Virus record (IMG/VR): IMGVR_UViG_3300025086_000110 | Coordinates: 1 to 34,514 of that record | Length of the DNA: 34,514 nt | DNA from: a virus | Strand: one strand, 5' to 3' | Part shown: positions 1 through 34,514 of the stretch, one piece after another | Numbering within the stretch: the stretch's first letter is position 1 | How the letters are laid out: each line of letters starts with the position of its first letter | Translations under genes and position numbers: made by a program | The notes under the pieces: generated by a model | The model's database searches: none | The model's input: only the letters and a program-made list of their open reading frames with translations | Told to the model about the DNA's origin: nothing

Positions 1-127
1 TAGTAGTCAGTTTCTTTTAACAAATTATTTCTTTTTGTTCTAAGATTAGCCATAGCTCTATCTTTTGCACCAGCTTCCCAAGCCGCTTCTTCTGCGTCTC
101 TTGCTGCTTCTTCTTCTGCTGTGAGTT
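1..127. repeat. Exact 127-base direct repeat, copy 1 (copy 2 at 33,697-33,823)
   Basis: Every base from 1 to 127 matches 33,697-33,823, and the match breaks at 128/33,824. Together with the 55-base match of 763-817 to 34,460-34,514 it shows that the first 817 bases and last 818 bases are two versions of the same chaperone-plus-fibre segment. See the finding on contig ends. Confidence 0.95.
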
Positions 128-164
128 GAACTCTCTCACCATTTACCATTTTATATCTTGGCAT
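1..164 (-). CDS. Tail-assembly chaperone-like protein, 5' part, cut by the window edge
   Basis: Reads leftward from ATG at 164-162, with a strong ribosome site (AGGAGA) just upstream, and runs off the window after 54 codons, so only the N-terminal half is present. It begins MPRYKMVNGERVQLTAEEEA and is nearly the same protein as the complete 99-aa gene at 33,564-33,863. From base 1 to 127 the DNA is identical to 33,697-33,823; differences are confined to the first 12 or so codons. The full-length relative has the R-N-x-L-L-x-E-T-D-Y and Y-R-x-x-L-R-D-L-P motifs of short tail-assembly chaperones that accompany fibre genes. It follows fibre gene 202-810 by 37 bases and should be co-transcribed with it. 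Truncation is most likely an effect of where the contig starts and not a broken gene. Confidence 0.8.
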   Translation of the reverse strand, partial: MPRYKMVNGERVQLTAEEEAARDAEEAAWEAGAKDRAMANLRTKRNNLLKETDY

Positions 165-201
165 ATTGTTCTCCTTGTGTTTGTGTTAGTATCATAATTA
201 T

Positions 202-810
202 TTATAGAACTCCATACATATCTATCGTGCCTGAATCTATATTTCCTGTTGTTAGTTTAAATTGTATAGCATTAATTGCACTTGTAGTATTGAAATATCC
301 AGCACTATAATTGTTTTGTTGATATGGTCCATCAGCAACGTGGTCTGTGTTAGATATATAATGTTTTACGAATGTAGTAGATGATGGTTCAAATAAATGT
401 AAGTAACCTGACACCGAAGCATCAGAAGCACTAGCTTCCATATTATCTCCTGTAAGATAAATAAAGTCGGTTGATTGTGCGTGGTCTCTACCTGTATTAT
501 AAGTTACAATAGCTTCTCCATCATTTTCTTGGTGTGAGGCATAAAAAAATGTTGTTGTAGCAGTTACACCATAACTACTTCCACCATTTGTAGATGTTTG
601 GAATTGTAAATTAGAATTTGAAGCTGGGTGTAAATTATTGAAAACAAATATATATTCTTTATGAGTGCTAGTAAGACCTGATGTAATGCTTAAACTTGAT
701 GATGAGCTAGCTGTTGACCTTGATATAAAAACTAAATTACCAAGTCCTGTTATGCTACCAAATGCTGTTGCATCTTTTACTGCTCTGTTATTTAATTTAA
801 TTATACTCAT
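202..810 (-). CDS. Tail-fibre tip paralogue A (202 aa)
   Basis: A Ser/Thr/Asn-rich protein of the kind found at the tips of phage fibres. It has a short conserved start (MSIIKLNNRAVKDATA), then the family core: Y-I-F-x-F-N-N-x-H near residues 53-61, a variable middle (about 62-125), G-Y-L-H-L-F-E-P-S-S-x-T-F-V-K around 134-148, and a C-terminal T-G-N-I-D-S-G-T-I-x-M-Y-G-V. The same core recurs in 33,899-34,507, 810-1424 and 1411-2013, and more remotely at the C-termini of 2023-3114 and 3114-3854. The start ATG overlaps the stop of the upstream gene (TAATG at 812-808), so translation is probably coupled. It lacks the N-terminal attachment domains of its longer relatives. Receptor contact is inferred from composition and position; no catalytic motif is visible. 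Confidence 0.85.
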   Translation of the reverse strand: MSIIKLNNRAVKDATAFGSITGLGNLVFISRSTASSSSSLSITSGLTSTHKEYIFVFNNLHPASNSNLQFQTSTNGGSSYGVTATTTFFYASHQENDGEAIVTYNTGRDHAQSTDFIYLTGDNMEASASDASVSGYLHLFEPSSTTFVKHYISNTDHVADGPYQQNNYSAGYFNTTSAINAIQFKLTTGNIDSGTIDMYGVL

Positions 811-817
811 TATGATT
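763..817. repeat. Exact 55-base repeat, matching the last 55 bases of the window
   Basis: Bases 763-817 equal 34,460-34,514. They encode the first 16 residues of fibre paralogues A and B and the few bases before the start. The match begins just after two differing bases (762 versus 34,459) and continues exactly to the window end. Confidence 0.95.
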
Positions 818-1424
818 TACTCAATCCGTACATTTTAATTACTCCACTTTCTATGTCACCGCTTGTAAATTTAAAGTCTACACCATCAATAGCGGCAGTA
901 ACATTGCAATATCCAGCTACAAAATAATTACCTGTTGCGTCCCAACTCATTGCTGAATTAGTTTTTGCTATAAAATGCTTCACAAACGTATCGCTTGATG
1001 GTGAAAATAAAAATAAATCACCACAAAGAGATTGATCGTTGTCTGCACCTGATGTTGAGCCGTCCATTAATCTTTGATAACCTGTTCCTTGTGCTAAGTC
1101 ACCATCTGTTTTATAACTTCCACCAGCTTCACTATCATTTTCTGAGTGATAATAATAAACTGCTGTCGTTGTTTTAGTTGCATCAAAAGCAGATGACCCA
1201 TCTCTAAAATTTACTGTAAATTCAGAACCATCAGTTGCACCATGAATATTTATAAACTTAAATAAATAAGTATCGTATGTGCTATCAATATTAGAAGTAA
1301 AAGATGATGACGATACTCCTGATGTAATTGTGTTTGTTGTAATTAAATTTAAACCACCAGCTGGTAAGCTACCTAAAGCAGTTACACTTGAAATTGAATT
1401 GTTATTGTATTTAACTAACGCCAT
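810..1424 (-). CDS. Tail-fibre tip paralogue C (204 aa)
   Basis: Member of the same fibre-tip family, starting MALVKYNNNSISSVTALGS, with the core motifs Y-L-F-K-F-I-N-I-H, a variable middle, G-D-L-F-L-F-S-P-S-S-D-T-F-V-K-H-F-I-A, A-G-Y-C-N-V-T-A-A-I and S-G-D-I-E-S-G-V-I-K-M-Y-G. The start lies 14 bases inside the end of the upstream gene (1411-2013), and its own stop overlaps the ATG of 202-810, so three family members are packed with no gaps. It is Ser/Thr/Asp-rich with no transmembrane or signal segment, as expected for a structural tip. A role in receptor binding is inference from family position after the fibre base protein. Confidence 0.85.
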   Translation of the reverse strand: MALVKYNNNSISSVTALGSLPAGGLNLITTNTITSGVSSSSFTSNIDSTYDTYLFKFINIHGATDGSEFTVNFRDGSSAFDATKTTTAVYYYHSENDSEAGGSYKTDGDLAQGTGYQRLMDGSTSGADNDQSLCGDLFLFSPSSDTFVKHFIAKTNSAMSWDATGNYFVAGYCNVTAAIDGVDFKFTSGDIESGVIKMYGLSKS

Positions 1425-2013
1425 ATAATTTTATAACTCCACTATCCATAGTTCCTGAACTTAATTTAAATTGTACTGCGTTTACTGCACTTGTTGTATT
1501 TCCATAACCAGCGGAAAAATAATTTCCTGAGTATGCTGTTGGAAATTGTGTGTTAGCAGTTGCAATAAAATGTTTTACAAATGTTGTGTTGCTAGGGTCA
1601 AAAAGATGTAAAAATCCTGATGTAGAACCATCATCTACATTATCAATATCATAAGAAATATCTTGAAACCCTGTGCCTTGTGCTATATCACGACCAGCTT
1701 CATATCCCAAAGCTGGTGAGCCACCGCTTTCTGCGTTATAAGCTAAAAATGCAGTTGTTGTTTTTGTTACATTATAATTAGACCCACCATCAATTGACAT
1801 ATTGAAAGTTAAAGGTGCATCTGCTGATGAATGTATATTAATAAACTTAAAAATATATTCTTTGTAAGTACTGTCTATCCCGCTTGTAAAAGATAATGTT
1901 GAACTACTACTAGCTGTCTGTGTAGATATTAAATTTAATCCACCACCTGATATTGAAGCTGGTAAAGCTGTTATTGATGATAAGGAATTGTTGTTGCAAA
2001 AATTAAGAGCCAT
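1411..2013 (-). CDS. Tail-fibre tip paralogue D (200 aa)
   Basis: Starts MALNFCNNNSLSSITALPAS and carries the full family core: Y-K-E-Y-I-F-K-F-I-N-I-H, then a variable stretch with F-N-M-S-I-D-G-G-S-N-Y, then S-G-F-L-H-L-F-D-P-S-N-T-T-F-V-K-H-F-I-A, A-G-Y-G-N-T-T-S-A-V-N-A-V-Q-F-K and S-G-V-I-K-L-Y-G-V. Among the stand-alone members it looks closest to the consensus. An AGGAGT ribosome site lies just upstream of the ATG. Nine bases separate it from the longer fibre gene 2023-3114. It is probably a late virion or fibre-assembly gene; the exact attachment partner cannot be read from the sequence because the N-terminal adaptor is only about 15 residues. Confidence 0.85.
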   Translation of the reverse strand: MALNFCNNNSLSSITALPASISGGGLNLISTQTASSSSTLSFTSGIDSTYKEYIFKFINIHSSADAPLTFNMSIDGGSNYNVTKTTTAFLAYNAESGGSPALGYEAGRDIAQGTGFQDISYDIDNVDDGSTSGFLHLFDPSNTTFVKHFIATANTQFPTAYSGNYFSAGYGNTTSAVNAVQFKLSSGTMDSGVIKLYGVS

Positions 2014-2022
2014 TTTTTACTC

Positions 2023-3114
2023 CTAAGTTATTCCAAAAATTTTAAATCTACCTGATGCTATATTGCCTGTTGAAACAGTAAATTGAACTGCATTTAGTGC
2101 TGATGTAGAACCCATAAAAGAACCACCAAGAATATTTTGATGTGCGTAAGTATTAGTTTCGTGGTACTGAACTCTACCTATTATAAGTTTATGATTATTT
2201 GTGCCTAACATATCAAAAATAGTTACAAATCCTGATGTATTTTCACCTGAGGCATTTCCCATATTAGCTGGTGTAAGTTCAAATGAACTTCCGCCTGTAT
2301 TTGTATTTGTGCTAAAAGTTGTGGTATCTACTCGCAAACCAAAATTATTTCTTGCATAGTTATTTGTTTCAAAACTTGACCCATTATCATCTGATACTCT
2401 CATAAACATTAAAGTATTATCTGATCCTGTTCGCATATTTGACCAAGTAAAATGATAGTCTCTATAAGCTGAGGTGATGTAAGTATTATTAAATTCAACA
2501 GATGAAGAACTACTTGCATCTATTGTATGTAATAAAGTTTTTTGTCCACCACCAGCATCTGCAAAGTCTAATTGTCCTATTCCTGTTGTTCCTGAACCTG
2601 ATACAGATGCAACTCTTAAAAATTTTTCTGCTGTTACATTTCCTGTTGGAAATTTAAGTGTGTATGATTGATTAGCTGAATGTGCTGGAGATTGTAATTT
2701 TATTCCGTGTGAGTTCTGTTCACAATTTAATTGTAAAGCACCAGCAGTTGTTCCGTCTCCTTTTATTTGTAATCCAGCCGCAGAAGAAGTTGTTGTAAAG
2801 TTTGTTTTAGCATTTGTTACTGTGGCATCTGATGGTGTTCCAATGTCATTAACATTACCAAGTAATAAAATAAAATCTATAACATCACCTGTTGCTAAGT
2901 TTGATGCAAAAGTAATTGTTGAACCTGATATTGTAAAAGAACTTCCTGGTTTTTGTAATACACCATTAAGAGATACAAGCATATGATTTGCAGACTCAGG
3001 TGATACGTTTGCAGATGATACTTGCATAGTGTAAGCCGCTTGACCATTGACTACACTAATTGCATCACAAACTTGAAAGTTACCTGATATTGGTGGGTTG
3101 CCTATATATGCCAT
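2023..3114 (-). CDS. Tail fibre protein with N-terminal adaptor and paralogous tip (363 aa)
   Basis: Residues 1-100 form an adaptor of a type common in marine phage fibres (MAYIGNPPISGNFQVCDAIS, then V-L-Q-K-P-G-S-S-F-T-I-S-G and G-D-V-I-D-F-I). A middle section (about 105-190) is rich in short Thr/Ala/Gly segments with I-K-G-D-G-T-T-A-G-A-L-Q-L-N. The C-terminal third (from about 195) is a divergent copy of the fibre-tip core: Y-R-D-Y-H-F-T-W-S-N-M, S-G-F-V-T-I-F-D, A-L-N-A-V-Q-F and S-T-G-N-I-A-S-G-R-F-K-I-F-G. Its start overlaps the last base of the gene before it (3114). So one tip family is carried here on a long adaptor, while three downstream genes are tips alone. Confidence 0.85.
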   Translation of the reverse strand: MAYIGNPPISGNFQVCDAISVVNGQAAYTMQVSSANVSPESANHMLVSLNGVLQKPGSSFTISGSTITFASNLATGDVIDFILLLGNVNDIGTPSDATVTNAKTNFTTTSSAAGLQIKGDGTTAGALQLNCEQNSHGIKLQSPAHSANQSYTLKFPTGNVTAEKFLRVASVSGSGTTGIGQLDFADAGGGQKTLLHTIDASSSSSVEFNNTYITSAYRDYHFTWSNMRTGSDNTLMFMRVSDDNGSSFETNNYARNNFGLRVDTTTFSTNTNTGGSSFELTPANMGNASGENTSGFVTIFDMLGTNNHKLIIGRVQYHETNTYAHQNILGGSFMGSTSALNAVQFTVSTGNIASGRFKIFGIT

Positions 3115-3854
3115 TAACTATGTTTCCTCCCATATAACGAAAATTTACCTGATGATATATTACCTGATGATAAAAAAAATCTCATACCAGTTTGATTATA
3201 ATCAGATCCTACTCCGTGATTACTATAGCCAGCACCAGTTACCACACCAGCTTCACCAGCCGCATTAGAATATCCTGTTTTATAATGAACCCAAGTCCAG
3301 TCAGCTGTGTTATGTGGATTGAAAAGAGTTACTTCTGAATGTGCCGCTTCTTGTGAAGCATTACCAATTGCTCTACTTAAACGTATTTTATCATCTGAAC
3401 CTGAACTATCTGTTGATTTATCGCCAGTATCTCTACCAACAAGTGTCCATTGATAAACATTGTTTGCTGCTATATCAGAACCACCTGATGCTGCTTCAAA
3501 AAATCTAAGATCAAGTACAGCACTATCTGTTGCAACGTGCAGATCATCAATGACAACACAAAAATCAGTAAAATCTGATGATAAACTTGTAAAATCAACT
3601 TGTGCTACTGCACTTGATACAGTAGTTTGAGAAATAAAAGTCCACATACCACCACCTTTTAAATGAGAAAAATCTACTCTCTTTAAAGTTCCAGCATCTG
3701 AAACTAATAACTCATCTGTGTCTGCTGGTGTTGCACCTAAAGCAGTAAATCCTGAAATTGCTGTATCACCTATTTTATCTGCTGTTACTACATCATCAGC
3801 TAGGTCGCTTGATGTAACAACTTTCGGTGCTGGTTGTTGTCCTATATAACCCAC
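3114..3854 (-). CDS. Tail fibre protein with a different adaptor and paralogous tip (246 aa)
   Basis: The N-terminus (MGYIGQQPAPKVVTSSDLAD, followed by D-V-V-T-A-D-K-I-G-D-T-A-I) is a segment often seen in marine phage fibres. A short linker (S-D-A-G-T-L-K-R-V-D-F) leads to a C-terminal domain from about residue 70 that is the most remote copy of the fibre-tip core, ending S-S-G-N-I-S-S-G-K-F-S-L-Y-G-R. The ATG is preceded by AGGAGT. It lies directly after the conserved 121-aa structural gene and shares one base with the next fibre gene. Swapping of tips between adaptors is inferred by comparing this protein with 2023-3114. Confidence 0.82.
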   Translation of the reverse strand: MGYIGQQPAPKVVTSSDLADDVVTADKIGDTAISGFTALGATPADTDELLVSDAGTLKRVDFSHLKGGGMWTFISQTTVSSAVAQVDFTSLSSDFTDFCVVIDDLHVATDSAVLDLRFFEAASGGSDIAANNVYQWTLVGRDTGDKSTDSSGSDDKIRLSRAIGNASQEAAHSEVTLFNPHNTADWTWVHYKTGYSNAAGEAGVVTGAGYSNHGVGSDYNQTGMRFFLSSGNISSGKFSLYGRKHS

Positions 3855-3863
3855 TTAAAACTC

Positions 3864-4229
3864 CTATGTTATTTCCATGACTGACAGTGTGCCTGAAACT
3901 TTATCAGCAACTGAGCAATCGATTTGAATTTTGTCACCAGCTTCTAAAATAACTTTAGAACCTGATAAAATTTCTAATGAACTTCCTGTTGGTATGGTTA
4001 CATCCTTGACTAAAAAAGATGTTCCATTAGCAACATTGTTTGCACCACCTCTATTTGCTGTTGTACTAACGTGTTCTACTTCAACTGTTACTGCTGCTGT
4101 ATGAATGTTAGCTAATACAAGACCAAGAACTACAGTTGTTGTACTTCCTGCTGCTGTGTACATCACGTAAGGTGTTCCAGCTGAAGCTGGTTCTGCTGCG
4201 AAGTTGATTGCTTTAAAAGTATTTGCCAT
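3864..4229 (-). CDS. Conserved virion-associated protein (121 aa)
   Basis: A small beta-rich protein of a type I recall from many marine phages next to fibre genes. It has V-V-L-G-L-V-L-A-N-I-H near residues 33-43 and a C-terminal G-S-K-V-I-L-E-A-G-D-K-I-Q-I followed by L-S-V-M-E-I-T. The L-E-x-G-D-x-I element suggests a jelly-roll-like or Ig-like strand pattern. A strong ribosome site (GAGGAGATATAA) precedes the ATG. It sits between the fibre base and the fibre-tip array, so a tail or fibre structural role is likely, but no precise function can be assigned. Confidence 0.75.
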   Translation of the reverse strand: MANTFKAINFAAEPASAGTPYVMYTAAGSTTTVVLGLVLANIHTAAVTVEVEHVSTTANRGGANNVANGTSFLVKDVTIPTGSSLEILSGSKVILEAGDKIQIDCSVADKVSGTLSVMEIT

Positions 4230-4254
4230 TTATATCTCCTCTATCCTTTTACTC

Positions 4255-5460
4255 TTATCCTAATGCTATTGCAAGAGCTGTTGGATCGTCAGTTACAGCT
4301 ATGGTTACTGTATCTGTTGCACTACCTGTCGTGGTAATACCTGATCCTGCAGCGATTGTTAGTGTGTTTCCGTTTGAAATAGTTTGACTTGAACCGCTTG
4401 ACCCTGCAACAGTAAAGCTCGTCATACCACTATCTATTTCTACAAAAGAACTTCCGTTAAATACACGAAGTCTATTCGTGCTAGTATTAAAATATAAATC
4501 ACCTGTGGTTAAGGCATCACCATCATTGTCTACTGATGGGTCTGAAGATTTTGATCCTAAATAAGTATCATCAAAAGCATCAGCACTCGCTGCCGCTGCT
4601 GTGGCACTAGCTGCTGCTGCAGTTGCAGAACTCGCTGCATTAGTTGCTTGTGTCGATGCAGTGGATGCAGATGTAGAAGCATTGGATGCTTGAGTGGATG
4701 CTGAAGAAGCTGAACTTGCTGCGGCTGTAGCCGAACTAGCTGCTGCGGTTGCAGATGTAGCCGCTTCACTAGCTTTTGTCGTTGCTGTAGCAGCATCGAC
4801 TAATAAATCATATTTTGATGCGTTGGCATTTGTTGTTAATGGTTCTGAGCCTGAAGATGTATGAGCTGTATTAATCATGAAGATATTGTTTGTCGATGTA
4901 TCTTTAACAATATCTCTTACAACATAAGCTGTACCAGCAGACCAATTACCTTTGTTAGCACCAATTTCTGATGTAACATTTAATTCACCTGCACTATCAA
5001 ATCCTAAAACTTTACCAGCTCTATCTGTTGCAGAGTTTGTAAACTCTGTTGAGGTCATCGTGTTTGTTCTTGATAATTTAATCGATCTATCTAACTCTTC
5101 TTGAACTTGTTGAAGAGTCATCATAGCACGATCCAAACCCTCTTCGTGTGATTCCGCAGGGAATGGATCATTGGCGATATAATCAATCGCCTGTGTTTGC
5201 GGAACTGCTCTTCTCAACACAACTGTTTCACCTGAAGCAGGTATATTTCCTGATGTGAAAGTAACGCTTCCACCATTTGAGTTTCCTGCACCAGCCACTG
5301 TATAATGCGTGGTGATTGTTTTAACAGTCTCAATGCCTGTTGATGATCTTATGATAACCTGTAAGTCAGAGTCCGCAAAAATTTTAAATGTATAATTAAA
5401 GGCAGTTGTTGAGCCATTGCCTGAATATGAATTTTTTACTGTAACCGAAGATATTGTCAT
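4255..5460 (-). CDS. T7-type tail fibre base protein (401 aa)
   Basis: Residues 1-135 match the N-terminal virion-attachment domain of T7 gp17-like fibres: the Y-S-G-N-G-S-T-T-A-F-N-Y start, V-V-L-R-R-A-V-P-Q-T-Q, D-Y-I-A-N-D-P-F-P-A-E-S-H-E-x-x-L-D and a helical T-L-Q-Q-V-Q-E-E-L-D-R-S. Residues 215-290 are an almost pure Ala/Ser/Thr stretch with regular small-residue spacing, a predicted triple coiled coil. Residues 300-345 hold a short domain with G-D-L-Y-F-N-T-S-T-N-R-L-R-V-F. It ends without a receptor-binding domain, which fits a base to which separately encoded tips attach. It shares its ATG base with the stop of the 1155-aa protein. Confidence 0.9.
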   Translation of the reverse strand: MTISSVTVKNSYSGNGSTTAFNYTFKIFADSDLQVIIRSSTGIETVKTITTHYTVAGAGNSNGGSVTFTSGNIPASGETVVLRRAVPQTQAIDYIANDPFPAESHEEGLDRAMMTLQQVQEELDRSIKLSRTNTMTSTEFTNSATDRAGKVLGFDSAGELNVTSEIGANKGNWSAGTAYVVRDIVKDTSTNNIFMINTAHTSSGSEPLTTNANASKYDLLVDAATATTKASEAATSATAAASSATAAASSASSASTQASNASTSASTASTQATNAASSATAAAASATAAAASADAFDDTYLGSKSSDPSVDNDGDALTTGDLYFNTSTNRLRVFNGSSFVEIDSGMTSFTVAGSSGSSQTISNGNTLTIAAGSGITTTGSATDTVTIAVTDDPTALAIALG

Positions 5461-8400
5461 TAATTACCTTTTAATACTTTTATTTTAGTTTTTAAAGCAT
5501 TTTCTACTGCTAGTCTTACTTCAGGATATTCTGCATACATTCTTTTCTCCGCATAATCTTTATATGTTTGATATATCTTTTTAATAGCATATTCTTTTCC
5601 ACCTTCAAAGTCTTGATCTCCATCACTCAAAGATGAATATTTTTTGCCACCAATCCTTATTTCATCATTTATAACCTTTTGTAAAGCCTGTTTTAGTGTT
5701 AAACCTCTGAATTTTCCTGAAGGAGCTTCTACCTTACCTATATTTTGTACCCAAAACTGATAGGCTGTAGTGTCATTTTTTTTATAAGATAACAAATCAA
5801 CAATTTTTGCTTTAATTTCTCTAGGTTCTGTTAGTCTTACTTTTAAGTTCATAATTTCATATAAAACAGTATCAGATTTAACATCAACTTGTCTTCCTAC
5901 TAAAGATGGTCCTTGTAAAAAAGTAGATAAAGAAGCAAAACCATTTGGATTAAAATATAAAGAATTTGGAGTTCTTTCTATTGGTTCACCTGATAAAACA
6001 TCAATTCTTTTTTCTAAATATTTATTACCTTGTCCAATTTTATCTAATATTTTGTCATTAAATGATCTAACATTATTAACTTCTGTTTGTATATCAAAAG
6101 CACCTGGAAAACCTTGTGATCTAAAAGATGCAAATGGAATAAGATTTCCTACAACATTTCCTGCATATTTTGAAAAATTTTTAGGAGTAGGATTTGCAAC
6201 TAAAGATGCAACGTCTGAAATACCTCTTAAATATGATTTGTTTCCAGCATTTGCCATAACAGATAATATTGCAGAAGCGTAAGCATTTTGTTTATCATTA
6301 TCATTTATGTTATCAAATATATTTTCTTTTATGTCTGCAAGTACACCATAAATATAAAATCTAGGATCAAGTCTTGAATATTGAACATAAGTTATAGTAC
6401 CATCATCATTTTTTCTAGCTATAGAATAAGGTTGCCAACCATTTTGCAACCAAACTCTTTTAATAGAAAAATCTTTTGGACCATTTCCAGTCACAGCAGG
6501 ATAACGATTACCTTGAGCATCCTCTACTTCACCGAAAACTTGATCAGCAGCATAAAGTGTAACTGATGTTCCAATAAACTGTCTACCTAAAACTTCAGCT
6601 CTTGCTCTTCTATCTCCTGATCTCCATAAATCTTGCATTTGTTTTGTAAAAAAACCTGCTATTGGAACTCTATTACCAAAGTGTCTCCAAAGGTTTGTAG
6701 GTGTTCTAATAAATGGCATTAGAAATCTAAACTCTGGAGAAGCATTTAAGAATTTTTGTATTTTATATCCCCAATCTAATTTTGATCCACCTTTTAAATC
6801 ATTAGTGTATGTGCTTTCTCTTGCATATTGTAAAGCGTCAGCAGCAATAGGATTATTTTTTATATTTGCTCTACCATTTTTATCAAAACCACTTTTAAAA
6901 ACACTTTCAACATTTTTTATACCTTCTCTAGAGTATAAAGGTATTCCTAAATCTAAAGTATTTTCAACTGCGTTTGCATACATTCTACCTCTAAAGTTTG
7001 CTTGTTTTAAAAGTTCATCACCTGACATAAGAAGTCTTGTTGGAAGTTCTACAATAGTTCCAAACCAATCTATAGCTTTTCCAGCAAAACCTTGAAATCC
7101 TAAATTTTCTCCACTAATCGGTCTTACAGCTCTACCATTTACAATTTGTAAATTGTCTTGAGTTCTTGAAAGAGGGTCTAGCAAAGCATCGCCTTGTCTC
7201 AATGCTTTTGAAGTTGCTATTACAACATCACCCATTGACATAATCATTCCTTTGTACTGTGCAAAACCTAAAGCAATATTTCTTTTTTCTCCTCTTATAA
7301 TACCACCACTAATTAATTCTATTGGTCTAATAACAGCTTCATATATACCTGATTTAATATTAACTGCATGAGTAAAGACACCTGAAAGTAAAGAGTTAAT
7401 ATACAAAGAGTTAAATACCTCTATACTTCTTTGACCTCTAGTTTTGGCAACACTATCCACTATTTCTTCTATAGAAGATTTTTGCCATTGTGCAGAAAGT
7501 GTAGCAGGATTTTTTGCAAATCTATTTACACTTGCTACCATCTCATCAACATTTAACCTTTTACCTCCAGCTCTTGTAACACTTATGTTTCCAGCTTGAG
7601 TTACTCTCGCTGCACCTCTAATTTGTTCTTTTAAAAAATAAACTGTGTCTCTTAACAAAGTAGATTTCAAAGCAATATCTTTTCTAGCTTCTTCAGTCCA
7701 ATTTTCAAAATTATCACCAAATTCATCTAAATATTTTTTACCAGTTTCTTTTGCATCTATGGCAATTTCTTGAATTATTTTTTTTGTTGCTAACATTCTC
7801 ACTGTTGCTTGTTTTGCTTTTTCTGCATCTTTAGGTAAAGCCTTTATTATTTCATCTTTGTCTCTTGCAAGTATATTTGCTAATTCTTCTGCCTCTGTAT
7901 TTTTTAAAACATCAGATGATAAATATTCTTTTACACTATCATCAAATAAATTTTCTATTTGATCTACGGCTTCAACTACTTCTTGATGATTTTTAAAACC
8001 TCTTACATTTAATATTTTTTTAATAAAACTTTCTGCATCTTTTTTTGCAGTTCTTTCTCCTATCTTTATTTTTTCTAAAATTTTTTCTGTTTTCAAACCA
8101 GGATTATCTTCTGTTAATATTTTTTTTACTCTTTTTGTTTTTTTATTTTTTTTTAAATCTTTGATTGCTTTACCATGTTCATTATATATCTCTTGTTTTT
8201 TATTAAAATCTTGAGTTTTTTTTGCTTTTTTAAACGCTTTTAAACCAAATAATATTTCTAATGGTCCACCAATTAACATTCCTTCTAAAACATTTTTTAA
8301 TCTACCTTCCATTTCAGTATCGTTTTCATCTGTAGCTAAATATTGAGTTACCGCATTATTTAAAACAGGTGAATCAAATTCAACTAACATATCTGACAAT

Positions 8401-8927
8401 CTACCTTCATTTGGATCAAAAACTGTTAAATCTGATACAGCTCCTGCACTCATACCTCTCAAACCTGTTTTTACTATGCTACCTTTTAAACCAGCATATT
8501 TAAAAAATTTATTTGGTCCAATCATACCAGTAATAAATCTTGACATACTTTCAGTAATATTACCTGCTGTTGTTTGAGGTTTGTGAAACTCAGGGAATTG
8601 TCTTTTATCTATATAACCTTCTGCTTTCCATTTTGAAGGAGGAATAAATCTTGGTATAAAATCTCTAAAAGATGTTTTACCATCTCCGTCACCAAACTCT
8701 AATCCACCTAAAGGAATAACATTTTCTTCTAAAAAATCTGCTGTTTCTTCAACCGCATTTACAACACCTTGAGGTGCAGATAATGCCATATCTCCTAAAG
8801 TATTCCAAAAATTAAAATCTTGTTCGTCAGGCTCTTTTATTAATCCTGAATTAATAGGTTGGTGTTTTGGATATTCTACAGAAAAATTTTCTAAAGCCTT
8901 TAATGATTTTTCATTTAATTTGGTCAT
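5460..8927 (-). CDS. Large internal virion protein (1155 aa)
   Basis: The largest gene, placed where T7-like phages keep the ejected core proteins gp15/gp16. I cannot assign it to a named family by motif. Visible features: an N-terminal region with amphipathic and glycine-rich segments (about 130-240), a lysine-rich helical region (about 225-320), long charged helices (about 320-430), then a region with aromatic and hydrophobic segments around 510-780. No lytic transglycosylase E-x-S motif stands out. Its size, position between the 487-aa coiled protein and the fibre base, and single-base overlap with both neighbours support a role in the internal core or DNA ejection. This is inference from gene order. 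Confidence 0.7.
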   Translation of the reverse strand: MTKLNEKSLKALENFSVEYPKHQPINSGLIKEPDEQDFNFWNTLGDMALSAPQGVVNAVEETADFLEENVIPLGGLEFGDGDGKTSFRDFIPRFIPPSKWKAEGYIDKRQFPEFHKPQTTAGNITESMSRFITGMIGPNKFFKYAGLKGSIVKTGLRGMSAGAVSDLTVFDPNEGRLSDMLVEFDSPVLNNAVTQYLATDENDTEMEGRLKNVLEGMLIGGPLEILFGLKAFKKAKKTQDFNKKQEIYNEHGKAIKDLKKNKKTKRVKKILTEDNPGLKTEKILEKIKIGERTAKKDAESFIKKILNVRGFKNHQEVVEAVDQIENLFDDSVKEYLSSDVLKNTEAEELANILARDKDEIIKALPKDAEKAKQATVRMLATKKIIQEIAIDAKETGKKYLDEFGDNFENWTEEARKDIALKSTLLRDTVYFLKEQIRGAARVTQAGNISVTRAGGKRLNVDEMVASVNRFAKNPATLSAQWQKSSIEEIVDSVAKTRGQRSIEVFNSLYINSLLSGVFTHAVNIKSGIYEAVIRPIELISGGIIRGEKRNIALGFAQYKGMIMSMGDVVIATSKALRQGDALLDPLSRTQDNLQIVNGRAVRPISGENLGFQGFAGKAIDWFGTIVELPTRLLMSGDELLKQANFRGRMYANAVENTLDLGIPLYSREGIKNVESVFKSGFDKNGRANIKNNPIAADALQYARESTYTNDLKGGSKLDWGYKIQKFLNASPEFRFLMPFIRTPTNLWRHFGNRVPIAGFFTKQMQDLWRSGDRRARAEVLGRQFIGTSVTLYAADQVFGEVEDAQGNRYPAVTGNGPKDFSIKRVWLQNGWQPYSIARKNDDGTITYVQYSRLDPRFYIYGVLADIKENIFDNINDNDKQNAYASAILSVMANAGNKSYLRGISDVASLVANPTPKNFSKYAGNVVGNLIPFASFRSQGFPGAFDIQTEVNNVRSFNDKILDKIGQGNKYLEKRIDVLSGEPIERTPNSLYFNPNGFASLSTFLQGPSLVGRQVDVKSDTVLYEIMNLKVRLTEPREIKAKIVDLLSYKKNDTTAYQFWVQNIGKVEAPSGKFRGLTLKQALQKVINDEIRIGGKKYSSLSDGDQDFEGGKEYAIKKIYQTYKDYAEKRMYAEYPEVRLAVENALKTKIKVLKGN

Positions 8928-10381
8928 TATTCTGAACTACTATTTTCTAATATTTCTATAAATCTATTAAAGAAAGCATTTACATCACCTTCTCCTTTAT
9001 CATCAACATATCCATTAAGTTTTGCTCTAGTTTTAATTGCATTAACATTTTCAATACTAAATCTAGGATCATCACTAAATTTTTTTGGATCAGATGTGAA
9101 AAGTTGAAAAGCTAACATATTTGTTTTTATTTCTCTTTTTTCAGAAACTAAATCAAATTTATTTCTTTCTAAATTAAATGTGCTAAATTTTTCAATGTCT
9201 ATATCTTCATATTTATCAACTATTATTTTTCTTAAATCACCAGCATAATCAATTTTTTCTTCTATCGAAGCATCAGCATTTAATCTTAAATATTTATCAA
9301 ATCGAATATCATATTCCTTTTGTGCTTCTACTGCTTTTACTGGACTGTCTGCATCTCCCAAAGCTCCAAAATCATTTGTGAAAGATTTTCTTATAATAGA
9401 TTTTTGATTTGTTATGTATTCATTTAATTCTTTACCTTGATTAACACGATCAATACTATTTTCATGTTTTAATTTTTGAGCTATAATCTTTTCTTCTAAA
9501 TCATCTAATTTTTTTGCAGAAGCTCCAAAATCAACTTTAAAACCATTATCTCTCTCTATGTTTCTAGCTTCATCTATTAATGATTGAGCTTTATCAAAGT
9601 CTGCATTAGGATCACCAACAATAGTAATTTCAGTTATTTTATTTTCATAACCAGTTACTATTCCAGCAGCAAATTCAGCATTAGATAAAGTTTTTTCTCC
9701 ACCATTTAATGAGTCAAGTTTTTTAATTTTTTCAACTGAATTTTCCGTACCTGCAATAGATAAAATATCACCTGTAATTAAACTAGCATTAAATGCTTTT
9801 GTTTTTTTATTAAAAGTAAATTCATCTAATTCAAAATCATTTTTAAAACCATCTAGTAATATTTCACCTTCTTTTTTATATTTTGCTTTTAATTTTTCAT
9901 CTTTAGTAGTTGAATATTTAGCAGTTATATCATTTAATTTATTATTTATTGTTTCTAAAGATTGAGATTTAAGAGCTGTAAAAGAATTAGACTTTATTGT
10001 ATTTACATACTCAGGATATTCTAAAGCTAATTGATTATTTACTCTTTCTTTAATTCTTTTATTTTTTATAGATGCAAGATTTGTTTTTTTTAAATTATCA
10101 AAGTTTGTTGATAATGAATTTAATACTTGATCTTCATTTGCATTTTTTTCATTTTTTTTTATTAAAATATCTATTTCACCTTTAATGTTTTGACTAATTT
10201 TATTAGCTTCTAATTTTTCTGCTAAATCTCTTTTTTTTAAATGAAATTTTGTAACTTGTTCAGCAGCTGGTAGTATAGCTGAAGCAACCGAAGATGTAGG
10301 TGAAATTTGAATATTAGATTGAACCGATCCTGATTGATCTGTTATATTTTGTCTTGATTTAAATGTAGGAATTTTAACCAT
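8927..10381 (-). CDS. Internal virion protein, helical (484 aa)
   Basis: Begins MVKIPTFKSRQNITDQSGS at ATG 10381; a TTG nine bases further up is in frame but this ATG lies two bases after the upstream stop and is the more natural start. Most of the protein is charged, Lys/Glu/Asn-rich alpha helix with likely coiled coils (about 50-190 and 270-400), no signal peptide and no membrane segment. Position between a gp14-like protein and the 1155-aa protein matches the gp15 place in T7-like phages, so an inner-core or ejection role is inferred. No enzymatic motif is visible. Confidence 0.7.
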   Translation of the reverse strand: MVKIPTFKSRQNITDQSGSVQSNIQISPTSSVASAILPAAEQVTKFHLKKRDLAEKLEANKISQNIKGEIDILIKKNEKNANEDQVLNSLSTNFDNLKKTNLASIKNKRIKERVNNQLALEYPEYVNTIKSNSFTALKSQSLETINNKLNDITAKYSTTKDEKLKAKYKKEGEILLDGFKNDFELDEFTFNKKTKAFNASLITGDILSIAGTENSVEKIKKLDSLNGGEKTLSNAEFAAGIVTGYENKITEITIVGDPNADFDKAQSLIDEARNIERDNGFKVDFGASAKKLDDLEEKIIAQKLKHENSIDRVNQGKELNEYITNQKSIIRKSFTNDFGALGDADSPVKAVEAQKEYDIRFDKYLRLNADASIEEKIDYAGDLRKIIVDKYEDIDIEKFSTFNLERNKFDLVSEKREIKTNMLAFQLFTSDPKKFSDDPRFSIENVNAIKTRAKLNGYVDDKGEGDVNAFFNRFIEILENSSSE

Positions 10382-10382
10382 C

Positions 10383-10841
10383 TTAACCAAATCCTGTTAG
10401 TAAACTTGTTCCAGCTTGTGCGTAGTAACCAAGCTCTGCTGCTCTAGCATTGTTTCTAGCAATATTACCTCTTATTCTTGCAAAATTTGCTTCTTCAAAT
10501 TTTCTTGATTTGTTTATATTAGCATTATATTCAATTAAATCTTTTTCAATTTCTGCTTCTTTTGCATTATTAGCTAAAATTTCTAATCCAGTTCCTGATA
10601 ATTCAACACCTGAAAATAATAATTTTGTGGTTGTTTCTCCTTGTAGTTTTACAAATTCTTTATCAAATCTTGCAATATCAAATTCTTTTTTTTGTTCTAT
10701 TGCTTGTGCGTCTTGCTCTAATACTTTAGCATTTCTATTTTGAATATCTTGATTATATTTACCAGCTGCACTAGCTTGTCTACCAGCTGCTGTTGCTGCT
10801 ATTGCTGTTACTGTTGCTGCTACTGGTGCTACCCAACTCAT
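10383..10841 (-). CDS. Internal virion protein, T7 gp14-like (152 aa)
   Basis: Starts MSWVAPVAATVTAIAATAAG, a small-residue hydrophobic segment, followed by A-Y/A-Q-rich helices with a repeated A-x-x-x-E-Q-x-x-x pattern, a central F-x-G-V-E-L-S-G-T-G-L-E-I-L, and a C-terminal G-Y-Y-A-Q-A-G-T-S-L-L-T-G-F-G. Such proteins in T7-like phages form part of the inner core and the channel across the cell envelope. It lies directly downstream of the GNAT-like gp13 analogue with no gap (stop of that gene at 10,842). The assignment is by architecture and order. Confidence 0.7.
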   Translation of the reverse strand: MSWVAPVAATVTAIAATAAGRQASAAGKYNQDIQNRNAKVLEQDAQAIEQKKEFDIARFDKEFVKLQGETTTKLLFSGVELSGTGLEILANNAKEAEIEKDLIEYNANINKSRKFEEANFARIRGNIARNNARAAELGYYAQAGTSLLTGFG

Positions 10842-11294
10842 TTAAAAAATCCTCGCATATCTATAATGATCTGAACCATCAAAACCATAATGTTTCATCA
10901 GACCTTCGTTTTCTAATCCTAACCATTTAGCAAACTTTAGACCAACTTTAAAGTCTGCTCTTACAGCAGTTTGAACTCTTTTTATTTTATTTTGTCTAGC
11001 TAGTCTTGCAAAATTTTTTTTAATAGCTCTTGCTATGACTAATGGATGATCCCAAACTTTACTTGTTGCCAAAACCCAACCCTCTGCTACACCACCCCAA
11101 ATGATTTTCATTCCAGCAGATGCGATAGGTTCATTGTTAATCATGCAAGTGTAAGCCAATCCTTGTTGTTCAAGTTCCATTGCGTCACCATCAAACTGAG
11201 CATCCTTATCCATAAGAACGTGGTTCATTTGACTAGCAAGAATAATCTTACCATGCTTTGAGATATAAGGCACTATATTTAGTAATTTATCCAT
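10842..11294 (-). CDS. GNAT-like protein, analogue of T7 gp13 (150 aa)
   Basis: Layout suits a GCN5-type acetyltransferase fold: N-terminal helix, strand with L-A-Y-T-C-M-I-N-N-E-P-I-A-S-A-G-M, a central W-x-L-A-T-S region, a helix R-A-I-K-K-N-F-A-R-L, and the typical late strand-helix A-V-R-A-D-F-K-V-G-L-K-F-A-K-W-L-G-L-E-N-E-G. A clear Q/R-x-x-G-x-G/A acetyl-CoA loop is not present, so catalytic activity is doubtful. T7 gp13 and relatives sit at this place between tail tube B and gp14 and are needed for virion maturation. The start overlaps tail tube B by 8 bases. Confidence 0.68.
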   Translation of the reverse strand: MDKLLNIVPYISKHGKIILASQMNHVLMDKDAQFDGDAMELEQQGLAYTCMINNEPIASAGMKIIWGGVAEGWVLATSKVWDHPLVIARAIKKNFARLARQNKIKRVQTAVRADFKVGLKFAKWLGLENEGLMKHYGFDGSDHYRYARIF

Positions 11295-13548
11295 CGTTTG
11301 TAACTAGATTTGGGTATAACGATAAAACAGTTAAGGGTAAAGGTTGAGTTTGTCTAACAAAGATAAACCCATCTGTTTCATAGTTTCCTCTAAACTCTAT
11401 CTCCTTATCTCCTGTAAATACAGGTATTGCAGTGTCCATATCATCAGCAGATGATCTAAAAGGTATTCTTTCCATATTACTTAGATCAGGTCCAACTTCT
11501 ACACCAACGCTTTCAAATAATCTTAATGAAATATCATATATTCTTTTTGTTTTACCTTGTGATGTACCATTAGCAGCTCCTGCATCTAATCTCATCGTTT
11601 GTAGTAAAGATGTATAAGACAAACCTACTTTGACTTTAGTAGATGATCGATCCAAAGTTATAGCTCCTGAACTTACAGTCTTGTCAGGATGTGTTGAGCC
11701 ATCAGCTAAAATCGATACAGTCTGACCTTCTAAATGTTCTAATCCTGTAATCGTTGTTGTGGCACTACCACTATAATCAAGTTGTGAATCTAAAAAATTA
11801 AATGTCGTATTATCTGTTTCTGTAAAATCATAATTATTTAAATATTCTACATATCTTCTTGTAACACTATTAATGGTTCTTTTTACAATAACATAAACTT
11901 GATACTCAGTATCGTCTGTAGGTATAACAGCTACGCTTTCACAAACTGCATTACCTGAACCAAAACTACCACCAAAAATTTGTCTATGCCAAGCTGTAAC
12001 TTCTTGTTCTCTTTGATAGGTTAAGCCAATTAACTCACCATCATTTCTTGTCATCCAAACAATCTGATTAGGCTCTTGTTGATATGCCATCTGTGTTATA
12101 CCACCTTCAGTAATATGTTCTGCAAGGATTGTCATATCAGGTGCAAGGTAACCATCAACGTCAAAGTTATAAGCTAGTTCTCTAATCTTTCTTTTTGCTC
12201 TTTGTAAAAAGAGAGTTGCATTACCTGCTGAGATAGCATCGACATTTGCTGCACCATGATTAGATTGTTTTTTAATTAATATGTTTGTAGGTGTAATAGC
12301 AACATCTGTCCCTCCTCCTGATACAGTAAACTCACCACCAGCTGTTCCAACGATTAAAGTTCTTGTTGCTGTCATAAATCTAATGGCATTTACTTGGTTA
12401 GATGCAATGGTATAAATAATAGCATCATCATCAGCTATCGTTCCGCCAATGTTTGCATCCATGTTTTCATAATCACCTGATCTTGAAAAAAATAAAGTTT
12501 GAGGTTCATTGCTTGTACCTGCAAAAACTAATCTTTGTTCAAAGAAAGTTACAGAGGATGGATGACCTGTTGTATCTGAAAAAGAACCTAGCCTCCAATC
12601 TGCTGTAGCACTTGCACCTGATAAAGCTGTTATAATTGTAATTGTTGCATTTGTTGTATCTGTAACTCCAGTTATCTTTGCATAACCGCCATTAAGAAAA
12701 ACAAATCTACCAACGTCTGTTGAAAGAAAACCTGATCCACTATTTATTCCTGTTACCGCAGAAGCAACTAAAGATATTCCTGTGCCTACTGCTGATTGAC
12801 CAGGATTTAAAGTTGTGTCTGTTGTATTTGCATCTTGCATTGGTCCTTTGGTAAAATCAACATCAGTCAAAGTCCAAGAGGTATGACCTGTTCTTGAAAG
12901 TTTTTCTACTTCGTGATTAGGATGAGTTATATACATCACGTCAGCAGACTGTGCATATTTAATATCAAATAGTTCTGCTGTTAAATATGGAGTAGATATT
13001 TCAAAAACTCTATTCGCTACACCGCCTGAAGCATAAGCAGTAAAACCTGTACCATTGATATTTGTGCCATCAACATCTGTAATCTCAAATGTATTTGTTG
13101 TTTTGTTTGCAACTAAATATCTTTTATTATTAAGTTCTGTCATACCTGCAACACTTGTAATAGATATTTCATCACCATTACTATAGCCATGACTTGTTGC
13201 TGTAATAACAACTGGATTAGCTTGAGTTGCTCCACTTATTGTTTTATCGCCTTCTAATATCTGACCATTATCTTTATAGAAACGAATATACTGATTACCA
13301 AACTCCATCATATAAGTTTGTGTTGTAGAAAATTCAAAAGGTATTAATCTTGTTTTAGCTGCACTACTTTTTACTTCAGCTACAAAACGTGAACCTGATC
13401 TTCTTGCTGCTGAACCATGAGGATAAATAATCATGTTCTCTAAAGTCTTACAGCCTGAAGAATATTTATTTAAATCATTACGACCATCGAGTCTTGGTGA
13501 TAATTCACCGCCAGTGAAGTTAGTTAATTGAACTGCAACTCTTGCCAT
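11287..13548 (-). CDS. Tail tubular protein B (753 aa)
   Basis: Recognisable as the T7 gp12-like nozzle protein by its N-terminus: F-T-G-G-E-L-S-P-R-L-D-G-R-x-D-L-x-K-Y around residues 11-29, then C-x-x-L-E-N-M-I-I-Y-P-H-G-x-A-x-R-R-S-G-S-R-F-V, and T-T-Q-T-Y-M-M-E-F-G-N-Q-Y-I-R-F-Y. Further on come W-x-L-G-S-F, G-H-P-S-S-V-T-F-F-E-Q-R-L-V-F-A-G and S-R-S-G-D-Y-E-N-M. The length is in the usual range. It forms the distal tail tube and lies three bases after tail tube A. Later strand-rich segments (residues about 230-330) may be an inserted domain. Confidence 0.92.
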   Translation of the reverse strand: MARVAVQLTNFTGGELSPRLDGRNDLNKYSSGCKTLENMIIYPHGSAARRSGSRFVAEVKSSAAKTRLIPFEFSTTQTYMMEFGNQYIRFYKDNGQILEGDKTISGATQANPVVITATSHGYSNGDEISITSVAGMTELNNKRYLVANKTTNTFEITDVDGTNINGTGFTAYASGGVANRVFEISTPYLTAELFDIKYAQSADVMYITHPNHEVEKLSRTGHTSWTLTDVDFTKGPMQDANTTDTTLNPGQSAVGTGISLVASAVTGINSGSGFLSTDVGRFVFLNGGYAKITGVTDTTNATITIITALSGASATADWRLGSFSDTTGHPSSVTFFEQRLVFAGTSNEPQTLFFSRSGDYENMDANIGGTIADDDAIIYTIASNQVNAIRFMTATRTLIVGTAGGEFTVSGGGTDVAITPTNILIKKQSNHGAANVDAISAGNATLFLQRAKRKIRELAYNFDVDGYLAPDMTILAEHITEGGITQMAYQQEPNQIVWMTRNDGELIGLTYQREQEVTAWHRQIFGGSFGSGNAVCESVAVIPTDDTEYQVYVIVKRTINSVTRRYVEYLNNYDFTETDNTTFNFLDSQLDYSGSATTTITGLEHLEGQTVSILADGSTHPDKTVSSGAITLDRSSTKVKVGLSYTSLLQTMRLDAGAANGTSQGKTKRIYDISLRLFESVGVEVGPDLSNMERIPFRSSADDMDTAIPVFTGDKEIEFRGNYETDGFIFVRQTQPLPLTVLSLYPNLVTNDG

Positions 13549-13551
13549 GTA

Positions 13552-14133
13552 TTAGAACCTCGAATTGATAAACGTATCAGCTCCAATAACATCCGCCATT
13601 CCTTTTTCAGGGTTCATGTTTTGACCCTCTGTTGAATCTACAAATCTAGCTTCTTTTAATTTCTGTTGAAACAAATCATACATATTTTTAGCTACAGGAT
13701 TTGAAGAGGTTACAGCATAAGCAATGTCAGCAGCTAAAGCAGCTGATAAAGTTTCTCTTAATAATTCATCATATTCATTAGGGTCAGTAACTCTTGAAAC
13801 ATATAAAATTTTCATTGAAGAATTGTCTGTTAATATTTTCCTACCTTCAATTTTATAATCTGAATCAAAATCTAATATGGTTAAAACTCTTAAACAATCA
13901 GCAGGTAAAGTAAATTGTGATGTGAAACCCCATGCTGGAGTATCGCTATCTGCTGCTAGTTCTACTCTTTTTTGTAAAGAATTCCATGGATGTGATCTGA
14001 ATACTGAATCTCTTATTTGTGTAAATCTAGCATTGCATAGTCTAGCATTTTTAGAATCTTCAGTTAAAGTTATGATTGTTGATGCTCCTAACTGATTTAA
14101 TGCTCCGTTACAAATGTCCACTATTGATGCCAT
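13552..14133 (-). CDS. Tail tubular protein A (193 aa)
   Basis: A T7 gp11-like head-tail adaptor: N-terminal I-C-N-G-A-L-N-Q-L-G, R-L-C-N-A-R-F, R-D-S-V-F-R-S-H-P-W-N-S-L-Q-K-R and F-T-L-P-A-D-C-L-R-V are the usual gatekeeper motifs. The length matches the family. It starts right after the intrinsic terminator at 14,163-14,186, with no ribosome site of its own that I can see before the ATG, so its expression should depend on read-through or a promoter in the 30 AT-rich bases between. Confidence 0.9.
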   Translation of the reverse strand: MASIVDICNGALNQLGASTIITLTEDSKNARLCNARFTQIRDSVFRSHPWNSLQKRVELAADSDTPAWGFTSQFTLPADCLRVLTILDFDSDYKIEGRKILTDNSSMKILYVSRVTDPNEYDELLRETLSAALAADIAYAVTSSNPVAKNMYDLFQQKLKEARFVDSTEGQNMNPEKGMADVIGADTFINSRF

Positions 14134-14162
14134 AATATTTTATATTCTAAAATTTAAATAAA

Positions 14163-14186
14163 AGATAGGGGATTTCTCCCCTATCT
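14163..14186 (-). terminator. Intrinsic terminator between head and tail genes
   Basis: Perfect 10-base-pair stem (AGATAGGGGA with TCCCCTATCT) around a 4-base loop that reads GAAA on the transcribed (leftward) strand, followed on that strand by TTTATTTAAATTTT. This has the form of an intrinsic terminator. It sits after the capsid and decoration genes, so it should let capsid mRNA accumulate above tail mRNA. Confidence 0.85.
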
Positions 14187-14197
14187 CTATAACATGA

Positions 14198-14677
14198 TTA
14201 ATTAACTACGTATGAAATATTCCAAGACATAGTACCGATAGTACCACCAGCAGCTGCCATTGTAGCAGCTATGTAGTAATATCCTCCAGGGTCTGTAGAA
14301 TCACCAGCTAATTCAAACATTTTTTTACCAGCAGTGTCGATGTCAGCAGCTTCGAATCTAACGTCTGCCATTGCAGCAGCATCAGCTACCGCAGTTGCAA
14401 AAACATCTTCATCTTTAACTGTTCCATCAGTTTTGTATATGCCGACATTGAAAGTACACGATCCACCTAATGTGTCTGAACCAATGAATAAACTTGGCAC
14501 AGCAGCATTTGAAGGGATCGGTGCTAACATAACAACATCGTCATTATCACTATCACCTGCTGCTAATTCAACTGTTCCATGTGCTGTTCTTAAAACACCA
14601 TGTAGTTCAGCTGAATTGTTAGCAACTTGAGGGGATGCCTCAAAGTTTGCAACTAGGTCTGTATTTTTAGTTCCCAT
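14198..14677 (-). CDS. Putative capsid decoration or head protein (159 aa)
   Basis: Starts MGTKNTDLVANFEASPQVAN and is rich in Ala, Gly, Asp and Thr. It has the arrangement L-A-P-I-P-S-N-A-A-V-P-S-L-F-I-G, then F-N-V-G-I-Y-K-T-D-G-T-V and E-D-V-F-A-T-A-V, a beta-sandwich-like small protein I recall downstream of capsid genes in several podoviruses. It sits 18 bases after the capsid stop and just before a terminator, so it should be made at capsid-like levels. A GAGGAT ribosome site precedes the ATG. A head-surface role is inferred from position and acidic composition. Confidence 0.65.
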   Translation of the reverse strand: MGTKNTDLVANFEASPQVANNSAELHGVLRTAHGTVELAAGDSDNDDVVMLAPIPSNAAVPSLFIGSDTLGGSCTFNVGIYKTDGTVKDEDVFATAVADAAAMADVRFEAADIDTAGKKMFELAGDSTDPGGYYYIAATMAAAGGTIGTMSWNISYVVN

Positions 14678-14695
14678 AACTTTTATCCTCCTCTA

Positions 14696-15550
14696 TTACG
14701 ATTCTGTACATTGTACTTCAACAACTTTATCTTCTTCCATTCTAGTTGCTCCGAAAGATGCACAGTAGTAAACTTGTGTAGCATACCCTTTGTCTGATCT
14801 TTCATCGATTCTAGCCATAACGTCTTTACCTACGCCAAGAGCAATTCCGTCTTGAGCATAAGCTATGCACGATCTTGTTGTGCCGTCTAAAGATAGTCTG
14901 TTTGATACAATGAAGTTAAAACCAAGAAACGAATTGATCTCACCATTTGCCAATGCTTTGACAGTGTTGAAATCTGAACTTGTTACCTCAGTTGTTCCAA
15001 GTAAATCAGTGATCTGTTTAGGACCAACAATGATAAATCTTGGGATTGATGGATCAACACTATTTAAATCAAGAGTCTGTTTTGCAGTTCTTAATTTTGC
15101 AATAGTTAAACCAGCAGAACCATGTACGATTTGATTCGCATTAGCTGTGCTAGTTGATCCTGTTTCACCAGTGAACGCTGTTCCTAAAGCGGCACTAATG
15201 ATTTCATCATCCATAGCTCTACCCATAGCAAACGCTGCAGCTTGAGCATAAGATGATGTTGGGTCGATTAAAAGACGTACTTTGTCTTGTTCGTCAATCA
15301 AATCAGCAAATTCATAATCCACTAGAGATACCCTTCTTCTTGCATGAGGAGTATCAATCTGAGGAGTATCAGAATGTCTGCTCGTTCTTTTTACAGCAGT
15401 CACTGATCCAACTTGATCGAAGAAAGCATTTTTTCCTACAACGCTTTCAACTCGTACTTTATCTCTTAACAACGAACCCATTTGTTGTGACAACATTTGA
15501 ATGTTAGCAGAGTACTGCTGAACAAATGCTGTAGTTACTTGTGATGACAT
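14696..15550 (-). CDS. Major capsid protein (284 aa)
   Basis: Position (after scaffold, before decoration protein), length and content point to an HK97-fold capsid. Landmarks: N-terminal A-F-V-Q-Q-Y-S-A-N-I-Q-M-L-S-Q-Q, an E-loop-like region with D-T-P-H-A-R-R-R-V-S-L-V-D-Y-E, the helix D-K-V-R-L-L-I-D-P-T-S-S-Y-A-Q-A-A-A-F-A-M-G-R, and late strands including C-I-A-Y-A-Q-D-G-I-A-L-G-V-G and D-K-G-Y-A-T-Q-V-Y-Y-C-A-S-F-G-A-T-R. The ATG has a GGGAGA ribosome site. Codon choice appears less AT-biased here than in the small genes. The preceding 93 bases can form competing hairpins. Confidence 0.88.
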   Translation of the reverse strand: MSSQVTTAFVQQYSANIQMLSQQMGSLLRDKVRVESVVGKNAFFDQVGSVTAVKRTSRHSDTPQIDTPHARRRVSLVDYEFADLIDEQDKVRLLIDPTSSYAQAAAFAMGRAMDDEIISAALGTAFTGETGSTSTANANQIVHGSAGLTIAKLRTAKQTLDLNSVDPSIPRFIIVGPKQITDLLGTTEVTSSDFNTVKALANGEINSFLGFNFIVSNRLSLDGTTRSCIAYAQDGIALGVGKDVMARIDERSDKGYATQVYYCASFGATRMEEDKVVEVQCTES

Positions 15551-15643
15551 ATTAGTCTCCCATTGTTAAGTTTAGTTATAATCAGAAAGGTTCTCTGTCG
15601 AGAGACAGGCATCTCTTGGATTTAAAGTCTTTTAGACTAGAGT
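15551..15643 (-). promoter_or_regulatory. Structured leader of the capsid gene
   Basis: In a region where genes otherwise touch or overlap, these 93 non-coding bases lead into the capsid start. On the leftward strand they contain two mutually exclusive 5-bp hairpins around 15,592-15,608 (CTGTC/GACAG with loop TCTC, or TCTCT/AGAGA with loop CGAC), a hairpin at 15,626-15,638 (AGTCT/AGACT), and a 14-base inverted repeat at 15,633-15,646 that overlaps the upstream stop codon. A weak promoter-like pair (TCGACA and TATAAC, 15 bases apart) is also present. Transcript stabilisation, translational control or a capsid promoter are all possible. Confidence 0.5.
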
Positions 15644-15817
15644 CTATTCCCTCTTGTCAGTAGGGTTCTTTCGAATTGTCCCACCTTTTATCCATTTATA
15701 ATATTTATCACAAATTGGCAAGGGGTCTTTTTTTTGATACTCCGTACCTGTTTCTTTTACGATACGGAGTATTTCTAATCTTACTTCTTCTTGATTTAAA
15801 TGATCGTTACTTGGCAT
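15644..15817 (-). CDS. Small conserved-looking protein between scaffold and capsid (57 aa)
   Basis: Reads MPSNDHLNQEEVRLEILRIV and ends N-P-T-D-K-R-E. Residues 10-25 form an amphipathic helix, then come P-L-P-I-C-D-K-Y-Y-K-W-I-K-G-G. The ATG lies inside the end of the scaffold gene (11-base overlap), which suggests coupled translation. The frame is open over all 57 codons. No known family is recognised. Its place between scaffold and capsid suggests a head-assembly helper or a minor virion protein; this is inference only. Confidence 0.7.
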   Translation of the reverse strand: MPSNDHLNQEEVRLEILRIVKETGTEYQKKDPLPICDKYYKWIKGGTIRKNPTDKRE

Positions 15818-16688
15818 TTTGCATTTCTCTTAAAGTCAATACTTGCTGAACAATTTTAGCATGATCAGGATGTGTATTATTCCAATAAGGACCTGTTTTA
15901 TCATTTATGATTTGAGATATTTCTGCATCATAATCTCTACCTTGATTTACATTTTCACTCTCTGTGGATATAATTTTATCTTCAGAAAGCATATCAGCAA
16001 TCTTAGCAAAGCCTTTGATGACATCAGGATTATCTCCAAGTCTTGATCCATCTTTCATTGGTAAATCTAAAACTTCAGCTTTCATATTTGCTTTAGCAAG
16101 TGATGCAGCTTTTTGAATATTTGCATCATAGGATTTACCCCACTCTTGTCTTAGCACTTGTTGAGCTTGTGCTTGTGCAGTCTCAGCATCTATTTGAGTT
16201 TGCTTTGCAGTTTGTTCCATAGAATTTTTATAAAACTCTAAGATGCCTTGAGCTTGTTTATTATTTAAACCTAGCTTGTGAGCATTCTCTGCAAACTGTT
16301 TGACTGCAGTTTCTTCGATTGGCACAACTTCTGACTTGGCTTCAAGTTTATATTTTTCAGCAGACTCAGGTCTACCTAGTTTATCATAAACTTCATTCCA
16401 ATGATCTTCTGTTGAGTTTTGATTTGGCACAGCAACTTTATCCGTACCAATCATTCGTGTTGCGTTAATATATGATTTAGCTAACGCATCAATCTCAGTA
16501 AACTTAGCAATGTTTGGATCGTTTCTAAATTCTTCTGATATTGTTTCTTTCCATGACGTTGCAACTTTTGGCTGCTCAGTTGTGGCAGAAATGTTTTGAG
16601 TTGTTGTTTCTTGTTTAGTTTCTGTAGGCGTTTTTGTCGTTTCTACAGGCGAAGCTGGTTGCTCCGTTATCTGCGTTTGTTCTGACAT
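15807..16688 (-). CDS. Capsid scaffolding protein (293 aa)
   Basis: A hydrophilic, helical protein with a long disordered Thr/Gln/Pro/Glu-rich N-terminus (about 1-45), then W-K-E-T-I-S-E-E-F-R-N-D-P-N-I-A-K-F and an acidic helical body with Q-E-W-G near residue 185. This is the pattern of T7 gp9-like scaffolds, and the gene lies between portal and capsid as usual. A short region A-K-S-Y-I-N-A-T-R-M-I-G (about 68-79) is a typical motif of this group. It ends Q-Q-V-L-T-L-R-E-M-Q, a helix that could bind the capsid protein. Confidence 0.85.
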   Translation of the reverse strand: MSEQTQITEQPASPVETTKTPTETKQETTTQNISATTEQPKVATSWKETISEEFRNDPNIAKFTEIDALAKSYINATRMIGTDKVAVPNQNSTEDHWNEVYDKLGRPESAEKYKLEAKSEVVPIEETAVKQFAENAHKLGLNNKQAQGILEFYKNSMEQTAKQTQIDAETAQAQAQQVLRQEWGKSYDANIQKAASLAKANMKAEVLDLPMKDGSRLGDNPDVIKGFAKIADMLSEDKIISTESENVNQGRDYDAEISQIINDKTGPYWNNTHPDHAKIVQQVLTLREMQNAK

Positions 16689-16690
16689 TT

Positions 16691-16939
16691 TTATCTTCCT
16701 TTTTCATTATCGTTCAGTAGCATTTGTTTTATAAATAGAAGAACGCTACGTTGTCCTTCCATATATGCACTTTCATGACTATCACCTTTGATGTTAGTCG
16801 TATGATAAAAGTGACATCTCTTTTCTAAATCAGACAATACTTTTTTACCATCGTCTGTTTCAAAAACTTGTTTATAGCTAATTCTTAATGCAGCTATTTG
16901 TTTTTCAAAATCTTCTTGTTTTCTTTTTGCTTCACCCAT
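16691..16939 (-). CDS. Bbp19-like small structural protein (82 aa)
   Basis: Begins MGEAKRKQEDFEKQ and contains the arrangement Y-K-Q-V-F-E-T-D-D-G-K-K-V-L-S-D-L-E-K-R-C-H followed by E-S-A-Y-M-E-G-Q-R-S-V-L-L-F-I. The D-G-x-x-V-L-x-D-L and the later E-G-x-R-x-V-x-x-x-I elements resemble the small Bbp19-type protein found near portal and capsid genes in several podoviruses. It shares one base with the portal stop region and is two bases from the scaffold start. Function in the virion is not established. Confidence 0.7.
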   Translation of the reverse strand: MGEAKRKQEDFEKQIAALRISYKQVFETDDGKKVLSDLEKRCHFYHTTNIKGDSHESAYMEGQRSVLLFIKQMLLNDNEKGR

Positions 16940-18567
16940 TATTCTGCTTCGGCATTAGCAAGTACTTTTGCTTCTTCAGGTAATACTTTTGCTAGTGGTG
17001 CTATATCACCTCCTGCTTTGGCTACTTGTTGAAGTTGTTGCATTTGTGCCATTTGCTCCTGTTGTTCTTGTTTCTGTTGTCTTTCTGCATTCATCTGTGA
17101 TCTTGGTTTTAAAATCTTTTGTGGAACACCTACAATGTCTGCAAGATGTCTTACAAGATTATCCATATTCACATGATCAAACACAGGAGCTACATTAGCT
17201 AAACTTCCCATAATTTCAATAGCTCTCATTATTGATTGTAACTCTGTGGATTTCTGTGCCTTAGCTAATGGTGATACATATTCAATTTCTATATCTTGAC
17301 CTGATAAGAAATCAGGTGCTGGTCTAAATTGATTCTTTCTAAATAAAATATTGAAAGCTCTATCAATTAAAGGTTTTAATAATTCAGATTGTAGTCTGCC
17401 TAATACTGGTCCAAGTAATCTCATCTTCTCTTCGTTTCTCTGTATAACTTCTGTTGCTGTCATTTGTGGACCTTGTTGCATCATAAGTTGATTTACATAA
17501 AAAGCATTTCTTATTGAGCTACGTCTTTGCTCTTCCATGTTTAATCCTAATGGTGTGTTTGCACCAATATTTAAAGGTTCAATTCTATCTCTCGTGCCTG
17601 CTCTGTAAAAATTTAAACCACCTGGTACAGTTCTGACTGGTAAAATAAATCCATCATCAGGCACAAGTAATGGTGGGTCTACTTGTTTCTGTGCAGCTTT
17701 GATTGTTGTTTTAGACATTTCATTTAACATCTTCACATCAGGCAATGCTGTCATCGCAGGTGATCTTCCGTAGATTTCATGTGAAGCCTTGAGGTATCTT
17801 GGAACAACAAATGGAAACTCTCTGAATCCTGATACTGATAATTCATCACCGCTTTTGTATTCGATATACACAGATTCAAATGGCATATTAGAACTATCTT
17901 GTTTTGTTATATCAAAGTCTGATCTTGGATAAACTGCGTGTATAATTTCTACTTCTTCGTAAGGGTCTTTGTTTGCTACTGTTGTAACTTTAGTTGAAAC
18001 TTTATCACCAAATCTTTGTATGGCTGCTCTCGCACTAATTTTAAATCTTCTGTAAACTGTATCTATTCTACCTTTACCATCTTCAGCAATATAGATTTCA
18101 TTAATATGTCTTGTAGAAAATTTTAATAAATCTTCATCATCTTCTTCAATAAACATAGCAGCCGTACCAAACGTGATAAGGTCATGATACAATTCAAATA
18201 TTTCTTGTTGAAAGTTAGAACGATTAAATGCTGTATACATAACATCGGTTGCAGACTCTAACCATTCTTTTGCTTCATCTTGATCATCCATTTCTGAATT
18301 TTTAAAACGTAAAGAAAACCAAGGTGTAGAAGGATTGGTTAGCATACCATGTAATGATGCTGATAATAATTCTACCGCTTGTAAAGGTGATGAATCAAAA
18401 ATACGTTCTGTTCTTTTGTCACCTCTTGATCTTGTTTTAGTCACATCTGCTTTTCTTGGCATCATAAAGTCTGCCACTTCTTGCCAGTGTGTTTCCCAAT
18501 TTTGTCTTTGAGATGTTAATCTGTCAAATCGTTTTAATAATTTTTTTGTTAAATCTGTTTTTGCCAT
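16939..18567 (-). CDS. Portal protein, head-to-tail connector type (542 aa)
   Basis: The T7 gp8-like connector family is clear from R-F-D-R-L-T-S-Q-R-Q-N-W-E-T-H-W-Q-E-V-A, F-D-S-S-P-L-Q-A-V-E-L-L-S-A-S-L, N-P-S-T-P-W-F-S-L and Y-I-A-E-D-G-K-G-R-I-D-T-V-Y-R. Further core elements are Y-G-R-S-P-A-M-T-A-L-P-D and T-A-T-E-V-I-Q-R. The C-terminal region (about 495-515) is a Gln/Met-rich helix that would line the crown. The length is in the usual range. It forms the dodecamer at the DNA entry vertex and works with the terminase encoded upstream. Confidence 0.95.
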   Translation of the reverse strand: MAKTDLTKKLLKRFDRLTSQRQNWETHWQEVADFMMPRKADVTKTRSRGDKRTERIFDSSPLQAVELLSASLHGMLTNPSTPWFSLRFKNSEMDDQDEAKEWLESATDVMYTAFNRSNFQQEIFELYHDLITFGTAAMFIEEDDEDLLKFSTRHINEIYIAEDGKGRIDTVYRRFKISARAAIQRFGDKVSTKVTTVANKDPYEEVEIIHAVYPRSDFDITKQDSSNMPFESVYIEYKSGDELSVSGFREFPFVVPRYLKASHEIYGRSPAMTALPDVKMLNEMSKTTIKAAQKQVDPPLLVPDDGFILPVRTVPGGLNFYRAGTRDRIEPLNIGANTPLGLNMEEQRRSSIRNAFYVNQLMMQQGPQMTATEVIQRNEEKMRLLGPVLGRLQSELLKPLIDRAFNILFRKNQFRPAPDFLSGQDIEIEYVSPLAKAQKSTELQSIMRAIEIMGSLANVAPVFDHVNMDNLVRHLADIVGVPQKILKPRSQMNAERQQKQEQQEQMAQMQQLQQVAKAGGDIAPLAKVLPEEAKVLANAEAE

Positions 18568-18797
18568 TACTGTCCTAATAAACTTCTTCTTCCTAATGTT
18601 ATTGTTTGTTCTTCAACACCCATAGGTCCTGTCATAATTGTTGCCGATCTACCTCTTCGCTTTGTTCTTCTGCTATCGTAACCATCCATGCTAGTTGCTG
18701 TTGCTTGAGAAACTTCTGCTTGAGTTGGTGCAGGTGCAGGTGCAGGAGGTGGACTTGGTCTTCTAGGTCTTAAAGGTTTTGGTACTGCTCCTCCCAT
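18567..18797 (-). CDS. Pro-rich small protein with R-R-G-R motif, paralogue 1 (76 aa)
   Basis: The N-terminal half is Pro/Ala-rich and probably disordered. The C-terminal half carries K-R-R-G-R-S-A-T-I-M-T-G-P-M-G-V-E-E followed by G-R-R-S-L-L-G-Q. The same layout, R-R-x-G-R-x-S/A-T-I-x-T-x-P-x-G and a terminal K/R-x-L-L-G, is in the neighbour 18,797-19,021, so the two are tandem paralogues. Both share single-base junctions with their neighbours between terminase and portal. I recall proteins with such tails next to podovirus portals, but no function is known to me. Confidence 0.75.
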   Translation of the reverse strand: MGGAVPKPLRPRRPSPPPAPAPAPTQAEVSQATATSMDGYDSRRTKRRGRSATIMTGPMGVEEQTITLGRRSLLGQ

Positions 18798-19021
18798 TAG
18801 TATCCTCCTAGTAAAGTTTTCTTTTCTGTTTCAGCTTCTTCTTGAATACCAAGTGGACTTGTTAAAATTGTAGACCTTCGACCTTTTCTTCTTCGTTCCG
18901 CATCTCTTTGTTCTTTTGCTAGTCTATCTTTTTCTTCTTGTGATAGTTCTGTGCTTGGAGCTGGTGGTAAAGGTTGCACTGGTGGCAACGCTGGCATTTT
19001 AGGTGAAAAAAGTGATCCCAT
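18797..19021 (-). CDS. Pro-rich small protein with R-R motif, paralogue 2 (74 aa)
   Basis: Starts MGSLFSPKMPALPPVQPLPP, continues with a charged helix (S-Q-E-E-K-D-R-L-A-K-E-Q-R-D-A-E-R-R-R) and ends R-R-S-T-I-L-T-S-P-L-G-I-Q-E-E and K-K-T-L-L-G-G-Y. The tail matches that of 18,567-18,797. The conserved basic stretch plus short hydrophobic end could dock on the portal or on DNA; this is a guess from position. It lies two bases after the terminase stop. Confidence 0.75.
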   Translation of the reverse strand: MGSLFSPKMPALPPVQPLPPAPSTELSQEEKDRLAKEQRDAERRRKGRRSTILTSPLGIQEEAETEKKTLLGGY

Positions 19022-19023
19022 AA

Positions 19024-20295
19024 TTATATTATCCTATATTCATTTTCTGCTACACTTTGTGGTGCTGTTTGTCTAGTGTCTAATTCTTGTAAACCTACAG
19101 CTAAATATCTCATCGCATCACACGCATGAGACGACCAGTCGTGTACAGGCTTTGATCGGAACATACGATTTTTATCTATATACTTCCGATGATAATGTCT
19201 TAACGCATCTATTAGCTTTTTGCAATGGTCAGTATCAATCCAACATCTCGGAAGCACCATAGTTGTAGCGTGTATACCATCTTCTAAAGGTATTTTTGGA
19301 ACAACCTTAAACCTGATACCTAGCTGATAAGCTACTTCTCGTCTTGTTTTACCATTACTAAAATCAGTAACTTCTATGTCATGCGGAGCAAAATGATCTT
19401 TATAAACGTAATCTTTATTTTTTATAAGTTGAATATAGTGCGGTAAGCCTTGACCTCTCTCTTCATGATAGTCGATAATATTAATCGCTTTACCTAATTG
19501 TTGATAAAAAATAATACTGCTATGATCTGAGACTCCTAAATCCCATGATGTAGAGACAGGTAAACTAGGGTCATAGGGTACTCGTGCTACCTGTTTTTTA
19601 TCTTCCATTTTTGCCAAGACATCTGCGTAGATCGCACCTTCAATGTTTGCAATCCAATCACATTCAAACTCTTGCATATACTTCTTCTCACCCATAACCT
19701 CTTTTGCTTTGACCAACTCTTCGTTATCTACAATCTTTGTTTGTGATGCTTTAGCTTTATAGTTAAACCAATCTTCAGCTCCTTGTGCATGTTGATACAA
19801 TTCATAAAAATTATTATTCATACCTTGCGGAGTCCCAATAAAAACACAGTACCCCTTTCTGTCGGATAGTGCTGGTCTTATAATCTCAGGAAATAATCTT
19901 TCGTTTACGTTTGCATACTCATCAATCACACAACCATCAAGGTATATCCCTCTTAAACCATCTGAGTTCTCTGAGCCTAGCAAAGTAATACGAGAGCCAT
20001 TCGGTAAATCTACACGAAGCTCTGTTTCGTTGAACTTGGTGTTTGGAATCTTGGCGGTAAACTGTTTCATGTAATCCCAAGCGATTGACTTAGCTTGTTT
20101 AAATGTTGGTGCAATGTAGGCAAATCTTGGGTTTTTTTGTTTCGATATTAAGGCAGAACGTATCAAGTGATTAATCATGCACACAGTCTTGCCGAACCTC
20201 CTATGGCAAACTAATACATTCCATCTAAACCTTGATATTTCTCTATGAAGAAAAGCCTGATGCTTTCGTGGCGTATAGGGTATCTTAATCTGCAT
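19024..20295 (-). CDS. terL: Terminase large subunit (423 aa)
   Basis: The ATP-driven packaging motor and nuclease. Walker A is C-H-R-R-F-G-K-T at residues 30-37, Walker B is C-V-I-D-E-Y-A at 122-128, and the coupling motif G-T-P-Q-G is at 154-158. The nuclease half has S-W-D-L-G-V-S-D (acidic residues 252 and 257), a central I-I-D-Y-H-E and the late S-S-H-A-C-D-A-M-R-Y. It is shorter than many large terminases but all motifs are present. It is near the head of the leftward virion operon. The likely small subunit is not adjacent but encoded at 23,435-23,965. Confidence 0.95.
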   Translation of the reverse strand: MQIKIPYTPRKHQAFLHREISRFRWNVLVCHRRFGKTVCMINHLIRSALISKQKNPRFAYIAPTFKQAKSIAWDYMKQFTAKIPNTKFNETELRVDLPNGSRITLLGSENSDGLRGIYLDGCVIDEYANVNERLFPEIIRPALSDRKGYCVFIGTPQGMNNNFYELYQHAQGAEDWFNYKAKASQTKIVDNEELVKAKEVMGEKKYMQEFECDWIANIEGAIYADVLAKMEDKKQVARVPYDPSLPVSTSWDLGVSDHSSIIFYQQLGKAINIIDYHEERGQGLPHYIQLIKNKDYVYKDHFAPHDIEVTDFSNGKTRREVAYQLGIRFKVVPKIPLEDGIHATTMVLPRCWIDTDHCKKLIDALRHYHRKYIDKNRMFRSKPVHDWSSHACDAMRYLAVGLQELDTRQTAPQSVAENEYRII

Positions 20296-20301
20296 AATCT
20301 T

Positions 20302-20493
20302 TTAGTGTATCATCTTTGATGGCATATCTTCCGTCACGCTGCCATAATCAAAATTCATTAAACTCATAGCATAACTAGCAAACATTTCAGCTGCTTCATT
20401 GTTAGGTAAGCCAAATATCTTTATGACCAAAGTGTGTTTCTTTGGATCAATGTATACTACTGAAGTTAAATCATCTTGTATGAAGTTCCACAT
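20302..20493 (-). CDS. Small hypothetical protein (63 aa)
   Basis: Begins MWNFIQDDLTSVVYIDPKKH and has an alternating strand pattern followed by a helix N-N-E-A-A-E-M-F-A-S-Y-A-M-S-L-M. It sits six bases before the terminase gene and is the first gene of the uninterrupted leftward run. No family is recognised and no good ribosome site precedes it. The open frame, hydrophobic core pattern and tight spacing support it as a real gene. Confidence 0.65.
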   Translation of the reverse strand: MWNFIQDDLTSVVYIDPKKHTLVIKIFGLPNNEAAEMFASYAMSLMNFDYGSVTEDMPSKMIH

Positions 20494-20804
20494 ATCATAC
20501 TACATATAGTAATTATTCTTATAATGAAAGGATGGTCTGCCAAGGTGAATAAGTGGCTGTTTGTGTAAGGGTGTCCTCGAGTCCCATGATATATACGTAT
20601 ATAACAGCGACCGCGTTCGTGGGTATAGGGGGGGTCTAGTATTTGTAAAATATGGCAACACTACGGCAATATTACTATTAATAATTTATGATTACCGATA
20701 ACAATACTTATCGGAACATTATTTTAAAGCTGATTGTGTCTTAATTGTGTCCGCTACTTATATTGCGAGAGATTGTGGCGTGTCGCTGATGATAAGAATT
20801 GCAA
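20494..20804. promoter_or_regulatory. Non-coding control region before the virion operon
   Basis: About 310 bases without a convincing gene. It contains a perfect 14-base palindrome (TATATACGTATATA) at 20,590-20,603, a locally GC-rich patch at about 20,604-20,640 ending in seven Gs (20,628-20,634), a hairpin at 20,695-20,714, and two copies of ATTGTGTC at 20,733-20,740 and 20,744-20,751, spaced 11 bases (about one helical turn). Possible roles are late promoter and operator, origin, or packaging site. No unambiguous promoter could be fixed on the leftward strand. Confidence 0.55.
20695..20714. other. Inverted repeat CCGATAA / TTATCGG
   Basis: Perfect 7-base arms around a 6-base centre (CAATAC). 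No run of T follows on either strand, so it is not a standard terminator. It could be an operator or an RNA hairpin in the leader of the late transcript. Confidence 0.6.
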
Positions 20805-20990
20805 CTATTCAACTCTTTCAATCTTAACGTACTTCAACAAGTCATGTCGTTTTTTATTTTGATATGAAACTCTTATTACTTCACCTTCTTTAAATTTGCT
20901 GTTTAATTGTTTCAATAATTTTTTATAGCTCATCGCTTTTAATTGTTCCTGGTTGCCTTGCTCATCTTCAATATTATAAATAAACTTCAT
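20805..20990 (-). CDS. Small charged hypothetical protein (61 aa)
   Basis: Begins MKFIYNIEDEQGNQEQLKAM and contains K-K-L-L-K-Q-L-N-S-K-F-K-E-G-E-V-I-R-V-S-Y-Q-N-K-K-R-H. The beta-helix-beta look and mix of charges would suit a small regulator or nucleic-acid binder, but no family is recognised. It stands alone between two control regions, 18 to 20 bases after a promoter-like site with an extended -10 element. No clear ribosome site precedes the ATG, so it may be translated from a very short leader. Confidence 0.6.
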   Translation of the reverse strand: MKFIYNIEDEQGNQEQLKAMSYKKLLKQLNSKFKEGEVIRVSYQNKKRHDLLKYVKIERVE

Positions 20991-21014
20991 GTTGCATAAA
21001 TACCACGTGTTGTA

Positions 21015-21023
21015 ATTATATCA
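21015..21023 (-). promoter_or_regulatory. Leftward promoter, extended -10 element
   Basis: On the leftward strand the bases read TGATATAAT, that is TGn followed by a perfect TATAAT (21,020-21,015). The -35 region at normal spacing is weak, as is allowed for extended -10 promoters. It would start transcription near 21,008, just ahead of the gene at 20,805-20,990 and possibly of the virion operon. Confidence 0.6.
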
Positions 21024-21057
21024 CACTAATATCTTGACCCATTTTGAACACTAATAT
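21023..21057. repeat. Direct repeat ACACTAATAT, two copies 25 bases apart
   Basis: ACACTAATAT occurs at 21,023-21,032 and again at 21,048-21,057. The pair surrounds the rightward -35-like TTGACC and abuts the leftward -10, so these could be binding sites for a regulator of the divergent promoters. Confidence 0.6.
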
Positions 21058-21072
21058 GATTGTAGTTTATAT
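21034..21072 (+). promoter_or_regulatory. Rightward early promoter candidates
   Basis: Two overlapping sigma-70-like solutions exist: TTGACC (21,034-21,039) with TATGAT (21,055-21,060) at a short 15-base spacing, and TTGAAC (21,044-21,049) with TTATAT (21,067-21,072) at 17 bases. Either would transcribe the rightward small-gene run from 21,123. The exact one cannot be chosen by eye. Confidence 0.5.
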
Positions 21073-21080
21073 TTATTAGT

Positions 21081-21095
21081 TTACCAATATGGTAA
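21081..21095. promoter_or_regulatory. Inverted repeat TTACCA-ATA-TGGTAA, operator candidate
   Basis: Perfect 6-base arms with a 3-base centre, placed just downstream of the rightward promoter candidates and 28 bases before the first early gene. Size and position suit a dimeric regulator such as the Cro-like protein at 26,012-26,218, but no matching site was noticed at that gene's own control region. Confidence 0.5.
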
Positions 21096-21122
21096 TGACA
21101 ACAAAAACAACAAAGGATAAAA

Positions 21123-21413
21123 ATGATAAAATATACAATACACTCTAAAAAATGGAGAGATAAGGTAAACGGAAATACTTATCATTCTGTTAGAATAATC
21201 AACAATGAAAATCACGAGGGAATAGTAGCTCCATTTCAATATGGATATGGATCTCAGTTTTTACAATCTGCTAGTGATGTTATGATTAAAAAAGGTTGGA
21301 TAAAAGAAAAATTAAAAGGAACAGATTTTTTAAATATCCACATTATAGATCAAGATGATTGTAAAAAAAGAGATGTTATAGAATGGGGAAACAATGAGAG
21401 GAAAAAACAATGA
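21123..21413 (+). CDS. Early hypothetical protein (96 aa)
   Basis: First gene of the rightward run, with AAAGGATA before the ATG. It starts MIKYTIHSKKWRDKVNGNTY and has H-S-V-R-I-I-N-N and P-F-Q-Y-G-Y-G-S-Q-F-L-Q-S-A. The sequence is compact and mixed alpha/beta, with no membrane segment or catalytic motif. I recall similar proteins in other marine phages but no name. Its stop overlaps the next ATG by four bases. Being first behind the early promoter, it may act in host takeover. Confidence 0.7.
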   Translation: MIKYTIHSKKWRDKVNGNTYHSVRIINNENHEGIVAPFQYGYGSQFLQSASDVMIKKGWIKEKLKGTDFLNIHIIDQDDCKKRDVIEWGNNERKKQ

Positions 21414-21766
21414 ACAAAAAACAAATAATGCATAATAAAATACAAAAGCATGGCGACAATCTAAAAGCTATTTTTAACCTGAATATTGACAGTGTTAAAC
21501 TATGCAAACAACTATTTAGATTAGAGAATAAAGCTCATAGATTAGCAGAAGATTATTGTAATGGTATTACTGAAAATATTGAGAGTGATACTAGTAAAAT
21601 AATTGACAAAGTTAAAAAAATTTTAAACACCAATGAAGTCTTTTTTAATGGAGATCCTAGGGGTTATGCTCTTAAATTATGTGATCAATTCAGTAAAGAT
21701 AAGAATATTCATAAAGATTGGGGTGGTTATGGAATAATTGCACCTGATTTTAGAGAATATATTTAA
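21410..21766 (+). CDS. Early hypothetical protein (118 aa)
   Basis: Starts ATG at the ATGA overlap with the previous gene, with GAGAGGAAAAAAC upstream. Helical N-terminal half (M-H-N-K-I-Q-K-H-G-D-N-L-K-A-I-F-N-L), a second helix L-F-R-L-E-N-K-A-H-R-L-A-E-D-Y-C, and a C-terminal stretch with N-G-D-P-R-G-Y-A-L-K-L and W-G-G-Y-G-I-I-A-P-D-F. The last pattern (D-P-R-G-Y-A-L-K, G-G-Y-G) recurs in small phage proteins of unknown function. Soluble, no known domain assigned. Confidence 0.7.
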   Translation: MNKKQIMHNKIQKHGDNLKAIFNLNIDSVKLCKQLFRLENKAHRLAEDYCNGITENIESDTSKIIDKVKKILNTNEVFFNGDPRGYALKLCDQFSKDKNIHKDWGGYGIIAPDFREYI

Positions 21767-21821
21767 TTGACAATAAAACCAAAATGGTTAAAATAAATAT
21801 AAAAACAAACAAGGGGAAAAA

Positions 21822-21977
21822 ATGATACAAGCAATATACTTCGGACTATGCTTTGCAATAATGTTCTTAGGATTAATCATAGCTATACATATTCACACAT
21901 GGATTGGTCTTAGTATTATGATCTTATTCGGCATAAAGTTTATGCTACAACTACCAAACAACGAGGGGGGAAGATGA
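21822..21977 (+). CDS. Small two-helix membrane protein (51 aa)
   Basis: A good ribosome site (AAGGGGA) precedes ATG 21,822. The protein starts MIQAIYFGLCFAIMFLG and consists of two hydrophobic segments (about 3-23 and 27-43) joined by H-I-H-T-W, ending N-N-E-G-G-R. It is an inner-membrane peptide by prediction. The stop overlaps the next start (ATGA). Too short to name; early membrane peptides in phages often interfere with host functions or exclude other phages. Confidence 0.65.
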   Translation: MIQAIYFGLCFAIMFLGLIIAIHIHTWIGLSIMILFGIKFMLQLPNNEGGR

Positions 21978-22165
21978 TTAAATATAATGCAATAGACGAA
22001 AACAACATTCCAAGGGTTTTTGGAATAGGTAAGAACGACTATGAAGCTAAAAGACAATGTCAATTAGCTTTAAATGAATATATAAAATCTAAACCAAGTA
22101 AATTTAGATATTATTATTCAAAAATAAAATATAAAATAGTTAAGGAGGGGGAAAATGACAAATAA
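21974..22165 (+). CDS. Early hypothetical protein (63 aa)
   Basis: Follows a very strong ribosome site (GAGGGGGGAAG). Sequence MIKYNAIDENNIPRVFGIGK then a helix Y-E-A-K-R-Q-C-Q-L-A-L-N-E-Y and a basic aromatic tail (F-R-Y-Y-Y-S-K-I-K-Y-K-I-V-K-E). Compact and basic; perhaps a small nucleic-acid or protein binder. It overlaps its neighbour by 11 bases. Family not recognised. Confidence 0.65.
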   Translation: MIKYNAIDENNIPRVFGIGKNDYEAKRQCQLALNEYIKSKPSKFRYYYSKIKYKIVKEGENDK

Positions 22166-22436
22166 ACTATCTCAATGGTTCATTGACTATATGAACGATA
22201 AAAAATGTAAGACGTTTAATCAAGGTGGAGTTGATTTATCCAACAACGATCCTCAAGATAATTGGTCAGCTCTTAATCCATTTAGAGATAGTACAATTCT
22301 CTCGGATAAGGTTATAAAGTTTATTAATGAAAAGAATTTATCAGGTATCAAATCAAGTATGGATCTTGTTGAAGAACAATCTGATAAGGCAGCTAAAGAA
22401 CAACGAGAGCTAAACACAATAAAGGGGGATAAATGA
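22155..22436 (+). CDS. Early hypothetical protein (93 aa)
   Basis: Preceded by AGGAGGGGGA, an excellent ribosome site. It starts MTNKLSQWFIDYMNDKKCKT, with D-L-S-N-N-D-P-Q-D-N-W-S-A-L-N-P-F-R-D-S in the middle and a helical, charged C-terminus (V-E-E-Q-S-D-K-A-A-K-E-Q-R-E-L). No known domain. Acidic and soluble; the arrangement of a folded N-terminus and helical tail suggests an interaction protein. Confidence 0.65.
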   Translation: MTNKLSQWFIDYMNDKKCKTFNQGGVDLSNNDPQDNWSALNPFRDSTILSDKVIKFINEKNLSGIKSSMDLVEEQSDKAAKEQRELNTIKGDK

Positions 22437-22609
22437 GTAGCGAGAAGAAAAATAATAAATGGGAATGGGAAAGTGTAAGAATAAACCTTACAGACCCTAA
22501 TGGTGAAACAATAACATTAAATAGTTTAGATTTATCTGATTATTGTAATACTGTTATATATGATGAAATACAGTTTTATGTTGATAATAAACAGGGAGAA
22601 TTAAAATGA
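22433..22609 (+). CDS. MSSEK-start small protein 1 (58 aa)
   Basis: ATG 22,433 overlaps the previous stop (ATGA) and follows AAAGGGGGAT. The protein begins MSSEKKNNKWEWESVRINL and contains N-G-E-T-I-T-L-N-S-L-D-L-S-D. It is the first of four consecutive genes that open with almost the same bases (ATGAGTAGCGAGAAG here). The rest of the chain does not resemble the others. Acidic, probably beta-rich, function unknown. Confidence 0.65.
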   Translation: MSSEKKNNKWEWESVRINLTDPNGETITLNSLDLSDYCNTVIYDEIQFYVDNKQGELK

Positions 22610-22746
22610 GTAGCAATAAACAATTAATCTGCGAATGGTGTGAGGGTAAAGGATATTATAATTTATCATCTACCTATGATGATGTTCATTCAAGAGTTGA
22701 ATGTACATACTGCTTAGGTGGTGGAAGTGAGGTGTCAGATGAGTAG
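22606..22746 (+). CDS. MSSEK-start small protein 2, zinc-knuckle type (46 aa)
   Basis: Starts MSSNKQLICEWCEGKGYY after CAGGGAGAA and ends with C-T-Y-C-L-G-G-G-S-E-V-S-D-E. The two C-x-x-C-x-G-x-G motifs (C-E-W-C-E-G-K-G and C-T-Y-C-L-G-G-G) are those of a single DnaJ-type cysteine-rich zinc module. Such a mini-protein could bind a host chaperone partner or nucleic acid. Both its start and stop overlap neighbouring genes. Confidence 0.7.
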   Translation: MSSNKQLICEWCEGKGYYNLSSTYDDVHSRVECTYCLGGGSEVSDE

Positions 22747-22924
22747 CGAGAAGCAGATAAAACAATTAAAAAAAGAAGTTATGTTTTATACTGATTTTCA
22801 AATGCGTGTTTTAAAAGCTGATTACGATCAAAGCACGTTTAGTAAATCAGATATTGAACAAACTTTTAAAGAGTTAAAAGAATTTATTAAACATAAATTT
22901 AATAGGTTAAAATATGTCAAGTGA
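22739..22924 (+). CDS. MSSEK-start small protein 3 (61 aa)
   Basis: I place the start at ATG 22,739, where the protein begins MSSEKQIKQLKKEVMFYTDF, because the same opening recurs in its neighbours and the previous stop overlaps here; an upstream in-frame start at 22,718 would add seven residues. It is Lys/Glu-rich and almost entirely helical (F-K-E-L-K-E-F-I-K-H-K-F-N-R-L-K-Y), so a coiled coil or small helical bundle is likely. Confidence 0.65.
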   Translation: MSSEKQIKQLKKEVMFYTDFQMRVLKADYDQSTFSKSDIEQTFKELKEFIKHKFNRLKYVK

Positions 22925-23054
22925 AAAGCAATTAATATTAATTATAATTACTTTTGTTGTTGTCATGGGTTGGCAATGGTACAAAGATAAAAAAAGAAAA
23001 GACGATGAAAAATTACAAAGACACTTATCAAAATACTTTGATAGCAAGTGGTAA
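22914..23054 (+). CDS. MSSEK-start small protein 4, membrane type (46 aa)
   Basis: Begins MSSEKQLILIIITFVVVMGW, a short soluble tag followed by one membrane helix (about residues 6-20), then a strongly charged tail (Y-K-D-K-K-R-K-D-D-E-K-L-Q-R). The codons of the opening differ (ATGTCAAGTGAAAAG) although the residues are the same as in 22,433 and 22,739. Single-pass inner-membrane peptide by prediction. Overlaps the gene before by 11 bases. Confidence 0.6.
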   Translation: MSSEKQLILIIITFVVVMGWQWYKDKKRKDDEKLQRHLSKYFDSKW

Positions 23055-23205
23055 AGATAATTTAGAGGAGTTAGCTAAGCTAACAATACTAAATATATTG
23101 AGTGTGCAAGGTGTTATATATACTCATTATAAAAACAAACAAACAAAGGGGAACGATGAACAAAAGAGTAATAGATTTTTTAAAGAAATCTACATTGGAA
23201 GATAA
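23005..23205 (+). CDS. Overlapping small hypothetical protein (66 aa)
   Basis: Open frame from ATG 23,005 (MKNYKDTYQNTLIASGKDNL) to 23,205, overlapping the genes on both sides by about 50 bases each in other frames. Residues 21-38 (E-E-L-A-K-L-T-I-L-N-I-L-S-V-Q-G-V-I) form a hydrophobic helix; the tail is basic. The ribosome site is weak (AGAAAAGA). The middle 100 bases belong to no other gene, which supports it, but a longer spacer is an alternative. Confidence 0.45.
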   Translation: MKNYKDTYQNTLIASGKDNLEELAKLTILNILSVQGVIYTHYKNKQTKGNDEQKSNRFFKEIYIGR

Positions 23206-23434
23206 GGTTGATATATTAAATCATATCTTATGGAGTGATGACACTTTTTTTTATATGCACAGTGATAAAAAAAAATGTGGTTTTGACATACCCATAGATA
23301 TGAATGCTGAATATCCAACAAGAGACGCAGGGTTAAATGGTTTAAATATACAAATTAATCTTGATCTTGATAAAGCTGAAATGACTTCAGGTGATTATAA
23401 AAAGAAAATTAAATTAAATAGTTTCAAAGTTTAA
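23156..23434 (+). CDS. Last gene of the early run, hypothetical (92 aa)
   Basis: Start at ATG 23,156 after a strong AAAGGGGAA site; an upstream in-frame ATG at 23,102 lacks one. The protein starts MNKRVIDFLKKSTLEDKVDI and has W-S-D-D-T-F-F-Y-M-H-S-D-K-K and P-T-R-D-A-G-L-N-G-L-N-I. Mixed charged, no domain recognised. Its stop codon directly abuts the stop of the convergent gene at 23,435. Confidence 0.65.
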   Translation: MNKRVIDFLKKSTLEDKVDILNHILWSDDTFFYMHSDKKKCGFDIPIDMNAEYPTRDAGLNGLNIQINLDLDKAEMTSGDYKKKIKLNSFKV

Positions 23435-23965
23435 CTATTCCTTTGGTGGTGTAAGTACAGTTTCGGCTGTACTTACATCAATAAGATCAGGGGTATCTTC
23501 CCATGTTATAGTCATACGTTGATCTATATTCTGTTTGATAGGTTTGTTATCTGAATATAAATCTGTGAGCTTACCAGCAAGATACTGAATGAACCTAGTT
23601 TTTTCTCTGATCCATAAGATTTGGTTTGGGTTTTCTACTTCTTGATGATTAAAGACTTGCAGCAACTTATCAATCAAAGTCTGAATACCAATCTTCCTAG
23701 CTTCTGATACCCTACTATTTAAGTCGGGATTTTTTTTTAAGATAGCGTAAAACTTCATCAAGCTGATACGTGAGGGGTTGAGCTTCTTGTCCTTTAGTAT
23801 TTCTGTTAGAGTTAAACCTTCGATAAGATTGCTTTCTATAATACTTAGATCGTTCTTGATTTGTAATTCTTGGCTTGACTTCTTTGTAGTAGTAGCTGCT
23901 GACTTCTTCATGGGTTTTGTCTCTGAATTGGTAGAGCTTGGAGAGTTGTTTGATTCTTGTGTCAT
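23435..23965 (-). CDS. terS: Probable terminase small subunit (176 aa)
   Basis: The first 35 residues are Ser/Thr/Lys-rich and disordered. Then comes a helix-turn-helix of the small-terminase type (L-T-L-T-E-I-L-K-D-K-K-L-N-P-S-R-I-S-L-M-K-F-Y) with the usual P-D-L-N-S-R-V-S-E-A-R-K-I-G-I-Q-T-L-I-D-K-L-L helix and a C-terminal R-E-K-T-R-F-I-Q-Y-L-A-G-K-L-T-D-L-Y-S-D. That combination is typical of small subunits that recognise packaging sites. It overlaps the upstream zinc-type protein by 251 bases if the first ATG is used. It is far from terL, at the end of the middle leftward run. No clear ribosome site; the start may be further in. Confidence 0.72.
   Translation of the reverse strand: MTQESNNSPSSTNSETKPMKKSAATTTKKSSQELQIKNDLSIIESNLIEGLTLTEILKDKKLNPSRISLMKFYAILKKNPDLNSRVSEARKIGIQTLIDKLLQVFNHQEVENPNQILWIREKTRFIQYLAGKLTDLYSDNKPIKQNIDQRMTITWEDTPDLIDVSTAETVLTPPKE
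23450..23477. terminator. Strong stem-loop at the convergent gene junction
   Basis: GTAAGTACAG (23,451-23,460) pairs perfectly with CTGTACTTAC (23,467-23,476) around TTTCGG, and the flanking T and A add another pair. The loop contains UUCG. It lies inside the end of the leftward gene and 16 bases past the stop of the rightward one. No T-run follows on either strand, so it may stop or protect both transcripts from decay without being a classic terminator. Confidence 0.6.
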
Positions 23966-24140
23966 CTGTATAATTTGTATTCTTAAAACCTAAAACATTT
24001 TGGTAGCCATGATATTTACACTTATACGTACCATTAGCAAGAGGATAACCCTTCATTCTACATTGACGAGGTTTATCTATCCTTTGACTTGCTCTTGTCA
24101 TACCTTGACAGAAAACTTTTTGTCTTGGTTTCCCTACCAT
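23715..24140 (-). CDS. Zinc-type protein resembling HGG-motif phage proteins (141 aa)
   Basis: Begins MVGKPRQKVFCQGMTRASQR and has C-x-x-x-T-R then Q-C-R-M-K-G, N-G-T-Y-K-C-K-Y-H-G, an arrangement (C...T-R...C...N-G..C..H-G) like the HGGxxTG family often found beside small terminase genes. The rest is very basic (Y-Y-Y-K-E-V-K-P-R, R-K-Q-S-Y-R-R-F). Metal binding by the three cysteines and histidine and a nucleic-acid role are inferred. Its start overlaps the helix-turn-helix gene by 68 bases and its C-terminal part is read in another frame than the small terminase over 251 bases. Confidence 0.65.
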   Translation of the reverse strand: MVGKPRQKVFCQGMTRASQRIDKPRQCRMKGYPLANGTYKCKYHGYQNVLGFKNTNYTDDTRIKQLSKLYQFRDKTHEEVSSYYYKEVKPRITNQERSKYYRKQSYRRFNSNRNTKGQEAQPLTYQLDEVLRYLKKKSRLK

Positions 24141-24798
24141 GTTTTTCCTTGTTTTCGTGGACTTTCTTTTTATAGAAGTAATTAGTTTTCTTTCTTACCT
24201 TATCAACAATACCTATAGGTATATCTACGAGCTTCGTATTCATTCTTAAATTTTCTTCTAATGCCAACTTCGCATAGAATATATTGTCTTTCTCTTTAAT
24301 AGCTTTTCTTAAAGTATCGGCAGGTAGGGTAGCTAGTGTACTAATTATTTTAGATTGATCCCCTCCATCTTCTACTACTCTCTTCACTATCTTAGTTATA
24401 AAAGATAGTTCTTTAGTGTTATGTTCTATTAATACCTGTCTAGCAGACATATCAGATCGGTCAGACAGACCACTCACAGTTCTATTAGACCGAACACCAT
24501 AAATAAAATCAGGGTCTATTGTGTATAAAAGTGTTGAAGGAAATCTCTTAATCTGTATAATCTTGGCGTTTTTTAAATGAATTGTAGCTCTATATATGGT
24601 GCTATAAGATAACCCTGACATTTCACCTATCGTCTCACGTCTTGGATAGCACTTGCCTGTCTTATTATTAACAAACTTCAGTAAGCACATCAGCAGCAAT
24701 AAACAATGTGGCTTAAATGTGTCAGGAATTTGTTTATATTTAGGATTGGCAAAGATGGAAAAGGGTATGCGTATATGTGGTGTGTATTTTCGATCCAT
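24073..24798 (-). CDS. Helix-turn-helix protein, possible replication initiator (241 aa)
   Basis: Residues 5-90 are a winged helix of the HTH_36/replication-initiator kind: I-R-I-P-F-S-I-F, then L-L-L-M-C-L-L-K-F-V-N-N-K-T-G-K-C-Y-P, R-R-E-T-I-G-E-M-S-G-L-S-Y-S-T-I-Y-R-A, and a wing L-K-N-A-K-I-I-Q-I-K-R-F. Residues 100-200 resemble linker and helical parts of phage replication proteins. The C-terminus is strongly basic. With no phage polymerase, it may recruit host replication proteins to a phage origin. It overlaps its downstream neighbour by 68 bases and follows 24,801-25,190 by two bases. Confidence 0.65.
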   Translation of the reverse strand: MDRKYTPHIRIPFSIFANPKYKQIPDTFKPHCLLLLMCLLKFVNNKTGKCYPRRETIGEMSGLSYSTIYRATIHLKNAKIIQIKRFPSTLLYTIDPDFIYGVRSNRTVSGLSDRSDMSARQVLIEHNTKELSFITKIVKRVVEDGGDQSKIISTLATLPADTLRKAIKEKDNIFYAKLALEENLRMNTKLVDIPIGIVDKVRKKTNYFYKKKVHENKEKHGRETKTKSFLSRYDKSKSKDR

Positions 24799-24800
24799 AA

Positions 24801-25190
24801 CTATATGTTGTGGGGTGTTGCATATTTACAACAGTCCTTATGATCCTCTTGTAATTGGTATAGTTCACGCACCCATTCATCCTCATTCATATACTCATAA
24901 TCGCTATTAGAGACATGGAGACGCTTGATCCTGAAAGCTAAGCTACCCTGACCTACCTTCTTATAGAAAACTAAAAAACCAGGTACTCTAAGGCGGTCTG
25001 AGAGGGTCTTTACTAGCGTTGTAGCTTTGTATTTCTGACCCCGATCGTAGCAAGTCTCAAGGATAGCAAGAGGTTCATAGCAATCAGGACAGCACTCAAT
25101 ACTATCTACATCTATCATAGCTATACCTTCATATTGTCTATGCCAATCGTTATACAATCCATTGCTGAAAGCATAAGTCCATCTAGCCAT
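24801..25190 (-). CDS. Cysteine-containing protein, possibly nuclease-like (129 aa)
   Basis: Begins MARWTYAFSNGLYNDWHRQY, then D-V-D-S-I-E-C-C-P-D-C-Y-E-P-L-A-I-L-E-T-C-Y-D-R-G-Q-K-Y-K-A-T-T and V-P-G-F-L-V-F-Y-K-K. This D-x-D-S ... C-x-x-C ... L-x-E-T ... Q-x-x-K-A-T pattern occurs in small phage proteins I recall from distant phages; the spaced acidic residues and lysine look like a degenerate PD-(D/E)XK core, but the usual E-x-K is not intact. A pair of Cys near the C-terminus (D-C-C-K-Y) may complete a metal site. Overlaps the SET gene by eight bases. Confidence 0.6.
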   Translation of the reverse strand: MARWTYAFSNGLYNDWHRQYEGIAMIDVDSIECCPDCYEPLAILETCYDRGQKYKATTLVKTLSDRLRVPGFLVFYKKVGQGSLAFRIKRLHVSNSDYEYMNEDEWVRELYQLQEDHKDCCKYATPHNI

Positions 25191-25473
25191 TAGGTTTATA
25201 TAAACTATAAGTTAGTGTTAATTCTTCATCATTCATAATATCTTTCGTTGTTTTTAAATACCATTTATTATTGACCTTTACTCTTACACAATTAGATTGT
25301 TCAGAATGATTTATAAAACCACCTAGAGGTGTACGATAAAGTATATCATCAACCTCAATGTGTGAGATACCTAGCTCAGTATCTTTTTTTATTTCTTTTG
25401 TAGCAAACAAACCTAGACCATTAATAGAACTAGGTTTAATAGTGCAGAAAATTGGTAGTGGGTTATAATTCAT
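25183..25473 (-). CDS. SET-domain protein, candidate lysine methyltransferase (96 aa)
   Basis: All landmark motifs of a minimal SET domain are present: N-G-L-G-L-F-A-T (residues 18-25, cofactor loop), F-I-N-H-S-E-Q-S-N-C (53-62, the N-H-S-x-x-x-N-C pseudoknot) and D-E-E-L-T-L-T-Y (82-89, with the catalytic-type Tyr 89). There is no pre-SET or post-SET part. SET enzymes transfer methyl groups from S-adenosylmethionine to protein lysines; a target could be a host ribosomal or polymerase protein, but nothing in the sequence shows which. It lies in the Cro-controlled leftward run, with start and stop overlapping its neighbours. Confidence 0.85.
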   Translation of the reverse strand: MNYNPLPIFCTIKPSSINGLGLFATKEIKKDTELGISHIEVDDILYRTPLGGFINHSEQSNCVRVKVNNKWYLKTTKDIMNDEELTLTYSLYKPNG

Positions 25474-25643
25474 TTTTTCTTTAACATCTCAATCTCTAAA
25501 TCTCTCAAATCAATTTGTCCTTTTAATGTATCTATTTCTTTATCTTGTAATCTTATGTAGCTGTTTTTTTCTTTGATGAGTTGCTTTAGTTTTTTGATCT
25601 CATCGTGTAATTTTACGTCATCAAATATACCTTCGTAAGTCAT
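25470..25643 (-). CDS. Small coiled-coil protein (57 aa)
   Basis: Reads MTYEGIFDDVKLHDEIKKLK and continues with regular heptads (L-I-K-E-K-N-S-Y-I-R-L-Q-D-K-E-I-D-T-L-K) to end L-E-I-E-M-L-K-K-K. The stop overlaps the SET start (ATGA) and the start overlaps the previous stop (TAATG), so it is translated in series. An oligomerising partner for a neighbour is possible. No family named. Confidence 0.65.
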   Translation of the reverse strand: MTYEGIFDDVKLHDEIKKLKQLIKEKNSYIRLQDKEIDTLKGQIDLRDLEIEMLKKK

Positions 25644-25774
25644 TATTTTATCTGACCAAAAGTTATTCTAAACATACCTTTAACTGGATCCCAATACCAT
25701 TTGTCTACTTTCTTCTCCATAGCACTACATTGGGTAAGCATCACTGCCACAAATAAGATAGTAATTATCCTCAT
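25643..25774 (-). CDS. Mini lipoprotein-like peptide (43 aa)
   Basis: Starts MRIITILFVAVMLTQCSAME, a short hydrophobic signal with a lipobox-like L-T-Q-C at residues 13-16, then a polar tail with W-Y-W-D-P-V-K-G-M-F-R-I. Gln before the Cys is unusual for lipoprotein signals, so lipidation is uncertain. Starts at an ATGA overlap with the gene before and ends in TAATG with the next, which supports translation. Confidence 0.6.
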   Translation of the reverse strand: MRIITILFVAVMLTQCSAMEKKVDKWYWDPVKGMFRITFGQIK

Positions 25775-26037
25775 TTTATTACCTCAATCTTTTTTACGAC
25801 ACATCTTGGAAAGATTGTATAGTTTCCTATTTCCATCTCACCATCTTCATCAAAAGAATGACAAGGATAAATAATAACTTTCTCCTTATCTTTGTGTAAA
25901 AGATAACCAATGCTTTCACATTTAGAATAGCTTTGCTTTTTAACCTTTTCGCTATCGACCCATTCAGGATTAGATACAATATCAATCCATAAAACTTTTA
26001 CTCTTTTATCTTTATTCAACAAAGTCATAGAAGTCAT
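25771..26037 (-). CDS. Small beta-rich phage protein (88 aa)
   Basis: Three possible starts exist: TTG 26,064, ATG 26,037 and ATG 26,028; I prefer 26,037, which has AGG nine bases before it. It overlaps the end of the Cro-like gene. The protein carries V-K-V-L-W-I-D-I-V-S-N-P-E-W-V-D, C-E-S-I-G-Y-L-L-H-K-D-K-E-K-V-I-I-Y-P, and I-F-P-R-C-V-V-K-K. The W-x-D-x-x-x-x-x-x-W opening and the strand-turn-strand centre belong to a widespread class of short phage proteins without known function. Confidence 0.62.
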   Translation of the reverse strand: MTSMTLLNKDKRVKVLWIDIVSNPEWVDSEKVKKQSYSKCESIGYLLHKDKEKVIIYPCHSFDEDGEMEIGNYTIFPRCVVKKIEVIK

Positions 26038-26218
26038 TGGGTTGTACCTGTTTTTTTGTGCCAAAGTAAATCTTCTTCATCTCTTCTTTACGAGGTATTC
26101 TTTGACCCCAAGAATAACGCCATACATTTGTTGCTGGATTGATATTATGTATGCCACATTGCCTAGCCATCTCTGAACAACTGAGCTTATTCTTTTTCAT
26201 GTAGTCTTTTAGTTTCAT
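26012..26218 (-). CDS. Cro-like DNA-binding regulator (68 aa)
   Basis: A start at ATG 26,218 (with AGAAAGGA four bases before it) gives MKLKDYMKKNKLSCSEMARQ, the opening of a Cro/CI helix-turn-helix of the YdaS/Cro kind, with C-G-I-H-N-I-N-P-A-T-N-V-W-R-Y and R-I-P-R-K-E-E-M-K-K-I-Y following. A further upstream start would add 17 residues with no ribosome site. It is transcribed away from the exonuclease gene across a 105-base gap, a classic place for a repressor of divergent early promoters. Likely represses its own promoter and that of the recombination genes. Confidence 0.78.
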   Translation of the reverse strand: MKLKDYMKKNKLSCSEMARQCGIHNINPATNVWRYSWGQRIPRKEEMKKIYFGTKKQVQPNDFYDFVE

Positions 26219-26323
26219 AAATCCTTTCTGTTGATAGGTTCTATTACCAAAAAAGTTATGCACAATCAAGGGTTATTTAGGTATAGACATAGTGGAAAAC
26301 TAGGTATATATAGAAAGAAAACA
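26219..26323. promoter_or_regulatory. Divergent control region between Cro-like and exonuclease genes
   Basis: The leftward promoter is well formed: TTGATT (bases 26,269-26,264 on that strand) and TAATAG (26,246-26,241) with a 17-base spacer, starting about 15 bases before the Cro-like ribosome site. Rightward, TAGACA (26,284-26,289) and TATATA (26,307-26,312) are 17 apart but leave a very short leader before ATG 26,324, so the true rightward start may lie elsewhere. The related segments TAGGTATAGACATAG and TAGGTATATATAG may be operator half-sites. Confidence 0.6.
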
Positions 26324-27217
26324 ATGGATTTAAAAAAACTATACGAAAAAACAAATGGCGGTCTAGGTCAAGATCACTTTAGCTTTACGCAGTTAAGCAA
26401 GATGAAACCTATTGGTATGTGGATTGTGGATTACTTTGTTAGAGATCAGAAACGTAGAAGAGCTGACAAGAAAAACTTTAAACTAGGTTATGGTTCAGTG
26501 TCAGGCAACGTAGCACAAAGATTAATTGGTAAGTATGTATTTAAAGGTGCAGAAAGAGAAGAAATAAAAAATAGAGATTACAATACTATATTTAATTACG
26601 AGTATGATCTTTATAAAAAAGAAAGCTACGATCAAAGAGATGATAAGATTAAAGATATGGTTGTTGATAAATTACACGACACCATTAAGAATGTATTAAA
26701 AGTAGTTAAAGAAATATTTGGCAGCAAATCTTTGATGTGTGAAAGATATGTATCAATGTCTCCACAAGGTTTAGGTATAGACATATTGGGTCGTATAGAT
26801 TGGGAGTCAGATAAATTATTTGCAGAACAAAAATCAAAACCACCTAGTGCAAGAGGATTAGATTTAGATAATATAAAAATTTATACACAAAAACTACCTA
26901 CTGAACCTGATCCTATTAACATAAACCAAGTAGCCTTTTATAGATTAGCTACAGAGAAACAACCTTTCTTGTTTTATGTAAATGAAAAAGATTATATTAT
27001 TTTTGACAATGAACACCCAGCTTTGTGGGATGATCATTTAGAATATTGTTATAGCGAAATGGTGCAGAAAGCTATGACTATACAGAGATTACTTGAAGTA
27101 AGTAATGGCGACCCAGTGTTGATGGCAGGTCTTGTAGAGAAACCTGATCTATCACATTGGACTATGAAAGATGCTAGTGCAGATCAACTAGATGTAATAA
27201 GACAACTATGGGGGTAA
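26324..27217 (+). CDS. PD-(D/E)XK exonuclease, RecB/lambda-exo type (297 aa)
   Basis: Start at ATG 26,324 after AGAAAG; an upstream in-frame ATG at 26,231 lies within the divergent control region and is unlikely. Nuclease core: E130, G-I-D at 141-143 and R-I-D at 147-149, E-Q-K at 158-160 and Q-V-A-F-Y at 192-196. This is the order E ... D ... E-x-K ... Q-x-x-x-Y of RecB/Cas4-like exonucleases that make single-stranded ends for annealing. The pairing with the annealing protein two genes on makes a Red-like module. Confidence 0.85.
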   Translation: MDLKKLYEKTNGGLGQDHFSFTQLSKMKPIGMWIVDYFVRDQKRRRADKKNFKLGYGSVSGNVAQRLIGKYVFKGAEREEIKNRDYNTIFNYEYDLYKKESYDQRDDKIKDMVVDKLHDTIKNVLKVVKEIFGSKSLMCERYVSMSPQGLGIDILGRIDWESDKLFAEQKSKPPSARGLDLDNIKIYTQKLPTEPDPININQVAFYRLATEKQPFLFYVNEKDYIIFDNEHPALWDDHLEYCYSEMVQKAMTIQRLLEVSNGDPVLMAGLVEKPDLSHWTMKDASADQLDVIRQLWG

Positions 27218-27218
27218 T

Positions 27219-27551
27219 GTGAGTAAGATAATTGATATAAAATTATATCATGTAAAAAATAAAATAAATCTTTTAAAAGTAGTTTCTTCTACATTAAAAG
27301 AAAAAGGAACTGTTCATTGTTTAAAACATATAGAAGTTTTAATTGAAAAACTTTTGATTGATAAAGATAAATTAAAAAAAAAACAAGACTCAAAAGAATC
27401 TATCAAAAGATTAAATTCTATAGGTTGTTCAACGGCTATCATAAGCAATACAAGAGCTAGTGAATACCAAGAACCTATCAATAAACTAGCATATAGAGTG
27501 GTAGACAAAGCTAAATTTTTAAGAAGAAAGGGGTTTGTAAATGAAAGATAA
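27219..27551 (+). CDS. Helical hypothetical protein (110 aa)
   Basis: GTG start at 27,219, just after a GGGGG ribosome site at the end of the exonuclease gene. The sequence is Lys/Leu/Ile-rich and helical (V-L-I-E-K-L-L-I-D-K-D-K-L-K-K-K) with I-G-C-S-T-A-I-I-S-N-T-R-A-S-E-Y near the centre. It overlaps the annealing-protein start by 11 bases, which ties it to the recombination module. No domain recognised. Confidence 0.6.
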   Translation: MSKIIDIKLYHVKNKINLLKVVSSTLKEKGTVHCLKHIEVLIEKLLIDKDKLKKKQDSKESIKRLNSIGCSTAIISNTRASEYQEPINKLAYRVVDKAKFLRRKGFVNER

Positions 27552-28149
27552 AATAGATAGAGTAAATGAGTTATGCAGAAGAGACGGAGTATATAAAAAC
27601 CTTACAACAGGTCAGACAACTGTTTCTTTGTGGAGCAAGATAAAATATTTTAGACAAGTCTTTGGTGATCAACTTGGGTTTGATGTATCAGTTATGGAAC
27701 AAGAAGATTATTACATTGCTAAGTGCAAGATCATCGCTTATGATCCTGAACGAGTGTTAGCTACAGGACATTATAAACAATTTAAAAAGAGAAACGGCAG
27801 CTACATACAAGGTGCTTTGCCTATGGCAGAAAGTTTCTCTATTTCACGAGCTTTAAGTTTTCTTGGTGTGTTGGATAAAGACATTACCTCCCTCGAAGAG
27901 TTAGAATCTTTAGGTATACCAACCACCAAGGAAGCTAAAGACACCCTAAGTACAAAGGGTGTACCCGTCAAACAAATCGTAGAGGAGTTAAAGAAAGCTC
28001 CACATGAAACAAGATTAAATCATCTTCGTTATCATGTGTATAGACCTACATTTGTTGAGACACAAAAAAATCATCCAAGAGATTTTAAATTGCTAGACAA
28101 TGCTTTCAAATCTAGGATGAACTTAATAACTAAACAGGAGAAAATATAA
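27541..28149 (+). CDS. Single-strand annealing protein, Rad52/ERF-like (202 aa)
   Basis: Follows an AAGAAAGGGG ribosome site. Residues 30-112 hold the core: W-S-K-I-K-Y-F-R-Q-V-F-G-D, a strand region I-A-K-C-K-I-I-A-Y-D-P-E-R-V-L-A-T-G-H-Y, and A-L-P-M-A-E-S-F-S-I-S-R-A-L-S-F-L-G, which matches the A-x-x-x-x-E-x-x-x-x-x-R-A-L-x-F-L-G signature of ERF/Rad52-like annealing proteins. C-terminal part (about 125-200) is helical and basic. It should anneal strands exposed by the exonuclease, supporting concatemer formation and recombination among related phages. Confidence 0.78.
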   Translation: MKDKIDRVNELCRRDGVYKNLTTGQTTVSLWSKIKYFRQVFGDQLGFDVSVMEQEDYYIAKCKIIAYDPERVLATGHYKQFKKRNGSYIQGALPMAESFSISRALSFLGVLDKDITSLEELESLGIPTTKEAKDTLSTKGVPVKQIVEELKKAPHETRLNHLRYHVYRPTFVETQKNHPRDFKLLDNAFKSRMNLITKQEKI

Positions 28150-28469
28150 TGGATAAGATATATATAAAACTTATACCTAATCAAGACAAACAGCCAGGTG
28201 ATAACAGACCTAGCTTTGTTGCACCTATTAATCCTAAGTCGCCACCAGGTAAGACTTGGAGAATAGGAGCTAAGATAGGAAACACTTGGTATAATCAAGC
28301 AGCGTTTGATGATACGCAAGAAGATGGAACACCTACAGGTGGATTGAATGTTGTACTTACACCAAGCGATAGTAATACATCACAATCAGGTAGTGGGGGT
28401 AAGCCACAGCAATTTGGTGGGTATAATAAAAAACCTTTTCAAAGAACTGGAACTTATGGTAGAAGATAA
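28149..28469 (+). CDS. Possible single-stranded DNA-binding protein (106 aa)
   Basis: Overlaps the annealing-protein stop (TAATG). Residues 1-70 look like a small beta-barrel: I-Y-I-K-L-I-P-N, R-P-S-F-V-A-P-I-N-P-K-S-P-P-G-K-T-W-R-I-G-A-K-I, then L-N-V-V-L-T-P. Residues 74-106 are a Gly/Ser/Gln-rich tail with basic and aromatic residues. The place next to nuclease and annealing genes and the fold-plus-flexible-tail design suggest SSB function. There is no acidic C-terminal tip as in bacterial SSB, so this is uncertain. Confidence 0.55.
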   Translation: MDKIYIKLIPNQDKQPGDNRPSFVAPINPKSPPGKTWRIGAKIGNTWYNQAAFDDTQEDGTPTGGLNVVLTPSDSNTSQSGSGGKPQQFGGYNKKPFQRTGTYGRR

Positions 28470-28470
28470 A

Positions 28471-28556
28471 AGAGCTTAGCTCAATCGCTACGAGACGGAG
28501 TTTTAGCCATCCCCTTGGCTTCCTTTCGAGTTGTTTTTCTCTGTCTCGTGGCTCTA
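28471..28556 (+). ncRNA. Structured RNA element before the DUF3310 gene
   Basis: In a run where genes otherwise overlap, these bases form a 14-bp helix with two G-U pairs (GCTACGAGACGGAG at 28,487-28,500 with CTCTGTCTCGTGGC at 28,539-28,552). It encloses a 5-bp hairpin (AGCCA 28,505-28,509 and TGGCT 28,516-28,520). A short hairpin (GAGC-TTA-GCTC, 28,472-28,482) lies in front, and AGAGC could instead pair with GCTCT at 28,551-28,555, giving two alternative folds. The next gene has no visible ribosome site. It could be a regulatory leader or a processed small RNA. Confidence 0.6.
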
Positions 28557-28560
28557 AATT

Positions 28561-28770
28561 ATGACTGATGATGTATATAAAAAACAAATAGGCGGTGATC
28601 ATTATTCCATGCCTATTCAACCAGCAGAATTTATAAACAAGAACAACATTCCGTTTGCCGAAGGCAATGCTATTAAATATTTATGTAGGCATTCAAAACG
28701 AGGAAAAAAACAAGACTTGCAAAAGGCTATCCATTATATAGAAATGGCAATCGAAAGAGACTATGATTGA
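28561..28770 (+). CDS. DUF3310 family protein (69 aa)
   Basis: The family pattern is complete: Y-K-K-Q-I-G-G-D-H-Y near residues 5-14, then P-I-Q-P-A-E-F-I, N-N-I-P-F-A-E-G-N-A-I-K-Y-L-C-R-H-S-K-R-G-K-K-Q-D-L-Q-K-A, and I-H-Y-I-E-M-A. DUF3310 proteins are frequent in phages and have been linked to nucleotide metabolism by annotation, without proof that I know of. No Shine-Dalgarno site precedes its ATG; the structured element above ends only eight bases before it. The end overlaps the next start. Confidence 0.88.
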   Translation: MTDDVYKKQIGGDHYSMPIQPAEFINKNNIPFAEGNAIKYLCRHSKRGKKQDLQKAIHYIEMAIERDYD

Positions 28771-29011
28771 CAAAACGGAAAAAAAGTATATAAGATACCG
28801 AAATGGCGAAGCAAACTTTACTTATATAGAAAAGTTTGATGACGTTGAGAAGGCTGCTGACCCACAGAGTAAAGGTGAGTTTGTAGAAGTAAAAGTTAAT
28901 AATATTAAATTTGACTTTACAAAAGTGAAGGAGGAAAATGGTCGAGAACCAAATGGTAGAGATCAAGAAGAACCTGCAAAAGACGAAGGACTTGCAAAGA
29001 AAGAAAAGTGA
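28763..29011 (+). CDS. Acidic hypothetical protein (82 aa)
   Basis: Begins MIDKTEKKYIRYRNGEANFT inside the end of the DUF3310 gene. The first 55 residues look folded (E-F-V-E-V-K-V-N-N-I-K-F-D-F); the last 27 are charged and disordered (K-E-E-N-G-R-E-P-N-G-R-D-Q-E-E). The disordered tail is exactly the part overlapped by the next gene in another frame. Function unknown. Confidence 0.6.
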   Translation: MIDKTEKKYIRYRNGEANFTYIEKFDDVEKAADPQSKGEFVEVKVNNIKFDFTKVKEENGREPNGRDQEEPAKDEGLAKKEK

Positions 29012-29114
29012 ATTGTATGTCAGACATTTGCAGAAAGCTAACAAGTTGAAGGTTGAAAGTTATAATCTTCATTTGAAAGTTGCTGATCTTACAGACAAAC
29101 TAATGAGAGCTTAG
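28938..29114 (+). CDS. Small coiled-coil protein overlapping its neighbour (58 aa)
   Basis: Preceded by AAGGAGG, one of the best ribosome sites in the window, which is why I accept it despite a 74-base overlap with the preceding gene. It starts MVENQMVEIKKNLQKTKDLQ and is helical to the end (V-E-S-Y-N-L-H-L-K-V-A-D-L-T-D-K-L). Basic with leucine heptads, so likely a dimer. It could work with the DnaA-like protein that follows, but this is only adjacency. Confidence 0.65.
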   Translation: MVENQMVEIKKNLQKTKDLQRKKSELYVRHLQKANKLKVESYNLHLKVADLTDKLMRA

Positions 29115-29117
29115 CTC
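29106..29117 (+). repeat. Second copy of AGAGCTTAGCTC
   Basis: The same 12 bases occur at 28,471-28,482, both times at a gene end: right after a stop codon there, across the stop codon here. Each can fold as GAGC-TTA-GCTC. They may be transcript-end hairpins or recognition sites. Confidence 0.6.
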
Positions 29118-29140
29118 TTATAAAATAAAAAACAACAAAG

Positions 29141-29156
29141 AGTTGTGAGAACAACT
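29141..29156 (+). promoter_or_regulatory. Hairpin with GNRA loop before the DnaA-like gene
   Basis: AGTTGT and ACAACT pair perfectly around GAGA, a stable tetraloop type. It stands just before the AAGGGA ribosome site of the next gene, so it may set its translation level. Confidence 0.55.
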
Positions 29157-29166
29157 AAGGGAAGCT

Positions 29167-29709
29167 ATGCACTTTGAAATAATAGATAAGAAAAAAAAAC
29201 AAATTAAGCTAGGCATGAAAGCTATCATGTATAGAGAACTATCACCAAGAGAACTACAGATATACAGAACAGGATTTAAAAATGGCTATCGTATGGCAGA
29301 AGCTCATCTTGTTTTTAAAAGCCAACAACTAGCAGATAGAATGAAGATGAAAGATGATCGTGAACAAATAAAAAAAAGAGTAGATGATAAACATCCTGTT
29401 GGCTATGAAACATTTAGTAATATTGTTAGAGTTGTAGCTAATCATTTTTGTATTAGTCCTCAAGAAGTTTATAGTAGAAGAAGGTTAGCTTATATTGTAA
29501 AGCCGAGAAGTGTTATTATAAATTATTGCCTGGAACATTTTAATATATCAACACCAAAGCTAGGAATGTTTTTTAATTTTGATCACTCAACTGTCATTCA
29601 TCATAGAAGGCAGAAAGTAAAGCAAGTTGGTATATGGAAACCTTTAGAATTAGTTTGGCAAGACTATGAAAAAATTAAAAAGGAATTAGTTAAGTCCTTG
29701 CGTAGTTAG
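29167..29709 (+). CDS. DnaA domain-IV-like DNA-binding protein (180 aa)
   Basis: Residues 80-150 match the C-terminal DNA-binding domain of bacterial DnaA: V-V-A-N-H-F-C-I-S-P-Q-E-V-Y-S-R-R-R, then V-K-P-R-S-V-I-I-N-Y-C-L-E-H-F and the signature F-D-H-S-T-V-I-H-H-R-R at about 138-148. There is no AAA+ ATPase domain. The first 75 residues are basic and helical. It could bind DnaA boxes to start phage replication with host enzymes or to block host initiation. It lies at the end of the rightward replication run, overlapping the convergent gene by 20 bases. Confidence 0.8.
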   Translation: MHFEIIDKKKKQIKLGMKAIMYRELSPRELQIYRTGFKNGYRMAEAHLVFKSQQLADRMKMKDDREQIKKRVDDKHPVGYETFSNIVRVVANHFCISPQEVYSRRRLAYIVKPRSVIINYCLEHFNISTPKLGMFFNFDHSTVIHHRRQKVKQVGIWKPLELVWQDYEKIKKELVKSLRS

Positions 29710-29935
29710 GTCTTTTACCTTTACGACTTCTTCTTTCAGCAGATTTTTTTCTTGATACAGCAGCTCGTCTTTGACTTGGCGACATGGCTCTTGCTTTAGA
29801 TAAAGGTACACATTTAGGATAGTTTCTTCTTTTTTCACCTTTACTACGACCACATTTAGGAAAGCCACCACCTTTCTTTGGGTTAGCAATATCTACCCAG
29901 TTAGCTCTGACCCATGATCGCAAACCTTTTGACAT
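29690..29935 (-). CDS. Basic small protein, DUF5872-like (81 aa)
   Basis: Has W-V-R-A-N-W-V-D-I near the start, F-P-K-C-G-R-S-K-G-E-K-R-R-N-Y-P-K-C-V-P-L-S-K-A-R-A-M-S and a tail with K-K-S-A-E-R-R-S-R-K-G-K-R. The C-G-R ... Y-P-K-C-x-P-x-S-K-A centre is characteristic of DUF5872, a family I associate with marine viruses. Strongly positive; two cysteines may bind metal. It is last in a leftward set of tiny basic proteins. DNA compaction inside the capsid is a reasonable but unproven idea. Confidence 0.78.
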   Translation of the reverse strand: MSKGLRSWVRANWVDIANPKKGGGFPKCGRSKGEKRRNYPKCVPLSKARAMSPSQRRAAVSRKKSAERRSRKGKRPNYART

Positions 29936-30069
29936 TATCTTTTCTTTTTTCTTTTAGGTTTTATTCTACCACTACATACACCAGCAGCGTACATATTGGC
30001 ATACGCTGATGGATATACTTTAAATTTACGTTTAGCAGCAGCTTTACCTTTAGCACAAAGTTTAGCCAT
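29935..30069 (-). CDS. Basic mini-protein (44 aa)
   Basis: Sequence begins MAKLCAKGKAAAKRKFKVYP and goes on S-A-Y-A-N-M-Y-A-A-G-V-C-S-G-R-I-K-P-K-R-K-K-K-R. The C-A-K-G-K-A-A-A-K-R-K-F-K-V-Y-P-S-A-Y-A-N element is one I recall from many marine phage genomes. It has two cysteines and a very basic tail. It joins the next gene by TAATG and overlaps the previous one by eight bases. Confidence 0.75.
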   Translation of the reverse strand: MAKLCAKGKAAAKRKFKVYPSAYANMYAAGVCSGRIKPKRKKKR

Positions 30070-30205
30070 GTCTTTTCTGTACTGTAAACTTTGCCATCTT
30101 TACAGCTCCTTTGTGTGGTTTGTATGCACCTTTCATTAATTTAAATGAACTACCTTTTTTCATCCAATGAAAACCTCTTGGTGCTTTAACTGATTTAGTT
30201 GTCAT
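30062..30205 (-). CDS. Basic mini-protein (47 aa)
   Basis: Begins MTTKSVKAPRGFHWMKKGSS and ends A-V-K-M-A-K-F-T-V-Q-K-R-H-G. Two G-x-H/x-K motifs (P-R-G-F-H-W-M-K-K-G, Y-K-P-H-K-G-A) and no acidic residue at all. It starts in an ATGA overlap. Likely nucleic-acid binding by charge; family not named. Confidence 0.7.
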   Translation of the reverse strand: MTTKSVKAPRGFHWMKKGSSFKLMKGAYKPHKGAVKMAKFTVQKRHG

Positions 30206-30330
30206 GTTTTTTTTCTACCTTTTTTTAATGCTACAAAGTCTGCTCTTGTAATTCTATCTCTTGGAAAAGCTACACGAGCTATCTTCATCTGCTTTGCAGT
30301 ATATTTTTTTTTACCTGTTTTCTTTGGCAT
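30202..30330 (-). CDS. Basic mini-protein (42 aa)
   Basis: Begins MPKKTGKKKYTAKQMKIARV, then A-F-P-R-D-R-I-T-R-A-D-F-V-A-L-K-K-G-R-K-K-T. The K-Q-x-K-I-A-x-x-A-x-P-x-D-x-I-T-x-A-D-F-x-A-L pattern is one I recall from short proteins of other aquatic phages. TAATG and ATGA overlaps at its two ends place it firmly in the series. Confidence 0.72.
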   Translation of the reverse strand: MPKKTGKKKYTAKQMKIARVAFPRDRITRADFVALKKGRKKT

Positions 30331-30401
30331 TATTTCTTCTTCTTGTTTTTTTTCTTCTTAGCTTTTTTAGCCATAGGCTTCTTCATTTTCTTTCCGTACA
30401 T
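30330..30401 (-). CDS. Poly-lysine mini-protein (23 aa)
   Basis: A very short frame (MYGKKMKKPMAKKAKKKKNK and three more lysines) but with the excellent ribosome site AGGAGAT six bases ahead and a TAATG join to the next gene. Fourteen of 23 residues are lysine. It overlaps the end of the zinc-type gene before it. At this size it is either a DNA-condensing peptide or a leader for the next frame. Confidence 0.6.
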   Translation of the reverse strand: MYGKKMKKPMAKKAKKKKNKKKK

Positions 30402-30588
30402 TTTTATCTCCTATATTTATATATTTATCGAAGCAACTTTCACCACGATTATAATGATGACAAAAATACTTCTTCTCTGCATTTATAATCCATCCTCCTT
30501 CATTACTCAAGAGTTGTCTTTTGCACATAAGACAATACCCACAGACTATAGTTATATTCTTACGTGACCAAGTTTTTTTCTTTACCAT
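30367..30588 (-). CDS. Small zinc-type protein (73 aa)
   Basis: I start it at ATG 30,588, which overlaps the previous stop by seven bases; an upstream start would sit deep inside the neighbour. Protein MVKKKTWSRKNITIVCGYCL has Cys at 16, 19 and 22, then W-I-I-N-A-E-K-K-Y-F-C-H-H (Cys 43, His 44-45) and E-S-C-F-D-K-Y (Cys 52). The C-x-x-C ... C-H-H ... C set predicts one zinc site. Function unknown. Confidence 0.65.
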   Translation of the reverse strand: MVKKKTWSRKNITIVCGYCLMCKRQLLSNEGGWIINAEKKYFCHHYNRGESCFDKYINIGDKNVRKENEEAYG

Positions 30589-30830
30589 TTTTTGCAAGAC
30601 CAATAACGAGCAGTAAGCTTGTTTGTTGCTGTAGCACAACGATGTCTAGCTCTGAAAGATTTACGAGCTTTGGGATTTGATTTACGAATAGCCATGTTTG
30701 CGTCTCCGTATCGAATCAGTTTAACTCTACTACCTGACTTTGCAAGAACCGCAAACTTCTTTGTTTTTGTTCTATCATTCTTAGGTTTGTTGTACCCTGA
30801 AAATTTTTCACCTCTATACGTTATAGCCAT
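30582..30830 (-). CDS. Basic protein, DUF6321-like (82 aa)
   Basis: Starts MAITYRGEKFSGYNKPKNDR, with F-A-V-L-A-K-S-G-S-R-V-K-L-I-R-Y-G-D and the highly typical tail R-K-S-F-R-A-R-H-R-C-A-T-A-T-N-K-L-T-A-R-Y-W-S-C-K-K-W. I recall this tail from proteins of many marine phages (DUF6321 in my memory; the number should be treated with care). Basic, with two cysteines. It lies two bases after the membrane-type gene 30,833-31,036. Confidence 0.78.
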   Translation of the reverse strand: MAITYRGEKFSGYNKPKNDRTKTKKFAVLAKSGSRVKLIRYGDANMAIRKSNPKARKSFRARHRCATATNKLTARYWSCKKW

Positions 30831-30832
30831 AA

Positions 30833-31036
30833 CTAATCATCCTTTGAAATTCTTATAATCTTACCATCTTTTACTTCTGCTTTTACTTTACTGCAAACAT
30901 AACTTACTCTTGCACCACTATTTCTAGCTGCAATTCTTTTTTTTTCCAAACATTTAGATACGTTAGGCATAAGCGTATGTTCTTTTAACACAGCAGGTTC
31001 ACCTAAAAACATGAGTAATGCAATAACAGCTTCCAT
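30833..31036 (-). CDS. Small secreted or membrane-linked protein (67 aa)
   Basis: Begins MEAVIALLMFLGEPAVLKEH, a short hydrophobic segment that could be a signal, followed by S-K-C-L-E-K-K-R-I-A-A-R-N and R-V-S-Y-V-C-S-K-V-K-A-E. Two Cys could form a disulphide outside the inner membrane. One base is shared with the gene before it. Family recalled from marine phages but unnamed. Confidence 0.65.
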   Translation of the reverse strand: MEAVIALLMFLGEPAVLKEHTLMPNVSKCLEKKRIAARNSGARVSYVCSKVKAEVKDGKIIRISKDD

Positions 31037-31395
31037 TAATGATTACCATTCTTTCTTACTTTATCTTTGAGCTGTTCAAGACTATCTTTAATTTTTTCAA
31101 TATCTTTCATAGCATAGTTTATGTTGACATTATTATTTCTCATCGTCTCCATTTCTTTTTGTATATTTTCTACTTGTCCTGCTATATGTTCTAATAACAT
31201 AAATTGTTCCTGGTCAGTAGGTAATTGCTCTGACTTTTTTAAAAGATCAGCTTGATGTAATTCTCTGCTAGTCTCCAAACTAGTTAGTCTTGCTGTTATC
31301 TCGGTGTAAGCAAAAATTCCTGCAGCCACAGCACCACATAAAAATAAAAGATTACGAATAGGTAAACTTATAACAGAATTTTCATTTACTTTCAT
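31036..31395 (-). CDS. Membrane-anchored coiled-coil protein (119 aa)
   Basis: Start taken at ATG 31,395 (MKVNENSVISLPIRNLLFLC), ten bases after GGAGGAG; a TTG start seven residues upstream is less likely. One transmembrane helix at about 11-30, then a long coiled coil (E-H-I-A-G-Q-V-E-N-I-Q-K-E-M-E and I-E-K-I-K-D-S-L-E-Q-L-K-D-K-V). This design and the lysis neighbourhood recall i-spanins, though the topology could differ. It overlaps its upstream neighbour by four bases. Confidence 0.65.
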   Translation of the reverse strand: MKVNENSVISLPIRNLLFLCGAVAAGIFAYTEITARLTSLETSRELHQADLLKKSEQLPTDQEQFMLLEHIAGQVENIQKEMETMRNNNVNINYAMKDIEKIKDSLEQLKDKVRKNGNH

Positions 31396-31607
31396 TGTGG
31401 TTCTTCTCCTCCGCAAATATAACCTATAACTTTCTTACCTTTGTAAGTGTGGTAATAATGATTTGACATAAATGTCTTTTTCTTTTTTTCATGCACTACT
31501 ACATTAGTATTAAACCAACTACTACAGCTTGTAAATATCTCAAAGGTATCTTGCTTTATATCACCACCAAAAGTCAAGTATAACAGGGTTATCATTATGG
31601 GTTTCAT
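31392..31607 (-). CDS. Small exported protein (71 aa)
   Basis: Start at ATG 31,607 with AAGGA ahead of it and a TAATG join. MKPIMITLLYLTFGGDIKQD is a probable signal peptide, then F-E-I-F-T-S-C-S-S-W-F, H-Y-Y-H-T-Y-K-G-K-K-V-I-G-Y-I-C-G-G. The two cysteines bracketing an aromatic-rich body suggest a disulphide-held periplasmic protein. Possibly an outer partner in lysis, but there is no lipobox. Confidence 0.6.
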   Translation of the reverse strand: MKPIMITLLYLTFGGDIKQDTFEIFTSCSSWFNTNVVVHEKKKKTFMSNHYYHTYKGKKVIGYICGGEEPQ

Positions 31608-31750
31608 TAATGTCCTTGCGAGTTGTAGGCTTTCCAAGTACGTTTCTTATGCTTGTTCATAGATGACATTTTGGGTCGTCTACCTAGACTGGTTTTTTTT
31701 GGTATTCTTTCGTGTGGTAATTTTTCTAAACTTATTTTTCTTTTTGCCAT
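31607..31750 (-). CDS. Basic mini-protein with S-S-M-N-K-H-K motif (47 aa)
   Basis: Preceded by AAGGAT, starts MAKRKISLEKLPHERIPKKT and ends S-L-G-R-R-P-K-M-S-S-M-N-K-H-K-K-R-T-W-K-A-Y-N-S-Q-G-H. The G-R-x-P-x-M/T-S-S-M-N-K-x-K-x-R-x-x-K-x-Y motif is one I recall across marine phage genomes. A further member, by character, of the basic set at 29,690-30,830. Confidence 0.75.
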   Translation of the reverse strand: MAKRKISLEKLPHERIPKKTSLGRRPKMSSMNKHKKRTWKAYNSQGH

Positions 31751-31823
31751 ATCCTTGTTGTGCTTTCAATCTTACCTCTATACCAAAGGCTTGAGAAAAC
31801 ATTTTTGTTATTTGATTACTCAT
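31680..31823 (-). CDS. Overlapping basic mini-protein (47 aa)
   Basis: Starts at an ATGA overlap with the holin stop: MSNQITKMFSQAFGIEVRLK, then Q-Q-G-Y-G-K-K-K-N-K-F-R-K-I-T-T-R-K. The last 71 bases are shared with the next gene in another frame. The overlap start supports translation, but the C-terminal half is the less reliable part. Confidence 0.5.
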   Translation of the reverse strand: MSNQITKMFSQAFGIEVRLKAQQGYGKKKNKFRKITTRKNTKKNQSR

Positions 31824-32200
31824 TTGCTAAAGTTTTTTATTTCACTGGCTTTAATACCATAGATTGCTGCAACAACACTGACCCACAAACCAACTAGCCA
31901 CCAAGGCATTGATTGAAGTTTCTCAAAAAAAATATCCATCTTTTTTTCTATTTCAGGATCGTCTGCAAACACAGAGTAGGCTAACATGAAGATGGGGGTG
32001 GAGAGTACGATAAGTACGAACTCATCTTTCCAGTCTCCCTTCTGATGCTCGAATACTTTACCTTTATATTCTATCTCACCCCTCCTCATCTTCTCTGCAT
32101 GAAGTAGTCTAGCTTCTGACAAGGCTTCTTTTGTTTTTTGTTTATCAGAATACAGTTTAGCAGCTGTTTTAATTCCCATACCTAATACGTTAAACCACAT
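31820..32200 (-). CDS. Holin-like membrane protein (126 aa)
   Basis: An N-terminal amphipathic region (M-W-F-N-V-L-G-M-G-I-K-T-A-A-K-L-Y), a charged helix (E-A-R-L-L-H-A-E-K-M-R-R-G-E-I-E-Y), and two membrane helices at about 57-77 (F-V-L-I-V-L-S-T-P-I-F-M-L-A) and 99-118 (W-W-L-V-G-L-W-V-S-V-V-A-A-I-Y-G). This arrangement is that of a common marine phage holin group. It lies one base after the endolysin start region, so a role in timing lysis fits. Confidence 0.75.
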   Translation of the reverse strand: MWFNVLGMGIKTAAKLYSDKQKTKEALSEARLLHAEKMRRGEIEYKGKVFEHQKGDWKDEFVLIVLSTPIFMLAYSVFADDPEIEKKMDIFFEKLQSMPWWLVGLWVSVVAAIYGIKASEIKNFSK

Positions 32201-32201
32201 A

Positions 32202-32672
32202 TTATTCTAACCAAGGTTTATAAATTACCTTGCCTTCTTCTCTCATAGCTCTCAATGATTGATTTCTATTACTGTTAGTCGAATACGAACAATGTATCCA
32301 GCCTGACGTAGGTTCATTATCTTTATAAAATTCTAAAATTAATTGGTCAAATTCTAAATCTGATTTAATCCAAAGAGCTAGTTCTCTATTATCTACACCA
32401 GGTATTTCAAAGTCTGCTGCCGCAGCTCCTTCGTCTGCAACGTGCTGACTGGTAATACTGCTTCCTATTTCTGTGCAAAGTTGAGCTGTACGAAATCCAC
32501 TAGATATAATTAAAGGTTTGTCAAAGTGTGATCTAACTGGTTGTAATATATTTACTGCTAGTGCTTTTAAATTTTCAATCTGTTGAGGATTAGGGTTGTT
32601 GTTGATACCCTTACGTTCTGCAACTTGCGACTTGGTTAGTTCATCAAGAGTTATGTTAGCTGTAAGTTTCAT
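32202..32672 (-). CDS. Endolysin, M15 peptidase (156 aa)
   Basis: The zinc site is visible: S-Q-H at 75-77, D87 in A-A-A-A-D-F-E, and H127 in S-G-W-I-H-C-S. S-G-F-R-T at 58-62 is also typical. This is the M15_3 group that cuts peptide cross-bridges in peptidoglycan. The start shares four bases with the nuclease gene and the stop is followed at once by the holin start, a compact lysis unit. No signal peptide, so it depends on the holin for release. Confidence 0.9.
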   Translation of the reverse strand: MKLTANITLDELTKSQVAERKGINNNPNPQQIENLKALAVNILQPVRSHFDKPLIISSGFRTAQLCTEIGSSITSQHVADEGAAAADFEIPGVDNRELALWIKSDLEFDQLILEFYKDNEPTSGWIHCSYSTNSNRNQSLRAMREEGKVIYKPWLE

Positions 32673-32971
32673 TTGTTATAATATATTTTGACTTTTAATT
32701 TTTTTTGCAGTTCTGTCAATCCTCTATTTATCAATGATCCTGCCTTTCTAACATACCTATCTTTAGGTGTATAGTCAGATTTTCTATAGTTTGCAGTCTT
32801 TACATCGTAGGCTTGATATTTACCTGTGTTAATATCTAATATAACCATATCTATGGGACCAATACCCATGGCTGGTACGAATACAATTTTATCAGGGTCT
32901 GATGCAAATTTAGCTTGTGCGATGAGTTCATTATATAGTCCAGTTGAAGCTGTTTTACTACGCTTAGCCAT
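32669..32971 (-). CDS. Small PD-(D/E)XK nuclease, resolvase-like (100 aa)
   Basis: Y-N-E-L-I-A-Q-A-K-F (13-22) provides the early Glu, then G-P-I-D-M-V-I-L-D and Y-D-V-K-T (acidic residue followed by V-K) complete the E ... D ... D-x-K order of small resolvase-type nucleases. The rest, K-D-R-Y-V-R-K-A-G-S-L-I-N-R-G-L-T, is basic. A junction-cutting enzyme would help resolve concatemers before packaging. Its place between endolysin and a membrane protein is unusual but it is co-translated with both by small overlaps. Confidence 0.75.
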   Translation of the reverse strand: MAKRSKTASTGLYNELIAQAKFASDPDKIVFVPAMGIGPIDMVILDINTGKYQAYDVKTANYRKSDYTPKDRYVRKAGSLINRGLTELQKKLKVKIYYNK

Positions 32972-33233
32972 TCCATTTAAAGTAGCCTAATAACGTAGCT
33001 ACAAGTCCACCAAGAACAACAAAGAAAGCAACTGCACCTTTACCTTTGTTCATGTCAGCACGTAAATCTTTTATATCTTTACGCATCTCATCTATGGCTT
33101 TGAATAAAGTTTTCATACGTTCAGCACAGACTTTCTCATGATAAGAAATTCTAACGCTGTTGTTTTTTTCTGCGTACTCTTTAATCTCTTTTGCACTGAC
33201 AGAAGATTTTTTTTGTTTTCTTTTTCCAACCAT
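32964..33233 (-). CDS. Single-pass membrane protein with coiled coil (89 aa)
   Basis: Very basic N-terminus, a coiled coil M-K-T-L-F-K-A-I-D-E-M-R-K-D-I-K-D-L-R-A-D-M-N, and a C-terminal membrane helix (about 66-85: A-V-A-F-F-V-V-L-G-G-L-V-A-T-L-L-G-Y-F). This is the shape of haemolysin XhlA-like or auxiliary holin proteins. It lies directly upstream of the nuclease and endolysin. Confidence 0.65.
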   Translation of the reverse strand: MVGKRKQKKSSVSAKEIKEYAEKNNSVRISYHEKVCAERMKTLFKAIDEMRKDIKDLRADMNKGKGAVAFFVVLGGLVATLLGYFKWNG

Positions 33234-33294
33234 CTTTTAAATCTTTCCAAAATATTTTTATTTCTTCTACTAAAGTTTTAAAAAATTTATCCAT
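33181..33294 (-). CDS. Overlapping small helical protein (37 aa)
   Basis: MDKFFKTLVEEIKIFWKDLK from ATG 33,294, with TAGGAGT as ribosome site. Amphipathic first half, basic second half that overlaps the next gene by 53 bases in another frame. An amphipathic peptide beside lysis genes could act on the membrane. Weak support beyond the ribosome site and spacing. Confidence 0.5.
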   Translation of the reverse strand: MDKFFKTLVEEIKIFWKDLKDGWKKKTKKIFCQCKRD

Positions 33295-33302
33295 AATTAC
33301 TC

Positions 33303-33515
33303 CTATGATTCTTTAACCTCTTCGCATTTAAAATTTACTAACACTTTATTTCTATTTACTATACCACTATCTATTTTATTTATCTCTTCAATAGATCGTT
33401 GATAACCTGCGTTAGCACATTCTTTCCAAGAATTAAAGACAAAACTATCATAAATTGCTGGTAAGCAATTAAGATGTACAGCTGAACAAATATTTAAAAT
33501 CAAAATAAACTTCAT
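33303..33515 (-). CDS. Small exported cysteine-containing protein (70 aa)
   Basis: MKFILILNICSAVHLNCLPA forms a signal-like start with two Cys, then S-F-V-F-N-S-W-K-E-C-A-N-A-G-Y-Q-R-S and V-N-F-K-C-E-E. The C ... C-L-P ... S-W-x-x-C-x-x-A-G-x pattern is one I recall from other marine phages. Probably periplasmic with disulphides. A hairpin (TCTGAT/ATCAGA, 33,515-33,532) covers the region before its ATG, and no ribosome site is visible there. Confidence 0.65.
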   Translation of the reverse strand: MKFILILNICSAVHLNCLPAIYDSFVFNSWKECANAGYQRSIEEINKIDSGIVNRNKVLVNFKCEEVKES

Positions 33516-33563
33516 CTGATTTTACTATCAGATATTAACTTCTATTGATATTGATATTAATGA

Positions 33564-33863
33564 CTAGGGTTTTGTTGGAAAGGTAACAGCATCAACATCA
33601 GCAGCTGTTGCGTCATCAGCCACAGTACCAGGCAAGTCTCTCAACTCCTGTCTGTAAGTTGTCATCGCATCAGTCATTGTAACATCAGATAAAGCATAGT
33701 AGTCAGTTTCTTTTAACAAATTATTTCTTTTTGTTCTAAGATTAGCCATAGCTCTATCTTTTGCACCAGCTTCCCAAGCCGCTTCTTCTGCGTCTCTTGC
33801 TGCTTCTTCTTCTGCTGTGAGTTTGATTCTCTCACCATTTACCATTTTATATCTATCTGCCAT
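33564..33863 (-). CDS. Tail-assembly chaperone-like protein (99 aa)
   Basis: Complete version of the gene cut off at the left edge. It starts MADRYKMVNGERIKLTAEEE after AAGGAGTAA, has a helical E-E-A-A-R-D-A-E-E-A-A-W-E-A-G centre, then R-N-N-L-L-K-E-T-D-Y-Y-A-L-S-D and T-Y-R-Q-E-L-R-D-L-P-G-T and ends F-P-T-K-P. The R-N-x-L-L-x-x-T-D ... Y-R-Q-x-L-R-D-L-P signature is that of short phage tail-assembly chaperones (Phage_tail_APC type). It is paired with the fibre gene immediately upstream. Confidence 0.85.
   Translation of the reverse strand: MADRYKMVNGERIKLTAEEEAARDAEEAAWEAGAKDRAMANLRTKRNNLLKETDYYALSDVTMTDAMTTYRQELRDLPGTVADDATAADVDAVTFPTKP
33697..33823. repeat. Exact 127-base direct repeat, copy 2
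   Basis: Identical to bases 1-127. It covers the conserved body of the chaperone gene. Beyond it the two versions diverge through the chaperone start and most of the fibre gene. Confidence 0.95.
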
Positions 33864-33898
33864 ATTTACTCCTTATTGTTGTTTGTTATCATAATTAT

Positions 33899-34507
33899 TT
33901 ATAAAACTCCATACATATCTACTGTACCTGAATCTATGTTTCCTGAACTAAATTTAAAATCTAAAGCTGTTATTGGAGCTGTCGTATTAAAATATCCACC
34001 TACAGAATCATCTTGTGCGTGGTTATCTTCATTATTACCACTTGTTCTTGCAATAAAATTTTTTACAAACACAGAACTTGATGGTTCAAAAAGATGTAAA
34101 AAGCCAGAAACACAAGCATCATTATCATTACTTACTTGATATGTAAGAGGTTGATAATCTGTACTTTGTGCTAAATCATAAGAACTTTTATATGACAACC
34201 CTGTTTCTGAGTCACTTTCGCTATGGTAAGCATCAAAAAATGTAGTTGTTTTTGTTATATTATACGAATGACTTGAGGAATCATCAGACCCATTAAAACT
34301 AAATACAACATTATCTGTTGCTGGGTGTATATTATTAAAAAAAAATATATACTCTTTATAGGTGCTATCTATACCTGATGTAATGCTTAAACTTGATGAT
34401 GAACTAGCAGTTGATCTTGATATAAATTTTAAATTACCTAGTCCTGTTATGCTACCTACTGCTGTTGCATCTTTTACTGCTCTGTTATTTAATTTAATTA
34501 TACTCAT
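33899..34507 (-). CDS. Tail-fibre tip paralogue B (202 aa), alternative version of 202-810
   Basis: Same length as paralogue A and the same start up to residue 16 (MSIIKLNNRAVKDATA) and end (S-G-N-I-D-S-G-T-V-D-M-Y-G-V-L). In between, residues about 65-125 and 150-170 differ strongly: for example F-S-F-N-G-S-D-D-S-S-S-H-S-Y replaces the A version. The shared scaffold Y-I-F-F-F-N-N-I-H, S-G-F-L-H-L-F-E-P-S-S-S-V-F-V-K-N-F-I-A-R is kept. Variation limited to surface-type loops is what receptor choice would select. It is followed by its own chaperone gene, as A is. Confidence 0.85.
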   Translation of the reverse strand: MSIIKLNNRAVKDATAVGSITGLGNLKFISRSTASSSSSLSITSGIDSTYKEYIFFFNNIHPATDNVVFSFNGSDDSSSHSYNITKTTTFFDAYHSESDSETGLSYKSSYDLAQSTDYQPLTYQVSNDNDACVSGFLHLFEPSSSVFVKNFIARTSGNNEDNHAQDDSVGGYFNTTAPITALDFKFSSGNIDSGTVDMYGVL

Positions 34508-34514
34508 TATGATT

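Follow-up and report, generated by a model that had tools for sequence, protein, structure and literature searches.

Three consecutive paralogous genes of this viral genome, P1, P2 and P3, occupy fixed slots marked by slot-specific N-terminal sequences, and closely similar versions of their central domain, here called the head, are found in different slots and in different genomes. The reading that fits these patterns best, and one held with somewhat better than even confidence, is that P1, P2 and P3 are addressed, co-translated subunits of one fibre-tip set, likely a heterotrimer, with heads that are exchanged as cassettes.

The close array and its neighbourhood

The window analysed is the whole record (1-34,514), which comes from a virus related to Pelagibacter phage HTVC010P. 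It has a structural module in common with HTVC010P and HTVC034P, covering 38% and 44% of positions 1-25000 at ~79% DNA identity. The cultured relatives of the record infect SAR11 strains, and a related triplet is present in a SAR11 single-cell assembly (L256). By sequence relationship, the record appears to be an HTVC010P-type pelagiphage with SAR11-type hosts.

All six open reading frames originally singled out are present, and all lie on the minus strand. The close array consists of P1 (1411-2013, 200 aa), placed in slot 1 by its N-terminus, P2 in slot 2 (810-1424, 204 aa) and P3 allele A, or P3A, in slot 3 (202-810, 202 aa). Together with a second P3 allele, P3B, they match phrog_14820, a family of unknown function, over nearly its whole length (position 1 to position 205 or 206, in a profile of 206; E 4e-67 to 5e-79; P1 5e-79, P2 4e-67, P3A 3e-68). 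With these values and those of the remote copies given below, the likeness is far above chance. P1 and P2 overlap by 14 nt and P2 and P3 by 1 nt; the description of genes joined with no gaps holds within this close array. No match to the tip proteins was found in Pfam, and a PDB sequence search with family profile A1 gave 0 matches at E<=1.

The adjoining genes, also on the minus strand, are those of a tail-fibre region. Remote copies of the head domain lie, as proposed, at the C termini of Q2 and Q1. Q2 (2023-3114, 363 aa) is tail-fibre-like, matching phrog_18673 (tail fiber) over residues 1-127 and phrog_14820 over residues 188-362 (E 9e-15), and its AF2 model has a C-terminal sandwich with matching strand order; Q1 (3114-3854, 246 aa) matches phrog_14820 over residues 65-242 (E 7e-7). 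The main tail fibre (4255-5460, 401 aa) matches phrog_13893 over residues 1-161 and the tail protein family phrog_1640 over residues 1-126, with an N terminus resembling phage tail proteins and an Ala/Ser-rich middle; a profile search found no head-domain match in it. Between this fibre and the array is a small gene (3864-4229) with weak phrog matches, and the gene at the same position is annotated as a virion structural protein in HTVC010P, HTVC034P and HTVC019P. Directly after slot 3 comes a 99-aa tail-assembly chaperone (33564-33863) that matches PF16778, Phage_tail_APC (44.4 bits, cut-off 26.6), and phrog_4912, tail fiber assembly. Its 5' part recurs at 1-167, at the opposite contig end, and is redundant there.

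That redundancy bears on the number of paralogues, which had been put at five or six. Three close and two remote members stand; the supposed sixth (33899-34507, minus strand; head ~33971-34312) is P3B, a second allele of P3; it belongs to the locus at 202-810, which appears a second time where the ends of the contig overlap. Positions 1-817 align end to end with 33697-34514, and the exact prefix common to both ends is 127 nt (1-127 = 33697-33823), 127 being the largest k-mer in common metaSPAdes use. In contig L059, P1, P2, P3B and the chaperone are contiguous, P2 joining P3B directly with P3A absent, and the backbone agrees with the record at 99.6% identity over 5239 nt, P3 mismatches counted in. 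The end overlap, the prefix and the L059 junction rule out a further paralogue, leaving three close members, two remote members and one alternative allele. P3A is also found in L007 and L120. A real fourth close gene, arising by tandem duplication of the chaperone start and P3, would be compatible with the record taken alone, whose sequence breaks off on either side of the overlap, but it is extremely improbable given a shared prefix of exactly 127 nt, the absence of P3A from L059 and of P3B from L120, and the rule among relatives of a triplet followed by a chaperone. Population variation can thus mimic an extra paralogue at contig ends.

Slot addresses and exchangeable heads

The triplet recurs well beyond this record. 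HTVC010P, HTVC034P and HTVC019P likewise carry a run of three phrog_14820-family genes followed by a chaperone gene, with the triplet genes annotated as hypothetical proteins. They differ in sequence, P3 of the record being 48-54% identical to its best match among them. HTVC019P belongs to the Autographiviridae, so the triplet set crosses phage groups.

A wider sample of 123 dereplicated complete arrays was assembled from related loci found by likeness to the phrog_14820-type family. Counted arrays had to have >400 nt upstream and a downstream chaperone, and a gene-length limit was applied; metagenome assemblies can be chimeric; a looser threshold (121 clusters, some arrays of 4, 7 or 8) mixed in Q genes or broken copies. 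A rougher count of 88 arrays, now superseded, had 64 with three copies, 13 with six and 11 others, most of these others starting 104-169 nt from a contig edge. One exception was left out (L257): it has two copies and no chaperone, and directly upstream is a frame that we take, from reading its sequence, to be pyruvate-kinase-like. Three copies are found in 106 arrays, six in 14 and six with one frameshifted copy in another (L252), giving multiples of three in 121 of 123 when the broken six-array is included; the exceptions have five copies (L032) and four (L185). The slots run 1-2-3 in 101 of the 123 and a1-a2-a3-1-2-3 in 14, so that slot order is fixed. Across related loci the three adjacent paralogues are thus conserved together and in order. 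None of the 295 junctions within arrays holds a chaperone gene; in 11 arrays an additional gene of the chaperone family lies upstream, mostly directly after a single fibre gene.

Slot identity resides in residues 1-60, and the middle of the protein carries almost no slot signal. With its own locus left out, the slot of a copy is called correctly from residues 1-60 in 399 of 402 cases; the C terminus has a weak slot signal. N-terminal identity averages 0.646 for copies in the same slot against 0.442 for different slots, while the corresponding values for the middle are 0.473 and 0.465. The N-terminal tree requires 6 changes of slot label (shuffled mean 170, minimum 148) and the middle tree 130 (shuffled mean 171, minimum 159). 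Some dependence of head on slot persists: the middle retains a small residual signal (0.008, with a permutation sd of 0.0003), and its 130 changes fall below the shuffled minimum.

This middle makes up most of a predicted lectin-like sandwich. By residue mapping, the exchangeable head spans approximately residues 65-177 of P1 (~1483-1821), 66-179 of P2 (~888-1229) and 65-179 of P3A (~274-618), all on the minus strand. The AF2 model of P1 (pLDDT 90.9) is a compact beta-sandwich, with fold matches of the tip model to galectin, GH32 C-terminal and ERGIC-53 sandwiches at Z 6-8. Matches to PDB folds are moderate (VIA Z 6-8.1; Foldseek best E 2e-3, none <=0.001). The matches listed for the tip model are lectin-like, although another, unlisted fold, such as a gp37-like needle, may also match, and the head domain occurs in fibre-like proteins among the BFVD fold matches. 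"Lectin-like" describes the class of the modelled fold, not a function.

Near-identical heads recur from slot to slot, and other genomes combine them in new ways. Among 98 head clusters (at least 85% identity) spanning at least two loci, 13 draw on two or more slots and another 13 on both triplet types. Seven cross-slot DNA pairs show a sharp low-high-low profile of identity, with a longest exact run of 21-66 nt. Where two triplets have a head in common, another slot holds an unrelated head in 45 of 48 pairs, and the P3 alleles A and B are swapped on the near-identical backbones of the record and L059. Among 717 pairs of heads from the same locus, identity never rises above 65%, and so there is no sign of conversion within a genome. 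The evidence points to exchange mostly between genomes, across slots as well. As to the suggestion that the array is a store for recombination between members, exchange is real and crosses slots, but a store within one genome is not supported.

Saturation in the middle, rather than exchange, is ruled out where near-identical heads occupy different slots, and is further opposed by a median head identity of 0.51 in the 206 same-slot pairs with N-terminal identity of at least 0.95; it may still contribute to the general weakness of that signal. Chimeric assemblies are an unlikely but not impossible source of the cross-slot heads, since in the seven pairs inspected the exact runs (21-66 nt) fall short of k=127. 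Very recent conversions could hide behind assembly breaks. The record has no match to the reverse transcriptase family PF00078 (RVT_1), which rules out a target of a diversity-generating retroelement, and no tyrosine integrase was found in it. Among candidates for a recombinase encoded by the phage, the gene at 26231-27217 matches genes annotated as putative nuclease in relatives; 27541-28149, sought as a single-strand annealing partner, has no match in the phage collection.

A proposed three-part tip and its alternatives

In the proposed mechanism, P1, P2 and P3 would be obligate and co-translated, each placed by its slot-specific N-terminal address (~residues 1-60) and a C-terminal strand. 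Together they would most likely form a heterotrimer tipping the tail fibre, its folding assisted by the product of the adjacent tail-assembly chaperone gene. What remains of each subunit would be a beta-sandwich head of lectin-like type, in contact with the host surface and presumably binding a receptor. Conserved blocks on either side of the head would serve as sites of homologous recombination, by which one head takes the place of another as a cassette, mostly between co-infecting genomes and also between slots, and through such replacement each phage would come to have its own combination of three heads. The idea that the virion carries a mixed set of tips gains indirect support from the three slots, their order, the multiples of three, the separate N-terminal addresses and the predicted fold. 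A fuller version, given about an even chance, is a combinatorial adhesin, in which a heterotrimeric tip of three address-tagged subunits draws interchangeable lectin-like heads from a population-wide pool. On this version, which slot holds which head would vary independently from phage to phage, whether there are three slots or six; the P3 allele swap in the record shows one such step.

The main alternative, possible though doubtful, is that the genes encode three separate homotrimers at three attachment points, giving a virion with three tips. Slot-specific N termini would be just as expected of separate docking sites, homotrimers are the usual form of phage fibre tips, and the fibres of T4 (gp37) and A-1(L) are described as trimers of a single protein. 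Independent tips would, however, be expected to come and go singly, yet 121 of 123 arrays hold multiples of three, six-arrays repeat whole triplets in order, and each triplet has a single chaperone gene with none inside. An unlikely reading is that the proteins are secreted lectins or virion decorations of another kind. In its favour, the only annotation of the family is unknown function; against it, the genes have fibre genes on one side and a Phage_tail_APC chaperone on the other, and the same domain forms the C terminus of Q1 and Q2 and appears in the fibre-like BFVD matches. A silent cassette store, with one member used and the others serving as donors for within-genome conversion, would agree with heads that recombine across slots, but is very improbable given three intact overlapping genes each with a conserved address and the low identity of same-locus heads, and it leaves the rule of three without explanation.

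Relation to known systems

Relatives of HTVC010P are reported to rank among the abundant ocean phages (PMC6487183, PMC10504331), and their host-recognition parts are still annotated as hypothetical. If the three-part tip is correct, movable heads on fixed addresses, kept in threes, would account for host-recognition variation in small phages. No account of the triplet or of head exchange was found in the openly licensed PMC literature, as far as the accessible texts go. The closest system is Dishui Lake virophage 2, described as having three consecutive related tail genes of ~200 aa whose products form a heterotrimer by modelling, co-purification and EM, with the triplet conserved in relatives (PMC12724248). 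The resemblance to P1-P3 lies in a consecutive triplet of ~200-aa paralogues conserved as a set; it differs in belonging to a virophage and, as far as the fold matches of the tip model go, in its T4 gp37-like needle fold. Slot addresses, head exchange and multiples of three are features of the present arrays that the sections of that account available to us do not mention.

Metaviromic islands present a similar variability, host-recognition genes of marine phages, including pelagiphages, varying within populations (Mizuno et al. 2014, PMC3909814); the portions of that work consulted describe no slot structure, copy-number rule or exchange of paralogue cassettes. Diversity-generating retroelements with lectin-fold targets (PMC10743442) also vary lectin-like receptor-binding proteins, as described there by reverse-transcriptase point hypermutation, whereas in the virus of the record whole heads are exchanged. 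If the proposal holds, host-recognition variation would be achieved here with neither a retroelement nor an invertase.

The paralogue family and its two P3 alleles

The genes form a conserved set of three slots whose heads are exchangeable, which makes the array more interesting than a loose run of paralogues. P1 (1411-2013), the adjoining P2 (810-1424) and P3 (202-810), all on the minus strand, match the same PHROG of unknown function over their full length, and the longer genes Q2 (2023-3114) and Q1 (3114-3854) carry remote copies of the family at their C-termini; in substance, the paralogue array of the original prediction thus stands. P1 and P2 overlap by 14 nt and P2 and P3 by 1 nt. Across an earlier set of arrays, counted without dereplication, the gap between slots 1 and 2 is −14 nt at 97 of 123 junctions and that behind slot 2 is −1 nt at 104 of 141.

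The sixth copy of that prediction, at 33899-34507, is instead an allele of P3 (P3B; P3A is the 202-810 version) in an overlap of the contig ends. Window positions 1-817 align along their whole length with 33697-34514: the first 127 nt are identical, the middle of the gene falls to ~57-68%, and the gene start is near-identical again. A k of 127 is usual in assemblies of this kind, and identity of exactly 127 nt is what a de Bruijn graph at that k leaves where two paths diverge. A locus from another dataset (L059), 99.6% identical to the window over 5239 nt, runs contiguously from the fibre genes through P1, P2 and P3B to the chaperone (the tail-assembly gene after slot 3). A second locus (L120), which has P3A, matches window 8810-5 at 100% identity. 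Compared in 200-nt steps, the two are identical through the end of P2, save for one step with two mismatches; they therefore represent one phage with two different P3 heads, a natural swap. The heads closest to that of P3B belong to L087 (slot 3, 0.67) and to L022 and L009 (both slot 2, 0.66).

The window, 34,514 bases and a complete IMG/VR virus record, has PHROGs for portal (head-tail adaptor), capsid, tail proteins, internal virion proteins, terminase and endolysin. HTVC034P and HTVC010P match its head and tail genes at ~79% DNA identity (44% and 38% of the first 25 kb). Positions 29167-29709 encode a protein with a DnaA C-terminal DNA-binding domain (PF08299), and no DNA polymerase was found among the window proteins scanned. 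In the SAR11 single-cell assembly AG-439-N16 (Pelagibacteraceae), a phage-like contig (L256:41-4338) carries two single fibre genes and a triplet, with a separate chaperone-family gene behind each of the three; this links triplet-bearing phages to this host indirectly.

Copy number and slot order

Arrays were counted over 259 loci and taken as complete if they had over 400 nt of upstream sequence and, within 200 nt downstream, a chaperone gene, those cut by contig ends being left out (an earlier pass, whose rules differed slightly, retained 165 of 266 groups). Before dereplication, 140 of the 164 complete arrays had three genes and 21 had six; the remaining three had seven, five and four. Dereplication at 90% DNA identity over 80% left 123 arrays. 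Of these, 106 have three genes and 14 have six; the others are L252 with seven matches (six genes, one of them frameshifted), L032 with five genes and L185 with four. The order is 1-2-3 in 101 of the 123 and a1-a2-a3-1-2-3, with a second triplet type, in 14; the remaining eight are L032, L185, L252 and five three-gene arrays with divergent N-termini. None of 295 internal junctions holds a chaperone-family gene; its place behind slot 3 was a selection criterion and is not counted as evidence. Four left-complete groups have more than 600 nt downstream and no chaperone: L171 and L173 carry three copies each, L046 has a single upstream copy, and the L257 contig looks chimeric.

Other arrangements were also seen. 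Eleven arrays have an extra chaperone-family gene upstream, mostly directly behind a single fibre gene. The five-gene array (L032:745-3747) reads P1-P2-hybrid-P2-P3; the hybrid begins like a slot-3 gene and ends like a slot-1 gene, the pattern expected from unequal crossover of two arrays or from an assembly join. In the four-gene array (L185:2053-4601) the N-termini of genes one and two are unusual, and a 202-aa gene directly upstream looks fibre-like. L199:8-2821 runs from head-family copies through a remote fibre copy and chaperone to another triplet, apparently two separated sets. Distant arrays of three copies plus chaperone occur in a Campylobacteraceae-labelled MAG (L258:7111-9285) and a SAR11-labelled genome (L259:8630-10881), behind different fibre genes and with other N-terminal address types.

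Slot-specific N-termini and exchanged heads

Each of 318 copies taken from three-gene arrays was paired with its closest sequence at another locus. The two share a slot in 99% of pairs over alignment columns 1-40 and in 84% over the last 30 columns; 30-column windows in the stretch from 61 to 190 give 44-60%, where chance would give about one third. Mean identity between loci is 0.646 within and 0.442 between slots for the N-terminus, against 0.473 and 0.465 for the middle; the latter difference is small but significant in a permutation test (0.0077, sd 0.0003), so the middle keeps some slot preference. On trees, slot labels change 6 times for the N-terminus (359 rows; shuffled mean 170) and 130 times for the middle (360 rows; shuffled mean 171).

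Heads have been exchanged. When the heads of 588 distinct proteins are grouped at 85% identity or more, 98 clusters have members from at least two loci; 13 of these include more than one slot, and 13 others join one slot of both triplet types. Seven cross-slot pairs, picked from the top of the list, have 27-80% DNA identity over the first ~180 nt and mostly 80-100% beyond, with some lower patches and a drop near the end. At least one head is common (85%) to 48 triplet pairs, a single one in 39, and 45 have an unrelated head (<65%) in another slot. Where same-slot N-termini are at least 0.95 identical (206 pairs), median head identity is 0.51; such heads were therefore replaced rather than slowly diverged.

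Conversion within a genome, one way to read the earlier idea of a store for recombination, finds no support: heads inside one locus reach at most 0.65 identity (717 pairs), a ceiling to be read knowing that near-identical copies could break short-read assemblies. Since neither a retroelement nor a tyrosine integrase was found in the window, homologous recombination in the conserved blocks flanking the head is the likeliest route of exchange.

Fold and a putative three-subunit tip

AlphaFold2 models P1 as a beta-sandwich from residue 24 onward (pLDDT 90.9), with a poorly placed N-terminus. A PDB structure search with this model gave no match at E <= 0.001; a structural aligner paired it with GH32 C-terminal domains, galectins and ERGIC-53 at Z 6-8.1, a level that can also reflect no more than a common arrangement. 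In BFVD, 106 entries match at E <= 0.001, and several of these are fibre-like proteins. The strand order in the modelled C-terminal domain of Q2 agrees with that of P1, so for the two members modelled the evidence goes against folds that differ between members.

From fold, neighbours and variability we infer that P1, P2 and P3 bind receptors; pelagiphage host-recognition genes are described as variable (PMC3909814, PMC10504331, PMC6487183). The N-terminal addresses would bring three subunits together in a single tip, for which a heterotrimer is the simplest form. Each gene might instead build its own homotrimer, but a copy number locked at three would then be unexpected. The P1-P2-P3 heterotrimer is a strong, though putative, reading. 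The predicted three-protein tip has a direct precedent in the virophage DSLV2, in which three consecutive tail proteins are described as forming a heterotrimer (PMC12724248).

Follow-up and report, generated by a model that had tools for sequence, protein, structure and literature searches.

Among the intercistronic RNA structures of phages, the RNase III sites of T7 are long hairpins situated between early cistrons. For T4, the excerpted text of PMC3014915 describes the gene 32 operator as a pseudoknot in the gene's own leader, with an adjacent U-rich single strand, in a transcript for replication and recombination. Conserved structured RNAs of marine phages, some of them located before genes, include manA, wcaG and PhotoRC-II (PMC2864571, in excerpt) and the phage glutamine riboswitches (PMC9004378, also in excerpt).

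The window analysed here is a complete 34.5-kb virus record (34,514 nucleotides) of an HTVC010P-type pelagiphage. Pelagiphages of this group infect SAR11 bacteria and are very common in the ocean. The terminases of the window and of Pelagibacter phage HTVC010P are 90% identical; with the other best-listed phages of the type the identity is 87-89%. The dnaA-like gene of the window matches 19 phage records, all of them from Pelagibacter. Similar tail-fibre-like proteins (MSIIKLNNRAVKDAT...) were noted near both ends of the record (202-2013 and 33899-34507), as if a linear record had been cut inside a repeated gene family.

In the recombination/replication operon of HTVC010P-type pelagiphages sits a structured RNA element whose 14-pair helix, P1, lies between cistrons as the T7 hairpins do; it differs from the T7 sites in carrying an invariant loop on a freely varying stem. 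The likeness to the T4 gene 32 operator (PMC3014915, in excerpt) extends to the kind of transcript and to the U-rich single strand, which a protein that binds single strands would naturally recognise. In T4 the structure takes the form of a pseudoknot within the gene's own leader, whereas the pelagiphage element is a hairpin that follows the candidate gene, beyond its stop codon, with no pseudoknot supported. Unlike manA, wcaG, PhotoRC-II and the glutamine riboswitches, the pelagiphage element has no match in Rfam and is not tied to one downstream family. No description of it was found in the excerpts covered of PMC12753301, PMC2864571, PMC9004378, PMC3014915 and PMC6811365, nor in those of the pelagiphage, marine-phage RNA, riboswitch, gp32-operator or translational-coupling literature, the main HTVC010P-type genome paper (Du et al. 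2021) lying outside this scope; term look-ups in PMC10504331 and PMC2704228 gave no occurrence. We rate the element as a new RNA family within an already known general kind, the structured RNAs that phages carry between cistrons. Its unusual features are the invariant pyrimidine loop and the exchangeable downstream gene, and the combination of a variable but paired stem with a constant loop points to an undescribed control element.

Fold of the element in the window

The element occupies positions 28487-28552 of the plus strand, as defined by folding and covariation, and all of its parts are given in plus-strand coordinates. The two strands of P1 (28487-28500 and 28539-28552) form 14 base pairs including two G-U pairs. 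P1 is followed by a run of four U (28501-28504), which comprises four to eight U in relatives, and by the 5-bp helix P2 (28505-28509 paired with 28516-28520), whose apical loop UCCCCU (28510-28515) contains most of a constant CCCUU motif that extends into the first base of the P2 3' strand. A free pyrimidine-rich strand of 18 bases (28521-28538), ending in GUUGUUUUU with its constant GUUUU, leads back to P1. This fold, which a sequence-only reading of the window had proposed, was reproduced by folding of 28471-28556, with a minimum free energy of -34.4 kcal/mol and a z of -5.40; none of 200 dinucleotide shuffles was equally stable, and the antisense strand of the element reached only -25.4. 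Among 3,444 segments of 86 nt on both strands only two folded better, both opposite a tail gene. These two segments start at 4581 and 4721 (4581-4806, plus strand), opposite a gene for a tail protein with Ser/Ala/Thr repeats, and their stability is probably a composition effect. The gap that holds the element is 91 nt long and is the largest of the rightward run 26231-29709, the next being 52 nt (29115-29166), in agreement with the same reading, which had called it the only sizeable gap of that run.

The leading hairpin that had been proposed upstream of the helix, GAGC-UUA-GCUC, is present at 28472-28482 (plus strand; 28472-28475 paired with 28479-28482) and is designated hairpin A. It has 4 bp and follows the upstream stop codon in the window, while in relatives it is usually longer and encloses that codon, which lies inside it in 48 of 60 distinct stretches (repeated stretches counted once; 13 of 83 rows had no stop by the rule used). 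Its mean folding z was -2.3, -1.9 and -3.5 in the three subtypes. The suggestion that hairpin A competes with a closing pairing in a two-state switch fared less well. The pairing of AGAGC with GCUCU is possible in the window, but of the 53 window-type contexts 24 distinct ones have a leading hairpin of the GAGC type, and only 3 of these 24 keep the pairing; the switch was rejected because its second state is not conserved.

Searches for other explanations of the gap were negative. Rfam 15 gave no match at or above the gathering score in the window, only chance matches outside the element when the region was searched at E up to 10, and in five relatives a single sub-threshold match that is not at the element. 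ARAGORN found no tRNA or tmRNA gene in the window. A short gene spanning the gap was considered and rejected: no plus-strand ORF of at least 40 aa crosses it in the window, the frame running on past the upstream stop is shut, as judged by eye, by the UAG of UUUUAG in relatives such as L003 and L004, and loop lengths in relatives differ by 1-2 nt. A TTG-initiated ORF of 87 aa on the minus strand (28357-28620) does span the gap, but the same length differences disfavour coding.

Two further small structures were noted downstream. The palindrome GAGAGCTTAGCTCT at 29105-29118 resembles the leading hairpin at 28471-28482 and ends a 58-aa ORF (28938-29114), again at a stop codon. The hairpin AGTTGTGAGAACAACT at 29141-29166 lies immediately 5' of the dnaA-like gene's ribosome site, AAGGGA.

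Conservation and distribution among relatives

For the stem, covariation was evaluated in 83 sequences (80 distinct) that we picked from the loci to span the variety seen. All 14 pairs of P1 show changes on both sides. About 94% of P1 cells are paired (93.1-94.1%), compared with 70.8% after shuffling, and the covariation score is 0.561 against 0.202 ± 0.009 for shuffled and at most 0.157 for slid versions, these counts leaning toward the structure as the alignment (A6) was fitted to the model. An unfitted check on 15 distinct arm pairs, picked by loop pattern alone and compared in fixed register, agrees with this result: 92% of positions were paired, against 63% (sd 5%) when arms were swapped. 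The 98.7% pairing of the descriptor set is biased upward, because the descriptor itself demanded a stem. The pairing is conserved in relatives, and the proposal of a structured RNA ahead of a gene without a ribosome site is borne out by strong covariation. On the plus strand, G-U cells outnumber A-C cells by 13 to 2 out of 150, with both A-C cells in one out-of-register row; together with the better folding of that strand, the frequent G-U and nearly absent A-C cells favour an RNA transcript as the structured molecule. G-T pairs are tolerated in single-stranded DNA as well.

The inner helix is less constant. Within the window type a single pair of P2 varies, 44 of the 80 rows have no letters for P2 at all, and the larger P2 helices of the HTVC010P subtype appear by eye to use other pairing around the same apical CCCUUUC. 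As judged by eye, loci L445, L471 and L498 join the UUUAGUUGUUUU strand of the window to a CCCUUUC apex and a P2 of GGC/GCC, a mixture by which they bridge the types. At the level of the sequences compared, P2 is optional, P1 covaries and the pyrimidine loop is constant. All 62 distinct loops contain CCCUU and open with a run of 4-8 U, which starts no more than four bases into the loop, and 61 of them have GUUUU or a close variant at the 3' side; some of the loci were found through the loop pattern, while the gene-anchored loci were not.

Several pairing partners for the loop were tried and rejected, the comparisons being made by eye. Two long-range pairings, one between the free-strand UUGUUUU and AAACAA (Lys-Gln) codons and the other between the P2 loop and GGUGG codons in DUF3310, were promising in a single type. 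The AAACAA codons vary, however (AAGCAA, AAGCAG), and AUCCCC and AUUCCC loops do not fit GGCGG or GGUGG; both pairings were rejected also because the element precedes genes without that motif. A role of the loop as an anti-Shine-Dalgarno sequence that sequesters the start of the next gene had a 9-nt match in Lederberg; it is not general, since the window-type and HTVC010P-subtype starts have no Shine-Dalgarno sequence.

In cultured HTVC010P-type phages a hairpin likewise occupies this gap, downstream of the homologue of the small gene; its stem differs from that of the window and its loop is related. Covariance model R1 was built only from window-type sequences, being restricted to 18 of the 36 in the first alignment (A1) because that alignment misplaced some stems, and it finds 12 of the 13 other-type loci supplied (E 8e-5 to 0.015; the miss is Greip). 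Model R2 places one copy at the syntenic position in all nine cultured phages examined, of which eight (all but HTVC010P) had already been given to R1 and seven of those had fed R2; on the whole HTVC010P genome it gives one match.

The element was reached from three anchors, namely the loop pattern, the upstream gene and the dnaA-like gene. The loop-only pattern found 96 stretches in viral contigs; in the genome collection it had no match in its exact window-type form. With the upstream gene as anchor, a long hairpin is present in 90 of 91 distinct gaps (168 stretches), and R2 matches 94 of the 95 loci supplied, the exception (L315) ending too early. The third anchor, a DnaA domain-IV-like protein at the end of the rightward run (29167-29709, plus strand), does not adjoin the element and had not been used in the earlier searches; from it, R2 matches 73 of 79 newly fetched loci, one further fetched locus, L016, having been found before. 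In the six misses the sequence extends no more than 773 nt beyond the anchor on the upstream side and stops near or short of the expected place; in the 12 loci measured in which the element was the best helix, 611-718 nt separate its end from the anchor. A descriptor scan of the collected DNA gave 252 hits in 251 loci. The small gene lies directly upstream in 247 of the 252 hits, a constant linkage to one gene as in a T4 gp32-type operator, the product of that gene being here a candidate binder; of the other five hits, four are truncated on the upstream side and one is a chance match in AT-rich DNA.

Outside the phage group the element was not detected. HTVC104P, a phage of another type that has DUF3310, does not have it by R2, and none of 56 DUF3310 contigs outside the group fell below E 0.05, one (L030) being marginal at E 0.25. 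Two scans with a relaxed loop pattern returned mostly chance among the matches listed: E below 1e-9 was reached only by L213, L217, L224, L231 and L242 among the 87 new loci listed from these scans and the remainder, and 15 further listed matches (E 0.067 to 4.5) were discarded as chance.

Genes on either side of the element

The constant neighbour of the element is the small upstream gene (28149-28469, plus strand; stop codon 28467-28469), and it is the downstream gene that changes. By annotation the small gene is the third in a series of nuclease, annealing protein and small protein, the second matching an Erf-like PHROG. Proteins that bind ssDNA are usual after a nuclease and an annealing protein. 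From this operon position, and from the labels that other annotators gave to the neighbours, it is possible that the 106-aa product is an ssDNA-binding protein, a likeness by position only. It has no match in Pfam, PHROG or PDB, and its predicted models are poor (mean pLDDT 50.7 and 54.3), too poor for a fold search; an assignment as an OB-fold ssDNA-binding protein has no support from families or PDB sequences. Similarity of the element follows that of the upstream gene slightly more closely (Spearman 0.43) than that of the downstream gene (0.33), and in some pairs, such as L025 and L128, identical elements have different neighbours on both sides. In L498 the annealing-protein position (835-1410) differs by eye from that of the relative L445 while the neighbours are alike; the small gene and the element are kept there although the annealing-protein gene looks different.

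Downstream of the element in the window lies a DUF3310 gene (28561-28770, plus strand; PF11753, 7.8e-9) that gives way to other families in relatives. Its ATG at 28561 comes just past the gap without a Shine-Dalgarno sequence, as the sequence-only reading had stated. When 102 distinct combinations of element and neighbours were sorted, partly by eye, the downstream gene was DUF3310-like in 33 of 34 window-type and 43 of 44 subtype-i combinations and DUF6378-like in 20 of 24 of the HTVC010P subtype, the remainder being other genes. Family searches identified DUF3310 in L316, DUF6378 in L253 and L405, and Dam-type/PHROG DNA methyltransferases in L409, L395 and L416. The 66-aa downstream protein of L348 matches only PHROGs of unknown function; a 'MazG-like' label for it was an impression and was dropped. 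Identical elements stand ahead of quite different proteins in L342 and L348 and in L004 and L140, and, as far as the sequences go, the element is indifferent to which gene comes next. That next gene position resembles an exchange slot, occupied by DUF3310, DUF6378, DNA methyltransferases, the 66-aa protein or a 33-aa peptide. In several contigs (L019/L355 and L103/L156) the element is separated from the gene that follows by some 65-70 nt of inserted sequence, which has a GGGACA...TGTCCC pairing of its own, and a 15-aa ORF was seen within this insert in L355.

The distance from the end of P1 to the ATG is 6-19 nt, or 24 nt in two contexts, and no start was found for three hits. Shine-Dalgarno sequences are present at none of 36 window-type and none of 17 HTVC010P-subtype downstream starts, and at 15 of 23 subtype-i starts. 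Genome-wide, about half of the genes have one (28 of 64 in HTVC010P, 25 of 48 in the window).

Possible roles of the element

Its place between a stop codon and a start codon argues for action in cis, and the element is very probably a cis-acting structured mRNA element. A stem that is free in sequence and a loop that is unchangeable form the pattern of a recognition site. We tentatively favour an intercistronic element that acts in cis through a pyrimidine-rich protein-binding loop, with the upstream product as the leading candidate binder. P1 would serve as a scaffold presenting the loop to an RNA-binding protein; the small upstream protein, when free of ssDNA, would bind its own mRNA at the element, and the bound protein would slow translation of the downstream cistron or cistrons and/or alter decay of the message, by analogy with T4 gp32. 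We infer this mechanism from conservation and gene order. That the phage's own small protein is the binder is, by the same analogy, a possibility of rather lower confidence. It is favoured as the only constant partner of the element and by a position where ssDNA-binding proteins are usual, and against it count the lack of a family or structure match, the poor models and a linkage that is only slightly tighter on the upstream side.

Use of the element by ribosomes is a less probable account, yet one nearly as good as the protein-operator reading. Hairpin A and P1 would compact the stretch of 70-110 nt between stop and start, the loop would offer an S1-mediated standby site to the 30S subunit, and the downstream gene would be started by termination-reinitiation without a Shine-Dalgarno sequence. 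Ribosomal protein S1 prefers pyrimidine-rich RNA. The upstream stop codon inside or beside hairpin A, the short distance from P1 to the ATG regardless of the gene that follows, and the 53 distinct window-type and HTVC010P-subtype starts lacking a Shine-Dalgarno sequence are all consistent with such a device. The subtype-i starts that do have one are not, however; roughly every second gene of these genomes does without one anyway, and a very stable stem 9 nt ahead of an ATG would usually hinder the 30S subunit. It is unlikely that the element is an mRNA processing site, at which RNase III would cut P1 and leave hairpin A as a protective 3' end of the upstream message. A long uninterrupted intercistronic helix that is indifferent to the downstream gene, with a second hairpin at the 3' end of the upstream message, would suit this purpose, but the invariance of the U-run, CCCUU and GUUUU would be left unexplained; RNase III sites are not known to need an invariant loop.

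Action in trans as a small RNA, whether separate or excised, we regard as improbable; the separate small RNA, which the sequence-only reading had held to be equally possible, is rated less likely given the short distances to the stop codon on one side and the start codon on the other. The C/U-rich apical loop could pair, for instance through CCCUU, with purine-rich ribosome sites such as the GGG-type sites before the annealing-protein and dnaA-like genes (by eye, a generic complementarity). Against this stand the fixed place of the element between stop and start codons, the absence of a terminator-like site at 28487-28552 (the four of the region are elsewhere) and a number of promoter-like sites in the region, 22 against 14.7 ± 4.1, that is not far above chance. 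The tail of alphaproteobacterial 16S rRNA is CCUCCUUUCU, and the element loop is close to it. A more speculative version, to which we assign little probability, is a small ribonucleoprotein common to all HTVC010P-type phages, cut or transcribed from the recombination operon, whose loop would mimic an anti-Shine-Dalgarno sequence or act as a protein sponge and retune translation of the phage operon or of the SAR11 host during infection. Similarly low is the likelihood of a hairpin of single-stranded DNA serving as a replication, priming or packaging signal in the replication module: its location among recombination and replication genes and the tolerance of ssDNA for G-T wobbles, which makes it compatible with the G-U bias, speak for it, but its position follows the stop and start codons and GC skew follows the gene strand only. 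The DnaA-box pattern occurs about as often as chance predicts, both in the window and in HTVC010P, with boxes neither enriched nor clustered at the element, and a replication origin there was rejected. Least likely of all is the proposed leader of DUF3310 that senses a ligand of nucleotide metabolism. A compact fold that adjoins a start codon and has an invariant loop, the DUF3310 genes that neighbour it in two of the three subtypes, and the riboswitches known in other marine phages (PMC9004378, in excerpt) are in keeping with a riboswitch, but the downstream genes do not form one pathway (DUF3310, DUF6378, DNA methyltransferases, the 66-aa protein, and ORFs of 33 and 15 aa), the alternative pairing is not conserved, and Rfam has no match. 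As the downstream gene varies while the small upstream gene stays, with the element kept ahead of other families and found below E 0.05 in none of the 56 DUF3310 contigs outside the group, this idea was not upheld.

For the biology of these phages, an RNA at a fixed place with a free stem and a frozen loop implies a conserved contact, RNA-protein or RNA-RNA, that is made during SAR11 infection and has escaped annotation. The element is present in nearly every member of the group long enough to show it, and it may serve as an RNA handle for finding diverged members. It offers a concrete, testable regulatory site in a cultured phage-host pair, HTVC010P on HTCC1062.

Follow-up and report, generated by a model that had tools for sequence, protein, structure and literature searches.

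The window, by which we mean the whole 34,514-bp stretch of viral DNA analysed here (IMG/VR record IMGVR_UViG_3300025086_000110), carries at its two ends two versions, A and B, of a locus composed of a fibre-tip gene and a tail-assembly chaperone gene. Version A is followed by further fibre genes, whose positions (slots) are numbered upstream from the chaperone, and the conserved downstream anchor of the locus is a peptidase M15 gene. The features are as follows.

1–127: 127-bp repeat, left copy; last 127-mer common to A and B, and branch vertex if k = 127
1–164, minus strand: chaperone version A, first ~54 codons (MPRYKMVNGERVQL...), cut at base 1; 98 aa when joined to 33564–33696
202–810, minus strand: slot-1 fibre-tip protein, version A, 202 aa; phrog_14820, E 2.7e-68
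763–817: 55-bp repeat, left copy, at the fibre gene start; exact match
810–1424, minus strand: slot-2 fibre-tip paralogue, 204 aa; phrog_14820, E 4.4e-67
1411–2013, minus strand: slot-3 fibre-tip paralogue, 200 aa; phrog_14820, E 5e-79
2023–3114, minus strand: longer fibre protein, 363 aa; phrog_14820 match in the C-terminal half
3114–3854, minus strand: fibre protein, 246 aa; weak C-terminal phrog_14820 match
32202–32672, minus strand: peptidase M15, anchoring the conserved order on its downstream side, placed as in HTVC010P and HTVC034P
33564–33863, minus strand: chaperone version B, complete, 99 aa; tail-assembly chaperone PF16778, E=1.5e-11
33697–33823: 127-bp repeat, right copy, within the chaperone gene; exact match
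33899–34507, minus strand: slot-1 fibre-tip protein, version B, 202 aa; phrog_14820, E 4.7e-69; predicted galectin-like beta-sandwich
34460–34514: 55-bp repeat, right copy; the contig ends 55 bases past the last A/B difference

The phrog_14820 profile, which represents a family without known function, covers the whole protein in version A, version B, slot 2 and slot 3. Elsewhere in the window, a 96-aa ORF (25183–25473) matches part of a SET domain (PF00856, E=4e-11), and a 180-aa ORF (29167–29709) contains a DnaA C-terminal DNA-binding domain (PF08299); annotated DnaA-like genes are also found in HTVC034P and Skadi-1.

Comparison of the two window ends

Self-comparison of the window showed that bases 1–127 are identical to 33697–33823, with the first mismatch at base 128/33824, and that 763–817 are identical to 34460–34514. 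These exact repeats, which are far beyond chance, had been reported in an earlier sequence-only reading of the window and were confirmed base for base. That reading had also described the same two genes in the same order with divergent sequence between the repeats. The gene content and order stand, while the extent of the divergence is corrected here: the whole terminal overlap (817 vs 818 bp) is 76% identical by blastn, and similarity extends well past the exact repeats (98% over 1–158 and 89% over 616–817). Because the repeats are flanked by this further high similarity, the divergent segment is only ~0.45 kb long and corresponds mainly to residues ~60–200 of the slot-1 fibre.

The A and B fibre proteins share 62% identity: the first ~50 residues are almost the same, the centre diverges, and the two versions differ throughout by indels and substitutions. 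The A/B comparison gave dN 0.34 and dS 0.61, values that are uninformative if the segment is recombinant. The slot-2 (810–1424) and slot-3 (1411–2013) paralogues are 41–49% identical to A and B at the protein level, which is below the A–B identity, and protein comparison found no long stretch of A or B closely matching either paralogue; there is therefore no support for an origin of A or B by gene conversion from the window's own slots 2 or 3. A search for the version A protein in GTDB genomes returned 53 pattern matches, none of which was confirmed.

Junctions and probable circular closure

Joining base 33696 to base 1 restores a complete chaperone of 98 aa, whereas joining 34514 to 1, as a tandem arrangement of the two ends would require, leaves a 54-aa chaperone that is stopped at once; both outcomes had been anticipated from the sequence. 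An independent contig from a different sample, IMGVR_UViG_3300007963_000762 (L157, also L006; 6,240 bp), is identical to the window over 33483–34514 and then passes directly into 818–5861, over which it shows two mismatches only (4621 and 4633). Each shared block is present once in L157, with version B adjoining base 818 and no version A, and the proposed 34514-to-818 junction thus exists as assembled single-copy sequence in an independent sample. Simple in-place divergence of A and B is ruled out by the same comparison, given 76% identity inside the overlap vs 2 mismatches in the adjoining 5 kb. L157 also differs from the window at 31 of 155 bases over 33328–33482, within a 70-aa ORF adjoining the chaperone, and this segment has the appearance of another short exchanged stretch.

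Version A is found on the same backbone in IMGVR_UViG_3300006737_000651 (L160, 13,561 bp), which matches window positions 5–13564 at 99.96%. Five of its 6 mismatches fall within 13480–13556 at the far end of L160, a cluster that may reflect either a variant or an artefact of the contig's end. Together the L160 and L157 contigs indicate that the same backbone carries either A or B. On the other side of the locus, IMGVR_UViG_3300006921_001336 (L127, also L244) matches 28567–33718 at 100%. The 33696-to-1 junction with version A is not spanned by any independent contig, L160 starting at base 5 and L127 stopping at 33718, and of the five contigs recovered by an exact search with bases 1–58, none carries this phage's version A. 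This junction is supported by the restored chaperone reading frame and by synteny with HTVC010P and HTVC034P, as judged from the assembled sequences.

These observations support the ~33.7 kb genome, circular or self-overlapping at a variable fibre/chaperone locus, that had been proposed from the window alone, the evidence being L157, the completed chaperone ORF and synteny. We conclude with high confidence that the window represents one ~33.7 kb circularly assembling HTVC010P-type podovirus genome plus a second version of its slot-1 fibre/chaperone locus. The data support a circle of ~33,696 bp with an alternative branch of ~0.8 kb, and each genome would carry one slot-1 fibre and one chaperone. 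The term circular holds for the assembly graph; the virion genome may be linear with terminal redundancy.

Gene order in relatives and alternative arrangements

In HTVC010P and HTVC034P the order is main tail fibre, structural protein, further fibre genes, three ~200-aa fibres, chaperone, small genes and peptidase M15, and the closed-circle window follows the same order in the direction of transcription. The terminase of the window is 91% identical to that of IMG/VR record 2595698650 (34,892 bp), and the portal and capsid genes have PHROG matches. On the conserved gene order and these three genes, the window is assigned to the HTVC010P-type pelagiphages; by analogy with its relatives it would have a podovirus virion and a Pelagibacter host.

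A real tandem duplication, in which A and B lie side by side in one genome and 34514 is joined to 1, is the best surviving alternative and is nonetheless very unlikely. Fibre paralogues in tandem are normal in this phage group, and one contig (L022) repeats a slot-2/slot-1 pair: its array at 745–3747 consists, in order, of slot 3, slot 2, a chimera that starts as slot 1 and ends as slot 3, slot 2 and slot 1, and lies between exact repeats of 76 and 79 bp. Such a chimera is as expected from unequal crossing-over, and the array may have arisen in that way or through an assembly join. However, the L022 repeat keeps its frames intact and excludes the chaperone, whereas the tandem join in the window would truncate the chaperone as described above, and L157 has version B directly at 818 without A. 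In addition, a chaperone between two slot-1 fibres was found in none of 108 distinct chaperone-plus-fibre arrays in IMG/VR contigs. A second chaperone does occur further upstream of the array in a few contigs (L061, L065, L066 and L070); in near-complete relatives at most one chaperone is recognisable.

Relatives with short direct terminal repeats (125 bp in Skadi, PMC10504331; 107, 101 and 143 bp in three related 34–35 kb records, G003, G004 and G009, respectively) raise the alternative that the window ends are a true physical terminal redundancy whose copies have drifted apart. This reading is hardly credible, since terminal repeats are near-identical rather than 76% identical, the overlap ends fall inside two genes, and in L157 the locus is ordinary internal sequence, present in a single version. 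Two of the three repeats in G003, G004 and G009 hold a mismatch and are invisible to an exact-repeat test. The terminal repeats that close these records speak for the closed-genome reading of the window, as does the circular assembly of nine out of ten Skadi isolates (PMC10504331).

Receptor-binding genes are the usual target of diversity-generating retroelements and invertases. The locus resembles such a gene, and programmed variation could in principle generate A and B within one genome. We consider this extremely improbable: the window lacks both a pair of inverted repeats and a second copy resembling a template, a Pfam scan of ten ORFs yielded neither a reverse transcriptase nor an invertase, and A and B differ by indels as well as substitutions throughout. 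Finally, a linear fragment with unrelated ends and coincidental paralogy, for which the 41–49% identity of the slot-2 and slot-3 paralogues would lead one to expect some similarity, has next to no probability, because it leaves the exact 127- and 55-bp matches and the shared chaperone start unexplained, the gene order is complete round the join, and L157 contradicts it.

The favoured reading of one circularly assembling genome with two versions of the locus has a looser parallel in the near-complete record IMGVR_UViG_3300030095_000481 (G001, 35,371 bp), in which 691–856 matches 35206–35371 at 90% over 166 bp, with the last 86 bases exact. The G001 overlap lies at another fibre gene; one side carries a fibre-like gene of 201 aa and the other a homologue of the window's 246-aa fibre gene, and the start of G001 lacks a matching vertex. 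Among related contigs, ends near the peptidase M15 gene were found at 0.8–1.95 kb on the fibre side in 25 of 58 cases vs 5 of 62 on the other side; this excess was rejected as evidence of breakage at this exact locus, only one such contig having a recognisable end chaperone.

A proposed graph path producing the two ends

The lengths 127 and 55 had been noted as usual assembler word sizes, and both indeed appear in the k list of a published JGI metaSPAdes command (k = 33,55,77,99,127; PMC11584781). Taking the window's own assembler to be JGI-like, we infer a graph path consisting of a 33,696-base loop and a 0.8 kb tail. The contig would start at the last k-mer common to A and B, continue through version A and then round the genome, re-enter its start k-mer at 33697, exit through version B and stop at the point where B merges back into shared sequence. 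At k = 127, 33697–33823 would be the final word that A and B have in common, and a contig leaving through A would begin with this word, which would set the position of base 1. At the right end, a weaker version B would have been extended at the k = 55 stage to the merge point and no further at k = 127. The right overlap of 55 rather than 127 thus needs the extra assumption that the B edge was kept from the k = 55 stage.

Slot-specific N-termini and probably exchangeable fibre bodies

The relationship between fibre slots was analysed in 72 non-redundant contigs encoding 208 proteins of slots 1–3. For each 24-residue window, the nearest neighbour in another contig was identified, and slot labels were shuffled within contigs as a control, which gave 33–34% same-slot neighbours. 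Over residues 1–60 the nearest neighbour came from the same slot for 95–98% of proteins, while over residues 61–192 this was so for 38–51% in most windows and for 61–67% at 121–156. The C-terminal residues are also slot-typical, with slot 2 ending mostly in SKS or KDS and slot 3 in KLYGVS or KLYGIS.

Nine cross-slot pairs were found in which the body is 70–90% shared and the N-terminal tag 39–56% shared. In contig 3300029319_001272 (L082), an ORF at 2034–2681 carries the version A body behind a different tag (MALNKLKFNSINVTP...) and is positioned directly upstream of that phage's slot-3-tagged gene. At the DNA level, identity between L082 and version A is ~0.8–1.0 per 15 codons in the body (about 90%) and 0.48–0.60 in the tag, with the border near residue 60 and the motif STYKEYIF, which is largely common to the slots. 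Versions A and B also part near residue 60. Given the slot-specific tags and the occurrence of the A body behind another tag elsewhere, A and B look like recombinational body swaps. We therefore consider it probable, with less assurance than for the closed genome, that the N-terminal tag (residues ~1–60) stays specific to its slot while lectin-like bodies swap between slots and phages, A and B being two slot-1 bodies in a near-clonal population.

Homologous recombination between conserved blocks would move the bodies, the blocks being the slot-specific first ~60 fibre codons on one side and the chaperone gene on the other. The tags would dock each fibre protein at its tail position, the bodies would choose receptors, with A and B as natural variants of the receptor-binding tip, and the chaperone would fold the fibre bodies. 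One HTVC034P gene carries a single-strand annealing protein annotation; the corresponding window ORF (27541–28149) gave no family match in Pfam and PHROG searches, and the gene is given no weight in this mechanism.

Predicted structure of the version B fibre tip

Version B was modelled with AlphaFold2 (pLDDT 88.8, pTM 0.83) from an alignment that leaves out one row taken from an annotated phage record; the model is composed of a poorly predicted N-terminal stretch followed by a beta-sandwich. Its nearest solved structures are galectin domains and sugar-binding beta-sandwich modules, with Z scores of about 6.5–8.5, which a common fold can give. Galectin domains are among the best matches (Z 6.5–7.5, Foldseek E ~3e-3 to 2e-1), at a level that the common beta-sandwich also reaches. 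A lectin-like role of the fibre body is plausible on this predicted model.

Discussion

Hypervariable fibre loci are already known in pelagiphages. Variable host-recognition genes were described in this group in 2014 (Mizuno et al., PMC3909814), and Skadi has a hypervariable region at 13,646–15,713, between the main tail fibre and peptidase M15, that contains two ORFs, one of them lectin-like (PMC10504331). The locus described here resembles these hypervariable or metaviromic islands (PMC3909814, PMC10504331) in phage group, position, variable host-recognition genes and near-identical backbone. It differs in that the islands are seen as gaps in read recruitment, whereas here there are two concrete versions with their borders and an array of ~200-aa slot-tagged proteins.

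A second likeness is to the branched tailspikes TSP1–TSP4 of the Ackermannviridae, which have position-specific conserved N-termini and exchangeable C-termini and recombine through their conserved 5' ends (PMC11414711). In contrast to these tailspikes, which carry XD/TD domains, the proteins of the window are ~200 aa long with a short N-terminal stretch and a beta-sandwich, and their bodies cross slots; the branched complex is a feature of the Ackermannviridae, whereas the window array is known from its genes alone. In the literature searched, mostly outside subscription journals, we found no description of the pattern of slot tags and mobile bodies, and nothing on this pelagiphage array in work on tandem fibre paralogues or fibre module shuffling.

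As in metagenome contigs closed by direct terminal repeats, the self-overlap of the window marks a closed genome. Unlike direct terminal repeats, it consists of two diverged versions, so that a search for exact repeats misses the closure and a complete genome can be mistaken for a linear one. Records like the window may be read as linear pieces of genomes that are in fact complete, and screening for diverged end overlaps would yield closed genomes, each with one real population variant.

This assembly side of the finding is ordinary though useful, and the pattern of slot tags and mobile bodies is the more interesting one. It pinpoints the exchanged piece in a very abundant group of marine phages and suggests that a binding body is plugged in behind a fixed address tag, in which case the evolution of host range in pelagiphages would become testable body by body.
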